DNA of 64,000 nt from Rugalucina vietnamica (Eukaryota > Mollusca > Bivalvia > Lucinida > Lucinidae). The notes below the pieces were generated by a model. It was not told the DNA's origin. It searched no databases and was given only the letters and a program-made list of their open reading frames with translations. The stretch covers positions 56,595,226 through 56,659,225 of the forward strand of contig OZ024871.1 in NCBI GenBank assembly GCA_964017185.1, read 5' to 3'. Of the stretch, positions 1 to 64,000 are shown in pieces (the stretch's first letter is position 1; every line of letters starts with the position of its first letter). Made by a program: the position numbers and the translations under genes.

Positions 1-553
1 AGGAAAACACATGGACCCCTGTAAACCAAACCGAACAAAATATTTTCGGCAGGTTCGAAATAAAAGCATCAAAACTATTAAGAAACGGAGGGAATCATAC
101 ATAACGAAACTTTCATCACGGAACTGGGAACAGTCAGTAACCAAATTCAGAAAGATAAGTGGTATAACCTGTTTGAAAACCTGCATCATAACGTTGCAAA
201 ACAATAGGGTACGCTGTGGGCAGCACTGTTATTAGAATCGATATTGTCTGTATTTTTCACTGTGTAGTATAAACTTTTGGTTACCTGATTGTGGTACTAT
301 CAGGATGTCTGAAAAGTGTTTCTCCCATAAGCAAAACACGCGTGTATTTTCCACACAATTACCATGCGCTTTGTGATAGGTTGGTAAGATTTGAAGCATG
401 GTGAACGTCGGTGTACGGTGATTGACAGCTACTGGTAGAGAAATTAACATTATTCTAGTTAAACCTAAATTGTTGATGTTATTTCCACAGGTGTTTACAT
501 TTTTGTAGCATCATATTACGCTAGTTAAATGCCTGTTTATACACAAGCTGCAG

Positions 554-562
554 GAGCTAAAG
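554..562 (+). CDS. Possible 9-nt collagen micro-exon
   Basis: Between a CTGCAG acceptor and a GTAATA donor lie nine bases that read (G)GA GCT AAA G, i.e. Gly-Ala-Lys plus the first base of a glycine codon. The phase (1 in, 1 out) is exactly what the exon at 8938 needs, since that exon starts with GA of a split glycine codon. A 15-nt version starting at 548 is also possible. The frame is closed by TAA at 526-528, so no longer exon upstream is possible. A nine-base match can arise by chance. Confidence 0.3.
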
Positions 563-2344
563 GTAATATATTTTGCAGACAAATAATTAAGATTTTATTC
601 TTAATTCACAATGTATTTGTTTTTATACCTTTTTCATCAATAAATGATGAAACTCTGGGTCATGTATTTGTATTGTATACAGTGGGTGAGTGCTAGTGAG
701 TGAGAGAGTGAGTGTGCTAAAACGAAGTGGCTCTACCATCATTATTCAAGTTGCATTTCAAGAAAAATCGCGAAAAAAATTCGATAAGATTTACACTACA
801 TTTAAAAATGTACTGAATAAATGTTCATATTCTTAGCGTCTGTAAGCATTCAGAATGTTGCTCATTTCAAATTATATAGTTTTATAAAGAGGAAATGTGA
901 AACCATTATATGTTTTCTTAGAAGAGAGAACAACACACGATTGTTGTAAGATAACCAAATACTAGTATATTGGCAACAACTAGCTTGATTTAAATCAGAT
1001 GATGCTCTTAGCAAGACATAAACCATCATTCTATGCATTTACAAGTATTTTGGCGATAATTTATAATACTTGTGACTAGATTATCGTCTTGCGTATATTC
1101 TTTCACCGTTTGTCATATATGGCGTATAAACAACATCGAAATTATAATTTAAGTTTAGAAGAATTAACGCACTGACATCAGTGCGTTCAACATTCACATG
1201 AATGAGTGAGTATGCTTAAATTTTCACATGAGTGAGTATGCTTAACGAATCGAGCGACTCTATGGCGTTACTAGCATTGGGTCAGAGATATGGGGCTTTG
1301 AAATTGCAAACCAAATTGAAACAGTACGAGGGTTGGGATTTAAGTTCATAGACTCTGGCCATTAATTTTCTATTACAGCATTTATGCAATATTTGATGCA
1401 TCAATATAAAGAAACAAAGTCTCCTTGTTTCTTTTTGTTTGTTACAATATTTTTCATGATATCTTGCACAGTGCACATAAAAATGGTATCCATAGCAACT
1501 ACGGTTTCGCTACCCGGGGCACGTCGTATTTTAAGTAATTCTGAAGTTATATGGCGTTGAAGAACATACCGTTTGTTACCCTGTTGTAGGCTTAAACGCG
1601 AGGTAAATTAATTTGAGGCATTCTAGTATCATGTTGTTATTTCCATATGAAATTTTAGCACTATGTCGAAGAAAATGAAAAGTCAGTCGCGCTTCTTGGG
1701 AAAATATGGCGTTAACAGTCAACGTCGAAACAAGAGCTATGATCAAATCTTATGTTTGAGTAGCATAAATGCCCAAATAAGCATTCAAAATGATAGGGAT
1801 TTGTAGTACAGTTGTAGAACAGATGGTGCAGTGGTGTTCCAAATGGTTGGCGAGATTCCAGGTGGACGTACTTTTATTTTACAGGATGAGAAATGCACAC
1901 ACTTACGATTAACCTACAAATGCTACGATCCGCATTCTTTAATTAAAACTCAAATATGCATGATGCACATAAAATTTGTTAAATCTGGTGGATACAGTAT
2001 TTCAACAATAATAATAAACAACCCCAGAAGGATCTCTTGCAAATAAGTAAAGGTATGGTGCGTTGTGTTGTTCCAAACTAAACATTTACATGCTAACATT
2101 TATCGAAATTTGACGCCGTTTTGAAGTCAAAATTTCCACGACGTGCCCCGGGTGATGAAAGATCATTGTGTTTAATTCATCGTTGTAAAGAAAATATTAT
2201 GAGTAGAACTATGCTTAATATCTTATACGATAGGTAAAACAATACGTTTTCAGATGATATCATTTTTGTTTCTGTGTGACAGACATTATTTCTGTGTGAC
2301 AGACATATTAACTTTCATTAAAGAAAGTCTACGAACTTAAATCC

Positions 2345-3106
2345 CAACCCACGTACATGATAGATTCTGTAAATATATTCTTAAAGTACCAATTCATACA
2401 ACAAGTGTATTAGCTAGGGGTGAACTAGGTAGATATCCACTATGTTTAGCATATTTTATTAGATGTATAAAGTATTGGTTGAAACTGACAAGAATGGCAG
2501 ATTTTAGATATCCAAAACAGAGTTACCTAATGCTGAAGAATTTAGATGATTGTAACAGAATAACATGGGCAACAAGTATCAGAAACTTACTATGTAGGTA
2601 TGGGTTTGGGTATGTATGGATAGCGCAAGAGGTTGGAGATATTGATAATTTTAATCAAATTTTCAAAAAGATAGTTAAAGATAATTCATTACAATAATGG
2701 TACTCTGATATAAATGAGACCAGCAAAGCGTATCACTATAAAATTTTTAAATGTATCTTTGAATCTGAAAAGTACTTGTCGCTGGATATCCCAGCAAAAT
2801 ATATTCATACATTTTCAAAATTTAGATGTTCCTCGCATAAACTATTTGTAGAGACAGGCTGGCATAGGGATATTCCTTACCAGCAAAGAATTTGTTCGCT
2901 CTGCACATTAAACGAGATTGAAGATCAATTCCATTTTATGTGCATTTGTCCTCTGTATTCTGATGTTAGGGAGCGGTATTTTCCAAACAAGTATAAATCT
3001 TAGATATGTTATATGAAATGATGAAAACAAAAAATGACGTCATTATATCTCAAGTCATGAAATATGTATTCTACGCACTCATTAAAAGGGAAGAAAATAA
3101 AACATA
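2345..3106 (+). mobile_element. LINE 3' end: RT C-terminus with zinc-binding motif
   Basis: Translation gives VHDRFCKYILKVP, RGELGRYPLC and KYWLKL, then a TAA at about 2695, then, in the same element, FRCSSHKLFVETGWHRDIP and ICSLCTLNEIEDQFHFMCIC. These are typical of the region after the reverse transcriptase in molluscan non-LTR retrotransposons, and the CxxC...HFxxxC part is the RT-associated zinc-binding domain. The copy is 5'-truncated and carries at least one stop, so it is dead. Confidence 0.8.
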
Positions 3107-3635
3107 GCAATAACACTTGTATGTTACATGTATATAGGTAAGACAAACTAACCATGCATATGATCTTTTAATAATCTTGTTGAATACACTTATATGTATG
3201 TAATTATTTGCCTATTTAAGAAGTCGAAATGATAAACATGTTCATTGTTGTATACAGGGCCGGTGGCCTATATTACCTAATAAAATTTGTCATTGACTAG
3301 ATTTATCATTCAAGTTACTTTCTTTTCATTTATCCTGATAATGTTTCCTAATGAAATTCTCGCAGTAAGGCTGTAAATAATGTTTTGCTTGTTTGTCCTT
3401 TATCTACATACCTACCTACAATTTATCCCCATAAAAATTATATTGCTAGTTCCTGGGGGGAAAATCCCATGGCTAAAATGTCTGTAGTGTGCATGATTTG
3501 GGTTTATATTAAATGTTTAAATGCTAGTATTCAGACTTGTTAAATTTACATTTTCAGGAAATTCTATATACTTTTTTTTGTGAAATATCTATTCATCTTA
3601 ATTCATACTTGCCTATATTGCATGTAAATAAATTA

Positions 3636-4463
3636 TGAGGATGGGTCAGAAAGTTCTGTCGAAGGAGAAATAGCTCGGTTCATAGATACAATAGGCTGCT
3701 GTTAGAAAGGGCAACATTTCGCCTTTGTAATGATACCAAACTCGTGTTTAAATGAATAAATAAAGGTATGTGCCTAGAAAGACACGAGGGTCTGGCACTG
3801 GCATACTTTCATGAAATCGGAACCTTATAATGCACCTTTCATGTGTTGTATAACTACCAGTCACAATTGCTTCATCTTTTAGGTGGTAAATTCTGTTAAA
3901 ATTTAAAAATCAATGCATTAGAGAAAACGTTACCAGTGCGCTACTTCCTGTATAATAAATCGATATATATGACGTCATTGGAAAATGTACCCCTGTACTT
4001 TTTCAAAACCACTGGGTTTTACATTTGCTGGCATTATTATGGTTTTACTTGCGAGCACACTAGATGATACAGTTAAATGGTTAAATGCACTTAAAGCGAA
4101 AATGTCCACGCCTACATGTCTTTTTTTTAAATATGCCACAATCAACATAAAACAATTAAACTCAGTTGAATAAGTTTGATTTTTGCAGGATATGTTCACT
4201 CATGTTTGAAAAAGATATAGCCCTAATAACTTTTTTGAAGCATTGTTTTCTGTGCATAATTGCATTCTTTTCTTTGAACCATGTCAGCATCAAAGAGTCG
4301 CCTCTTTTAGAGTGACATATTTCATTTCATTCAAGAAGTGCCACATTTTTATCAAAAATAATAGCCAGAGAAATAGTCTTTCAGATATAGATATTTTGAA
4401 ATATTCTGCTATGACAGATACTGAGAAATAAAGGCTGTGGCAGAACTTTTTGACCAATCCTCG
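3636..4463. mobile_element. Mariner/Tc1-like MITE, 828 bp
   Basis: Terminal inverted repeats: left GAGGATGGGTCAGAAAGTTC, right (reverse complement) GAGGATTGGTCAAAAAGTTC. The element is flanked by TA on both sides (3634-3635, 4464-4465), the usual Tc1/mariner target duplication. No transposase-like reading frame was seen inside. Sequences around 3394 and 4600 (TTTGTCCTTTA) also mirror each other, perhaps an older flanking repeat. Confidence 0.75.
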
Positions 4464-5939
4464 TACATAGAAAGTAATAGGTGATGCTTGCTAGACTTAA
4501 AGTTTGAAAGTTTATTATCTACTTTGTACAGAAAGCAATATATAATATAATAATTTCCCTACCAACCTATCCAAGATTAGAATGCTGGGTAGGTAAAGGA
4601 CAAACAAACAATTATTTTAATTCAGGCCAAACAGCCACGTAGAGAGGCATCAACAGTTCTTGTACCTCAAATGTTTCATTATATGATTGATTTTGTATGA
4701 TATGCAGTCTTTTTGCGCTAATCTTATTCATTTAATACGAATTAATGAATAAAATCATATCTTAAGAAACCAATCTTTGATAGTTTTAATATCGTTAATA
4801 ACGCTGTAATATGCAATTAATACTCAATTTTGTACAGATCCTAAAAGTGATACAAACAGGAACACATATGAAACATTTAGATCAAATGTTCTATCTTGAC
4901 TCCCAAGTTTCAACTTTATCTCTGTGCACTAATGCTGTATTAATTCATATGAAATTCAATAAATGATGAGGCTGATATAGGAATAACGTTTAATTTCCGA
5001 CTCGGTAGTATATGTATCCATTTGAATATGAATACGGGTGTGATAGGCTTGTGTGATTTTGTAGAAATTATGTAAAAAAAAAAAGTGGATTTCATCGGGT
5101 TGTTGTTAAATTTTCATCACCATGAAGAAATATAATCACAGTTGCTGACGTTGTTGTTACATAGACGCGAAGCTCAGACAATTTTTATCAATTTACTCAA
5201 CAGAAAGGTTAATATTCATGTACGAAGTTGGGAAGCCAAAAGTCTAAATTCAATATCGCCAGTGGATAAAACCACTTCGCAGCAAAAAGCTTGTTAGATT
5301 ATATCTTTCAACATATGCAACTAGATTGTTTGATATATCTTCTTATACCAAACAGCTATATAAACACAGTGTTAACCACGTGGCATGCAGTACCTGTTTG
5401 TTTTACTTACCTGATGTATTCTGTAGAAAATGTCAGCATCAGCACGTGTACTTTGTTACAATAAAATCAGAGATTACAATAAATATATAAATTCGCAGCC
5501 AAATTCCCAGATGTAATATACCAATAACATAATACCTATAGCGCCCTTTTCTTCATTTCTTGAATACAAGCCTTTTCTTTTCAAAACGCACTGGCCATTG
5601 TCGTATTCTTTACTGCACTATTTGTTCTGGTATCAGGCAACTTGTCGCAATTTTCTTTGTTGAAGCATATATATACAGTATAAATATGCCCCAGTAATTT
5701 ATAAGGATCAATAGGTAGGAAACTATTTTGTTTTATATTAACATATGAGCCAGTTTTAAAACGTGGATTTTCCCTTAGGGTAATATTCTTTTCTTCTTCA
5801 GTGATGAAAAAGACCATCATCTTTTTTTCTTTGTTTTGTGTTGATGAGTTCCAAGCTGGCTGACTATGCCAAGTTTAACTCTAGCATGCTGGGTGCAAGT
5901 ACAGCAAGTCTGTGTTGAAGAATTCTAGTGATGGCACAT

Positions 5940-6790
5940 TGGCTCCATTGTGCTTTTTCACGTTCACAGTTTCTCCTTTCTCCATAATGTGCCGATGTTG
6001 GAGCAATGGCCTACTCCACTATGCTTTTCCAGCTTCACAGTTTTCCCTTTCTTCATAATTAGCTGATCCTTTGTTGATGAGACAGTGCCACTTTTATCGA
6101 ACCTGTGCAGCTTGTTTCCCTCTTGGAATGTAGAAATTCTTCACTGAGGCTTCGTGGGGATGATCCTTTGTTGGTGAGAATGCGCCACTTTTATCGATCC
6201 TGTGCAACTTCTTTCCAGCGCTCTCTTGTAATGTCGAAATCCTTCACTGAGGCTTGTGTGTGTCTTCGTAGCACTTGAGCGCTTTCCCTCTTGTAATTTT
6301 CTTTGGAAGGTCGCTTATCACGAAAACTTGGGAATTTCTTTTTATTACAGATTAAATATCTATATATGAACTAAATTTTAATTTTACAAATATTTACCTT
6401 GCCCATCATAAAAAAATGATTTATTATATTGATTTTTGTTAGAATTTAGCATTTTTGAGACTTTTAAATTACATCATTACATCAGTTATTGATTTTTTTC
6501 TCTTGACCCTGTCAAACCTCAATTTTACTACATGTATAAAAGTATAGGTTTGAAGGGGGTAATTTCCACACGGAGATGTTTCCATGATGTATCCAACATT
6601 CTCATAACATGGCCATTCCATCTTAGCTATTCTAGCAATAGCTAAGATGTAATGCATACATTACATCTCTTCAGGACATCCATGTCTGGAATCTTGTCTT
6701 GCCACTTGAAATTTTGACAGTTCAACAGCTTCGCATGACCGTTTTGGTATACTGCCCTGTTCGCGCATGGGTAAAGGAGGGTTGGCAATG
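5940..6790 (-). mobile_element. LINE (RTE/jockey-like) 3' end, degenerate
   Basis: The minus strand shows FKWQDKIPDMDVLKRCN and RWNGHVMRM, followed downstream by SVKDFDITRERWKEVAQDR. These match the order of motifs after the RT of many animal non-LTR elements (xWQDKIPDTEVL, RWAGHVxRM, LKxxxIxxxxWExxAxDR). The last motif occurs twice (about 6120-6160 and 6210-6250) through an imperfect tandem duplication of about 100 bp. Several stops and frame changes. Confidence 0.65.
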
Positions 6791-7135
6791 CAGGCAATTT
6801 GTCGCAATTTTCTTTATTGAAATATATATAAATGTGCCCCTAAAATTTATTGGGAACAATAGGTAGGAGTCTTGTACATTTTCAGCTTGGTGTCACGCTT
6901 GCATTTCCATGGGGTCTTTCCATGCTTACTTTTTCAATTCTGGCAGTGACCAAGTAGGTAAAATTATCAACAACTTTTAGTTTTTCAAGTTGTCCATTCG
7001 AAGTGATGGCTTTTTCATTGTATGGATTTCCATGAGCTTCATTTAGGAACAATTCCTGGAAATTAAGGTTAAAGTTCATCAGATAACTGAAACCTGATCT
7101 ATTGCCGCTTGCATCTTTACCATGAAATCTTCATT

Positions 7136-7357
7136 TGAGCCTCCTCGTGGGAAAACAAACAATGTGGTTTCCGACCAGGTCCGACACAAACCGGGCTGTA
7201 CAAGCACAGAAAAGAGCTAGAAGCTTGAAATTTCGGATTTAAGTAGTATCCGAGTAGCGAAAACAAAGGCGCTGATCAGATTCGCGGTTACCGCGAAGCT
7301 GATCTGCGCCTTTGTTTTCGCATATGCAAATTGTTGGTTTTCCCATGAGGCGGCTCA
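7136..7357 (+). mobile_element. Hairpin MITE, copy 1
   Basis: Ends TGAGCCTCCTCGTGGGAAAA and its inverse CCCATGAGGCGGCTCA. The centre carries an almost perfect palindrome of about 60 bp (AAAACAAAGGCGCTGATCAG ... inverse). Five copies occur in the window; this defines the plus orientation. Confidence 0.85.
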
Positions 7358-8937
7358 ATTTTAAAGGGGCTATAAAAGGGATAGCGAGGGCTATGAAATT
7401 GGATAGCACTCGGTATCCTCTAGAGGTGCGCAGCGTCAACCTCAAATATCACTCAGACATATGTCAAGACGTCTGGAGTTGGGGTTGAATGTTGTGGATG
7501 ACCGTAAAAGGAATGAATTTTGTGACAATAAAAAGGATGGGCCTTACAATTACAAACATGCTCTTATTAGAGTATGTAAGTAATCAGATATGTAACTGGC
7601 TCTTTTCATGGATATACGTCACTGGGACTTAGTTTCTTATCAAATTTCCATGGTGTAATGGTCAAAGGTAACGTCGTAACTGCAATACCTCTAGCTCCAT
7701 TCGCAGTTTTTCTCGTTCTGCAGTGATAATTTAGTCAACCCCTGAAACATTTCAATGAAAATCGATTCATATTATGCTTTGAAAGTTGTATATCAAATTT
7801 TGTAAAACAATAGCATTTTCTAAATGGCCTGTTAACACTTTTGGCTAGTATATGGTAAAAACGAAGAAAATACTATATGAATATTTTAACAATACCTGGA
7901 TATACCTGCTCTATTGCTTATAAAACACCAGGCAGCCCATTGATAAAGTTACAAATGTTGAATACAATGTAGTTAAACGTTTTCTATGGTATATAAAACT
8001 GATAACATCATCCATTTGCCTATGGACCTCTTGCCGTGAAGAAATTTGCAGCTACTCTCTTTACTACAAGAATAACTGTGTTATACTTATCTGCGATTTA
8101 TGGCTAAGAAAGAATCGAATCCTTCTGGCTTATCAGTTCTGTATAAAAGATAGTTCTATACAACCGCATTCTAACAGAATCTTATAAAATCTGCGACATT
8201 TTATTTCAACGAAATCAAGCAGAGCGGTTTAGACTCTAAACCAAATCTTGTATAGAACTTACTAGCAGTAGACAAAATTCTTTGATTATATTATTTGTTT
8301 CGCGATCTAGGTAATCTTGGATAATCTATCACTCAGGTATAGGTTGCTCTGCGTTTATATACCTACGATGTAACATAAAGCACATGGCTTGTCTGTCTAC
8401 TTTTTCTTTTCTTTGTTATTGATTTACCACCATAGAAGATCTGTTTACAAATTAAGTGGTATATGTTTTATTTTTAATGTAAAATCACTTATGGAGTTAA
8501 TGTTAACACAGTTCTGCTATACTTATTGTAATTCCTAAATTGATTTTACCTTCAGTTTTTAAATAGCTTCAATTTTGCATGCGAAACGACTGAGTTAACA
8601 CATGTATGTGAATCTTTCTATTGCTTATACAAATTTGTCAAATTTCATGTGTACCATTCATCTTAACTCGCAAAACATTGTGTATATAAGCCACAGAACA
8701 TAACATGACCGGGGCATGAAACCATAGGCCTCTTGTTGCTCTCAGCTCTCTGGACCAACACTGAGCTACCAAATGTCACAGGAGCGGAACTTGACGAACG
8801 AGGTCCGTATAACGTAACGGAAATAACATGTTACTCTTGTATCTATTGGACTATGATATTCATTTCCATAATATCTTAATATCGCGTAATATCTTGTGTT
8901 ATTGTTTTCAAATTAATGGTTTTCCTTATATTTTCAG

Positions 8938-8972
8938 GACCTCAGGGACCCAAAGGTGATAAAGGAGAAAGG
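8938..8972 (+). CDS. Collagen exon 1 (first secure exon)
   Basis: Acceptor TTTTCAG, donor GTAAGA. It reads (G)[12 protein letters not shown] once the glycine codon split with the upstream exon is included. This is the only secure exon with a phase-1 start, so at least one more exon lies upstream, ending in G. Confidence 0.85.
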
Positions 8973-11900
8973 GTAAGATATATTTTCTTATTATTCATAA
9001 ACAAAGGGTTGTAAAATTAAATAATGGCAATCTTTGTCTGGCCTAGTGGCGCAGTCACGGTTATATGGAGACAAATTTATGCACAGCATCAAAAGCGAAA
9101 AGAAACTGGAATTTCTGTCTGTAAATATTATAACTGTTTGTGAGGCTATAGTCATAGCAATCTGTGTCGTTTACCTTTTAAAACCAGATGCCCAACTCAT
9201 GCATTTAGGATTTACAAATCATTAATATTCTACAAAGGATTGTTTTAGGCTATATTATGTAGTAAACCAGGAACACATTAAGTTCTTAATTATGCTGCTC
9301 TCTCTGTTATGATGTAGGATGGTGGAAAAACACTGCACTCACTTATATTTTATTGTAATTTAATTAAATGCCCTCTTGAGAGCAAGTGTTAGCTTCTAAG
9401 TGTTTGTCTCTTCATGCTTGCTCATAAAACTAAGACCTTTGCCAAAATATCGTAGATAGACTATTGAAAATCATCAACAATATAAAAAAGCCAAACATTT
9501 TCGGTAATTTTCAGGGAACTAGAGGAGACACTGGTTTTCCGGTATACACATTACACAATTATGTACAATGCTAACAGACTTAAATTACTAGATGACCATA
9601 ACACCGTGTACCATAATCATTTTTGTTCTCGAATTCTTAGTAAATGGAAGCAATAATTTTTATTTCGAAGCAATAAAATATACCGTATATAAACAAGATT
9701 CTGATAAGTCCAGTGTGCTTAGCATGTCATTTTTAATCTTTTCTAAAACTCGTTAAAAAGTACGTAAAAAGTACAGTGTTATGATCATCAAGTTACATGC
9801 TGCTTTTCATTATTTTAACGCTTTTCATGCTGCATATTATTTGCAATTATTCATATATTGGTTTTCGTCTTTATATTCAATATATTATGTTTATTGACAT
9901 GTTATGTTTATTTGCAACTTATTTTACCTTTTTCAACTCGCTAAGCTGTTAAGAAGATTGACTCATACATGTATTTCAAACTTGTGGTTTAGGTTCATTT
10001 TCTAACCAACGTTTTACTATACATTATTTGGTCCCATTTCGATTATTTATGTACTAGTCTTTGTATCGACTATTCTGGTGAAAGATGCAAAATTACAGGT
10101 ATTCTCTTTAGCCCCATGTAGCCAAACTTATAGGGTCACTGAAGAGGCTTAAGTAGCCGAAACCACGGTATAGCTCATCCCCTGTCTCAGTAATATTTTC
10201 ACTGCTCTTAAGGGATCTACATTTTACTTCTATTTGCTATTACTGCAGCTGGTGTTGTGCCATTTGGCGGTCCTAAAACGTTTCCCCGTACACAATCCAT
10301 AGTGCAGATTTTATTTTCATTTGGTCCTATAAGATCAGTGAATATATTCTGAGAAATAAAAAAGATATTGTCAGTTTAGATTCATTTTCTAACTAACGTT
10401 GAATATACTGTATTTGGTCCCATTTCGACCATACTAGTCTTTGTATTGACTACCCTGTTGAAAGATGCAAGATTACAGGTATTCTCTTTAGCTCCATGTA
10501 GCCAAATTTATAGGGTCACTGAAGAGGCTTAAGTAGCTGAAACCGCGGTATGGCCCCATCCCCTTTCTCAGTAATATTCACTGCTCTTAAGGGATCTCGG
10601 TTTTATTTTATTGTCTATTTTTCTAGATGCCTAACCATGGCTACATGGTTTCAGAATATATGAACATATGTATTCTGATACAAAATGAGGGATATTAAAG
10701 GCATTTCGATATCACTGCAATGGAAAAAAAGCTCTCCACCAAAATAATTAATAAATCTGTAAAATGAACTTCACTTGCTGTGGAGGGTTATGGAATTTAG
10801 AATTGTACTGTATCTTCACCATTGAAGCATGACTGAAATTTAACATGCAGTTCGACAGCTGATATATGGAACATCTTCATGTGTGAAGTCAAATTAACTT
10901 TGAAAGAAAGAATAAGAATTATTTTAGTATCCTTCAATTCTTTTTCTAAATTTATATACTTGTAATTTTGCACCCTTGCCGGTCATTACTTTTCTTAGTT
11001 ATGGGATTTAGACCAAAGACATAATAAAGTATACAAGTATCAATTTGTTTTATCATCTTTGAAACGTACTTTCCATAAATGAAATAAGGAATTAAAATTC
11101 TTAAATTTGCTATTCATCTGTGGTTTTAACTAATATAAGCCTGGCGTCCTTTTATGGGACATAGGCAAACAGCAGAACGCGGCGTCCCATCTGGGGCTAC
11201 TCTGTTTGCCCAGAGAATTTCATCGAAAAATCAGATAAAAAAATAAAAATCACTCCTAACACCCCTAAAAATGAAAGTGAACGCATCTATTTGCTAATGA
11301 TGAGAAAATCCGTTCGTCAAATATAGGTTAAACTGAAGCACTTGGTTATACAAAAAGTAAACACACATTGACTGTGACGGTTTACCTCACGGGTTAAAGT
11401 TTTGTAAACACTATAAAAAGAATAGGGATACCCACTTGCTTTAGATATTTTTTCAGTGCTATGCGAAATACGTTGACGTTTTATTAACCATTATATAATA
11501 GCTTTACCGAAAACATACTCAATGGAAGCAGGCCGATCAACAAATGCATAACAATGTTTGAAAAAAAAAAATACCAAAGTGGGGCTCTGGAAGGGTATTG
11601 AGGAACATGGGGATATTGGCAAAATCATAAACAGAGATAATGGATATTTACACTGTATGCCAAAATTTAAAGGCATATAAGATTCTGAAGGGTCCCTAGA
11701 ATATCGATTTGGTGATACTCTAGGGGATATTTAAGGGATAATGGATACTGGGACTGGGACACCCCTCCCCCTTCCAGGGCTTCTAAAGTTTAAATGCCTA
11801 AAGCAAACATTTCACTCAGAAATTTCTTTCCGTTCATTTTGAAAGTTTTAAAGTCAGTTTCGAAACAGTGTTGCGTATACTTTCCAGGGCTTTCCAGGTT

Positions 11901-14900
11901 TTCGAGGATTTAAGGGCCAAAAGGTATGATAAGGAATGTGTTTGCATCAACACTCACTTCTGTTCAGTTTTGTTTTACTTACTCTTGTTGGTTTTCCATT
12001 ACACGTTGTGGAACAAGAATAAAATGTTAAGGAATTTTAATTGTTCTACATTTCCACAACACATGATTGAGCGTGCAAAATGTATGAACGTTGATCTACA
12101 ATGAAACTTGGAATTTAAACTCAAAGTGTGTGCAAAGAAGCCAAAAGTGTTTCTCAATGCACGTTCTTGTACAAGTAACACTAGTACTAAAAGTTATTTT
12201 TTAGCTCACCTGAGCCGAAGTGAGCTTATAGTGTAGGCATGATCCGGCGTCCGTCCGTCCGTCCGTCGTCGTCCACAATTTCAAAGATCTTCTTCTCTGA
12301 AACCGCTTGGTTTATCTAGTTGAAATTTTATGTGGAACCTCCATGGGTAGGGGGAAATAACGTTTGCACACGGGATATTGGTCACATGACCAAGATGGCC
12401 GCCACGCCCATATATGGTAAAAACCCTTCAAAAATCGTCTTCTCTAGAACCGACGGGCCGATCTCCACGAACCTTGGTATGTAGCCTTGGGGACTCCGGC
12501 CCATCATAGTTTGTTCAAATGATGACCCTAGGATGACCTTTACCTATTTTACGGTACGGTCAATTTAGGATACATAGACTTTTAAATGGGAAAATGCGAA
12601 AACAATGGATAGTTTAGAAATTATTGCAGCCTGAGACTTGAAAGTTGCTAGATGGAGACAACTAATGGAGTCAATGAAGGTATATAATTGATTAAGGTCA
12701 AGGTCAAGAAATGACCTTGACCCAAGGTCAATGAAATACCAAAACTAAGTCACAATTTGAAAGATCTTCTTCTCTGAAAGTGCTTGGCCGATCAAGTTGA
12801 AATTTTATATGGAGTCTCCATGGGTAGGGGGAATGAAAGTTTGTTCACGGGATCTTGGTCACATGACCAAGATGGCCGCTACGTCCATATATGGTAAAAA
12901 CCCGTCAAAAATCTTCTTCTCTAGAAACGGTGGTTTGATATCCACAAAACTTGGTATGTAGCAACGGAGACTCAAGCCGATCATAGCTTGTTCAAATGAT
13001 GACCCTAGGATGACCTTACGTCAAGGTCAATTTTGGAAACATAGACTTTTACATGGGAAAAAGCGAAAACAATGGATAGTTTAGAAACTATTGCAACCTG
13101 AGACTTGATAGTTGCTAGATGGAGACAACTAATGGAGTCAATGAAGGTATGTAATTAATTAAGGGCATGGTCATTTCTTGACCTTAACCCAAGGTCATTG
13201 AAATATTAAAATTAAGTCACAATTACGAAGATCTCTGAAACTGCTTGGCCGATAAAGTTGAAATTTTATATGGAGCCTCCTTGAGGGTCTGGATGGGGTA
13301 TAATGATTAATGAATAATGGCCTAAAATTTTTAATGAGAGTGAATAAAGAGCAAAAAAAAATAATGATTAGTGAATAATGAGGACCTAAAGAATAATGAA
13401 TAAATGTAAATTTTAAATGAATAGCAGAGTAATATAATGAATAGTGAATAATAACATTTTAAAGAATAATGAATATGCTAAAATTTGTCTATGCGATTGT
13501 CTTAGATGGCCTCTCTGACATTCCAGAATTTCATTTTTTTTCTGGGGTCTGGACGCCCCCAGACCCGATTTAGTTCGAATGTTGTATTCATATTTCAGAA
13601 GTCCTTGAATGTTTGGAAAGACATATGTCTGGAAGCCAAGCATGTAGGAACTCACCTCATGGACCAATTGAAAAAGAAATGTGTCATTTGAAGGCAGAGA
13701 AAAATAAATGAAATCATTCTGGATGTTTACTTTCACTGTTTTGTTTGCTTCTGTTATATGTATTTTCTTTTTATTCTATTACCCCACTTTGTCCTTATTA
13801 CGTATGTTCCAATCCTATAATGATAATCTTTTCTGTGGATGGACATCATCTTGCTTTTTTATAGGACAGAACATAATTACGAATAAAGTCTTTTGCAGTC
13901 AGAAACAAGGCAGCACTAAGAACATTAATGCAAATTTATCTGGCAATTTATATGGCGCTACATATTTTTTCCTACATATTTTTTCCTCGCTCGCTTCGCT
14001 CGCTCGGTATTTAAAACATTAATAAATAATAATCTAGTGCAAGTCTATAAAATTTTAAATGACATTGATATAGTTGACAAGGATAAACTTTTTAAAATGT
14101 CAGTCTACGGATCTACAAGAAGACATTCCAAAAAAATATACAAAGAAAGACCCCGTCTTAATATCAGAGCAAACAGTTTCTCCAACAGAGTTGTGAATCA
14201 GTGGAACAACCTCCCGGAAAATGTAGTAATGGCACCCTCCATTAACGCGTTTAAGAGTCGTTTAAATGCTCACTGGAAAGGACACCCTCACAAATTTAAC
14301 CCTGCATGCTACGAGACTGGAGCAAATACCGGACTAAGAAACTATCCAAATGCGTCTATACAAGTCTGACGTCGACTACGTGAGTAAACGTGAGTAAAAT
14401 TGTATTGTACAATCAGCAGGCACAAGCACAATTCCATACATCACATAGTTTACTAAATAAAAACAACAGCATTTTATTATAACTTTTACCTCTGAAGTTA
14501 CATTTTTTCTTAGATAACCTTTGGTATTCATAATTGAAGAGAAAGATTCAGGGTAAAACTTAATTAGGGCGTATTCAGTATTTAAAGTGGAGGGGATTAT
14601 TCTCCCAACAGATTTAAAGCCAGATGTACGTAATTGAAGGCGCTCAAAGGAACGTGCGTATCTAAGGGTCGTAACGTCATTTTTACGCCGTATTCGTAAC
14701 GTCAGTTTTCGCTCGAAACGTCATTTTAGCGTCAGTTAACGTTCGGAATACGAAACTATGTACATACAATTATGAAGAGGACTTCAGAAATTAAAAAATA
14801 TTGATACTGTTTATTATTTTTGCTCAAAATATAGATTGTGAACATGTTATCCCGAGGAAAACATCATTTGCGCGACAGTTAGCAATATTGAAGACTAAAT

Positions 14901-17900
14901 AGCATCCGAGATTTTGGCGCAAAATCGACGTCGCGCATAAAACGTACTGAAGCCAGCAACGACTTCCTCTCTTCTCACGCCTATAGCAGGAAAACGAATC
15001 CGGTAACTAAGGATTTTCTCGTTATCTACATGTAGCTCAGGAATTTCTCTAATACATATCACTTTTTTAAAAAATCCTACCGTGGATTTTTTTTAAATAT
15101 ATCAAGAAAATCAACAAAAAGGGGGTCTAAAAATCGCATTTTACGTTGACGTCAATGTATTTTCGCTCTCAAATTTGACGATTTTGAAGGCCAATATCTC
15201 GAAAAGAAGCTCGGAACGGTATCGATTTCTTTTCATTTTCGTATGCAGGACATCAAAATACACGCACAGGCAAAAAATAAAAATTTTCTACCGCGAGGTC
15301 AATTACGTACATCTGGCTTCTCTCAAGATGTTAATATCAAGGTTGCACTCAGCAGTTTACAATTTAACATCATAGAACTAGTCCTTGTGGCTTGAGATAG
15401 GGGATGCCTTAGGTGGGAAACACCTATTTGCTTACGGATATTAGCTGGGTGAAGAAGGCGTGACTTGTAATTATCATATTCTTGGATTAACATATTTCGA
15501 GGATATATTTTAATGAATAATTGAGCTTATTTTAATGAATAAGCCAAAATTTTAATGACAGTGAATAAATGGCTAAATTTTTAGTGATTAGTGAATACCA
15601 GGACCCCCCCATCCAGACCCTCCTCCTTGGGTAGTGGCATTGAAATTTTGTTTGCGATATCTTGGTCACTTAATCAAGATGGCCGCCACATCCATATATG
15701 TTAAAAACCTTTCAAAATCTTCTTCTCCAGAACCGGTGTGCCGATTTCTATAAAACTTGGTATTTAGTATCGGGGTCTCCAGCCCATCATCGTTTGATCA
15801 AATGATGACCCTGGGATGACCTTTACCTATTTAACGGCAAGGTCAATTTCGGAAACATAGGCTTTTACATCGGAAAAGGCAAAATTAATGGATATTTTGG
15901 AAACTATTGCAGCCTGAGACTTGAATGTTGCTAGATGCAGACAAATGGTGGAGTCAATGAAAGTATGTAAATAATTAAGGTCAATGTCATTTCTTGACCT
16001 TGATCCAAGGTCATTGAAATATCAAAATTAAGTCACGAATTAAAAGATCTTGAAGTTTTTAAAATCTCTGAAACCGCTTGGCCGATCAAATTGAAATTTT
16101 ATGTGGAGCCTCCTTAGGTAGTGGCATTGATGTTTTGTTCCCGATATCTTGTAACATCACCATGATGACCGCCATGTCCATATATTGTTAATGCCCTTCA
16201 AAAAAGGCGAAAACAGTTGATATTTTGGAAACTATTGCAGTCTGAGACCTGAAAGTTGCTAGATGCAGACAACTAATGGAGTCAATGAAGGTATGAAGGT
16301 ATATAATTAATTTAGGTCAAGGTAATTTCTTGACCTTGACCCAAGGTCATTTAATAATCAAAATTAAGATTATGGTTTTCTCAGAAATCACTGTGTTTGG
16401 AAACAGTTGCAGCCTGAGACCTGACACTTAGAAGATGCAAACTTATGAAGTCAATAAAGATGTGCGAGTATTCAAGGTCAAGGTAATTTCGTGATGACTT
16501 AATGCTCCAAGATCAGGCATCAGGTGAGCGTTCTAAGAACCAATGTTCCTCTGGTTTTAATGGGCCACTTGCTTGCAATGTTACATAATAGACATACGAA
16601 CCATTCGTAATAACTATGTCTGTATAGGGAACACGTGGTAAGACAATAACCAATGAAATATCTGGACGAGTGGGACTACCGGGGCCGTATGTGGCTTAAA
16701 CTTTTTTTTTATTATTTTATATAGCGTTTTATCGGCAAATTAAGGTGTAAAATAACAGTTTTGTTTTTGAAAGGTACCAAATGACAAGACATATCTGTGT
16801 TTTTCGGAGTATAGGTACATGCATATCCATCACTAAACTGTTAAAAACATTGAATTTAATTGTGTATGTTTATTGTTTCAATGTTCCATATACGTGGAAG
16901 GAAATGCAACTTACAAAATGCTAAAAGTTTGTGAATTAACATTTGAACACCCGATTGTTTTCTTTTTTGCTCCTCTGAAATATAGGGTCCCAAAGGAGAG
17001 CGAGGTTTTCCAGGTTTCCCGGTTCGTGTTATGTATGTGTTTGTGTGTGTATCACATGTTCTACATGTAGTATTGTCAAGTGTTAATGTGTACCCATATA
17101 TGTTTGCCACTGTAAAAGTGAATGCGTCTCATTAGTTATATATCGTCCTTTCACTGCGTTCATTTCATACACACATCCTGTAATCGATAAACTGGATGCG
17201 CCATTTTACTTCAGGCTAGTTTCATTTTATATGCCCATTCCTTCACTCACTGTCACCTGCTACTGTGTTCCCTTACGATGATTTAGTCAGTGTTCCATCC
17301 ATCAAAATAATATGCATTTGCCATAATTTATATGCCCATTATATTGTTGTTCTTAAATGTAAACTGGTGTTTCAAAGCACTGCGATCAATGTTACAAGAA
17401 TTTTACATGTATTTCATTATTAGACTATATGCTGATTCTGTTATGTAAAAGAAGAATACAAAAATACTTATCTTCGATTGGTGTATACTCGTACATGTGT
17501 AAAATACATATTACAGCCCCTTTCACTCGAGTTTGCCAAGGTCAATCAAATTTGTTCACTCGAGTTTGCCGTTTGTTTGTAAATCAGGTATCTTTTTATT
17601 CTATTTTAGAACTGAAACAGTGTCCCAGGTGCCAGGTGTTCTTAAAATCTATTTAGAATTTATCTTTAGGTAATGAGGTCACCTCTTCTGATAAAAACAT
17701 TGTAATTGATTTTTATTTTAAAATTCTTTGCACGGCATATCCTATGCATATTAAGAACACACGTTTGTAACAGGGTAGAAACAAAAGCAGAATTTTATCA
17801 ATTTAAGCAGTTACCTGATCGGTATCTACATGGCAAAAATTAAAATTTCACTCGAGTTTGCCGTTTTAAAAGGTCATTTAGTTTGAAAATGTCACGCAAA

Positions 17901-20900
17901 TCAGCAGATCAATCAATCCAGATGTCTTTGTGGACTACATTAAAAGAAACTCAGATCTTCGGAACACATGGTCTTCTTGTGTGGAGCAAATGCTCAAACG
18001 GCAAACTCGAGTGAAAGGGACTGTTTATAATGAATTACTAACCTATCTGCTCGCTAGTATTATATTAGACCCGCTTCTTATACCCTTCTTATTGAAATTA
18101 AACACATGTTTGTTGTCACTAACGAGCAAGTTACATCTATTTTCTAACTTTTAGACCATTATTGATAAAGATGGCATAGCAGAGTAGCGTGAGGAATCAT
18201 GAGTTATTTATTTGCAAAACCGAAGTCATGTAGTAAAATCAAAGTTAAAGTTTTTGTTTTCTTTTGTCTAAGTTGCTTTTTAACTATCAGATTTAGTTGC
18301 TGTTTAGACATATGAGCCAACTGCAAAGCAATCCACAAAATCGGCATTTGTATCTGAGAAAAAAAAAAGTGATAAGTGGCGAAAATGTATTTGATGATTT
18401 TTGTTAGATCAATATTGATGAATTATAAGAATAAAATTTGATATCACCAAGCTAAAACGCATTTTTGACATTCATGGAAGACTATATGCTGCCACAAGAA
18501 AGTTTTTTTTTAGCTTAAGTCAATGACCGAGAGCGTATATGTGTAAATGGAACGGACGAATATCTGTCCGAAACATATGAGCCTGTGTCAGTCTTGGATT
18601 GTTTTATTTAATGCAAATGCCTTTTTGTTGGAATTGCATTTAGTTACACCATTTTAGTAATAATTACATGTAGTTAATTAGATAATGGAATTTGAAATAT
18701 TATACATTAGTCACCTTCCATTTTCAGGGCTCCATAGGTATCAAAGGACAGACGGTAAGTGTGAAATCAAAAAACATCTTAAATGAGTGGTCCATGAGCT
18801 TTTGTATCCGTTTTAATTTTGGCGTTGAAATTCTCCTACACTGCAACACAGTCTGTGTTGAAGAGGAGGCTAGTAGAAACACATAAAAACCTGATTCGAA
18901 ACCTAATTCCGACAATAGCATTGTCTTGCAAGTTTTAGAGGAGAAAAAGAAGACACATTTATACTAAATACTTTCTACTATTACTCAATGATGGTTGGCT
19001 GTCTCACTGGATCTGGTTGATTGTTTGGTCTGCTGACAAACCACATAAAAGACAAAGCGTGTCATACAGTTACTATGCGGCTTCCGATACAACGTTTTAT
19101 TTTGCAGGGATCCTCAGGGCCAAAAGGGAGCAAAGGAGAGCAGGTAATTTTTGTCAGCTCATTGGGTAAATCATTTTTGTCAGCTCATTAGGTAAATTTG
19201 TTTGCCAGCTCATTGGGTAAATCATTTAACTAAAATTATGACCAAAGTTACGCAAAAGACCCTTGAGAATTCACAAAGCGTGTGCCTTGTGTGTATCTAT
19301 ATAGTTGTGTAAGGTTTATCTTCCGTGTGCATTTAAGCAAATGATGTTCACACTACAAGAGGTTTTGCATGTAATATTGAAATATTATGATGTTTGTTGT
19401 TTGTTTTTTCAGGTACGTGAATGTCCATAGTATTAAAGAATATTTAATTAAACGTACCTATGTAACCGACTGTTTTCATACGTTTTATTCTTTTAATAGT
19501 TTATTATAAAAGTATATATACGTTTGTAAAAACCTAGTATGAGATTTTGGTAATATACATCAAACATATATAAATTAATAGTATAGTATGAGATTTTGGT
19601 AATATACATATAAATTAATAGTATAGTATGAGATTTTATATAAATTAATAGTATAGTATGAGATTTTATATAAATTAATAGTATAGTATGAGATTTATAT
19701 AAATTAATAGTATAGTATGAGATTTTATATAAATTAATAGTATAGTATGAGATTTTATATAAATTAATAGTATAGTATGAGATTTTATATAAATTAATAG
19801 TATAGTATGAGATTTATATAAATTAATAGTATAGTATGAGATTTGTAAAAACCTATATAGCTAGAACGAAAGTATGCCAAACTATTTAATGTTATGTATA
19901 ATTTTGAATTTTCAGGGTAGCAATGGTGCTAAAGGTGACAAGGGTGAACCAGGACTGCCTGGCTATGATGGCTATGATGGCAAAGGAATAAAGGTGAGTA
20001 CACATGTAGTTATCAAAACTTAGATAGACAAAATTTGAGCCGCCTCGTGGGAAAACCAACAATGTGGCTTTTGAACAGGTCCGACACAAGTCAGGCTGTA
20101 CAGTCACAGAAGCAGGCTAGAAGCTTGAAATTTCGGATTTAAGAAGAAGAGGGATTATACTACCCGTGTAGCGAAAACAAAGGCGCTGATCAGCTTCGCG
20201 GTTACCGCGAAGCTGATCTGCGCCTTTGTTTTCGCCTATGCAGATTGTTGGTTTTCCCATGTGGTGGCTCAAATATACTATTATATCTCCATGTATTCTA
20301 CCAGCGCTGATATTTTGTCACCATTACAGAAACAATGGTTAAAGAATGATGTAAAGAATAATATGTACGTGAATGTCTTAAGGGGTTAATTACTATATCT
20401 CATTCGAAACGCATTTCGCGATGGGTAAAGTTATCTTCTCTTTTGAATTTGATGGGTGAGACGTAATGCCATCAATTTTATAAAGGATGCAATGACTGCC
20501 ATGTATGTCTGCTACCTACAATATCAACTGGAACAGATATACTTAGAAATATACGTATATACAATACGATAAAATTTAAATCGGAATGATAACTCAAAAA
20601 TCACCAATACGACAATAATGTTGCGGACTATAAACGAATGAAATTCCATTGTTTTGTTTCAAAACGGTTGTTCAAACAAGCCTTTCTAGACACGAGTATC
20701 ACCAATACATTACAATACAATACAATAATTGTATTGTTCGATCTCAAAGCATACATGAATGTCGCACCCTATGGGCGGTTTGCCTTTATTACGTCAGGAT
20801 GAACATTTGTCACCATCATGACAGGCATATGTACCAGCCGGGTTTCGAACCCGCAACCTCTTGATTGCTAAGCGAATACGCTATCCATTATCCTTATAAA

Positions 20901-23900
20901 AGAATCTTGCAACTGCCTTCACAATTGGGCCATCGGAATTCAAAAGATAATAGAATTTCTCAAAATTGTTTAATTCTTTGAATCTCGGACATGATAATTA
21001 TATATGCAAAAGACAGCATAGATCTATGTTTAAGCGGAATCATAAAGAACAGTGCGTTCTTGTATCGTTCTGGTTGAATTTTTTTTTAGCTTACTGATTG
21101 CTTAATTTATCTTTATTTTAATATATGAACATTTACTAAAATGAATATACATATGTAATTATATATCATACTAACACATATTGTGTTCTGTAGTCAGGGT
21201 TAAAGAGATCTATACACCTGTCCGACAGTGATAAAGATAGAAGTATAGTGAATCTTCAGGTAATTTAGTTCGCTTCGAACTTTGATCCAAAAATCTTTGT
21301 GTCATTATATATACGTGTAAATATGAACAAAAATATAGATATAAATCATGGCATTATCTGAATTTTCTAAGTATCAAGTAGATATATTGCATAAAATTTA
21401 TAGTTTAACATTGCATTTATTTATTTATTTGTTTGTCTGTTTGTTTTTAGTGGAAGATATGGATTCAAAACTGATAAGAGAAAAATATTCGATCCCATTC
21501 ATAAGTTTCTAACTATTTCTCTTCTCATCCTTGTTTTGCTTTTGTATAAATCATATTCATTTGTATCCGCATTAACATTATAATTTATATATATTATATA
21601 TGACACATATACATTTTCAGCACCCTGGAATCGAGGTTATAACGATAAAGGTGGGAGACAAGATATTGTTACTGCATGTGTTTGGCCTCTTATAGCATCA
21701 TGGCAATTTTTGCTATTATACATCTGACAGTAATAACGTGTTTTTGGATTTTGAGTTGCTAACTTCTTTTCTAGGTACTTTGGTATTTTAATACGAATGG
21801 TGTACGATAAGTAATTGTTTGTGTCAAGGGCATTAGACTCATAAGCTACTTTTTGTGTACATTGTATATATACCACTATAGTTTATGTAGTAAACATCCG
21901 ATGACGTATTATTTGGACTTTCTGGGCTTTCATGAAGAGACAGTGTCAATAGAGCGTGCGTTTGATTTGTATAATGCTAAGTTACTTGGGAGCCTCTCTT
22001 GGGTTTACATTCTGCATCGCTCTCAAAACTACCATATAGAAAAATTAGAAAAATAGTATACGATGTAAAACTAAGAAGTAAAAGATTAAAATTAAAATTT
22101 TTAGTTTGTGAGTTCGAAATAAGACGTCTTTCGAAAGGCGTCATTTGACGAGGATAAACCGAAACTTCGAATATATATGTAATACAAATATTATTTTACA
22201 AAGACATGATTTGCAAAGGTGTGAGATATGGAAACCATCAGAAATGAGGATCTGATACAGTTGAAAGGTTTCAGTGATCATGGTGATAAAAGAAGTTTTT
22301 AAAAATCGATGAATTAATGAGTCCCTCTTATTGTTTTATTACACCAGTGCATTTGATCCGCACCTTTTTTATAGCCCCGCTTTGAAAAAGTGGGGCTATA
22401 CTGGATTCACCCTGTCCTTCCGTCGTTCTGTCCTTCCGATATTCCGTTATTCCGTTATTCCGTTTTTCTGTTATTCCGTTATTCCGTCCATAAATCTGTA
22501 ACCAGTCATAAATTGTGAACCAGTTGTTAGACTTTAACCAAATTTGGCATATGCATCAATATTGACAATATCAACTTATGTATAAATGCATGTCAGTTTC
22601 CCCAAATTTGCATAAGAGTTATTGCCCTTGGTTGGCCCTATATTGACATCAGAATTTCGTTTCCGCACAATATCTTGAGAACGTATTGACAGAATCCGAC
22701 CAAATTTTGTATGCACATCATCATTGACAAGATCTAGCTTGGGATTGTTACCCGTCATTTTTCGCAAAATTTTGACGGAGTTACGGCCCTTGATTGACGT
22801 CAGAATTTCGTTTCCGCTCAATATCTTGAGAACGAATTGACAGAATCCGACCAAATTTTGTGTGGACATCAACATTGACAAGATCTAGCTTGGGATTGTT
22901 ACCCGTCATTTTTTGCAAAATTTTGACGGAGTTACGGTCCTTGATTGACGTCAGAATTTCATTTCCGCTCAATATCTTGAGAACGAATTTACAGAATCTG
23001 ACCAAATATTGTATGCACGTCATCATTGACAAGATCTAGCTTGGGATTGTTACCCGTCATTTTTCGCAAAATGTTGACGGAGTTACGGCCCTTGATTGAC
23101 GTCAGAATTTCGTTTCTGCTCAATATCTTGAGAACGAATTGACAGAATCCGACCAAATTTTGTACGCACATCAACATTGACAAGATCTAGTCTGGGATTG
23201 TTACCCGTCATTTTTCGCAAAATTTTGACGGAGTTACGGCCCTTGATTGACGTCAGAATTTCGTTTCCGCTCAATATCTTGAGAAAGAATTGACAGAATC
23301 CAACCAAATTTTGTATGCACGTCATCATTGACAAGATCTAGCTTGGGATTGTTACCCGTCATTTTTCGCAAAATTTTGACGGAGTTACGGCCCTTGATTG
23401 ACGTCAGAATTTCGTTTCCGCTCAATATCTTGAGAACGAATTGACAGAATCCGACCAAATTATGTATGCACGTCATCATTGACAAGATCTAGCCGTCATT
23501 TTTTGCAAATTTTTGACGGAGTTATGGCCCTTGATTGACTTCAGAACTTCATTTCCCCTCAATATCTTGAGAACGAATTGACAGAATCCGTCCAAATTTT
23601 GTATGCACATCATCATCATTGACAAGATCTATCTTGAGATTGTTACCCGTCATTTTTTGCAAAATTTTGACGGAGTTATGGCCCTTTATTGAGGTCAGAA
23701 TTTCGTTTCCGCTCAATATCTTGAGAACGAATTGACAAAATCAGACCAAATTTTGTATGTGCATCAATATTGACGAGATCTAGCTTGGGATAGTTACCTG
23801 TCATTGTTTTTTCACCCTGCAAAAAAGCTGAGAAGCGGGGCTATAGTCAGATTCTCTGACAATTCTAGTTTTAGCTCACCTGAGCCGTTAGGCTCACAAG

Positions 23901-26900
23901 GTGAGCTTATAGGATGGCCATGATCCGGCGTCCGTCCGTCGTCCGTCGTCCGTCCGTCGGCGTCGTCCACCATTTTCAAAGATCTTCTTCTCTGAAACCG
24001 CTTGTCCAATCAAAGTTAAATTTTATATGAAGCATCTATAGGAAGGGGGAACCAATGTGTATATAAATAATCCAGGTCACATGACCAAGATGGCCGCCAT
24101 ACCCATACATGGTAAAAACCCTTAAAAAATCTTCTACTCTAGAACCGGTGGACCGATTTCAACGAAACTTGGCATGAAGCATCAATGGCTCAAGCACTAC
24201 AATGTATACATAAATCATGACCCTGTGATGACCTTGACCTATTTTACGACAAGGTCAACATAGGTCGCCAATGCATTTGAATGGGGAAAACTTTAAAAAT
24301 GCCATTTAAAGTGACCGTCTTGCAGGAAATGGGCAGTAGGACTGAATATTAATGATTCTGAAAAAAATTGGACCCCAGGGGCTCATATGCCCCCACCCCG
24401 GGACAATATACATGTATATTACCATAATATTCAAACATCATCTCCTCTGAAACCGCTTGGCCAATCAAAGCCAAATTTTATGTGAAGCATCTATAGGAAG
24501 GGGGAACCAATGTGTATATAAATAAACCAGGTCACATGACCAAGATGGCCGCCATACCCATACATGGTAAAAACCCTTAAAAAATCTTCTACTCTAGAAC
24601 CGGTGGACCGATTTCAACGAAACTTGGCATGAAGCATCAATGGCTCAAGCACTACAATGTATACATAAATCATGACCCTGTGATGACCTTGACCTATTTT
24701 ACGACAAGGTCAACATAGGTCGCCAATGCATTTGAATGGGGAAAACTTTAAAAATGCCATTTAAAGTGACCGTCTTGCAGGAAATGGGCAGTAGGACTGA
24801 ATATTAATGATTCTGAAAAAAATTGGACCCCAGGGGCTCATATGCCCCCACCCCGGGACAATATACATGTATATTACCATAATATTCAAACATCATCTCC
24901 TCTGAAACCGCTTGGCCAATCAAAGCCAAATTTTATGTGAAGCATCTATAGGAAGGGGGAACCAATGTGTATATAAATAAACCAGGTCACATGACCAAGA
25001 TGGCCGCCATACCCATACATGGTAAAAACCCTTAAAAAATCTTCTACTCTAGAACCGGTGGACCGATTTCAACGAAACTTGGCATGAAGCATCAATGGCT
25101 CAAGCACTACAATGTATACATAAATCATGACCCTGTGATGACCTTGACCTATTTTACGACAAGGTCAACATAGGTCGCCAATGCATTTGAATGGGGAAAA
25201 CTTTAAAAATGCCATTTAAAGTGACCGTCTTGCAGGAAATGGGCAGTAGGACTGAATATTAATGATTCTGAAAAAAATTGGACCCCAGGGGCTCATATGC
25301 CCCCACCCCGGGACAATATACATGTATATTACCATAATATTCAAACATCATCTCCTCTGAAACCGCTTGGCCAATCAAAGCCAAATTTTATGTGAAGCAT
25401 CAATAGGAAGGGGTAATCAATGTGTATATAAATAATCCAGGTCACATGACCAAGATGGCCGCCATGCCCATATATAGTAAAAACCCTTCAAAAATCTTTT
25501 TCTCCGGAATCGTTGGACCGATTTCAATGAAACTTGGCATGAAGTATCAATGACTCAAGTACTTTAATGTATATATAAATCATGACCCTGTGGTGACCTT
25601 GACCTTTTTAATGGCAAGGTCAACATAGGTCACCAATGCATTTGAATGGGGAAAACTTTAGAAATGTCTTTTAAAGTGACCGTCTTGCAGGAAATGGGCA
25701 GGAGGACTGAATATTGATGATTCTGAAAAAAATTGGACCCCAGGGGCTCTTATGCTTCCACCTCGGGGCAATATACATGTACATAACCATAATATTCAAA
25801 CATCATCTGTTCTGAAACCGCTGGGCCAATCAAAGCCAAATTTCATATGAAGCATCTATAGGAAGGGAGAACCAATGTGTATATAAATAATCCGGGTCAC
25901 ATGACCAAGATGGCTACCATGCCCATTTATGGTAAAAACCTTTAAAATCTTCTTTTCCAGAACCGGTAGACCGATTTCAATGAAACTTGGCATGAAGTAT
26001 CAATGACTCAAGTACTTCAATGTATGTATGTATAAATCATGACCCTGTGGTGACCTTGACCTTTTTAATGGCAAGGTCAACATAGGTCACCAATGCAATT
26101 AAATGGGGAAAACTTTAAAAATGTCATTTAAAATGAAAGTCTTGCAGGACATGGGCAGTAGGACTGAATATTAATGATTCTGAAAAAACAATTGGACCCA
26201 AGGGCTCATATGCCCCCAACTCGGGGCTATATACATGTATATTACCATAATATTCAAACATTGTCTCCTCTGAAACCACTTGGCCAATTAAAGCCAAATT
26301 TTATGTGAAGCATCTATAGGATGGGGAGACCAATGTTTATATAAATATTCTAGGTCACATGACCAAGATGGCCGCCATGCCCATATATGGTAAAAACCCT
26401 TCAAAAATCTTCTTCTCTGAAACCAATAGACAGATTTCCATGAAACTTGGCGAGAAGCATCGATGGCTAAAGTACTACAATGATTATATAAATCATGACC
26501 CTGTGATGACCTTGACCCAGTTTATTGCAAGGTCAACATGGGTTGTCCATGCATTTGAATGGGAAAAACTGTTAAAATGTCATTTGAAGGGAAAAGCCAA
26601 CAGGGAATTGGCAAATGGACAGAATATTGATTATTCTGAAAAAAGAAAATGGGCTTCATCTGCCCCTGCACTGGGGTTAAATACCATAATATTCAACATG
26701 TTTATTGGTATAGCAGCGGATCTCAGGTGAGCGTTTACAGAACCATTGGTCCTCTGGTAATAAAAAATAAATTCCTTTCTTTAAGTGCATTTTGGTTAGC
26801 ATTGTTTTAATTCTGCCTGTCTATGTAATCAAACAGCACAAACTTAGTAGTGCATGCTGCCTCAAACAATTGAAAAACACGAACGCGCTCAATCTGTATT

Positions 26901-29900
26901 GCTTCTTCTAGTGCTTAAAGACAATAAAACACATTGCATTGTACCTCTAGTTGTATGTTATATGTTGCATGTTTTCTGTTTTGCATGTTGCTAGGGTGAC
27001 CGCGGACCTCCAGGACTACCAGGTTATCTCGACCCTGTTGAATGGGAACCCAAACTGATAGAGGTCAAGGTATCCCATGATTTCTTTATTTTTGTACATG
27101 TTAAATTGAAGAAATATGATTCAATATTTATGAAAAGTTTGAGGTTGAATTTCTTTTAAACAAAGTTGAAGGTGAGCACTCTGCGAGATTTATCATAACC
27201 ATTTGAGTATAAAGCTTAGCAATATAAAGGACAACTATAATATATTTTGCGTATGTCAACGTAACGATTAGTTAAAGGTAGTTATAGTTACATACAGGAG
27301 AAAGCATTTCTGTTTTTCGATGATCAACATTACCTTCACTAGCATGTTGAGCGTCCTGGTTTCGTGGTTTGCATGTGTTAAGTCGTCATACAATTTTTCT
27401 ACCTGGGTTATTTTGTTTGCACGTTTGAACCACACTGTGAGCGAAATGAAAACAGTTTCGCCATTGAATGCATGTAGCACTTTATAAAAGACAAATGCCC
27501 AGCATCAGTGGCATTTTCGATCTTTTAAAAACTGTGTATTGTTTTAATAATTTCATTAGACGCTAGCAGTTCTAGCAAATATAACAATTTTAATTTAAAT
27601 ATCCTTTTCTTAGTTTTCAATTTATGCTTAACTATCGGCATAGAATGAATAATTTTAATACGTATTGTTATCCAATTATTTTAAATAATTTCTTGTTTGC
27701 ATTAAAACCTGGTACTTTATTCTTTTTGATTTGAGCATCACTATTTCAGGGTGAACCAGGTGAGCAGGGGCCTCGGGGACCCCCAGGACCCCCTGGTAAG
27801 GCTGGACTGCCAGGGTATGACGGATATGATGGCAAACTCGGGCCACCAGGACCAGCGGTAAGTCAGGGATAGGTACAAATGTCGTTATGTGTGTTATTCA
27901 TCAGAGAAAGGATACCAGAACAGTCAGATATAAGATTATGAATGTTTGAAATAAAATAAAACTGTTTGATCCGTTGTAAGCAGTGAAAACTATCAAAGGG
28001 AGGTAGTATGTGCCATATTGCGCAATTTCGGGAACTGAACCCTCATCAAGAAAAGGTAAATGTAATTCATTGCTAAGTAAAATTCTATAAAAGTTCAAAT
28101 GTTTGGGTTTTATGTTGAAACTATACGAATTATTTCATAACCTGTCCATTAAATACATAGTGAGGAATAATAAGAGGGTGGCCACTTTTGAAGTTTACGT
28201 TTCTAGCTAATATAATGTATACTTTTGACTCTTGATGGTAATCTTCTCTCTGTTTCAGGGACCACCTGGACCACCAGGACCACCGGTAAGCTATCTATGA
28301 AATTTAATTTCAGCGTCAACATTATTCCTCAAACCAACCAGAGCTAGCGTTTTTTATGTCATTTCGGACAATGCAAGTTCATAGAATATATACTTGACTT
28401 CGTAGCAACAGAAAACATCAGAATACATCAGAACAAAATATTTCACGAGAGATTTACAAGTAATCTATGATCCTCTGGTTAAATTGAGAAATATTGGAAA
28501 TAACCGTTGACCTTTGCATTAAGACATTTGACTTCTCTGTACAAATTGAATTAAGAAGAAACTATTAAATTTTAAGAATGTTATTTGCCAATCATACGGT
28601 TCCAGTCTATCAAAATGCAACAAGCAGTCAAGTTTGCTGTAAATCGAATTACATTTTTTCTACAATCACCTTCAAGCTAAAGAATAGTCAGTATCAAAAG
28701 ACAAAGTTCGGATATCAATGATTTACTTGTCAATTTCAGGGCAGAGATGGAATGCCAGGAGAACCGGTGAGTAACACCTTTAAACTAGATGAATAGAAAA
28801 CCAACAATATACCCGAATCTAAGCAAAATTCTATCAGCTCTAGTTTATGCAAACGGCGAAATCTGATCGGACATAGTGGACACCCGTATAGGCTTGGGGC
28901 TGCATTGTTGGTTTTTGTTCTTTGTTGTTTTATCATGCCTGTTGATGTTGATTGCAGTGTCATATGTCTTTGAGTTTTAAACATTAAGTGTATGAACGTT
29001 TGTCAGTAAATATATCGTATATTTGTCAGTGAATATAGTCTCGGATAATGCACACATTTTGATAAAATAATTAAATAATGTATAAATCAAATAACGAAAA
29101 TGGGAACGATACCCTTTGAGTTGTACACACATTTCATAGTTGTCACATACATGTTTGACGAAATCCGAAAGGCATACTTGCAGTCACGCAGTGTCCTAAT
29201 GCACTATTCAGAGGTATTCGATCGGTATTTATTTGTGCTGAGCATTGACCCATTTTCTTATAGAAAATACAAATGTACACATTTTTAAATATTTACTGAC
29301 ACATGAATATCCAATGAAATATACAAGGTAAATAACCAGCATTCTTAAAACAACTACACTGTTCTTGGATCTTGCCTTCCATGTTTTTCCAGACACATGG
29401 AATCGTACATTTATATCCGCCGTAAAGTCATTACGTGTAGTTATCCGATTGGTTGATTCCCGTCTTATAAAGTTATGCTCATTCGTGTCGCTGCCCATTT
29501 CGGAACACAATAACGTTTTCTAGTTAATCATTCCAAGCCAAGCTATGTTATATTTAGAAACGGTATTTGAATCTGAAAATGATCGTATTTCTCTGGTAGT
29601 TTGGTTTTGACAGTCCGGTCTGAAAATATGTGCATTTACACTTTTCGTTTTGCCTTGTAACTGGTATTAATATGTTTGACTTGATTCTTTCTGTCTTTCA
29701 TGAATTCGAGATTAACTGGAACGGACATTTCATTGAAATAGTCTCTTTCTTGGAAAATGCCACAGTGATTTCAGTTACGTTTGTAGTTAATATGTAAGCG
29801 TGCAAGTGCCTTATCATCCAATTCATGGTTTCAAGTTATGTTGTGAAGTTCCATTTTACCAGCAATGAAGAAAAAGAAAATAATTTCTTCATTTGCAACT

Positions 29901-31693
29901 TTGTCTTGTCTGTGTCACGTTTCTATTTCTACTCCCTATCTGAACAAACTTTGTCAGTATAGTTGGCCGCTTTTATTATGATTACTTTGATTTATGACCA
30001 TGAGATCATCCTTACTCGGGATCTCTTCTCTACTTGCTTTGATTTATCCGGCTATTGCTTTGGCCACTCTCTCCAACACCCCATTTCGAAACATAAAAAG
30101 CACACACGTATGCATACATACATACATGAATGGCATGGCCAAAACTGAATAACGCCAATATTGACTTTGAATATTTTAGAATCATACGAATGTCCGAAAA
30201 AGGGTTCCCTTTTTGGGATCTGGTTAAATTTGGTCTTGTCTAATGAAACTAATCATTTCAATCACTGTACAGCACCAAATAATCTTAACGATCATTGCTG
30301 CTATCAGGGAGAAACCGGTTTACCGGGACTGCCAGGGTCCTCAACCGGAACGCTTAGCTCGTCGGGGCAGGTGGCAAACCCCAACGAAAACTATCCAGCA
30401 GGATTTCTCCTCGGCCCACCTGGACCCCCGGGCCCGAAGGGTCAAAGAGGGAAGGCGGTAGGGTAGCGATATCAATGATATGTGATATCGGATGTCTTCG
30501 TTGTTTTCTTAAAATGATTGCTACTAACTTGTTGCAGTCACCACAGTTCGAAATTCATTTCTACATCCTACCTTTTGGACTTACTAATGTTACACAATTT
30601 TGCAATAATACAGCAATACGAAAACTGTATAAGTGCTGAAAGATATTTACATCCAAACCAAAAATAAACATCAAATGAATGTCGACGTTCTGTTGACTGC
30701 AACTTTTTTTCATTGTGACTGCAGCAAGTTTACAACAAAACGTATTATTATTGAAAAAATATTAAGGCAAAACGATTCACTAAGATAATAAGGTTTAAAT
30801 CCCGATACCTAGGCTGAGAGCCGTGAGAAAAAGCGGAGACGCTGTCGACTTGAGGTGATCCCCAGAAGGGAGCACAAAAAGCGCAAAAAAGGTTCGTCAC
30901 TAAAGAATGGCGATGATGATGACATAGAAAGTTATGATAATGAAGGAACTGAAGAGATGTTCGATGTGGAAGGTGGGACAGAGTATCAGGAGATACCCAT
31001 GATACCAGACGCAGCTTCCACTGGGACCACTGGTGTCCCATCGGAACATACAGACCCGGTAGTAAAGCGGAAAAGGCGAAATAGACGCAAAAATAAAAAA
31101 TACAAGATTTGTCCGCCAACAGACGAAGAAGAGAAGGCGATAGATGATTTATTAATGCGCGTTCCTCGACATATTATAGCTGGACCGCCGGTAACACCAG
31201 TGTATTGGACTAATTATGGAAATATATTGCTGCAGTCACAAAATGCTTCTTCCATTTATTATACCGGTATATCAACGGTCTTAACATTTCTCATGGTTTC
31301 AGGGTTAAAGTTCTTTATTCTGACATATAGACAAGTAGCCAGGATCTTCTACTAACCTATTAACATTAGTTTTATCATATTGATTTATCGATATTACGTT
31401 CGTGCGATTTTGCGATTTAGTATTGTTAAGATTTAGTATTAAAAATTGTGACAAACTTGTCATTTCATGATTTCATGAGAGTTCAAAATATTTTTAAAGT
31501 ATGTTGAAGCAATCCGTATAGCTTCTGCTCCACGAGAACCATGTTATCTGTCGTCCTAGTCCGACAATCGGGCTTTCGTTCCGTTCACTTCATTTATTTT
31601 GTTGGTCGTGAACTCCACTGACAAAGCTGGAGAGAATGGTACCCGGCTCGGAGGCGGCGGACGACTTGTAGATCTGCAGTTACTGTCGTCCAT

Positions 31694-31730
<37 letters not shown>

Positions 31731-34700
31731 GAGAGGAATTGAACCTCGGGTCCATGTTCCGTTTCGAGGGACTCTTTTTGGAGCACAATAATTAGAATTA
31801 TCTTAAAAACATTTAGAGAACTAGTGTATCATGCTTTAGAATGTCAGTCATAACACCTTTTATATGGCCATAAAATTAAAGTGCAGTATGAAGCTAAAAT
31901 GACGAGACTCTAAATTACGTTAAGTGCATACAAACAGTGCATATACTAACAGAGTACTCACGACCAGGACAGACCATGTAACAGCTTATATCATTATAAT
32001 CATAATCTAGATAAATGTATATTCTGTATCTCATAGAAGCAATAGACTAATAACAACGAATGCCAACTGAATATATTTTGAATTATTTTCCGAAATAGCT
32101 ACAAAACTTTACAGGAAAGCGAGGTGTTCATTTTCTCCATTTTATCATGCACAACTAAATGATTTATACAGGGGCCTACAGGTGATATTGGTTTACCAGG
32201 GCCGGAGGGGCCAATAGGACCTCGGGGGTTGAAAGGAGATGTGGGTATGCAAGGAATCAAAGGTGCCAGGGGGCCGCGTGGTAAGAAGGTAATTGGCTTT
32301 GCATATGTTGGTGTGTTGTAATTGTCTGTAGTGCTAGCTAGAATAGTATAATTTTGATTTCAATGTCATGTACATTAAATACTGACGTCAATAAAAAACG
32401 CCTCATCGAAAACTGTGTATAATTTTGCCAAAACATATACAATATGAACGAAATTTGCATTTTCTTATTTTAACGTTCTCTCTCATGGTATAGCATAAAC
32501 CGAATTTGGTTAAGATGCGCAATTTTCTCAAAACTTGCGTGGGTGCACCATTTTTAAAAATGCACGCTGACGTACTTATACAGACGTTTTTGACGTGAAA
32601 ATTCTTGAAAGCCTTGCAAAGTCGTTTTACAAACTTAAGAACATCACAGTTTTGAAACGAAACATTACTGGACTACGTGAAGTTGAAATAATGAAAATAA
32701 CATAGGGACTTTTCACAAGAAAGAAACAGACGGAACGAAAAAATGGTACTGTTCGGTTTCTGGCATTCGAAGCAACTCCATAGTATAGGACCATCTTTCG
32801 CTTCGGCATAAGATTCCCTCTATCGATTTTTGTTACCGTAGCTCTTTTGCCAACGCTTTTGTAGCAAAATCTTTTTGACGTCGACGTCTCTTATGCTAAC
32901 GAATTCTAATGATGAAACATTTCAGAAACGACGCCATAATATTTGGATGCATACCTTGAATTAATTTTCATAACGTAGTCGCATTATTTTAAATGAATAG
33001 CCAAGAATGGAGCAATGGTATTCTGACGCCTACTTCCATAGACGTCAAATACACGTTATCCGTAAGGACGTTGGTTTCACGCTGAAAAGCAGGAGAAGTA
33101 ACAATAGAAACTATTCTTTGCCAAAAGCCATACCACGATAGCCTTTGAAAACATTTCGACCAGTTTGACGGCGATTACAATTTAGGCATTGATCGTTAGC
33201 TTCAGTGACGTCAATAACGCTAGAGAACGGAATTCGGTTTTCAAAAAATGTGTTTCAACAACATATGGTTATGTATGGATTTCCCACTCTATGGCTTATG
33301 TGTTGGTATTTGCAAAGGAGGCTTTCAGTAATCGAAAGAAGCGATGCCTGACAGACCGGTTCATGACCAGAATAGGGATTTTGCGAGGGTGTATGTTTTC
33401 GACAGCATGCCATTTTTCAAGCAGCTGTCTGAATAATCCCATTTCAGCATTTCCGAATGCGTAAAAGGCTACCAAAAGATATGGCTAATATTTAAATTAA
33501 TTGAAGTAGTTAATCTTGGCAGTATGACGTGTCAAAGTTGACTGAGCGTTTTTTGTTGACGTCAGTATATATATTCAGTATATATATATCACAAAATTTC
33601 ATTAATGCTTGTGTAGTATCCATGCAAAATATCGAATACATAATGCATAAATATAAATGCTGAGATATGATAGAGGTTTCTTTAATAGCTGGATTCAACG
33701 TCTTCTTGCAACTCGAAATTTTCAAGTCGATTTGATTATTTAGATTTTAATTTTAAAAACATTTACCAGGGCAAGTGTAAAAAGAAGAAAGGTCGGAGAG
33801 GCCCTCCAGGTTTACCCGGCCCTATAGGGCCTCATGGAGAAATAGGCCCTCCAGGGCCACAGGTACGAACGTTTGAAAAATGTGTGCATTGTCTTGTTGT
33901 CTTGAAATAGTTTACTGCTTGGAGCTGATTGTTTGCATGAACATATATTTGTCTAGAATGTTTCATGTTCGGTGTGACGTGATTCACAGGTGATTCAAAA
34001 ATGTATAGAACTGACAAACAAATGATTTAAAATTTCAGTTTAAGCTTTTCCTCAAGAATAAAATGCGTTATGCGTGTACTGAAGATAATGTGCATGGTAG
34101 GCTAATACTGATTTATTTCAAACACAAGCTCACACTTTAGCACACTTTTTTGTTTTATTTTGTACAGGGGCCAAAAGGCGGACTTGGAAATACAGGAAAC
34201 ACCGGAGCCCCTGGTCCAATAGGGCCTGCTGTGAGTGTCATTTTAACTTCGCGGTATTGGATGTTAGCATTCAAGCAAATAGCTTTGAGGTTTTTGAAAT
34301 CATGTTTAGTTGCAATAGATTTCTACTGCTTCTCTTCTGGTTTTTGGCACAGTCCATCGAAAATCACGCAATTAAGTTGCTGAATGTATTCTTAGACCAT
34401 TGTTTTCAGCAAAGCTTTACAAAATATCGATTAGGAGGTAATTAATTAAAATCACGGTATTTTCATATCTATACGTTTATTTTATGCCACACCTTATCTC
34501 TTATCCCCCAGGGAGAGCCGGGCGAGAAAGGAGATGCTGGGCCGCCGGGACCAGTTGGACCTGACGGACTGATAGGACCACCGGGAATGCCAGGACCACC
34601 GGTAATTATTAGCGTCTTCATGATTTTTTTTTTCATGTGCATAAGCAAAGGCGCAGAAAGAGCTGTGGAGTAACTTTGCGTATGATAAGCACACTTGTTT

Positions 34701-37700
34701 TCGTTTCATTGTAAGAACATTCCCGCTATTTTAGAAATTTCAAGCTACTTCAACCATCTTCTGTGACAAACTTTTATATCATTTTGATAACATTTCATTT
34801 AATATAAGTATGAGCTAAACCCATTTAATGTCGGTATTTAGTTGTCGATGATTTTAAACGTAGCAGGTAAAAAGACATCTGAATGACAGAAAAGCTTGAT
34901 ATAAGCATGTTTCGCTATCATTCTTTCAGGGTGAAACAATAATAATGGAAGGTGGAGGAGGAAGTGGCGAAGGGGTGAGTGTTGTACGTATTTTATTATA
35001 TACAAATCACTTTTTCAAACTGAATCGTTAAATTGTCTTTGTATATACAACTACCAAAATATCTTATCAAGCGCCAAGGTAGGCAGGGAGTGGTGATACG
35101 GGGATAACGGTTAAGGGTATCATGTTGATGTAGATATTGTCTCTTTATACAGTGGATCTTGTAAACCATTGCAAGAATGAGTTAGTGTGTTAAATTGCGA
35201 TCAGACAGTTTATTCTCTTGAGAGCATTTCATATATAAAACATATTTATTTTATTGTAGCCTACTATTGTACGGGTGCGAATGTAAAACAAAACAAAATC
35301 ATGTTCCAATAATTCTGTTGTCGTCACCTTAATTAACACTTCTTACCTCAACCGATGGGTACATAAAAGCGATTAGGTATATGAAGTTCTCTTTGAAAAT
35401 ATATTTGATTTTTCAGTTTTTCATTATTTCAGCTTCCCGGACCGGCCGGACCACCAGGACCACCCGTAAGTACTTGTATTAACAGTTTTACCTGGATAAT
35501 TTATTTTTATACTGATGTCTCATAATTGTAAATAATAATAATATAAAAAAGATAATAAGCTGTTGAAGAAATACCATATGGATACATTATTCTCTGCAAA
35601 ATGTTTGTGAAACAAAACGTCTTGATGATTGCAGTAATTCATACTTAATGTAAACACCTTCGTTAAAAACTTACATATTACAGCCCCTTTCACTCGAGTT
35701 TGCCGTTTGAGCATTTGCATCACACAAGAAGACCATGTGTTCCGAAGATCTGAGTTTCTTTTCATGTTGTCCTCAAAGACATCTGGGTTAATTGATCTGC
35801 TTGTTTGAGTGACAGCTTCAAACTAAATGAGCTTTAAAAACGGCAAACTCGAGTGAAATTTTAACCTCCTATGTGGATTTTTTGCCATGAAGATACCGAT
35901 CAGGTAACTGCTTAAATTGATAAAATTCTGCTTTTCTCTCTATCCTCTTACAGATGTGTGTTCTCAATATGCATTGTATATGTTGTGCAAAGAATTTTGA
36001 TATAAAAATGTGCTTTAACCAAGCAATTACAATGTTTTTATCAGAAGAGGTGACATCTTTACCTACAGATAAATGCTGAATAGATTTTAAGAACATCTGG
36101 CACCTGGGACACTGTTTCAGTTTTAAAAAAGAATAAAAATATACCTGATTTACAAACAAACGGCAAACTCGAGTGAACAAATTTGATTGACCTTAATGCT
36201 CAAACGGCAAACTCGAGTGAAAGGGGCTGTATGTCACAACCTGAACCAAAGATTTTTTTTTTCAGTTTTGGTTTTCGCCATATTATATCTCTTTTCAATG
36301 TTATTCATGACAATGTTGAAGAGAAAGAGCATTAAGCATGCTATATAATTATCGTAAATTCAAAATTCTGTCATCAGGGACCGATGGGGTTGCAAGGACC
36401 TCCAGGAATAAAGGTATAGCATGGATAGTCTCAAACCGTAGCCTCTAACTAATATGCCTATTAGACAAAACTAACATCGGAATGATAAATCTCATTTTAA
36501 TTATAAAAAGTACTCACAGTCAGCAGAAAATAAATTTGACCTGGTAATGGGGTATGAAGTTTCTTTTCCTTTGGTGATTCTTAGAGGTTAGACTTACAAA
36601 TTGGCAGTATCAACACAGAACTCCCAACTATGACTATTACAAATATCCACCTGAACTACAGTTGAACAAAGCCAATATCTGAGATACCGAAGCCCCCTTT
36701 TTATATTTTACATCTTTCTGTTGCAAATGGATTTGTTTCTTCTAAAATTTATGATAAGCGCGATGACTTTGAGTTTGATATAGTAAATTTTCCGTTTTTG
36801 GGTGGTGACGTTCCACGTCGTGCTTCTTATGGTGTATACATTTCTCAGCTTATTAGGTTTGCTAGAGTCTGCAATCATGTTACGGACTTCATTGTTCAAC
36901 GCTCGAAATAAATGTCCAATAACGGCCAAACTTCTCCAACAGGGTTATCGGTATCATAAACTTCGAAAAGCATTTTCTAAATTTTATCGTAGACACTATG
37001 AATTGATTTCCAAATATAATATTGGGTTACAGACGCTTTTAGGTGAGGGTCTTTCGGAACCAGAATTTTATGGTGACTTGGTTTACAAATTTAAGAAACT
37101 TATAGGAGGGAATGATTTTTCTTTTCAGTTCAGAAAAATCATTGTACACGTTACAGACGTATAGGTTATAACTTGAATGTTATGCGACAGTCTGCATGCT
37201 TAGTTTTTAACCCAATCACGGTTGATAACTATACTGCCTTCTTTATTTACACGCCGGTGGGTCGGGCGTCAGACTCTATGATGGCCCCGACTTAAAGCTA
37301 TTCATTTTAGTTGGTTGGGGCCGGAGCTTCTTGTCTGTTGCTTGACCCACCGGGGTCCAACTGGTGTTTTTCTTTTGCTCCGGAGTTAGTAAGTTATTCG
37401 GCGCCAAGGGATCTCCATCGTCGGGCAGCTTACTGAATCTGTTAAGTCCTCGTTTTCGATTCATCAGGATGTTTATCATGATTTATCAGTTTGTTCTTGG
37501 TGATTCATTGACTAGTTAGAGATTCACCACGAGGAACGAAGAACTAAATAAATGTTATGAACCACTGCAGAAGCTGAGGGTGAGGTTAGGTACCTGTAAA
37601 ATCGGTTTAAGCCCGCCAGTAATTTTATATTACTGATCGTTCCAAGGCGATACTTCTGTGGTGGTTCTTTCTTTTTTGTCTTTGTGTTTAAATAATTTTT

Positions 37701-38036
37701 TGTGCTGTTGGCGCCTTATGTATGTTTTCATATTTTTAGTTAAGTTTAGGTTACTGAGTGGCCACCTATTGGGAAAATAGCTGCCCATTCGGCTTACGAT
37801 ATGTTTTCACCTGATTGTTAATTTAGTTTTTTCCCATCTCGGTTTTTGGAGTGGGAATCTTTTTCTGATTGCGCCTTTTCCTGATCTTTTGCCTACTTGT
37901 ACTTTTTTGTCTTTGAAGAATCCAACTGATGACATATCAGGGTTGTTGGGAAAATGTTTGAATTGTGTTGATCTATTATTTCTGTTTGAAATTGTATTAA
38001 ACTTTTTATGACGTGGTGCATCCATCAAGACTATAG

Positions 38037-38080
<44 letters not shown>

Positions 38081-41000
38081 TAGAAATATCAAGGAATCAT
38101 AGTAATCACGCATTTCATGAGGTCTCAATCATTATCGATTATAACGTTGTCAATTACCAAATGGCTGAAGAAAGGTGATGGTTAACTATCATATTCCAAA
38201 GGTCAAGCATCTGTACTAACCTTACTCCGGACTATAACCATGCATTAACAGTCCTACTAAATGTATTAGTGAAAGGTCAAATGCGAGATTAACATAGTCA
38301 TAGCGTGTAGACTGGCATAATAATTTGTGGTCTGGGTCCACTCACACTGGATTCTTAAGTTTAGGTTGACTGTTTCAGATGCAGATTCTATAGAGGCATT
38401 TGTTGTACCCGTGTGTATTGAATGTATGACACCTACTGTATCAAAACGGTTCAGACATCAAAGGACTGTCATAATTAAGAAAATATATAATTATTATGTC
38501 CCAGCATGAGGTAACACATGAGCCCCTAAATGATAACACCTATGGAAACACTGTTTATTATATTCCGCCCCTTGTCAGTGATAAAATAATAGCCAATATA
38601 TAAAAATATAGACCTTTAAGCGAAGAACAATACTTGTGGGCCCATATCATTCTAAGATTCGCTCAACCTACAAGGTGATATCTCTTGCATGTTGTCTACA
38701 TGTTATGCAGACCCTACCTCATATTTTAAGCGAGTATTCCTGTGTGCAAAATTGTTAACGCATGTATGTCATGTATTAACATAAGTTTATAGTTTTAGCC
38801 TAGTACATGAATTTGCTTCCAGTGCTGTATAATAATCAAAAGTTAAGTGATGACCATTAATTGTTCTGTTCAAACTAGTGTCATTGTAGGAGTTTAAACT
38901 TCAAAATGAAATTACAGTTACCTTACAATTGCTGAGTAGTTCTTTTATTCTCATATACAGATGAAAACAGTGTAGACAGCTTATCAGAGAAGTGCCTTTG
39001 AACGAACATGTACTCATAACATGTTTTAAGTTTGGGGGATGGGAGGTTCATTTGTTATTCAAGTTTTGTCTGTCTGTTCCCCTTTAATTTGAACCTTACT
39101 ACTGGTTTTAAAGCCAACTTTTGTGTTTTGCAGGGCGAACGCGGAACTGCTGGTGCCAAGGGAGAACCTGTAAGTAAATATTATGTTTTCATTTCATTGT
39201 AAACGAATGAAAATACAAATTGGGGAAACCTTTGTGATAGTGTCCGATTATATTGCCTAAAAACAATTGTCTGGTGATTTTTGAAAATGGAAATGTGGCT
39301 TGGAACAATAGAGTTCCGTGCTTACGATCATCAGAGCATATTACCAGTATTTTACTGTTTAGATAATAGATTAATGCAGCAGCCCTGTCATAATACAATG
39401 TACATTTATATATAAAGGCACATGGAAGCTCGGTGCCAAACCCAACAAATAACGATGTCTGATGAGCAGTATTGACAATGTACTTATCAAATCCTGTTTT
39501 TTTTTGTTTTTTTTTTTTGTCTTACTAAAGTCTACTGTTTCAGGGTTCCAAAGGCGATGAAGGGGATTTTGGACCTATGGGCTTACCGGTAAGTCGTGGT
39601 TGTAGTTATTTAAATATCACTGCTATTTGTAAAAATGATAAAATAGGGCATGGCTATGCTAGCTACTGTAAACGCAATCAACTTCATGTTTAAGCCTTAT
39701 AAAGATTCGCTAGATGGCATCTCAAGCTTAGCCGTTTTCATTTGAGCTGATAGGGTATGTATTTGATGAAGGGTGATTTTCCTTTTTATTCACAAAACCG
39801 GTGTTGTTTTCACAAAATCTGGAAGCTGTACATAAGCATATGTTATAGTGGTGATTTTAATGTCTAGTTGAAATGGAAATTAGGAAATATGTAGACCTCC
39901 CTGGATATTTGTCCTAATTCTATGCATCAAATACACACCATATCATTTTTTTGGATTGTTTGGAATGGCAAAGCACAGCACAGCACAGCTGACTCCTCTT
40001 GACATAAGCACAGCTATGCTCACCATTGAACTACATAGGTTCCAAGTAGCTTAGATTAAAATAAATTTAGAGGTAGGCAGGCAGTCATTTGAAAGACAAC
40101 ATTATTTAATCTGGTTTTGGTTTTGTTTCGTTTATTTCATTAATTATTTGTTTCTTCTACCTTTTCTCTGGTTACATTTACACAATACCTAAATGAGCCT
40201 TTGAGTTAATCTTATATAGTGCACGATTCAATTCATCGCTTGCTATTTCACCTTTTAAACCATCATTTTATTACTTAGATTAATGAATGTGAATTATATT
40301 TCAAATTTAATTTTCCTTTTCATTTTCTTATTTACAAATTTCATTCTGTAAAATAATACATCGTAGTATGTCGCCCAACGAGTCGCTATTTGGCATATTT
40401 GTAGGGATTGCTTGGTCCAAAAGGAGATACGGGCGCCCCCGGGATTTCTGGAGAAATTGGCCCCATGGTGAGATACATTCCAATGCTTAAAGTCGTTCAT
40501 TTGCTGTTAAATAACATTTTATTTGCTGTGTATAGAGCTTTAAATGGACTGTAGTTATACTGAACAAAAGTAAAACATTTACAGTAATTTTTCAGCTACT
40601 GAATCTGAGTGAGGCTTCGCTAAACTTACAAAGATGGTATTTTGATGGGGTTGACAATAAAAATCTTTAGCCTGCAAGAACTACATGTATATACTGTTTT
40701 GTTGAAAGAAAGGAACTTAAAAAATACAATAACAGTGTTAAAAAGCCTATTGCAATGGGTGTATATCGTAGCGAACATCAGACATTTTCCGTCGGGGCGG
40801 GGCCATGCATTTATCTTTATTTCAATCAAGTAAAATATGTCGGGATGTAGTGTTTTTCAAACGCAGACGCTGAAAAAGTCAATACGCCAATTCCTTCTAA
40901 AATTTCAAGCTAAAGTGGCGCAACCTGTCTCATGATCGACAAAAACATCGAGTGACCATCATTCTCGTACCGAACCCAGACATTTTAGATCAAGCAACAT

Positions 41001-43598
41001 ACAGATGGAAAACAACATATTAAGTAATACACAATTACGACATAACGTATTATCCGAATAATCGCCACCGTGATAAGAACTGTCAGGTTCAAGCCAGTGT
41101 GTAAAATTTGGAAATTCTAAGTTGAGTATTCAAGATCGCCTTCTTTGTCTGAAAAACAAAAACGTAATGGCTACATTATTCGCATGTACAAAGCTGCTTT
41201 GGCCCGTACTACCTGTTTGAATCCAAATCACTTTCTATAAGCATGACATAGGACCAAATAACAACAAACCATGAAATGGCTTGATACATTTAATTGTCTA
41301 ACAACATGTTTGTCTGGCTAATATAATTTCTTCTTTCTTTATTTTAGATTGCATGGCATGTCGAGTTACCATGACGATGCGCTGGAAATACTGTTAAGAA
41401 CCGTTGGCTATTCATCAGATATGAACAAGCTTTCTGAATTTTGATTTGAACACACTCAAGCATGTATACATATTAGTCTATATTTCAGTTGGCATTCTAT
41501 GAAAATGAAATAAGAACATTATGTTGGTGTTAGCATATTCCACTCTACTTTTGCATGTTTATATCTTTCTGCTACTAATCTATGTATTGCATTGATTAAT
41601 TAATTCTGATTCTTATTATTGGACAATTCATATATGAATAAGTTTATGATGTTTACAGTTATAATATTTCAAACTCTGATTTACAACTTAATGCAATGTT
41701 TGGCTGTGGAGAAAAAAGAAAACTACCCAGTTCATTTGGTCGTTTTTCGATGAAAAGTAAGTAAGTAAGTAATGGTTTATTAAAGTGTCAAATATCAACG
41801 TCACAAATATACAACATAATTGTGGAAGACTTAAAGTTGATACCCAGCTAAATTTTGGCTTACGAGACACTGTTATTACATAAACGTATACATGGAAATG
41901 ACAAATACAAAGTAATAAGCCCTGTTCTGACACAGATCAGACATGGGCAACCATACATCTTATAGAACCACTGCTGCATCGACTACATGTGTTTGACGTT
42001 TAAACCGGACTGTTCGTTGTTGAAGTAAATAAAAAGGCAATCGCACCATTATTAAACGAATCAAAAATATACTAAACAGGGTTTCTTCTTTGAAACGTTT
42101 CTAATTTTGGAACACTAAACATAACTAAGACTAAGACAGGACACATTGACAGTATAATCGTATTCTTACATTGTAGTGCCTTGTTTTGAACATAAATTTT
42201 CATTTAAATAGAACTAAGTTCTGACAGTAGGTCCATTATCAAATTCAAAAACTCAAATTTCGCTTCTATTGTAGGGACCACCAGGACCTCCGGGGCCAAC
42301 ATTAGCTATCACAGGGGAAAACGGCTCTTGTACATGTCAGAAAGGAGAAAAGGGCGACAAGGGTGTCGCAGTAAGTAAACTTCAAACCTTTCAACTCATT
42401 TAAAACAGTAACAACAATCGACTCAATTTTTGTGAGTGAAAAAAGGTACAAGTAGGCAACGATCAGGAAAAGGCGCAATCAGAAAGAGATTTCTACTCCA
42501 AAAAATCGAGGTGGGAAATTATTCATGTAAGTTGCAAATTAGTTGTCATACAAAACGAGATAGAACTTGTTTTCACACAATACGATTTTACCAATTTTGT
42601 GTTGATTTGTGTATTGGTGGTGTCTTCCAAATGATAACCTTTTGACAGACTCTGCTTATTCGTAAAACAAGAGACATGTCTTGTTTTATTTTCCCTTTGA
42701 TTGAAAATAACTTACTTTAAGATTTTTTACAACAGGGTACAAAAGGGAAGCGTGGTAAGAGAGGCAGAAAGGGTGATAAAGGAGATGCGGTGAGTTGATC
42801 GTGTTCTATTTTAATTTATTGCGTTGCAAGCTACGAGTATACATATTTTATTTGCCTGATGCAGCCAAATCATAATGAGTGTATTTTACTATCATTCAGA
42901 TTATTTGTTTGTGTCCCAGATGTTTATTTTTCTCTCGATTTTGCATGCTAAAATATTATCTTTTATCATTATAATACCACCTGTTATACCCTGTTACATT
43001 TTCCCTCTTTCCATTCGTCCACTGACTGTTGGTTTCAGACACGATTGAAAATATTTAACACACAGTAATCTTTTAAAAATCAAGGGCAAAGCTGTGAATT
43101 TTGATGTAACCATGTAAGTAACCATAGTTTCATAAGTTGCTGTTGCTGTTAGGGTATACCCGGGCTTGACGCCCCGTGTCCTATCGGCGATAATGGTCTC
43201 CCTTTGCCTAACTGCTGGTCACCAGATAGTACAATTATACAGGTACAAGCACATGGAATGACTTGTGCAATTGTTACACTGCTTTGCATTGCACTTAGGA
43301 TGTCGAATGTTCAGCTTTCTGTTTTTCAGCGCTTTCTTGTGTTAATTTGTCATGCTCACGGCATGCATGATGCAGACTTTTTATCTACCATAAACGAGAG
43401 CCGTGTCTTACGTTACTAAAAGACACCGAGTGATAATTATTCGTCCAGGTAATACGTGCAGCCTTGACTATACCATGTATTATTTGTTTATTCTAGGGAA
43501 TTCCTGGGCGTGACTCCCCTTTGTTGTGTCCAAGAGGTGCCAATGGCGAGTTTGACTGCAGTTCTTTCAGTAATTTCGGAAATATGCGCAATCCATAA
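8938..43598 (+). CDS. Membrane-associated collagen (XIII/XXIII/XXV-like), 3' part, 29 exons
   Basis: Spliced gene, listed exon by exon below. Seen: 29 AG/GT-bounded exons in one orientation. All junctions inside the set are phase 0, most exons start with a glycine codon, and the exons join into about 699 residues ending in TAA. Most exons encode whole Gly-X-Y triplets; lengths of 27, 36, 45, 54, 63, 90 and 117 nt recur. Known: collagens XIII, XXIII and XXV are type II membrane proteins with interrupted triple helices and a C-terminal module of the form APCPxGxDGLPxxxCW, which is matched at 43153-43242. Inferred: a cell-surface or shed collagen in adhesion or matrix. The N-terminal cytoplasmic and membrane part is not found here, so the model is 5'-partial. 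Collagen-like non-fibrillar relatives are an alternative, but a fibrillar collagen is excluded by the absent C-propeptide and the many interruptions. Confidence 0.92.
9515..9541 (+). CDS. Collagen exon 2
   Basis: Acceptor TTTTCAG, donor GTATAC. 27 nt, three perfect triplets: GTRGDTGFP. Confidence 0.85.
10001..10596 (+). repeat. Two direct copies of a ~220-bp repeat in intron 2
   Basis: Segments 10001-10225 and about 10378-10596 share long stretches, e.g. ACAGGTATTCTCTTTAGC and TATAGGGTCACTGAAGAGGC, at a spacing of about 370 bp. A short related piece (GCCGAAACCATGGCATGGAC) occurs near 53667. No coding potential. Confidence 0.7.
11888..11923 (+). CDS. Collagen exon 3
   Basis: Acceptor TTTCCAG, donor GTATGA. 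36 nt, four triplets: [12 protein letters not shown]. It is rich in Phe in the X position, like exon 4. Confidence 0.85.
13283..15622. mobile_element. TIR DNA element, 2340 bp, TSD CTCCTT
   Basis: Ends GAGGGTCTGGATGGGG and CCCCATCCAGACCCTC. The flanking CTCCTT is duplicated (13277-13282, 15623-15628), and removing the insert restores the host repeat sequence seen at about 16107. Both ends hold AT-rich TTAATGAATAATG-type runs. No transposase was seen; it contains a captured or inserted LINE tail (14037-14369). Confidence 0.85.
14037..14369 (+). mobile_element. LINE RT C-terminal fragment inside the TIR element
   Basis: 110-codon open frame with [35 protein letters not shown] and [12 protein letters not shown]. 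This is the usual C-terminus of CR1/jockey-like reverse transcriptases. Catalytic RT motifs are absent, so it is only the tail; it is preceded by non-LINE DNA at about 14020. Confidence 0.8.
16986..17021 (+). CDS. Collagen exon 4
   Basis: Acceptor AATATAG, donor GTTCGT (a weaker donor). 36 nt, four triplets: [12 protein letters not shown]. It follows a 5 kb intron filled by the repeat at 12199-16556. Confidence 0.83.
17513..18024 (+). mobile_element. CTCGAG element, copy 1 (512 bp)
   Basis: Ends ACAGCCCCTTTCACTCGAG and its inverse CTCGAGTGAAAGGGACTGT. The motif TTCACTCGAGTTTGCCG recurs inside (near 17551 and 17848). No open frame of note. Copy 2 at 35690 has the opposite orientation. Confidence 0.8.
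18728..18754 (+). CDS. Collagen exon 5
   Basis: Acceptor TTTTCAG, donor GTAAGT. 27 nt: GSIGIKGQT, three triplets. Confidence 0.85.
19108..19143 (+). CDS. Collagen exon 6
   Basis: Acceptor TTTGCAG, donor GTAATT. 36 nt: [12 protein letters not shown], four triplets. Confidence 0.86.
19144..19232 (+). repeat. Short tandem repeat next to exon 6 donor
   Basis: Three imperfect copies of a unit near 29 bp with CAGCTCATTGGGTAAAT, starting a few bases after the exon 6 donor. Intronic. Confidence 0.7.
19560..19846 (+). repeat. 30-bp AT-rich minisatellite
   Basis: About nine copies of a 30-bp unit containing TATAGTATGAGATTTTATAT and AAATTAATA, with small length variants (29 bp, and a longer first unit). 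It lies 70 bp before exon 7. Confidence 0.9.
19916..19993 (+). CDS. Collagen exon 7, ends in GYDGYDGK
   Basis: Acceptor TTTTCAG, donor GTGAGT. 78 nt, 26 residues: five triplets ([15 protein letters not shown]), then [11 protein letters not shown], where one triplet is short (G-K-G). The [11 protein letters not shown] segment recurs in exon 11, pointing to an internal duplication. Confidence 0.9.
20036..20271 (+). mobile_element. Hairpin MITE, copy 2
   Basis: Same ends and central palindrome as copy 1, here in the intron after collagen exon 7. It contains the segment GGCGCTGATCAGCTTCGCGG and its inverse. Confidence 0.85.
20690..20892 (-). mobile_element. tRNA-derived SINE (probable)
   Basis: The minus strand reads AATGGATAGCGTATTCGC (A-box-like) and GGGTTCGAAACCCGGC (B-box-like) at tRNA spacing, and ends near a (TTGTA)n-type tail at about 20700. 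The anticodon stem does not pair, so it is not a working tRNA gene. Confidence 0.55.
21194..21259 (+). CDS. Collagen exon 8, non-collagenous interruption
   Basis: Acceptor TTCTGTAG, donor GTAATT. 66 nt, open in phase 0, with no Gly-X-Y: it starts [17 protein letters not shown] and ends IVNLQ. It is assigned to the gene because its phase, length and splice sites fit, and because exon 10 also holds a non-collagenous tail. Its inclusion in the mRNA is not proven. Confidence 0.6.
21621..21650 (+). CDS. Collagen exon 9, short interruption
   Basis: Acceptor ATTTTCAG, donor GTGGGA. 30 nt, reading [10 protein letters not shown] in phase 0. The ending resembles the exon 10 ending LIEVK. With exons 8 and 10 it would form a non-helical hinge of about 30 residues plus a second one after two triplets. 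The exon is short, so chance is not excluded. Confidence 0.55.
22370..23845. mobile_element. TATAGCCCCGC element carrying a 151-bp satellite
   Basis: Ends TATAGCCCCGCTT and AAGCGGGGCTATA. The left end itself forms a hairpin (TATAGCCCCGCTT ... AGTGGGGCTATA). After a TTCCG-rich start come about eight units of 151 bp (e.g. GACAAGATCTAGCTTGGGAT, CAATATCTTGAGAACGAATT) from about 22577 to 23790. Because 151 is not a multiple of 3, minus-strand frames run across units as overlapping spurious ORFs. Many bivalve genomes carry similar elements. Confidence 0.85.
23871..26756 (+). repeat. 455-bp tandem array, CACCTGAGC family
   Basis: Starts TTAGCTCACCTGAGCC and a CCGTCCGTCG run, ends CAGGTGAGCGTT...CCTCTGG. 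Marker TCTGAAACC occurs at 23991, 24446, 24901, 25356, 25811 and 26269, a period of 455 bp (458 for the last). The units at 24446 and 24901 look identical by eye and the first is nearly so, while the last two or three are diverged. Each unit has CACATGACCAAGATGGCCGC and CTTGACC/GGTCAAC motifs. Confidence 0.92.
26995..27069 (+). CDS. Collagen exon 10, triplets plus hinge
   Basis: Acceptor GTTGCTAG, donor GTATCC. 75 nt: [10 protein letters not shown], then a non-collagenous tail [15 protein letters not shown]. The tail interrupts the helix before exon 11. Confidence 0.9.
27750..27857 (+). CDS. Collagen exon 11
   Basis: Acceptor TATTTCAG, donor GTAAGT. 108 nt, twelve unbroken triplets, including [20 protein letters not shown]. 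The YDGYDGK part repeats exon 7. Confidence 0.94.
28259..28285 (+). CDS. Collagen exon 12
   Basis: Acceptor TGTTTCAG, donor GTAAGC. 27 nt: GPPGPPGPP, the most stable type of helix segment. Confidence 0.92.
28740..28766 (+). CDS. Collagen exon 13
   Basis: Acceptor AATTTCAG, donor GTGAGT. 27 nt: GRDGMPGEP, three triplets. Confidence 0.9.
30308..30457 (+). CDS. Collagen exon 14, with Ser/Thr-rich interruption
   Basis: Acceptor GCTATCAG, donor GTAGGG. 150 nt, 50 residues: [10 protein letters not shown], then about 21 residues rich in Ser, Thr and Asn ([20 protein letters not shown]), then [19 protein letters not shown]. The middle part breaks the helix and could carry O-glycans (inference). Confidence 0.92.
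30813..31190 (+). CDS. Collagen exon 15: 126-residue charged non-collagenous insert
   Basis: Acceptor GATACCTAG (weak pyrimidine tract), donor GTAACA. 378 nt, phase 0 at both ends. The last codons give AGPP, which joins exon 16 (GPTGD) in perfect register. Layout: basic cluster [10 protein letters not shown] and HKKRKK (residues 3-26); acidic stretch with DDDD and many Glu (33-60); a Pro/Thr/Ser part (63-83); a second basic cluster [14 protein letters not shown] (84-97); one Cys in ICPP; then an acidic DEEE segment; then IIAGPP. RKRR fits the furin consensus. Family members are known to be shed by furin, but close to the membrane rather than here. No homologue is recognised for the insert. 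Confidence 0.82.
31690..31726 (+). repeat. (CT)n microsatellite
   Basis: About 16 CT units in the intron after collagen exon 15. Confidence 0.9.
32172..32288 (+). CDS. Collagen exon 16
   Basis: Acceptor TTATACAG, donor GTAATT. 117 nt, thirteen perfect triplets, from [10 protein letters not shown] to GPRGKK. Confidence 0.94.
33770..33862 (+). CDS. Collagen exon 17, Cys and polybasic start
   Basis: Acceptor TTTACCAG, donor GTACGA. 93 nt: [17 protein letters not shown] and onwards, with one imperfect step in the GKCKKKK part. It continues the Lys-rich end of exon 16 (GKK). The Cys could form an interchain bond and the basic run could bind heparan sulfate (inference). Confidence 0.92.
34168..34230 (+). 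CDS. Collagen exon 18
   Basis: Acceptor TGTACAG, donor GTGAGT. 63 nt, seven perfect triplets: [20 protein letters not shown] then A. Confidence 0.93.
34512..34601 (+). CDS. Collagen exon 19
   Basis: Acceptor TCCCCCAG, donor GTAATT. 90 nt, ten perfect triplets, starting [17 protein letters not shown] and ending GPPGMPGPP. Confidence 0.94.
34930..34974 (+). CDS. Collagen exon 20, Gly-rich interruption
   Basis: Acceptor CTTTCAG, donor GTGAGT. 45 nt: [15 protein letters not shown]. It is non-helical and flexible. Its last Gly forms a triplet with LP at the start of exon 21, which supports this splice. Confidence 0.85.
35433..35465 (+). CDS. Collagen exon 21
   Basis: Acceptor TATTTCAG, donor GTAAGT. 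33 nt: [11 protein letters not shown]. It is the only helix exon that does not start with Gly; the glycine is supplied by exon 20. Confidence 0.88.
35690..36230 (-). mobile_element. CTCGAG element, copy 2 (541 bp)
   Basis: Inverted relative to copy 1: the ACAAACAAACGGCAAACTCG part lies at the right end. Ends ACAGCCCCTTTCACTCGAG and CTCGAGTGAAAGGGGCTGT are exact inverse copies. Both copies are preceded by TACATATT. Confidence 0.8.
36378..36413 (+). CDS. Collagen exon 22
   Basis: Acceptor GTCATCAG, donor GTATAG. 36 nt: [12 protein letters not shown], four triplets. It is followed by a 2.7 kb intron with a LINE 3' end. Confidence 0.9.
36740..37296 (+). mobile_element. Retroelement RT C-terminal relic
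   Basis: Motifs in order across frame changes: [69 protein letters not shown], then [13 protein letters not shown] and stop. These are the C-terminal part of an abundant bivalve RT gene of a non-LTR type (exact clade uncertain; a Penelope-like origin cannot be excluded). At least two frame changes. Confidence 0.75.
37297..38084 (+). mobile_element. 3' UTR of the same retroelement, ending in (TATT)n
   Basis: The segment with CCTATTGGGAAAATAGCTGC and TTTTCCCATCTCGGTTTTTG recurs at about 46795-46920 (plus) and 42430-42520 (minus), so it is a mobile 3' tail. It ends in eleven TATT units at 38038-38084. Confidence 0.7.
39134..39169 (+). CDS. Collagen exon 23
   Basis: Acceptor TTTTGCAG, donor GTAAGT. 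36 nt: [12 protein letters not shown], four triplets. Confidence 0.92.
39544..39588 (+). CDS. Collagen exon 24
   Basis: Acceptor GTTTCAG after a long T tract, donor GTAAGT. 45 nt: [15 protein letters not shown], five triplets. Confidence 0.92.
40405..40467 (+). CDS. Collagen exon 25
   Basis: Acceptor TTTGTAG, donor GTGAGA. 63 nt, seven triplets: [18 protein letters not shown] then GPM. Confidence 0.92.
42275..42370 (+). CDS. Collagen exon 26, CxC interruption
   Basis: Acceptor TATTGTAG, donor GTAAGT. 96 nt: GPPGPPGP, then TLAIT, then [19 protein letters not shown]. The CTC pair (Cys-Thr-Cys) lies in a short non-helical break and could link chains (inference). Confidence 0.92.
42430..42525 (-). 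mobile_element. 3'-tail fragment of the 37-kb retroelement
   Basis: Reverse complement of part of 37820-37910 (AGTAGGCAACGATCAGGAAA, then GGCGCAATCAGAAA). It lies 60 bp after collagen exon 26. Confidence 0.65.
42736..42789 (+). CDS. Collagen exon 27, very basic triplets
   Basis: Acceptor TACAACAG, donor GTGAGT. 54 nt, six triplets: [18 protein letters not shown]. Nine of eighteen residues are Lys, Arg or Asp. A glycosaminoglycan-binding role is an inference. Confidence 0.93.
43153..43242 (+). CDS. Collagen exon 28, C-terminal signature module
   Basis: Acceptor GCTGTTAG, donor GTACAA. 90 nt: GIPG, then [18 protein letters not shown], then SPDSTIIQ. The CPxG/GLPxPxCW pattern is the C-terminus of vertebrate collagens XIII, XXIII and XXV and is the main basis for the family call. 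In those proteins the chain ends a few residues after CW; here it is spliced on to another exon. Confidence 0.92.
43497..43598 (+). CDS. Collagen exon 29, terminal exon
   Basis: Acceptor TATTCTAG. 102 nt including [21 protein letters not shown], then [15 protein letters not shown] and stop. It begins like exon 28 (GIPG-D-P-C-P-G-NG) and has a second Cys in a similar place, so it looks like a diverged duplicate of the C-terminal module. Confidence 0.85.
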   Translation, partial: GIPGRDSPLLCPRGANGEFDCSSFSNFGNMRNP

Positions 43599-43934
43599 AT
43601 TTGTATTCTGTAAGTCGGTATACAGTTTAACAGTTGTAAGGTCAAACCAGCCTCTCTGTCCACATACCATTTCTATGTCCATCACAAACTTGAGCCTCGG
43701 AAAATTAACACTTGGGACCAGGACTATCCCGTGTATATTCATGATTAACTAAATTCACTATAGACGTTACGTTTATTTCTTTCCTGCTTGCTTGCTTCCG
43801 GCTGTTGTTAAACACGTTGTCACCTAGTCTTGATAAAAGGCCAAATACTAATAATGAGAACCTTTTTACTACTTTATAGGTTAAAACAGATAAAATTAAT
43901 CTGAGGATTATATTCAAACCACATGCACATCTTC

Positions 43935-44230
43935 GAAGCATGGTTAAGACATCTGTAAAGCTTCAAAAGAATCGGAATAAAACTGTAGGAGTTGTACACA
44001 CAAGGTACCCACTGTCCATTCACTTCCGCTCTCAAAATGCCCGAAAAATTACCAAGTTCAAATTGCGAAAAAGGTATCAAAAATCTGTAAAGTTTCAAAA
44101 GAATCGGAATAAAACTGTAGGAGGAGATGCGCACACAAGGTACATACTTCTATAGGGGGACGGAAGGACGGAAAGCCGAAAATTATGTCCCTCCGCTTTT
44201 CTTCGAAAAGGCGGGGGAGGGGGCAAAAAC
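43935..44230 (+). repeat. Dispersed repeat with duplicated 'GAATCGGAATAAAACTGTAG'
   Basis: The segment AAGAATCGGAATAAAACTGT occurs at about 43967 and 44098, followed by GGGGGACGGAAGGACGG and a hairpin-like CCCTCCGC...GGCGGGGGAGGG. It resembles a widespread bivalve repeat ending in a (GGAC)n tract. Confidence 0.65.
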
Positions 44231-44796
44231 ACTTTTCACATATTAAAACGTTTACGCTTAAGTGTATTATATCAGCTATATCATCTTGCCAAACTACTTC
44301 GAATTTTAATCTCTGTCTTATTATCATGATAATAATACCTTTTCTCGGTCATTTTTATTTACCTATCCTGTTCAGCAATACATTGTCTATTAATGCCCTG
44401 AAATGATTCTTCGACATAAGCGTTAAAGTTTTTAATTCCAAAACGAGATTACATTGGTGTATAACTCTTGTAGTGTTAGTAGCACGACTTATAGAATTGG
44501 CATTCTGTGTCAGAATCCACGCCGTAATACGTTGCCACGTAGTTCTAAATCCTAGATTGTATATTGATTTGCATGTGATATCACTGATTCTGCATGAATA
44601 TTCTAATTAATATTCAAGTAGAAATTATTCAAATGTTTACAAATGACTTGAATTTGTTAATACTAGTATCAGATTCGTATATCTGCAGTCTATCTTGAAT
44701 CGGCATTTAAACAAAGCGACAAAACACATTTCAAAATATGGCTTGCCGTCTATTTAAGTTGCTTGGTTTTTAAAAAGCGACGAAAACTGCAAAACT

Positions 44797-44798
44797 GA

Positions 44799-44854
<56 letters not shown>
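44797..44854 (+). repeat. (CT)n microsatellite
   Basis: About 27 CT units with one TTT break. Arg/Glu-rich minus-strand frames through it are spurious. Confidence 0.92.
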
Positions 44855-44858
<4 letters not shown>

Positions 44859-45450
44859 CGCATCTTCAATTTGCATGTTTTTATCTGCTTATTATCTTCA
44901 TGAAACTGTTCTTTTGTATGTTGATAAATAAAGTATTGCCACAAACATGTTTACGTTATTTTAAATTATTATCATCAAAATAAAATTCAGGTCTAATTTC
45001 ATTACGGGTACAGAAAACATTAACCTTCATAGGTAGATGTCCTCAATAAAAGCATGGTACGTATAATATCAGCTTTACCTTTATATTAAACATGATTATG
45101 GAAAGGTTGATAAATTTAGCACTTTGCTTATTTGAAATGTCCTTTAAGAAACCTGGAAAATTAGGAAACTCATATCCCGCATGGGTTGATAATTGTAGCT
45201 CTGTGCATTTACACGTGAACAAAGTCAAAGTATCAAAATTGTGCCATTACTTATTGAAATGCTGACAAATCTTAATTTACCAAAACAAGTGTCAACTATA
45301 GAGCGTTGACATATGCTTTAGCCGTGAACAGCAGGCCAAAGACCGAGGTCAATCAAATTGTGTAAAGGTCTCTCTACTTGTTTATTATCTAATTTATGGT
45401 CAAGTGCTCTTTAACATATTTTGGCACAAGGTCACCAAGACTTATGCTAG

Positions 45451-46177
45451 TATCTCACTGGCATGCGAATTTCTCGCGACTGTTTGCGAATTTTGTCGCG
45501 GACTTTCGCACGACATTCGTGCGAGTGTCGCACGAGTGTCGTGAGAATTTTCATGTGTCGCGAACTAGTCGCGAGCTTGTCGCAAAGGTTTTAAACATGT
45601 TTAAAAATTTTATGCGAATTTTTTCGACAAAATATTTCGCAAGACTGTCGCGCGAGTTTCGTGCGACGGTCGCGCGACGTTCGTGCGAGGAGTGTCGCGA
45701 ACCTGTCGCCGCGAAATTTTGGCGACTTAACAATGCGAAATTTTCGCGACACTCGTTCGAATGTCGTGCGAGTGTCGCACGACGGTCGCGCGACAGTCTT
45801 GAGACAACATGCGAAAACCTCGCAACTATCTGGCGAGAAAATAAAACTAAGCGACATTCGTACGAATGTCGCGCAACACTCGCACGAATGTCGCGCGACC
45901 GTCATACGAATTAAAATGAAAATAAGCTACATTCGCGGGAAAGTCGTGAGACACTCTCACGAATGTCGCGCGACTGTCGTGCGACAGTCGCGCGACTATC
46001 GCGCGACAGTCGCGAGATATATTTTCAAAATAAGAAAGAAATTCGCGAATTTGTCGCATAAATGTCTATTCAATGAGACTGCAACAAGTAAGTTGTGTTT
46101 ATATCGTTAATCTTTGTCGCGAAATAGTCGCGAACTATTCGCGAACTAGTCTCCAGTTGTCGCATTCCATTGAGATA
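45451..46177. mobile_element. CpG-dense TCGCG element with TIRs, 727 bp
   Basis: Ends TATCTCACTGGCATGCGA and, inverted, TATCTCAATGGAATGCGA. The inside is an irregular string of short motifs GTCGCGCGAC, TTCGTGCGAG and TGTCGCAC on both strands, extremely rich in CpG against an AT-rich background. Open frames occur on both strands (Arg/Ser/Thr-rich) simply because TAA/TAG/TGA are rare in this composition. Confidence 0.8.
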
Positions 46178-46794
46178 GGGGCTTTACCGCATTGTAAAAT
46201 TCACACAGTCAGTCAACTAGCTTTTTTTCTTTTAACGATTTTCTTCGAATCAGATTAGATTCATATCCGCCAGTAAAAAGCCTTTTTCCAAAAATATATG
46301 TCCCCTTTATGGTTTGGTTACCGTTAACCATTTGCTCCAATGACATCTTGCCTTTTGAGGATCGGAGGCATACGTGTTTGTTTACATAATACATTTTTGC
46401 AGTTCTGGCCATTGTTTACTTGTAACATCTTAACCTCAAGGACTGAGAATCCGGGGATCGAAACAACGACCTCAGAGGCTCAACTTGCGTTACGAATGCG
46501 TCTATACTAAAATCAAATGTATCATTTGTCCGCGATTATCGAGAAAGGTGATTACTCTGTCAACTGACCAGCTCGTGTCCTTGTATGTCGGGGCAACGGC
46601 TTTTGCTATCTCTTCTACACGATAACGATGGTGTTATATATTCAGCGATTTTAGATGACTGTACAAGCAATTTAAGATGTGTTTTCAAACGCCGTCCTGG
46701 TCACATTTCAACTCTTCCTCCTTAACGTCAGATATGTAGCGCTGGCATTCTTATCAGTCATCGCACTTAAAAATTTACATTCGCATTTCATCTT

Positions 46795-47330
46795 AGATCC
46801 GCCTATTGGGAAAACAGCCGCTCACTCGGCGTCTTTGTATAAGTATAGTTTTTTCCCAGCTCGGTTTTTAGAGTGAGATTTTTTTTTTCTGATTGTGCCA
46901 TTTCCTGATCATTGCCTACTTTTCTCTTTAATGTTTGATCTCTGCTTTAAGTTTTATCTTACTTTTGAAAGTAGTACAGTTTTATTTAAATCTTTGAATT
47001 GGATATTGCCTGTTGTTGCCGTTTGTCTGTACAGTTAATTCAGAGTTTCTTGATGTTTTTAGAGCGACTGGGTGGTAATTTGGACCTCCGCCCATTGGGG
47101 TCGTAAGAAATGGATGGCGAGTTTGCGACTCTACTGTCCGACCACCTGATTACTGGTTAACCTCTTCAAATACCTTTCCAGGAAAACTGGCTAAGTCAAA
47201 CCACCCGTCTATGTTATATTCAAAGCACATTGCAGATGTCATCCCCAATGTTGGGTAGGTCGCATAGAATGGGGGCAATGTCCCGACAAAACCATAGCCG
47301 TGGCATCAAATCAAACAAACAAATCTCCAT
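46795..47330 (+). mobile_element. Retroelement-derived 3' tail repeat, copy 1
   Basis: The first part matches the 37.8-kb tail (CCTATTGGGAAAA, TTTTTTCCCAGCTCGGTTTT). The second part (CCCATTGGGGTCGTAAGAAA, CTGATTACTGGTTAACCTCT, GTCCCGACA and CAAACAAACAAA) matches 52076-52380. Confidence 0.65.
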
Positions 47331-47420
47331 CACTAATGCGCCGATGGGATTTCGACATAAATTATACTAAAAATAGCATTGTTTTGTTATAACTGTCGGT
47401 CCCTAAGTATCTGTAAGGAA

Positions 47421-47471
<51 letters not shown>

Positions 47472-47746
47472 ATGAAAAATCGTTGACATTTTGTGAAGTT
47501 GTACGCATACACATTGTACCTTCATCCTCTCATGAATAAGTTTAATGATAACCCGATTATTTCATATCTAAGCCATATTATATGTAATTTAGTTGTTTAT
47601 GAATGAAGCATGTATCTCACTTATTTTATCACTTGTTTACTGCACAAGATGTGACAACGGACATGAAAGCTTCACAAAAATAAATAAAAAAATAAGAAGA
47701 AGAAAAAATAGCAATGTTCATGATGCTACGAGGGCCGTTCAACAAA

Positions 47747-47982
47747 TGAGCCGCTCCATGGGAAAACCAACAATCTGCATATGCGAAAACAAAGACGCAG
47801 ATCAGCTTCGCGGTAACCGCGAAGCTGATCAGCGCCTTTGTTTTCGCTACTCGGATAGTACAATCCCTCTTCTTCTTAAATCCGAAACTTCAAGCTTCTA
47901 GCCATCTTCTGTGCTTGTACAGCCCAGTTTGTGTCAGACCTGTTCGGAAACCACATTGTTGGTTTTCCCATGAGGCGGCTCA
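47747..47982 (-). mobile_element. Hairpin MITE, copy 3
   Basis: Reverse orientation to copies 1 and 2: the CTTGTACAGCCC segment lies to the right of the palindrome. Any reading frame through it ([12 protein letters not shown]...) is a by-product of the MITE and not a gene. Confidence 0.85.
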
Positions 47983-48689
47983 AATTATCTCTAACAAAAT
48001 AAGTCAAGATGGTTAACTTTATGTGAAGTATGACTCACATCACGACTGTAAAATTTTACGCTTCTTCCATTGTAGTCTGATTACATAGTGGGTATTGCAT
48101 GAAAAACGTATATATGCGCAGCGCGTTGATCATAATTTAATTTTGTAAAGCATGCCAGTTGCACGCACATTGATGCATTTAAATTTTCAACTATCTTATC
48201 TAGTTTCAGGATTTTACAGGTACCTGTGATTAAGTTAATAAGTATTACAGTATTTGCCAATTATGTTATAGAAAATTATTTATGATGATCACAGATTTCT
48301 TTTCAAATACATGTACTTTTGGCGCCAAAATTTGAGCTAAAATCGAGTTTAATTTTTCTGAAACTGGTATTAGTTTATAACTTTCCATTTTAACTAAGAT
48401 TGGATCAGAACAAGCAAGTTGTATTGCCAGGTATAATTTATCAAAATGGACATCTTATCATACTGTATAAACCATATCGCTAGAGAAAGCCAGCAGTGGA
48501 ATTATGACATTCCATTCTATCTTTTGCAGTGATTTGTAAAGACGAAGTAGATCACCTTTTCATACTGATGTCATATTCCAAACAGACGAACGAAATTCTT
48601 ACTACACGAACGAGCATGGAGCAGAGACATCGAAAATTGCAGGCAGCATCTTCGTCTAAGGATAACTGGATTTTTTTATGTATTCATGG

Positions 48690-48985
48690 ACAAAGATCAT
48701 TCTGAAAACTTGCCCATGCAATATACAGAGATTTTTAGCAGTAAAAAATAAAAATTTCATTGGATTTTTTTTATATTTTCAATGTTTTAGCTAAAAACAT
48801 TGAGTGTGTGTACAAGTAAGAACCGCCTCGTCGAGGCGGTTCTAATGAGTACTCACAACCTTTGTTTTGGATCAAAAATAAGGAGAATAGGTATACCTCC
48901 TCACACCCCAGTTTTACTATATAAAATTGGAGTTCAAGGGGGTATACTTTTCATGTACATGTTATCCAGATGTGATGTCGCTCAT
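48690..48985 (+). repeat. Palindrome repeat, copy A
   Basis: Centre AGAACCGCCTCG-T-CGAGGCGGTTCT (48819-48843). Left side ACTTGCCCATGCAATATAC and AATTTCATTGG; right side GGATCAAAAATAAGGAGAAT and CCCCAGTTTTACTATATAAA. Four copies in the window. Confidence 0.8.
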
Positions 48986-49822
48986 CATTTGCAGTCGCCT
49001 TTACCTTGTTTACAGAGCGTGGTTCACATCAAATGGAGGCACGCTGAACTTTTCTGGATAGGCATGGTCGATTTTTGGGGTCCAAATTTTGAACTAAGCA
49101 GTTGTGTTTTTTGTGTGTTTTTTTTTAGATCAGAAAATATGAAATTTAGGTATATGTGGACTTCGGGCAAGATGTTTATTTTTGGTGTGGGTGGTACAGA
49201 GAGCATATGCTGCGACTTAGCTTATACATCAGCAAAAGTACAGAGTGCCCCGTGAGGATTCACGTTCAGTTACGCCTACGTGTAACATGCATATGTCATT
49301 GTCTGTTCCCATTCAAATCGTTCGGATCTGCAATGGCGGATGCATGATTGATTAAGAGACTCATAAGACTATGCAACGAGTGGTGCCATGCATCATTAAC
49401 ATCGCTGCTATATATGGCATCATGCCGAATGTTCATGCGATATATTGATGCTGTATGTGGATATCCTGGTTCATGACTATCTCGATTTCAGCTATAAAGG
49501 TTCCTTAGTTTAGCTGTTCATGTGACGTCGAGAATATCTAGCCCATGAGAGTATGTATGATATGATTTTGTAAACTATCATTTTCATTGTGTATACCATC
49601 GACGGTGTATGTAACCGGCAGTCATTCATGTCATGAGAATCCATTGTTTTCATGCTATCATTTTACGGGTTGTCATTTGAACCTCGTCATGATTAAGCAA
49701 TAAAGTTATGAATATTTATTCATGCTCAACTAAGCTGAGCATAGCCTGGTATGCATGCCTTGTATTTTGTAATATAAAAAAAGTTAAAATACATTATAAA
49801 ATTTACAGCTAACTAGTTCAAT

Positions 49823-49876
49823 ACAATAAAAACTGCGAAAATTGCAAAACGCATGTGGAGAGGACCTTTAGGGCTG
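49823..49876 (+). repeat. Short dispersed repeat, copy 1
   Basis: CAATAAAAACTGCGAAAATT then GCAAAACGCATG and GAGAGGACCTTTAGGGC. A near-identical 54-bp segment lies at 52670-52722. Confidence 0.75.
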
Positions 49877-50225
49877 GGCTCCACTCTGAGTTACACCTCA
49901 TTAGATTATCAAAATTGTTTTTTTTTTTTTTTTTTTTTTTTTTTTTCAGTCACGTATTGCGTTTCATCATGACGTGGTTCAGATAATGTATGTTGTGATG
50001 TAAATTTTCGTCATAAACTTTGTATTTAATATATATTTTATTATGTGTCGACTGGTCTGTCGTTTTGACCTTTTCACGTGCATTTAACTTAAAATATTAG
50101 TTTAAACGGGGGAAAAATAATAAGCTGCATCTACCATCTAAATCTTTGAAGTTGGTTGCATTCATCTTCGATTTTGTTTCAGTTATTTTTTCATTCTATC
50201 ATTTACGGTGATTTCAAAGAATTGG

Positions 50226-50337
50226 TCCCATTTCGCCTACTCCCGTTTCGCCTACTCCCATTTCGCCTATGATTTATCCCGTTTCGCCTACTCCCGTTTC
50301 GCCTACTCCCGTTTCGCCTACTCCCATTTCGCCTACA
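50226..50337 (+). repeat. 15-bp motif array, left arm
   Basis: Seven or so copies of CC(C/A)TTTCGCCTACTC-type units (consensus CGTTTCGCCTACTCC, 15 bp). It faces an array of the inverse motif 126 bp to the right. Confidence 0.9.
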
Positions 50338-50462
50338 ACTTTTAGTGAGTTTTTACTCACCCTGAACAACACAATAGGTGGCTACAGGTATTAACACTAA
50401 GCCACTGCAGTGAAGATTAGGCCACAAAAAGAAAAAAAATGTGTTTTCTGGTACAAAAATAC

Positions 50463-50613
50463 AGAGTAGGCGAAACGGGAATTTACTGGATTTCTAGAGT
50501 AGGCGAAATGGGAATAGGCGAAACGGGAGTCGGCGAAACGGGAGTAGGCGAAATGGGAATAGGCGAAACGGGAGTCGGCGAAACGGGAGTAGGCGAAACG
50601 GGAACATCCCATT
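50463..50613 (-). repeat. 15-bp motif array, right arm (inverse)
   Basis: About nine copies of GGGAGTAGGCGAAAC or close variants (GGGAATAGGCGAAAC, GGGAGTCGGCGAAAC). As 15 is a multiple of 3, a plus-strand frame reads VGETG repeatedly; I take that as spurious. Confidence 0.9.
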
Positions 50614-52075
50614 TCAAAGTCTTCTCTTCGACTACCAAGTTCAGAGCCACAGGTCACATGGGACAGTCGATATCTACATATTGTTAATGTATTCAGAGTT
50701 TGCCATATCATATCTCATTTCTTTAAAATGATTGTGTTCAAATCTCTGATCAAGGCTATGTAAACACTTTCAGCATGTCAGTGTGACTATGGTTGAGAAC
50801 CGATGAGTTATATACGTATTATGCACTGAATGTTCAAATGTAGATGACTTGTGGATACCCATAATTTATCGTACATGTATCTGTTTTGTCGTTAATAAGT
50901 ACAAATACAGTATTCGAGATACTGAATACAGTTTCAAAACCTTACGGACAGCCCTCGTACTGTCGTTAGATTTAAAATATGATTCAATCGTTTTGGAAAT
51001 TTTCCCTCTCATCACTAACACTTTTAAAAGAGTTTCGCGACGAATTTAAGTAGTTGGTTTCAACTTTGTGGCCGAACAGACTCATACGAGCACAGAAGAA
51101 CGTTGATATTGACATTGGTGAAAATATTTTTCTCAGGAAAGTAAGACCGGATCACTTAAGTATCTCTGAAATTATATTGTAAACCCTTGGAATAGTATGT
51201 GTAACCCCTATCATTTGCAATCAATCATCTGTATGTACATGTATGTTGAAATTTCCTTCATGCAGTTCGGTCATTATTGTTTCTGAGGTCAAGACTTGGC
51301 TTAGGATATAGTGCGTGATAGATACCGACTGAGCTGTAGATGTTTATAAATTTGTATTTAGATATACATACTTACTGCATATGTATATTTTGTTATTTTC
51401 AATAAAACATGTACAGCCTGGGTTTGCTTATTTATTGTTAACCAATGTCCCTTCAGTACTTTCATGAACTACACAATTCTGTGTTTTGTGGGAAAAAATG
51501 AGTCTTGTGAAGCCCTAACTTGTTGTTCGGTGTCTATGAGTTTGGTAATGATGTTTCCGGTTTCTTTTTCCGAGATTTGACTGACAAAAATGTAGCCAAA
51601 AAGACCTATTTCAGGCGCCCTTCCCATTTTTGTCAAAATCATTCTCAGTCTTTCGGATGAGACTTTAAATCGAGTTCCAGTCTCCATAACATGATAATGG
51701 CCTTAGTTCAGCTGTTGAGCGAAATCAACCAACTAACCAAAATTTTACTATAAAATGTCAGCTTTTATCCTGTTGGTACAGTTTGGGTTCAGGTTACATC
51801 CAGTAAGACGGTTAGAACTGCATGCGTGTTATTAGAAGGTTGTCCGAGGAATTTGAAAGATAGAATTTATACAAAGGTGTCATTTTAGAGGTAAAGAAAA
51901 CAAAATATCAGGATAACCACAGGCAAGTCGAAGATGGCATGGGGATAGCGTCGATAGATAGCAATGGTGGACCGTCGAACGTTAAGGTGCTATATCCAGA
52001 TAGTTTGGATTAAGGAATGACATTATTAAATTCTTTGCAACTTGCGGGAATAAAAATATTGTCTCTTTAATGATA

Positions 52076-52380
52076 AGGGCCCCGACCATTGGGGCCTAAA
52101 GAAATAGATGGGCTGCTTGTGCCTGCAGGCAAAGCTTCTACGCTACTGACTGACCATCTGATTACTGTTTAACCGCTCAGGTCTGAGCCTGCCTTGGAAA
52201 AAGTGGTTCAAGTCAAACCATCCATACACATAAGCCTTATATGATTCAGAAGCACTTTTTGGATGTCATGGCAACCTATTAATTTGGGGTAATCTGAGTC
52301 CCATAAAATGGACACAACGTCCCGACATGACAAAAGCTGTTGACTTGGACGCTAAACCACAACTCAAACAAACAAACAAC
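52076..52380 (+). mobile_element. Retroelement-derived 3' tail repeat, copy 2
   Basis: Shares ACCATTGGGGCCTAAAGAAA, CTGATTACTGTTTAACCGCT, CAAGTCAAACCATCC and CGTCCCGACA with copy 1, and ends GACGCTAAACCACAACTCAA then (CAAA)n, a typical short 3' tail of non-LTR or SINE type. Confidence 0.65.
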
Positions 52381-52669
52381 AAACAACCTTTTATGATAAT
52401 TCTGACATTCTATATGTACAAGTCTTGCTATACTTCATGTACCCTACGGGCGTGGCGGCTTTTCATTACAGCTCTTTTTATACTTTTATATATTATTGAC
52501 ACTTTGAGGCATGTTTATTTTATATCAAAGTGTGAAAGCTTAACATTTGTCCCCTTAAGTCTGATAAAAGATGTAATCAGTGGCCCTTAAGACCTGATAA
52601 TTGCACGGTGTTTGTTTAAACCATTGCATTTAAACCTCTTGTTTACGTTCTTTGGCCAGTTTGTTTTTA

Positions 52670-52722
52670 CAATAAAAACTGCGAAAATTGCAACACGCAT
52701 GCAGAGAGGACCTTAAGGGCCC
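52670..52722 (+). repeat. Short dispersed repeat, copy 2
   Basis: Same segment as at 49823, with GCAACACGCATG and CCTTAAGGGC. Probably a fragment of a larger element. Confidence 0.75.
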
Positions 52723-53009
52723 CACGATGTCTCTATTCTTCAAACAAAGGATTTTGAGGTTCATCTGGGTGTAATTGTATTATTGTATTAAATTGTAATT
52801 TCCACCTCTTTTACTTTTCTGACCTACACACGAAAGAAAAGTATGAAGCCGGGCTCCCCGTACAAATGTCAAAGCCCGCTAGCCCGCTAAGCACGTCTGA
52901 TACACGCATCTAGCAGCCCCATGATCCTCGTAAGTCATCAAGTCATCAAGCAAATCCTCCGGAATGGGCCACATGTTAAACATAGTGAGTTTCTGGTATT
53001 TCCAGAATG

Positions 53010-53310
53010 GGCCACATCATTACGAAAACTCGCCCATGCAATATACTAAGACTTTTTTCAGCCGTAAAAAAAATGAAAATTTCATAGGGAAAAAATGATG
53101 TGTTAAAATATTTATGCTCAAAACATTGATTGTTTGTACACGTTAGAACCGCCTCGACGAGGCGGTTCTAACGAGTACCAACGTTACAATCTACGTTTTG
53201 GATGGATCAAAACTAAGAAAAATAGGTATCCTTGTAGACTCCAGTTTTACTATATAATTGTGGGGTATAAGGGGGTATGCATGAGACGGACATGTTTTCG
53301 TGATGTGTTG
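53010..53310 (+). repeat. Palindrome repeat, copy B
   Basis: Best preserved centre: CGTTAGAACCGCCTCG-A-CGAGGCGGTTCTAACG (53141-53173), 16-nt perfect arms. Flanks as in copy A. Confidence 0.82.
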
Positions 53311-54080
53311 AAAATAGTGAGTTTCTGTTTTTTTCGACCGATTCTAGTGATCGGTTTCTGTAACTTCCTGACTACGTCCCTGCCTAGAAAACGATAGTAT
53401 TTGCGATCTGCCGGCAGAGCAAAGCAAGTTTTAAACATGTTAAATACAGTACATTTGTATTCTTCCGTCAGAGAAATTACACTATTGGGTATTTTAAAGG
53501 GCCTGATTTTGGACCACGTACACGATAAGGGGTATAGATATACTCAGGACACAACTAACTGAAATATATTGCACGACTGATGATAGAAGACCCGCAATGG
53601 GTTGTGGTCTCAGCTCTCTTAAATCTAGTCTTTGCACCAAGGTGCAAAATTCTCTTTGGTTAAGTTGCCGAAACCATGGCATGGACCATTCCTTTCTTGT
53701 TAATATGTTCACTTTTTAATTTTAAATTCCCGATATCCCTGCTCCCTAAAACTCCAAAAGTTTTTATTTGCTCCTCCGGTCCCTGAAATAAATTACTAGC
53801 GGGTGGGGGGGGGGGGTCTTAGCTCCCACCAGCCCCCTGAAAGAAAAATGTGACTTTTTACCAGCTACCCGTTAAATCGTTTTACTCATATCCCTGCTCC
53901 CCAAAATATATTAAACATGGAGACCCCCTCCCTCCCAGATCCCTTAAAACAAGAAGCTCTTCTCCCCAGATACCACAACCTGGTAGAGTCCCACGATAGG
54001 CCCTACGTACGCGACATGACTACTGAAATGAAAAGGGTGCACGTAGGCCTATATTAGTTTCTCGATCTGTGTGTGAGTGT

Positions 54081-54111
<31 letters not shown>

Positions 54112-54413
54112 GGGGCGCATTTGTGTAAAATTTCAGAATAGTATACAAATCTTTGCACAGATCATTATTTTACCGTCATGACTATGAGCCCAAAATATTT
54201 TATTGTAGCCTACTCAGCCACCCAGCCGCCAGGTCCGTCAGTAGTTTTTAAAGATGCTTTTAAATTTTAAACCGTCGATCGTCGACCGATTTAGATCACT
54301 GCCCGAATTTGTTTTTAAAAATACAAAAATATTTATCAAAAAATGTGGTCAACACAATATCGGTCTATCACCCCTGGCGTTAGTATAATCCAAATAGAAT
54401 GGACTCGCCTTTA

Positions 54414-54423
54414 CCTTATATGG
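54414..54423 (+). promoter_or_regulatory. CArG box upstream of the DDIT4-like gene
   Basis: CCTTATATGG fits CC(A/T)6GG exactly, the SRF-binding consensus. It lies 234 bp before the ATG. A CRE/AP-1-like TGAAGTCA at 54441-54448 and an A/T-rich ATAATAAAA at 54457-54465 follow. Function is inferred from position only. Confidence 0.4.
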
Positions 54424-54656
54424 AACGATCGATATGCTAATGAAGTCATGTGTGCATAATAAAATCAGCTGTTCGCGACCCAGCTGAACAAAGCACTTGT
54501 GATAGAACGCTTGAGAAAATCGAGAAAATTGTTGTGATTTCATTCCAGTTGCAGAAACTGTTTGAACATTATCATCATTAAACATTTATTTGAGAAAAGG
54601 GAAGAGGAAATAGGAAAATAAACACGATTTTTGGTGATCGTCTGCCAAAAACAACC

Positions 54657-54804
54657 ATGGAAAATTCCGTGAAAAACAATGGGACTGATAAACCGATGGA
54701 GCGAGTTGTTCGCAAGTTCAAAGCCACATTTCTCAAACTGATGCAGAAGGAACAACTTCCAGTGATAGAAACAGATTTTGATGAAAACTTCAAAGAAAAC
54801 AAGG
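54657..54804 (+). CDS. DDIT4: DDIT4-like exon 1
   Basis: From ATG to the first base of a Glu codon; donor G|GTAAGG. Encodes MENSVKNNGTDKPMERVVRK and 29 more residues ending FDENFKENK; charged and probably disordered. Confidence 0.88.
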
Positions 54805-56384
54805 GTAAGGAATAGCCTTTGTTTCGTCGATCAGCTGGCGTCTAAAAATAGAAATTTTGATGACAGACAATGATGATGTCATTAATTTTTTGCCTTTTAT
54901 AAAGTTGCATTTTCTGATCTTGTAGCGGAAAAAAAATATATTAAATCTTTTGCAATAAGTATTCCCTTCCTCATTAATGTAATTTCTTTGAAAAGTGTCG
55001 CTTTTTATTCCAAGATTATCAATTTTTTTCCGGTCCGGACACGCACAAGTGACATGTGCTATTTATAGTTCATGGTTTTTCCAATATCAACACGTGTTCA
55101 TCACAACTGACAAACCCTCCTCTGTTTTAGGTGAGGCGTGTGGCTAACCACAAATCGTTACAAATGAGTCTGTTTGTTTGACTTATAAACTTACAGTGAA
55201 ATAAACTTCAAATTAAAAGATTCATTGAATGTTTCTTTTATGTTTGTTCATTTATTTATAAGATTTTGAAACTCGTACACTGATACAGTCTTTTGTAGAA
55301 GAAATATTCATGAAACTCATACAGTTCCTTTTAAAATACACTCAAACACTGTACCACATGATTTTTAGCTAAGCTCTTGTCATTATTGTTTGATTTAATG
55401 TTTAACAGCCAATAACTAGCTCAGGCCATTGCAAGACATGCGCGGATCCAGAAATTTTCATGAGAGGGGGTCCAACGAAAATGGTAATTTTTGGTCACAG
55501 ACGAGGGGGGTCCAAGGCCCAAAAAATCCCGAAATCACCTTTTTTTAGGTAAAATTTTCAAATTCCAGGGGGGGTCCGGACCCCCGGTCCCCCCCTCTGG
55601 ATCCGCGCATGCAAGACTAGAATCATTCATCTTTTCTTCTCTAAAAAGGGCAATCTGTCAGCAATAACTTCTAATTAAGTGACTATTGTGATTGTTCATC
55701 ATGTCTCGAGCTTACCTGGGTCGTCTATGACTACAAACCCATAATGGGGTCAATAGCCGCCAGTCGAAACTAATAGAAGCCCGGCTATTTTGATGTCAGA
55801 GAAGTCTCAGATTAGTCTCAAGCCTAATGTGCATGATTTTTTTTTTTCATTTTCCTCCACAGAGCAAATATATTTCTTTTGATACAAGTACTTCTTATAT
55901 TTCTACAGAGAGCCTGCCAGAAACGCAAAAGAATTGGTATGGGACCTTCGAAGATCCATCAGACAAAGAGAGGTGCACAGAGGTTGCTAATCATATCGAG
56001 GAGGGACTGAAAATTGCTCGAGAAAAACAGCTGAAATGTGAAATTCTGATCCCTTGTGGTCTGACAATGAAAATAGCCCGAGATATTTTGATAATGTCCG
56101 AGTGTGAGCCATGCGGTATTCGAGGATGCTGCTTATCAATTCACCTGGAGGAGAAATCATCATGTAGAGAACTAGTCAAGCTGCAATGTGATCCTAGTAC
56201 TGTTTCCACATTTGAAGTTCATTTGACACTGCAGGAAGACACAAGAGGCTGGTGTACAGTGAAGAAATTTCTAATGTCAGCTACCGGTTGTTTCAAGAAC
56301 TCTACTTACACTACCACACCCAAAATGTTGTGCTTAGGTTATAAACTCGAGAAGCAAAAGTTGTACAGAAGAATCTCCTCTTAG
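54657..56384 (+). CDS. DDIT4: DDIT4/REDD1-like stress-response inhibitor of mTORC1
   Basis: Two exons, 54657-54804 and 55909-56384, joined in phase 1 to 207 codons plus TAG (human DDIT4 has 232 residues). Start: CCATGG context, 49 N-terminal residues in exon 1 without recognised motif. Exon 2 holds the RTP801 C-terminal domain: LIPCGLTMKIARDIL (96-110), CEPCGIRG (115-122, compare SEPCGLRG in vertebrates), DPSTVSTFEVHLTL (144-157), DTRGW (160-164) and LEKQKLY (196-202). Known: REDD proteins (Drosophila scylla and charybdis) are induced by hypoxia, starvation and DNA damage and act through TSC1/2 to restrain mTORC1. DDIT4 and DDIT4L arose within vertebrates, so this is a pre-duplication homologue. 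An alternative acceptor at 55863 would put a stop in frame after this donor, so 55909 is chosen. Confidence 0.93.
55438..55610. mobile_element. MITE in the DDIT4-like intron, TSD GCAAGAC
   Basis: 173 bp with ends ATGCGCGGATCCAGA and CTGGATCCGCGCAT, flanked by GCAAGAC on both sides (55431-55437, 55611-55617). The interior is G-rich (GGGGGGGTCCGGACCCCC). The intact duplication suggests a fairly recent insertion. Confidence 0.88.
55909..56384 (+). CDS. DDIT4: DDIT4-like exon 2
   Basis: Acceptor TATTTCTACAG; completes GAG (Glu) and runs ESLPETQKNWYGTFEDP to KLYRRISS and TAG. Contains the whole conserved REDD domain. Confidence 0.92.
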
Positions 56385-56739
56385 CTTCATACATGTACAT
56401 GTTTTTAACTGAGCCAGAAAGATCAGAAAAGGTGAAGTAGTGTTCAAAGCACCAATGAGCTGCCACATGATAGAATGTAAGACTGAAGTGTCTACCAACC
56501 ATTTGCCTCTGTTCAAATCAAAACCCAATTATTTTTAGATGGATGACATTTAGTGACATTGCATTCCATTGAAAATTTCTAGTCATTTACAATCTTGTTG
56601 GGAAAATGTATCCGAATTTTCCCCTTAGGGATGAGACATTAGCTTGCAAACAATATATTCTGAAAGATTTCTATTTTTACCAATTTAATTGCATTTAGTC
56701 ATGCTTGCTGTACATCAGAATTGCATCATTACAAAATCA

Positions 56740-57232
56740 CGCCCATGTAATACATGGATATAGATTTGAATCTAAGACATTTCGTCAAAAATTGCATTTG
56801 TCGAAAATGTCCCCAAGCCCAGACCTTTACCCTAACACTAGTGGTTGTTGGCTCAAAATGTGGACCTATGGGCTAGTCTTCTACAGAATAAATCTCAAAA
56901 TTTTGCGGTGAACATTTTTGAAGTTACAAAATTTTCGACAAAACACATTTTCGACAAAATGTCATGCATGGTATAGATTTTTCTAAAGTTGTAAAAATTG
57001 AAAATTTTCACAGAAAATTTTTGATATTTTTTTTTTAATTTTGCTCAAAACATAGATTGTGGTTACACGTTAGAACGCCTCGGCAAGGCGGTTTTAACGG
57101 GTACATACAATCAATGGTTTGAAGCAAAAATTAGAAAAATACCGGTAGGTATACCCCTGCAAACCCCAGTTTTTCTATATAAAAGGGGGGTATAAGTGGG
57201 TATACATTTTACAGACATGTTTTCCCGATGTG
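56740..57232 (+). repeat. Palindrome repeat, copy C, split by a MITE
   Basis: The centre is decayed (TTAGAACGCCTCGGCAAGGC and onward, about 57069-57099). Its left arm starts near 56745 (CGCCCATGTAATACATGG) and is interrupted by the MITE at 56776-56963. Confidence 0.7.
56776..56963. mobile_element. Small MITE, GACATTTTGTCGAAAA ends
   Basis: 188 bp. Left GACATTTCGTCAAAAATTGC, right (inverted) GACATTTTGTCGAAAATGTG. It splits palindrome repeat copy C. It carries an AATAAA at 56887-56892, the first after the DDIT4-like stop codon. Confidence 0.65.
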
Positions 57233-58380
57233 AAAATCCAAAGATTTTGGCTTTGTGCACAAGATTTAGTAATTCAGCCAGGTTCATATAGCTAATGTCA
57301 CTGTGCTGAATCGCTTTCTACAAACCCCAAATCATTGGATTTGTCATACTTGTAATGTGCTATCAGCCTCTTCTGCTCAAGAAGCCCATCTTTTTATACT
57401 GCCAGCCCTGCTTATTTGTGCTGCCAAAAGCCTGCCATTGTCACAAAGGTTAATTTTGTGATATTCCCATTATTTTCATATATTTAATAGTTTCAATTTT
57501 TATTTTCATGTCATTTATATCGTTCTATTCAAAATGTTATGAGTGAAACTCAATATTGCATTGCCCAGCTTACGGTATTTGTTTGTCATTATTATTAACA
57601 TCAGACATATCTTGTGTCATAACTCATAACAGGAGTCATGCAAGGCACAGAACTTTTTTTTTCCTCTTTTCTTTTTGATACAAGTACAGTGAATAATTTT
57701 GATGGTGCCTATTTTTTTCTATTTTATAAGAAATCTGTTTTTATGGTTTCCCTACTTATAACTAATAACCAACATAATGAAAGCAGATCGCTTTAGGCTT
57801 GGAATTTTGGACGAAGACTTCTTGAACTTTCTATTAAAGTTGTAAAACAAGGTCAGTGACACTATAAAAAAATTACATTTTAAATAAAACATGAGATGGC
57901 CTAATCAAAAAATGGTGAAAAAAACTTGTAAAGAAAAGTTTTGGACCTTGATGGAACAGTAGCATTAGCTATTCTGGCACATATCAATGTCTTAGATCAG
58001 CCGCAGTAAACATGCCCAATGTTTAATTTCATCAAAGAAGTTAAACTTCCGTTTATCAATAGGTGTTTTTGATGTGAAAAATTAACGAAAAAATCTGCAT
58101 CATGCGGTTGATATTATTCTATTATTTGGTAAACTGAGTGCATAAATTGATACCTACACATTAAATAAAGAAAAAATAGTAATCCAATATTATAAAGGTG
58201 AATGACAATACGGTAGCAGTGAATGATTAATACTGGGGTGACTGACTGACTGACTAATCCACACCTGAATAATTCCCTCAACTGTAGTTTGAAACCACAA
58301 AAGCTGTCATATCCTGGGTGTCCTAGTTTGATATTTCATGTCACGAATCTCTTATTTTATTAAAGAAATGTATCTTGAAG

Positions 58381-58736
58381 CAGGGCTACACATAAGAATT
58401 TGAGCAGCACTTGCCCAGCAGGCAAACTGGATTTTATTGCAGCTTGCCCCCCAAGTTTTGAACTTGCCCGAACTCCAATCTCTAGATTTTTGGCATATGG
58501 AGGTCATTTGTTGACGTAAAAATGCTGAAAACTTCTGTGAGTGCAAACACTGAGTGTAGACTGGTTCTTTTAATGTGTGGCTTAAGTTGTCCTAAAACTA
58601 ACGGGAAAATACCGGAATTGGCAATATGGGACCAATTTTTTACTAGCCCGACAGGCTTACCGCTGGCAATTTCAACTTGCCCCCAGCAGATTCAGCCCGA
58701 ATCGGGCATTTGGGCACCCACTTATGTCAATCCCTG
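58381..58736. mobile_element. hAT-like MITE, TSD CTTGAAG
   Basis: 356 bp. Ends CAGGGCTACACATAAG and (inverted) CAGGGATTGACATAAG; flanks CTTGAAG (58374-58380, 58737-58743). CAGGG-type ends with a 7-8 bp duplication are usual for hAT elements. The interior repeats CTTGCCC motifs. Confidence 0.8.
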
Positions 58737-58928
58737 CTTGAAGCAATGCATTTCATTATATTGAAAAGAATGACTGCCCTTCCTGAAAATAATAAATTTA
58801 GTCATTTGTATCCACAGCAACTTTGAAGCAATATAGTAAACGCGACTTTTGTCCCGCAGTTAGTTGGAAGAAACAGGTACATGTATTTCACCTGCACTGC
58901 ATGACTGGGAGTAGGACAAAATCCAGTT

Positions 58929-59152
58929 TACCGGCACCCGTGGCGCGCTGTTTCTTAATCACTCGATCATCTCACCGCTGTGTCTGGTGTGTGTTCGAGC
59001 CCCGCACTGGCCACATGTGAGACAAGCCAAGTTCTGCTTGCGGGTGTGTGAGTGGTTTTTCTTGGGGGTTCTTCCGTTTTTGCCCACCTACTGATTAGCC
59101 CGTCTCATATGAGCTGAAATAATCTTGAAAGGGACGTAAAACTGAATTTAAA
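58929..59152 (+). mobile_element. tRNA-derived SINE with 11-bp TSD
   Basis: The head shows CCCGTGGCGCGCTG (degenerate A box) and GTTCGAGCCCC (B box) 50 bp on; then a body (GTGTGTGAGTGGTTTTTCTT) and an A-rich tail. AAAATCCAGTT flanks it on both sides (58918-58928, 59153-59163), the mark of LINE-driven insertion. Confidence 0.85.
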
Positions 59153-60008
59153 AAAATCCAGTTAGGTTCTCTGCCCTCCTGGCCGAGGTGGGGGGCATGG
59201 TCAAAACAGACAGAATTGTATTTAAAAAATCCATTTACCAACTGAAATTCATCAGATCGCATTACATTAATTTATTTTTTATTTATATATTGTGGGCAAA
59301 ACAGTGTACTTTAAAGATCAGCCAAACATCCTTTTTTATCATAGAAAAAAACCTACACATTTATATCATATAAAACTTTGTATCAAAGGATACTTATTAT
59401 CTGGTTCACCATACTTGTACTTTTACAGTGTAAAACCCCAAGATTACAGAAACATTATTAACTTCTCATGTTCAAGTCACCTTTTTCTATAATTGGTGTT
59501 ACATGACTGTTTCCATGTATCATACATTATGTGACACTGTCCTTTATGAACCTTAAGATATTTGAGAAATGAATCAACAGGACTGCTGTGCCATGCTGTT
59601 GCCATGTAGAGATGACTATCCACTGAGCATATTTTTATCTGAATGCATAGATTCATAGGCTGCTCCGTGTTTTTCAAGATCTGTATTATCAATATTTGAA
59701 AACGTGTGATAGGTTTTGTCGCAGTGTGACTTGTTAAATCATGATAAATTTGAGCCACATCATAAGAAAACCTACTTTTGCTCACTCATTAGCTGTTAAT
59801 TAATATTTTGTTTTGAGGTTGAATATTTTTCAGTCATGTCAGGATGGAGCCACTGCTTCCTGGGTGTTGACCACTACTGTTATGAGCTAATAAGGTCACT
59901 CGTGGGCACAATGTGGGATTCAAACGCAGAATCTGTAGATTTGATGAAATTTTTACGCAGATTAGACACCAATTCTAAGCTGTCTCATTAGTCGTGTCTG
60001 GTGCAATA

Positions 60009-60236
60009 TGAGCCACGACGTGAGAAAACCGTTTTTTGGGATTTCCAACTCTGTCCGAAACAAACAAGCCTGTACAAGCACAGAGTGACACTAACAGCTT
60101 AAAATTATGGTTATATGTAGAGGAGGGATTGTATTATCCATGTAGTGAAAACAAAGGCGCTGATCAGCTGTGCACAGCCGATCTGCGCCTTTGTTTTCGC
60201 ATAGGCAAAAGTCTGGTTTTCTCACGAGGCAGCTCG
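60009..60236 (+). mobile_element. Hairpin MITE, copy 4
   Basis: Older copy with ends TGAGCCACGACGTGAGAAAA and CTCACGAGGCAGCTCG, flanked by TA. The central palindrome is shortened (GATCAGCTGTGCACAGCCGATC). Confidence 0.75.
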
Positions 60237-61168
60237 TATGTTGCCTTTGCCACAGCAATAGCATGTCACATTATGTGATCATAATGCAACACTAATGTTA
60301 GAGTATGTGAGATAGTCAGTTAATTTTGTACAAAAAAAAAGTCATTATTTGTGCTTCTTTGCCTGCTATTGGCACAACTGCAGAAAAATGCCAATAACTC
60401 CTCTCAATTCTGATAGACGCACGTTAATGAATGGTTCAGATCAGCCTGGCATTTCTCTTGCCTTATCAAAGTCTTCACTATGTACTTTGAACAGCCAAGG
60501 ATCTATGCTTTGCCAAAGCAGGTGGCAATGACTGATTTGATATGGAATTATAATGATAGGGGACCCAGGCTGGTCAGAGTGCGGAAAATTTTTTGTCATT
60601 TTCTTTGATTTGGTCTTGATGTGGCTGTAATATGTGAATCCTTAATTGTCTGGCCAGTATTGAGTATTTGTGTTAATATGTTCAAGCTACAAGCTTCTAT
60701 GTTCATGTTGCTGGTGTTCAGTCATTCCACAAAAAAGATAAATATTTTTAATTTTTTATCAGGGTATGACAACCCTATTAACAGAATAAAATGATAAAAA
60801 AAAATCAACAATGTTTTATTTGTGAATTTTCCACCACAGAAATAAGCAGCCTTGGTAGCACAGTTGGTAGAGTGACCGCCCCTAGATTGGGAAGTACAAG
60901 AAATGATCCTAGATTGGGACATTACTAACATTGTTAAAAACTTACAAGCATTTGCCGCCTTGACACATAGATTTTGTGATAGGACCATACCAAACGAAGT
61001 GAGAGTGAAATTGAGTAAATTGCCTTGGAATTGAAACCACACTGAAGCCTTTAAAAGGGCATTGAGCTCACAAGCAGATACTGTTGTACTGTATTGTACA
61101 GCATTAAAACTGACAACCCTGACTAACATAGTCATACGGGCAATATTAACCACAACCAAGTTATTATA

Positions 61169-61394
61169 TGAGCCGCGACACCAGAAAACTGGTCTTCTGG
61201 GTTTCCAACCAGGTCTGACACAAACCTGCCTGTACACGCACAAAAGAAAACTAGAAGCTTGAAATTTTGGATTTAGGAAGAAGAATTATAATATCTGTGT
61301 AGCAAAAATAAAGGCACTGATCGGCTGTGCAATTAAGCTGATCGGCCCCTTTTTTCGCATAGGCAAAAATCTGGTTTTCTCATGATGCGGCTCA
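61169..61394 (+). mobile_element. Hairpin MITE, copy 5
   Basis: Ends TGAGCCGCGACACCAGAAAA and TCTCATGATGCGGCTCA, flanked by TA/TATA. Diverged from copies 1-3, so the family has moved over a long period. Confidence 0.75.
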
Positions 61395-62358
61395 TATATA
61401 TTTCTGTTCCGCAAGCTTCATACACAGTATTTATTCATTCTGGCGACTTGTACGAGTCCAGTACTTATGCATACTGGAGAAACCAGATCTTGCCAAGTCA
61501 CTTCCATACTAGAGACAGACATTATCTTGATTTTCGACCAGTAAAAATTGCAGATAAACACCACCTTGATAATGCTAACATCAAAGCCAAATTACTGCGA
61601 ATCATTTTTTTTTTTTTTTTTTTTTTTGTTGTTGTTGTTGCTGAACATAAAATATCATAAAAATATCCTACACTCAACCACTGAGTAAAATTTTGAGGTG
61701 ATGTATTATGTCACTCTTGTTTCATATGTTTTAGAAGCCTCTCTGACTTCTAAATCAGGGGTCACAAAAATTTGACCCCTGGCTTTTCAAGTCTGTGGTA
61801 TAATACTTTAAACCAAGGCCAAATCTTCTTATGACCTCGTCTGTTGGAGAGATGTTAACCCCTAAAAACAATCATCTAAAATTTGTTACGATTTACTCAT
61901 AACAATGTCGGAAATGCAATGTTTCCTAATAAAGGTCATTGACCAAATGTTGAAAAGTTATAACAATTTGTTAATTACATGTAATTACATCCTAGGTGGG
62001 AAAGCATAATAATGTACACGTAACTTAAGTCATAAGGTTCATCTCTTATATGTATACATGTAAATGGTTGAAGGAAGTTTTTTGTTAACGGTTTAGGGAA
62101 ATCCTAGAACAGAATTTGTAAGTAACTTCAGTTTTTTGTAGATAGGTTTTTCGGGTATATGCGTGTAATAAACTCCTCAACAGAAGTTTTGCACCTCTTT
62201 GATTTTTTTCATATTATTAATTCTATTTGTTTGTTTCCCTTCGAAATACATTTTAACAGGAGTTCCTATTTCAAATGGGTGACTTCAGTTGACTGCCTAT
62301 CTATCCTATATTATCTGACTATTTCCAGGCTAGAAAAACTATGACAGGTAACAATTTA

Positions 62359-63085
62359 AAGTGTTTTGGTACCCTTAATTAATATGTACTTCAAATTAAA
62401 GAGCTTTCAAAACCATGAATTTTGGTATTATAAAGATGATAAAAATCGCATGAAAAATTAGAAAGTTATAGGCAAATTAACATGCAAACAAATGATTGTA
62501 TGGGCGCCGCCATTTTGTTGTCTCTGTTACTTTTCATATTTTTATTAAAGCCAAAGTAAATAATAAACTGAATTAGAATTAACACTTAATAAGTTCGTCA
62601 AGCATTGGGGCCAGCTAGTTATACATTTTGGAGAAAGAATTTTTGAAATTGCCCTAGCCGTAGTGCTATAACAGCAGTTTGGCAATATTCAAAATGGCCG
62701 CCAGGAGTCTACTTTTGGTTATGCATGGAATCTACATCAAAATTCGAAAAATCAAATTAAATGAATTGTTTTCGAATATTCTTGAATGAAACTTTGATAG
62801 ATGTTTATTTCAAGGAACAAGCAGTTTTGTTAATTGAATTGGAACAAGCAGTTTTGTTAATTGAATTGGCACACATTCTGTGGTAAAGAAATCCTTTAAT
62901 TTTGATTATACCCCATTTTTTTCAATCTCAACTAATAAACAAAATGGTGGCCATCCATATTTCATACTTAATTACCCATGACTTTCTTATTGGACCACCA
63001 ACTTTCGTCAAATTTTTATCAAAATGCTTGATTTACAAAGCTCTTTAATTTGAAGAACAATTTCATTTAGGGTACGAAAAAACTT
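62359..63085. mobile_element. Long-TIR MITE, 727 bp, TA duplication
   Basis: The ends share CTTCAAATTAAAGAGCTTT and GTACCC within inverted repeats of about 50 bp; TA on both sides (62357-62358, 63086-63087). It includes AAATGGCGGCC-like GCCGCCATTTTG parts. It sits next to the diverged satellite, where CAGGTAACAATTTA joins AAGCTAGATCTTG. Confidence 0.75.
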
Positions 63086-64000
63086 TAAAGCTAGATCTTG
63101 TTAATTTTGATGTGCATACAAAGATTGGTCAGATTGTCAATACTGAACAAAAATTATGCTCTTAAGTCATTCATTCAAAGGCCATAACTCCCATAAGGTT
63201 TTGCGAAAAATAGCAGGTAACAATCTCAAGCTAGGTCTTGTCAATGTTAATGTGCACACGAAATTTGGTCAGATTCTGTAAACACATTCTCAAGATATTG
63301 TGTGGAAATGAAATTCTGATATCAATTGATGGCCATAACTCTCAAGTTTTTGCAAAAAATGACAGGTCACAACCCAAGACAGATCTTGTCATCATGCAAA
63401 CATGTCCATGTATTGTATACCCCCGTTTACCCCACTTTTGTACAGAAAAACTGCGGTTTACATGCTTTACCTATTTTTCTTATTTTTGATCCAAAACTTT
63501 GGCAAGGCAGTCCCACAATCTATGTTTTGAGCAAAAATATAAAATGTATCAAAATTTTTCCAATGAAATTTTCAATTTTTGTTTCTGAAAAATTCTCTGT
63601 ATATTGTATGGGCAAGTTTTCATGATGTCGATGTTGATGCACATACAAAATTGGTCAGATTATGTCAATTCGTTCTGAAGGTACATGTATTTAGTGGGAA
63701 AGAAATGCTGACATTTTTTCAAGGGCCGTAACTCGCTCAAAGTTTTACAAAAATACAGGTAACAAATGAAACCCATGCTAAATCTTGTCAATGCTAACAA
63801 AATTTGATATGATTCTGGCATGTTGTTTTCAAGATATTTAGCAGAAACAAACTTCCGACGTCAGTCAAGGACCATAAATGTTGATGGTCATACAAAAATT
63901 GGTCAGATTCTGTCCAAACAATTGAGCTGAGCAGAAACAACATTCTGACTTCAATCAAGGGCTGTAACTCTTTGCGAAAAATTTATGGTTAGTAATCCCA
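63086..64000 (-). repeat. Diverged array of the 151-bp satellite family
   Basis: Units with CAAGCTAGGTCTTGTCAATG, AAATTTGGTCAGATTCTGT, CTCAAGATATT and GGCCATAACTC are the inverse complement of the 22.6-23.8 kb units. They are much more diverged and are interrupted by palindrome repeat copy D. Runs off the window edge. Confidence 0.8.
63405..63630 (-). repeat. Palindrome repeat, copy D, inside satellite
   Basis: Reverse orientation (GTATACCCCCGTTTACCCC, TTTTGATCCAAAACTTTGG, GAAAATTTTTCCAATGAAAT-like parts). The palindrome has mostly decayed. It sits within a unit of the diverged 151-bp array. Confidence 0.65.

Follow-up and report, generated by a model that had tools for sequence, protein, structure and literature searches.

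Exon 15 of a mollusc gene that, judged from its sequence, is a complete collagen XIII/XXIII/XXV-type (MACIT) gene encodes a 126-residue charged block. We propose, with confidence and doubt in even balance, that this block is a charged hinge, open to proteases and optional in use, that joins the second collagenous region (COL2) to the third (COL3), and that pairing RNA elements may switch it in or out.

A complete MACIT gene in a mollusc

The window, a stretch of 64,000 nucleotides (56595226-56659225 of contig C3 in a genome of 1.09 Gb and 47 contigs), holds collagen Gly-X-Y exons bordered by AG and GT from 8938 to 42789, and the gene starts about 15 kb upstream of it with exon 1. The gene model, built from sequence alone, joins 28 exons into a single continuous frame of 766 residues. 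A scan of the upstream DNA for Gly-X-Y gave none there; exons 1 and 2 came from a transmembrane and CxC scan. A possible extra exon at 16629-16690 follows TATAG, has an unclear donor and was omitted from the model. The exons are as follows, in window positions except for exons 1 and 2.

contig C3 56580105-56580371 (+), upstream of the window: exon 1, from the transmembrane and CxC scan
contig C3 56584609-56584684 (+), upstream of the window: exon 2, from the same scan
8938-8972 (+): exon 3
9515-9541 (+): exon 4
11888-11923 (+): exon 5
16986-17021 (+): exon 6
18728-18754 (+): exon 7
19108-19143 (+): exon 8
19916-19993 (+): exon 9
26995-27069 (+): exon 10
27750-27857 (+): exon 11
28259-28285 (+): exon 12
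28740-28766 (+): exon 13
30308..30457 (+): exon 14, Ser/Thr-rich break, then further residues up to GKA
30813..31190 (+): exon 15, the charged block of 126 residues (336-461 of the protein), roughly where NC3 would be
32172..32288 (+): exon 16, where the third collagenous region begins, GPTGDIG...GKK
33770..33862 (+): exon 17, basic start of the third collagenous region
34168-34230 (+): exon 18
34512-34601 (+): exon 19
35433-35465 (+): exon 20
36378-36413 (+): exon 21
39134-39169 (+): exon 22
39544-39588 (+): exon 23
40405-40467 (+): exon 24
42275-42370 (+): exon 25
42736-42789 (+): exon 26, basic collagen stretch with RGKR near the C-terminus
43153..43242 (+): exon 27, MACIT C-terminal motif
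43497..43598 (+): exon 28, C-terminal extension ending MRNP and the stop codon

PMC4678570 names three marks of a MACIT: type II topology, an interrupted collagen ectodomain and a C-terminal motif with cysteines. The first-pass annotation had spoken of a membrane-type collagen, and this is borne out and extended to a full-length gene in which all three marks are found. Exon 1 encodes, in this order and all before the collagen, a short basic cytosolic N-terminus, a 20-residue hydrophobic segment (mean hydropathy 2.6, the topology being read from hydropathy only) and a heptad-like, coiled-coil-like stretch beginning YHKTVLTLQKRVETLELTVEQ (judged by eye). Collagen (PF01391) is the only Pfam family matched by the 766-residue protein, in three stretches with E 1.7e-59, and several interruptions lack Gly-X-Y. 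The C-terminal motif GLDAPC...CW lies in exon 27 with Cys 712 and Cys 724, 12 apart, as judged by eye against the human sequence, in which GLDAPC...CW is the C-terminal motif and CxCPxG the start of COL1. Exon 2 ends with LRRVVRQTKCDCPA, and a juxtamembrane furin-type motif, RVVR at residues 103-106, which satisfies minimal RXXR only, stands before CDCPAG. When the exon-27 peptide was searched against the genome it matched this gene only, apart from one match of E 2.96 that contains a stop; a single MACIT gene is therefore likely, as in other invertebrates.

According to PMC4678570, many invertebrate MACITs are extended at the C-terminus by about 30 residues and have additional furin sites predicted in the ectodomain, collagen XIII and col-99 are alternatively spliced, and COL-99 has a C-terminal furin-type site, to which RGKR of exon 26 is comparable in place. 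In that 2015 survey no MACIT is recorded in Annelida or Mollusca, and a loss in Lophotrochozoa is inferred. That the DNA comes from a mollusc is supported by one test: of 147 distinct solved sequences matching a muscle myosin exon (60 of them listed), the best eight are entries for squid and scallop myosins, about 17 bits above the next.

Pfam searches on three read-through frames each of the + strand at 1-10001 and 42000-51999 returned nothing; this procedure is insensitive, as the second stretch holds collagen exons. Elsewhere in the window, an open frame at 55794-56381 matches RTP801_C (E 1.9e-32), a family that we take to be of the DDIT4/REDD1 type, and is probably the 3' exon of a neighbouring gene. 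By eye, a repeat of hairpin-type appearance occurs in two copies of opposite orientation (about 7140-7360 and 47740-47985), a satellite-like tract at about 45460-46180 is dense in variants of GTCGCGCGAC, and units like CCCGTTTCGCCTACT recur at about 50230-50610, with their reverse complement after them.

Exon 15 and its splice signals

We consider it very probable that exon 15 is a used exon. It is a single phase-0 exon of 126 codons with AG and GT at its borders, and its translation runs without a stop to ...RHIIAGPP. What had been described from the letters alone on sequence, register and neighbours is confirmed here: an in-phase block within one exon, two Lys/Arg clusters around an Asp/Glu stretch, a single Cys near each basic cluster (block residues 11 and 100), AGPP at the end, the Ser/Thr-rich break in exon 14, GKK in exon 16 and the continuation in exon 17. 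The statement that the block contains no Gly-X-Y at all is right for most of its length and fails for the last three residues, GPP, which form one Gly-X-Y triplet.

The strongest arguments for the exon come from its context, namely phase 0 at both ends, the continuous 766-residue frame and the opening of the frame exactly at an AG. The stop-to-stop frame starts exactly at 30813 and ends at 31355; it opens there because the acceptor TAG is itself an in-frame stop just upstream. Among exons 3 to 28, exon 3 alone starts out of phase 0, so that being in register is expected of any true exon here and adds little. In 40 order-3 simulations, 64 kb of sequence holds on average 3.55 open frames that are 126 codons or longer (0.125 for 180 codons or longer), and the openness of the block by itself is therefore modest evidence. 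The GC content of the block is 0.47, against 0.32 and 0.36 in its two introns. Synonymous codon use does not discriminate and gives the block no support as coding sequence: its score is -0.019 per codon, 244 out of 3278 non-coding stretches taken at random do as well or better, and the true frame of the block scores below its frame 1.

The two splice sites differ in quality. The donor, CCG/GTAACA, is good, in that 1.0% of the 3640 GT in the window equal or beat its score, and it ranks 14th of 27 in the gene. The acceptor is weak: 13.6% of all 3247 AG in the window score as well, and by leave-one-out score it is the lowest of the 27 in the gene, which might leave room for rare use of the exon. 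If exon 15 is skipped, the end of exon 14 (...GQRGKA) joins GPTGDIG... in an unbroken Gly-X-Y run into exon 16.

No second copy of the block was detected in the genome, either by protein search (E ≤ 0.001) or by DNA search (E ≤ 10), and the block has no Pfam match. Among viral contigs, 13 stretches fit a pattern made for relatives of the block and none was confirmed; among bacterial and archaeal genomes 117 fit and one was confirmed, in Microvirga lupini (match L009). This match (33% over residues 59-126) shares GVPSEHTD with the block and was taken as chance; the sequence around it resembles what we presume, by eye, to be a polyprenyl synthase.

Composition and predicted structure of the block

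The elements of the block are, in order:

30828..30848 (+): KKRRRCR at block residues 6-12, the first basic cluster, which contains Cys 11 and the motif RRCR
30894..30998 (+): acidic stretch of net charge -12 at block residues 28-62
31065..31100 (+): second basic cluster, block residues 85-96, with overlapping furin-type motifs RKRR and RNRR
31110..31112 (+): Cys 100 of the block, which comes after the furin-type motifs and shortly ahead of the predicted helix
31122..31160 (+): predicted helix, block residues 104-116, from the AlphaFold model; candidate NC3 trimerisation helix

With 29 K+R and 26 D+E in 126 residues the net charge is +3, and along the chain it is patterned as +10, -12, -3, +11 and -3. 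The clustering of K/R (11 in 14) is exceptional, being reached in 1 of 5000 shuffles; that of D/E is not unusual (329 of 5000). Five of the nine RXXR motifs of the whole protein fall in the block, as do two of its three canonical R-X-[KR]-R motifs, the overlapping RKRR and RNRR; the third, RGKR, lies within Gly-X-Y of exon 26. Matches to XBBXBX occur at protein residues 429 and 498.

Apart from one short helix the block is predicted to be mostly disordered. The AlphaFold model (mean pLDDT 64.5), made with no alignment, has a helix at block residues 104-116 as its one structural element, and RKRR and RNRR lie where it shows no structure. The furin-type motifs precede both Cys 100 and the helix, so a cut at the motifs would keep these two on the COL3 side. 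Basic residues directly after furin motifs, here NR and KN, may hinder cleavage.

Position relative to NC3

From the end of the block to GLDAPC there are 245 residues. Vertebrate COL3 is about 236 residues long and vertebrate NC3 about 20-25; because the two COL3 lengths are near each other, the block would lie about where NC3 does. By position, therefore, we place it tentatively at about NC3, between COL2 and COL3; the break in exon 14 is close by and provides a second candidate for that position. The earlier remark that no such domain is known in collagens XIII, XXIII or XXV stands in part: the place is probably not new, being about that of NC3, while the length and composition do differ.

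The sequence comparisons with NC3 used the letters of human XIII, XXIII and XXV, and they suggest a weak similarity of the block end to human NC3. Ungapped, the last 17 block residues score 3 and 7 against NC3 of XIII and XXV (743 and 157 of 20000 shuffles reach these values), and the exon-14 break scores 2 and -5 over 16 residues. Against both, the block end is outscored by windows elsewhere in the protein, the best of which, at 10 and 15, are in the NC1 region. When a COL-99 peptide was compared with the whole protein, its five best windows all lay outside the block, though the peptide matches human NC3 well. Local alignments that include the following collagen give the block 59 vs 47 for exon 14 with XIII and 74 vs 65 with XXV; with XXIII, exon 14 is slightly ahead (55 vs 52).

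Complementary elements in the introns around exon 15

Three elements related by reverse complementarity surround exon 15:

30526..30541 (+): element A, intron 14, forms a 16-bp helix with B, with one G-U
30713..30730 (+): element B, intron 14, able to pair with A or with C, not with both
31227..31241 (+): element C, intron 15, reverse-complementary to part of B over 15 nt with no mismatch

The arms that face each other across the exon, 30713-30727 and 31227-31241, are perfectly complementary over 15 nt. This is the longest such complement across the 24 internal exons of the gene (the next is 13), and of 3000 simulated intron pairs one had a complement as long; for A:B, 16 bp was reached in none of 300 simulations and 15 in two of 300. 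The two helices exclude each other and are nearly equal in duplex energy (-27.3 and -27.1). In the full fold B:C is almost wholly displaced by A:B, with 15.4 expected pairs for A:B vs 0.0007 for B:C, so that, if the pairings act, inclusion should be the default.

Exact matches to the 15-mer TTGCTGCAGTCACAA and the 16-mer AACTTGYTGCAGTCAC occur twice each in the genome, and all four places are elements A, B and C, which makes the arrangement look like a local inverted set and not a dispersed repeat. The same patterns read backward, as controls, gave 0 and 1 matches, and a hand estimate from base composition puts the number of 15-mer copies expected by chance at one or two. With up to three mismatches the 15-mer has six matches in the window (1.88 expected; 3 of 100 shuffles have as many). 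The total cross-intron duplex energy around exon 15 is ordinary, with 116 of 300 shuffles as low, and the B:C arms, one of 17 inverted pairs listed in 3.7 kb, belong to a set that was found by looking. A longer hairpin, of 37 bp, occurs in one other intron (35466-36377, at most one G-U) out of the 17 that measure 1100 nt or less. Intron 16 contains a 26-nt inverted repeat of 92% identity (32376-32401 and 33546-33571).

The weakest acceptor of the gene, the unbroken Gly-X-Y run on skipping and the three surrounding elements together give a hint that exon 15 may be used optionally. PMC8330042 describes short perfect complements (7 and 13 nt) between the introns that flank skipped exons of C. elegans zip-2, and reports that deleting them sharply lowers both skipping and back-splicing.

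Proposed mechanism and alternatives

Starting from the gene structure, the MACIT marks, the motifs and the sequence complementarity, all read directly in the DNA, we infer a mechanism in which the block would be an enlarged, mostly disordered, charge-patterned hinge that lies about where vertebrates have NC3 and joins the second and third collagenous regions. With exon 15 included, the chain would bear the overlapping furin-type motifs RKRR and RNRR, and a proprotein convertase acting at the block could set COL3 free in a step apart from the shedding of the ectodomain at the juxtamembrane RVVR; the Cys and the short acidic-hydrophobic helix after the motifs might hold or re-nucleate the COL3 trimer. 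With exon 15 skipped, GKA would join GPT, and the triple helix would run on unbroken and without RKRR/RNRR. Pairing of B with A inside intron 14 would favour inclusion, and pairing of B with C across exon 15 would favour skipping or circularisation. A sharper version, which we offer as speculation and regard as doubtful, has a bistable RNA pairing in the mollusc MACIT choose between an unbroken membrane rod and a convertase-cut charged hinge from which a soluble, trimeric COL3 could go on to act as a ligand.

The main rival, which is compatible with a hinge, takes the block for a constitutive glycan-binding module: its basic clusters, together with those of exons 16-17, would attach to sulfated glycans of the cell surface, such as heparan sulfate, with the acidic stretch tuning or masking the clusters, and neither cleavage nor regulated skipping would be involved. 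The patterned charge, the exceptional K/R clustering and the two XBBXBX matches suit such a module, as does the binding of collagen XIII to heparin, which appears by title among the references of PMC7848082. However, the furin-type motifs, the weak acceptor and the flanking complementary elements would go unexplained, the acidic stretch nearly neutralises the block, and its D/E clustering is ordinary; we hold this explanation possible but rather unlikely. That the block is not normally used, being either an open frame that arose by chance or a cryptic exon that is seldom recognised, in an intron that joins exon 14 to exon 16, would agree with the weakest of 27 acceptors, the frequency of open frames of this length in simulation and the uninformative codon use. 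It is made improbable by a usable AG exactly where the frame begins, phase 0 on either side, a donor among the best 1.0% of GT, a GC content above that of the introns, and a content (furin-type motifs, Cys, helix) that suits an NC3 site.

Two further explanations carry very little weight with us. Exon 15 could be an alternative last exon or part of a retained intron: reading would then pass 31190 to the stop at 31353-31355, and the chain would end before COL3 with an added tail whose hydrophobic run might insert into a membrane. The 54 further open codons at 31191-31352 and the hydrophobic run (seen by eye) allow this, but the donor at 31190 is good and the tail lacks the C-terminal motif that defines MACITs; the synonymous codon score of the tail, -0.019, is the same as that of the block and decides nothing. 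We rate this explanation as highly improbable. The inverted repeats on both sides of exon 15 might instead recall a mobile element or a copied protein segment inserted into the gene, an origin that is very hard to credit and that we disfavour, as protein and DNA searches of the genome found no second copy of the block, no further exact copy of the repeat arms was found there, and the block has no Pfam match.

The reading of the block as an optional hinge has consequences of its own. It predicts a second, internal shedding step that releases COL3; for COL-99 an internal site of comparable kind is predicted, its use being unproven. The three-element arrangement would make the control of this step testable through one short intronic sequence, and the whole, if true, would be an RNA-switched collagen shed in two steps. 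Worms and mammals both show a link between MACITs and the neuromuscular junction, and the mollusc gene therefore adds a third large animal branch in which this role can be tested. The complete gene also contradicts, for molluscs, the model of MACIT loss in Lophotrochozoa given in PMC4678570.

Comparison with known systems

A literature search, with most subscription journals outside its scope, had no report of a mollusc MACIT among the matches listed. As far as these searches show, three things are new within the literature covered: a full-length MACIT in a mollusc, a block at the NC3 position with this size and pattern of charge (other invertebrate MACITs being compared by text description only), and the three-element arrangement around exon 15. 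Competing intron pairings are familiar from the docking and selector sites of Dscam. The likeness lies in one arm that has two possible partners of nearly equal energy; the difference is that Dscam has mutually exclusive exons, whereas a single cassette exon is concerned here. C. elegans zip-2, as described in PMC8330042, likewise has a short perfect complement across a skipped stretch (13 nt, against 15 nt here). Unlike in zip-2, a third element competes for the same arm in our gene, where skipping or circularisation of exon 15 is a prediction from sequence.

As a protein, the gene product resembles vertebrate XIII, XXIII and XXV in its predicted type II topology, juxtamembrane convertase motif, CxCPxG start of COL1 and GLDAPC...CW and, less certainly, in a coiled-coil-like stretch after the transmembrane segment and an interruption at about NC3, while the length of vertebrate NC3 given above contrasts with 126 residues here. 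The MACIT family is already known, and so are internal furin sites predicted in the ectodomains of invertebrate MACITs (PMC4678570), so that the idea of cleavage has a precedent. In the same source, no additional furin sites are predicted in the ectodomains of mammals and the vertebrate MACITs have no C-terminal extension, whereas the mollusc protein has RKRR/RNRR in its block and does carry such an extension. It is the invertebrate MACITs described there, C. elegans COL-99 and Drosophila CG43342, that resemble it in these respects, with an apparently single gene, a C-terminal extension, extra furin-type motifs in the ectodomain and multiple interruptions.
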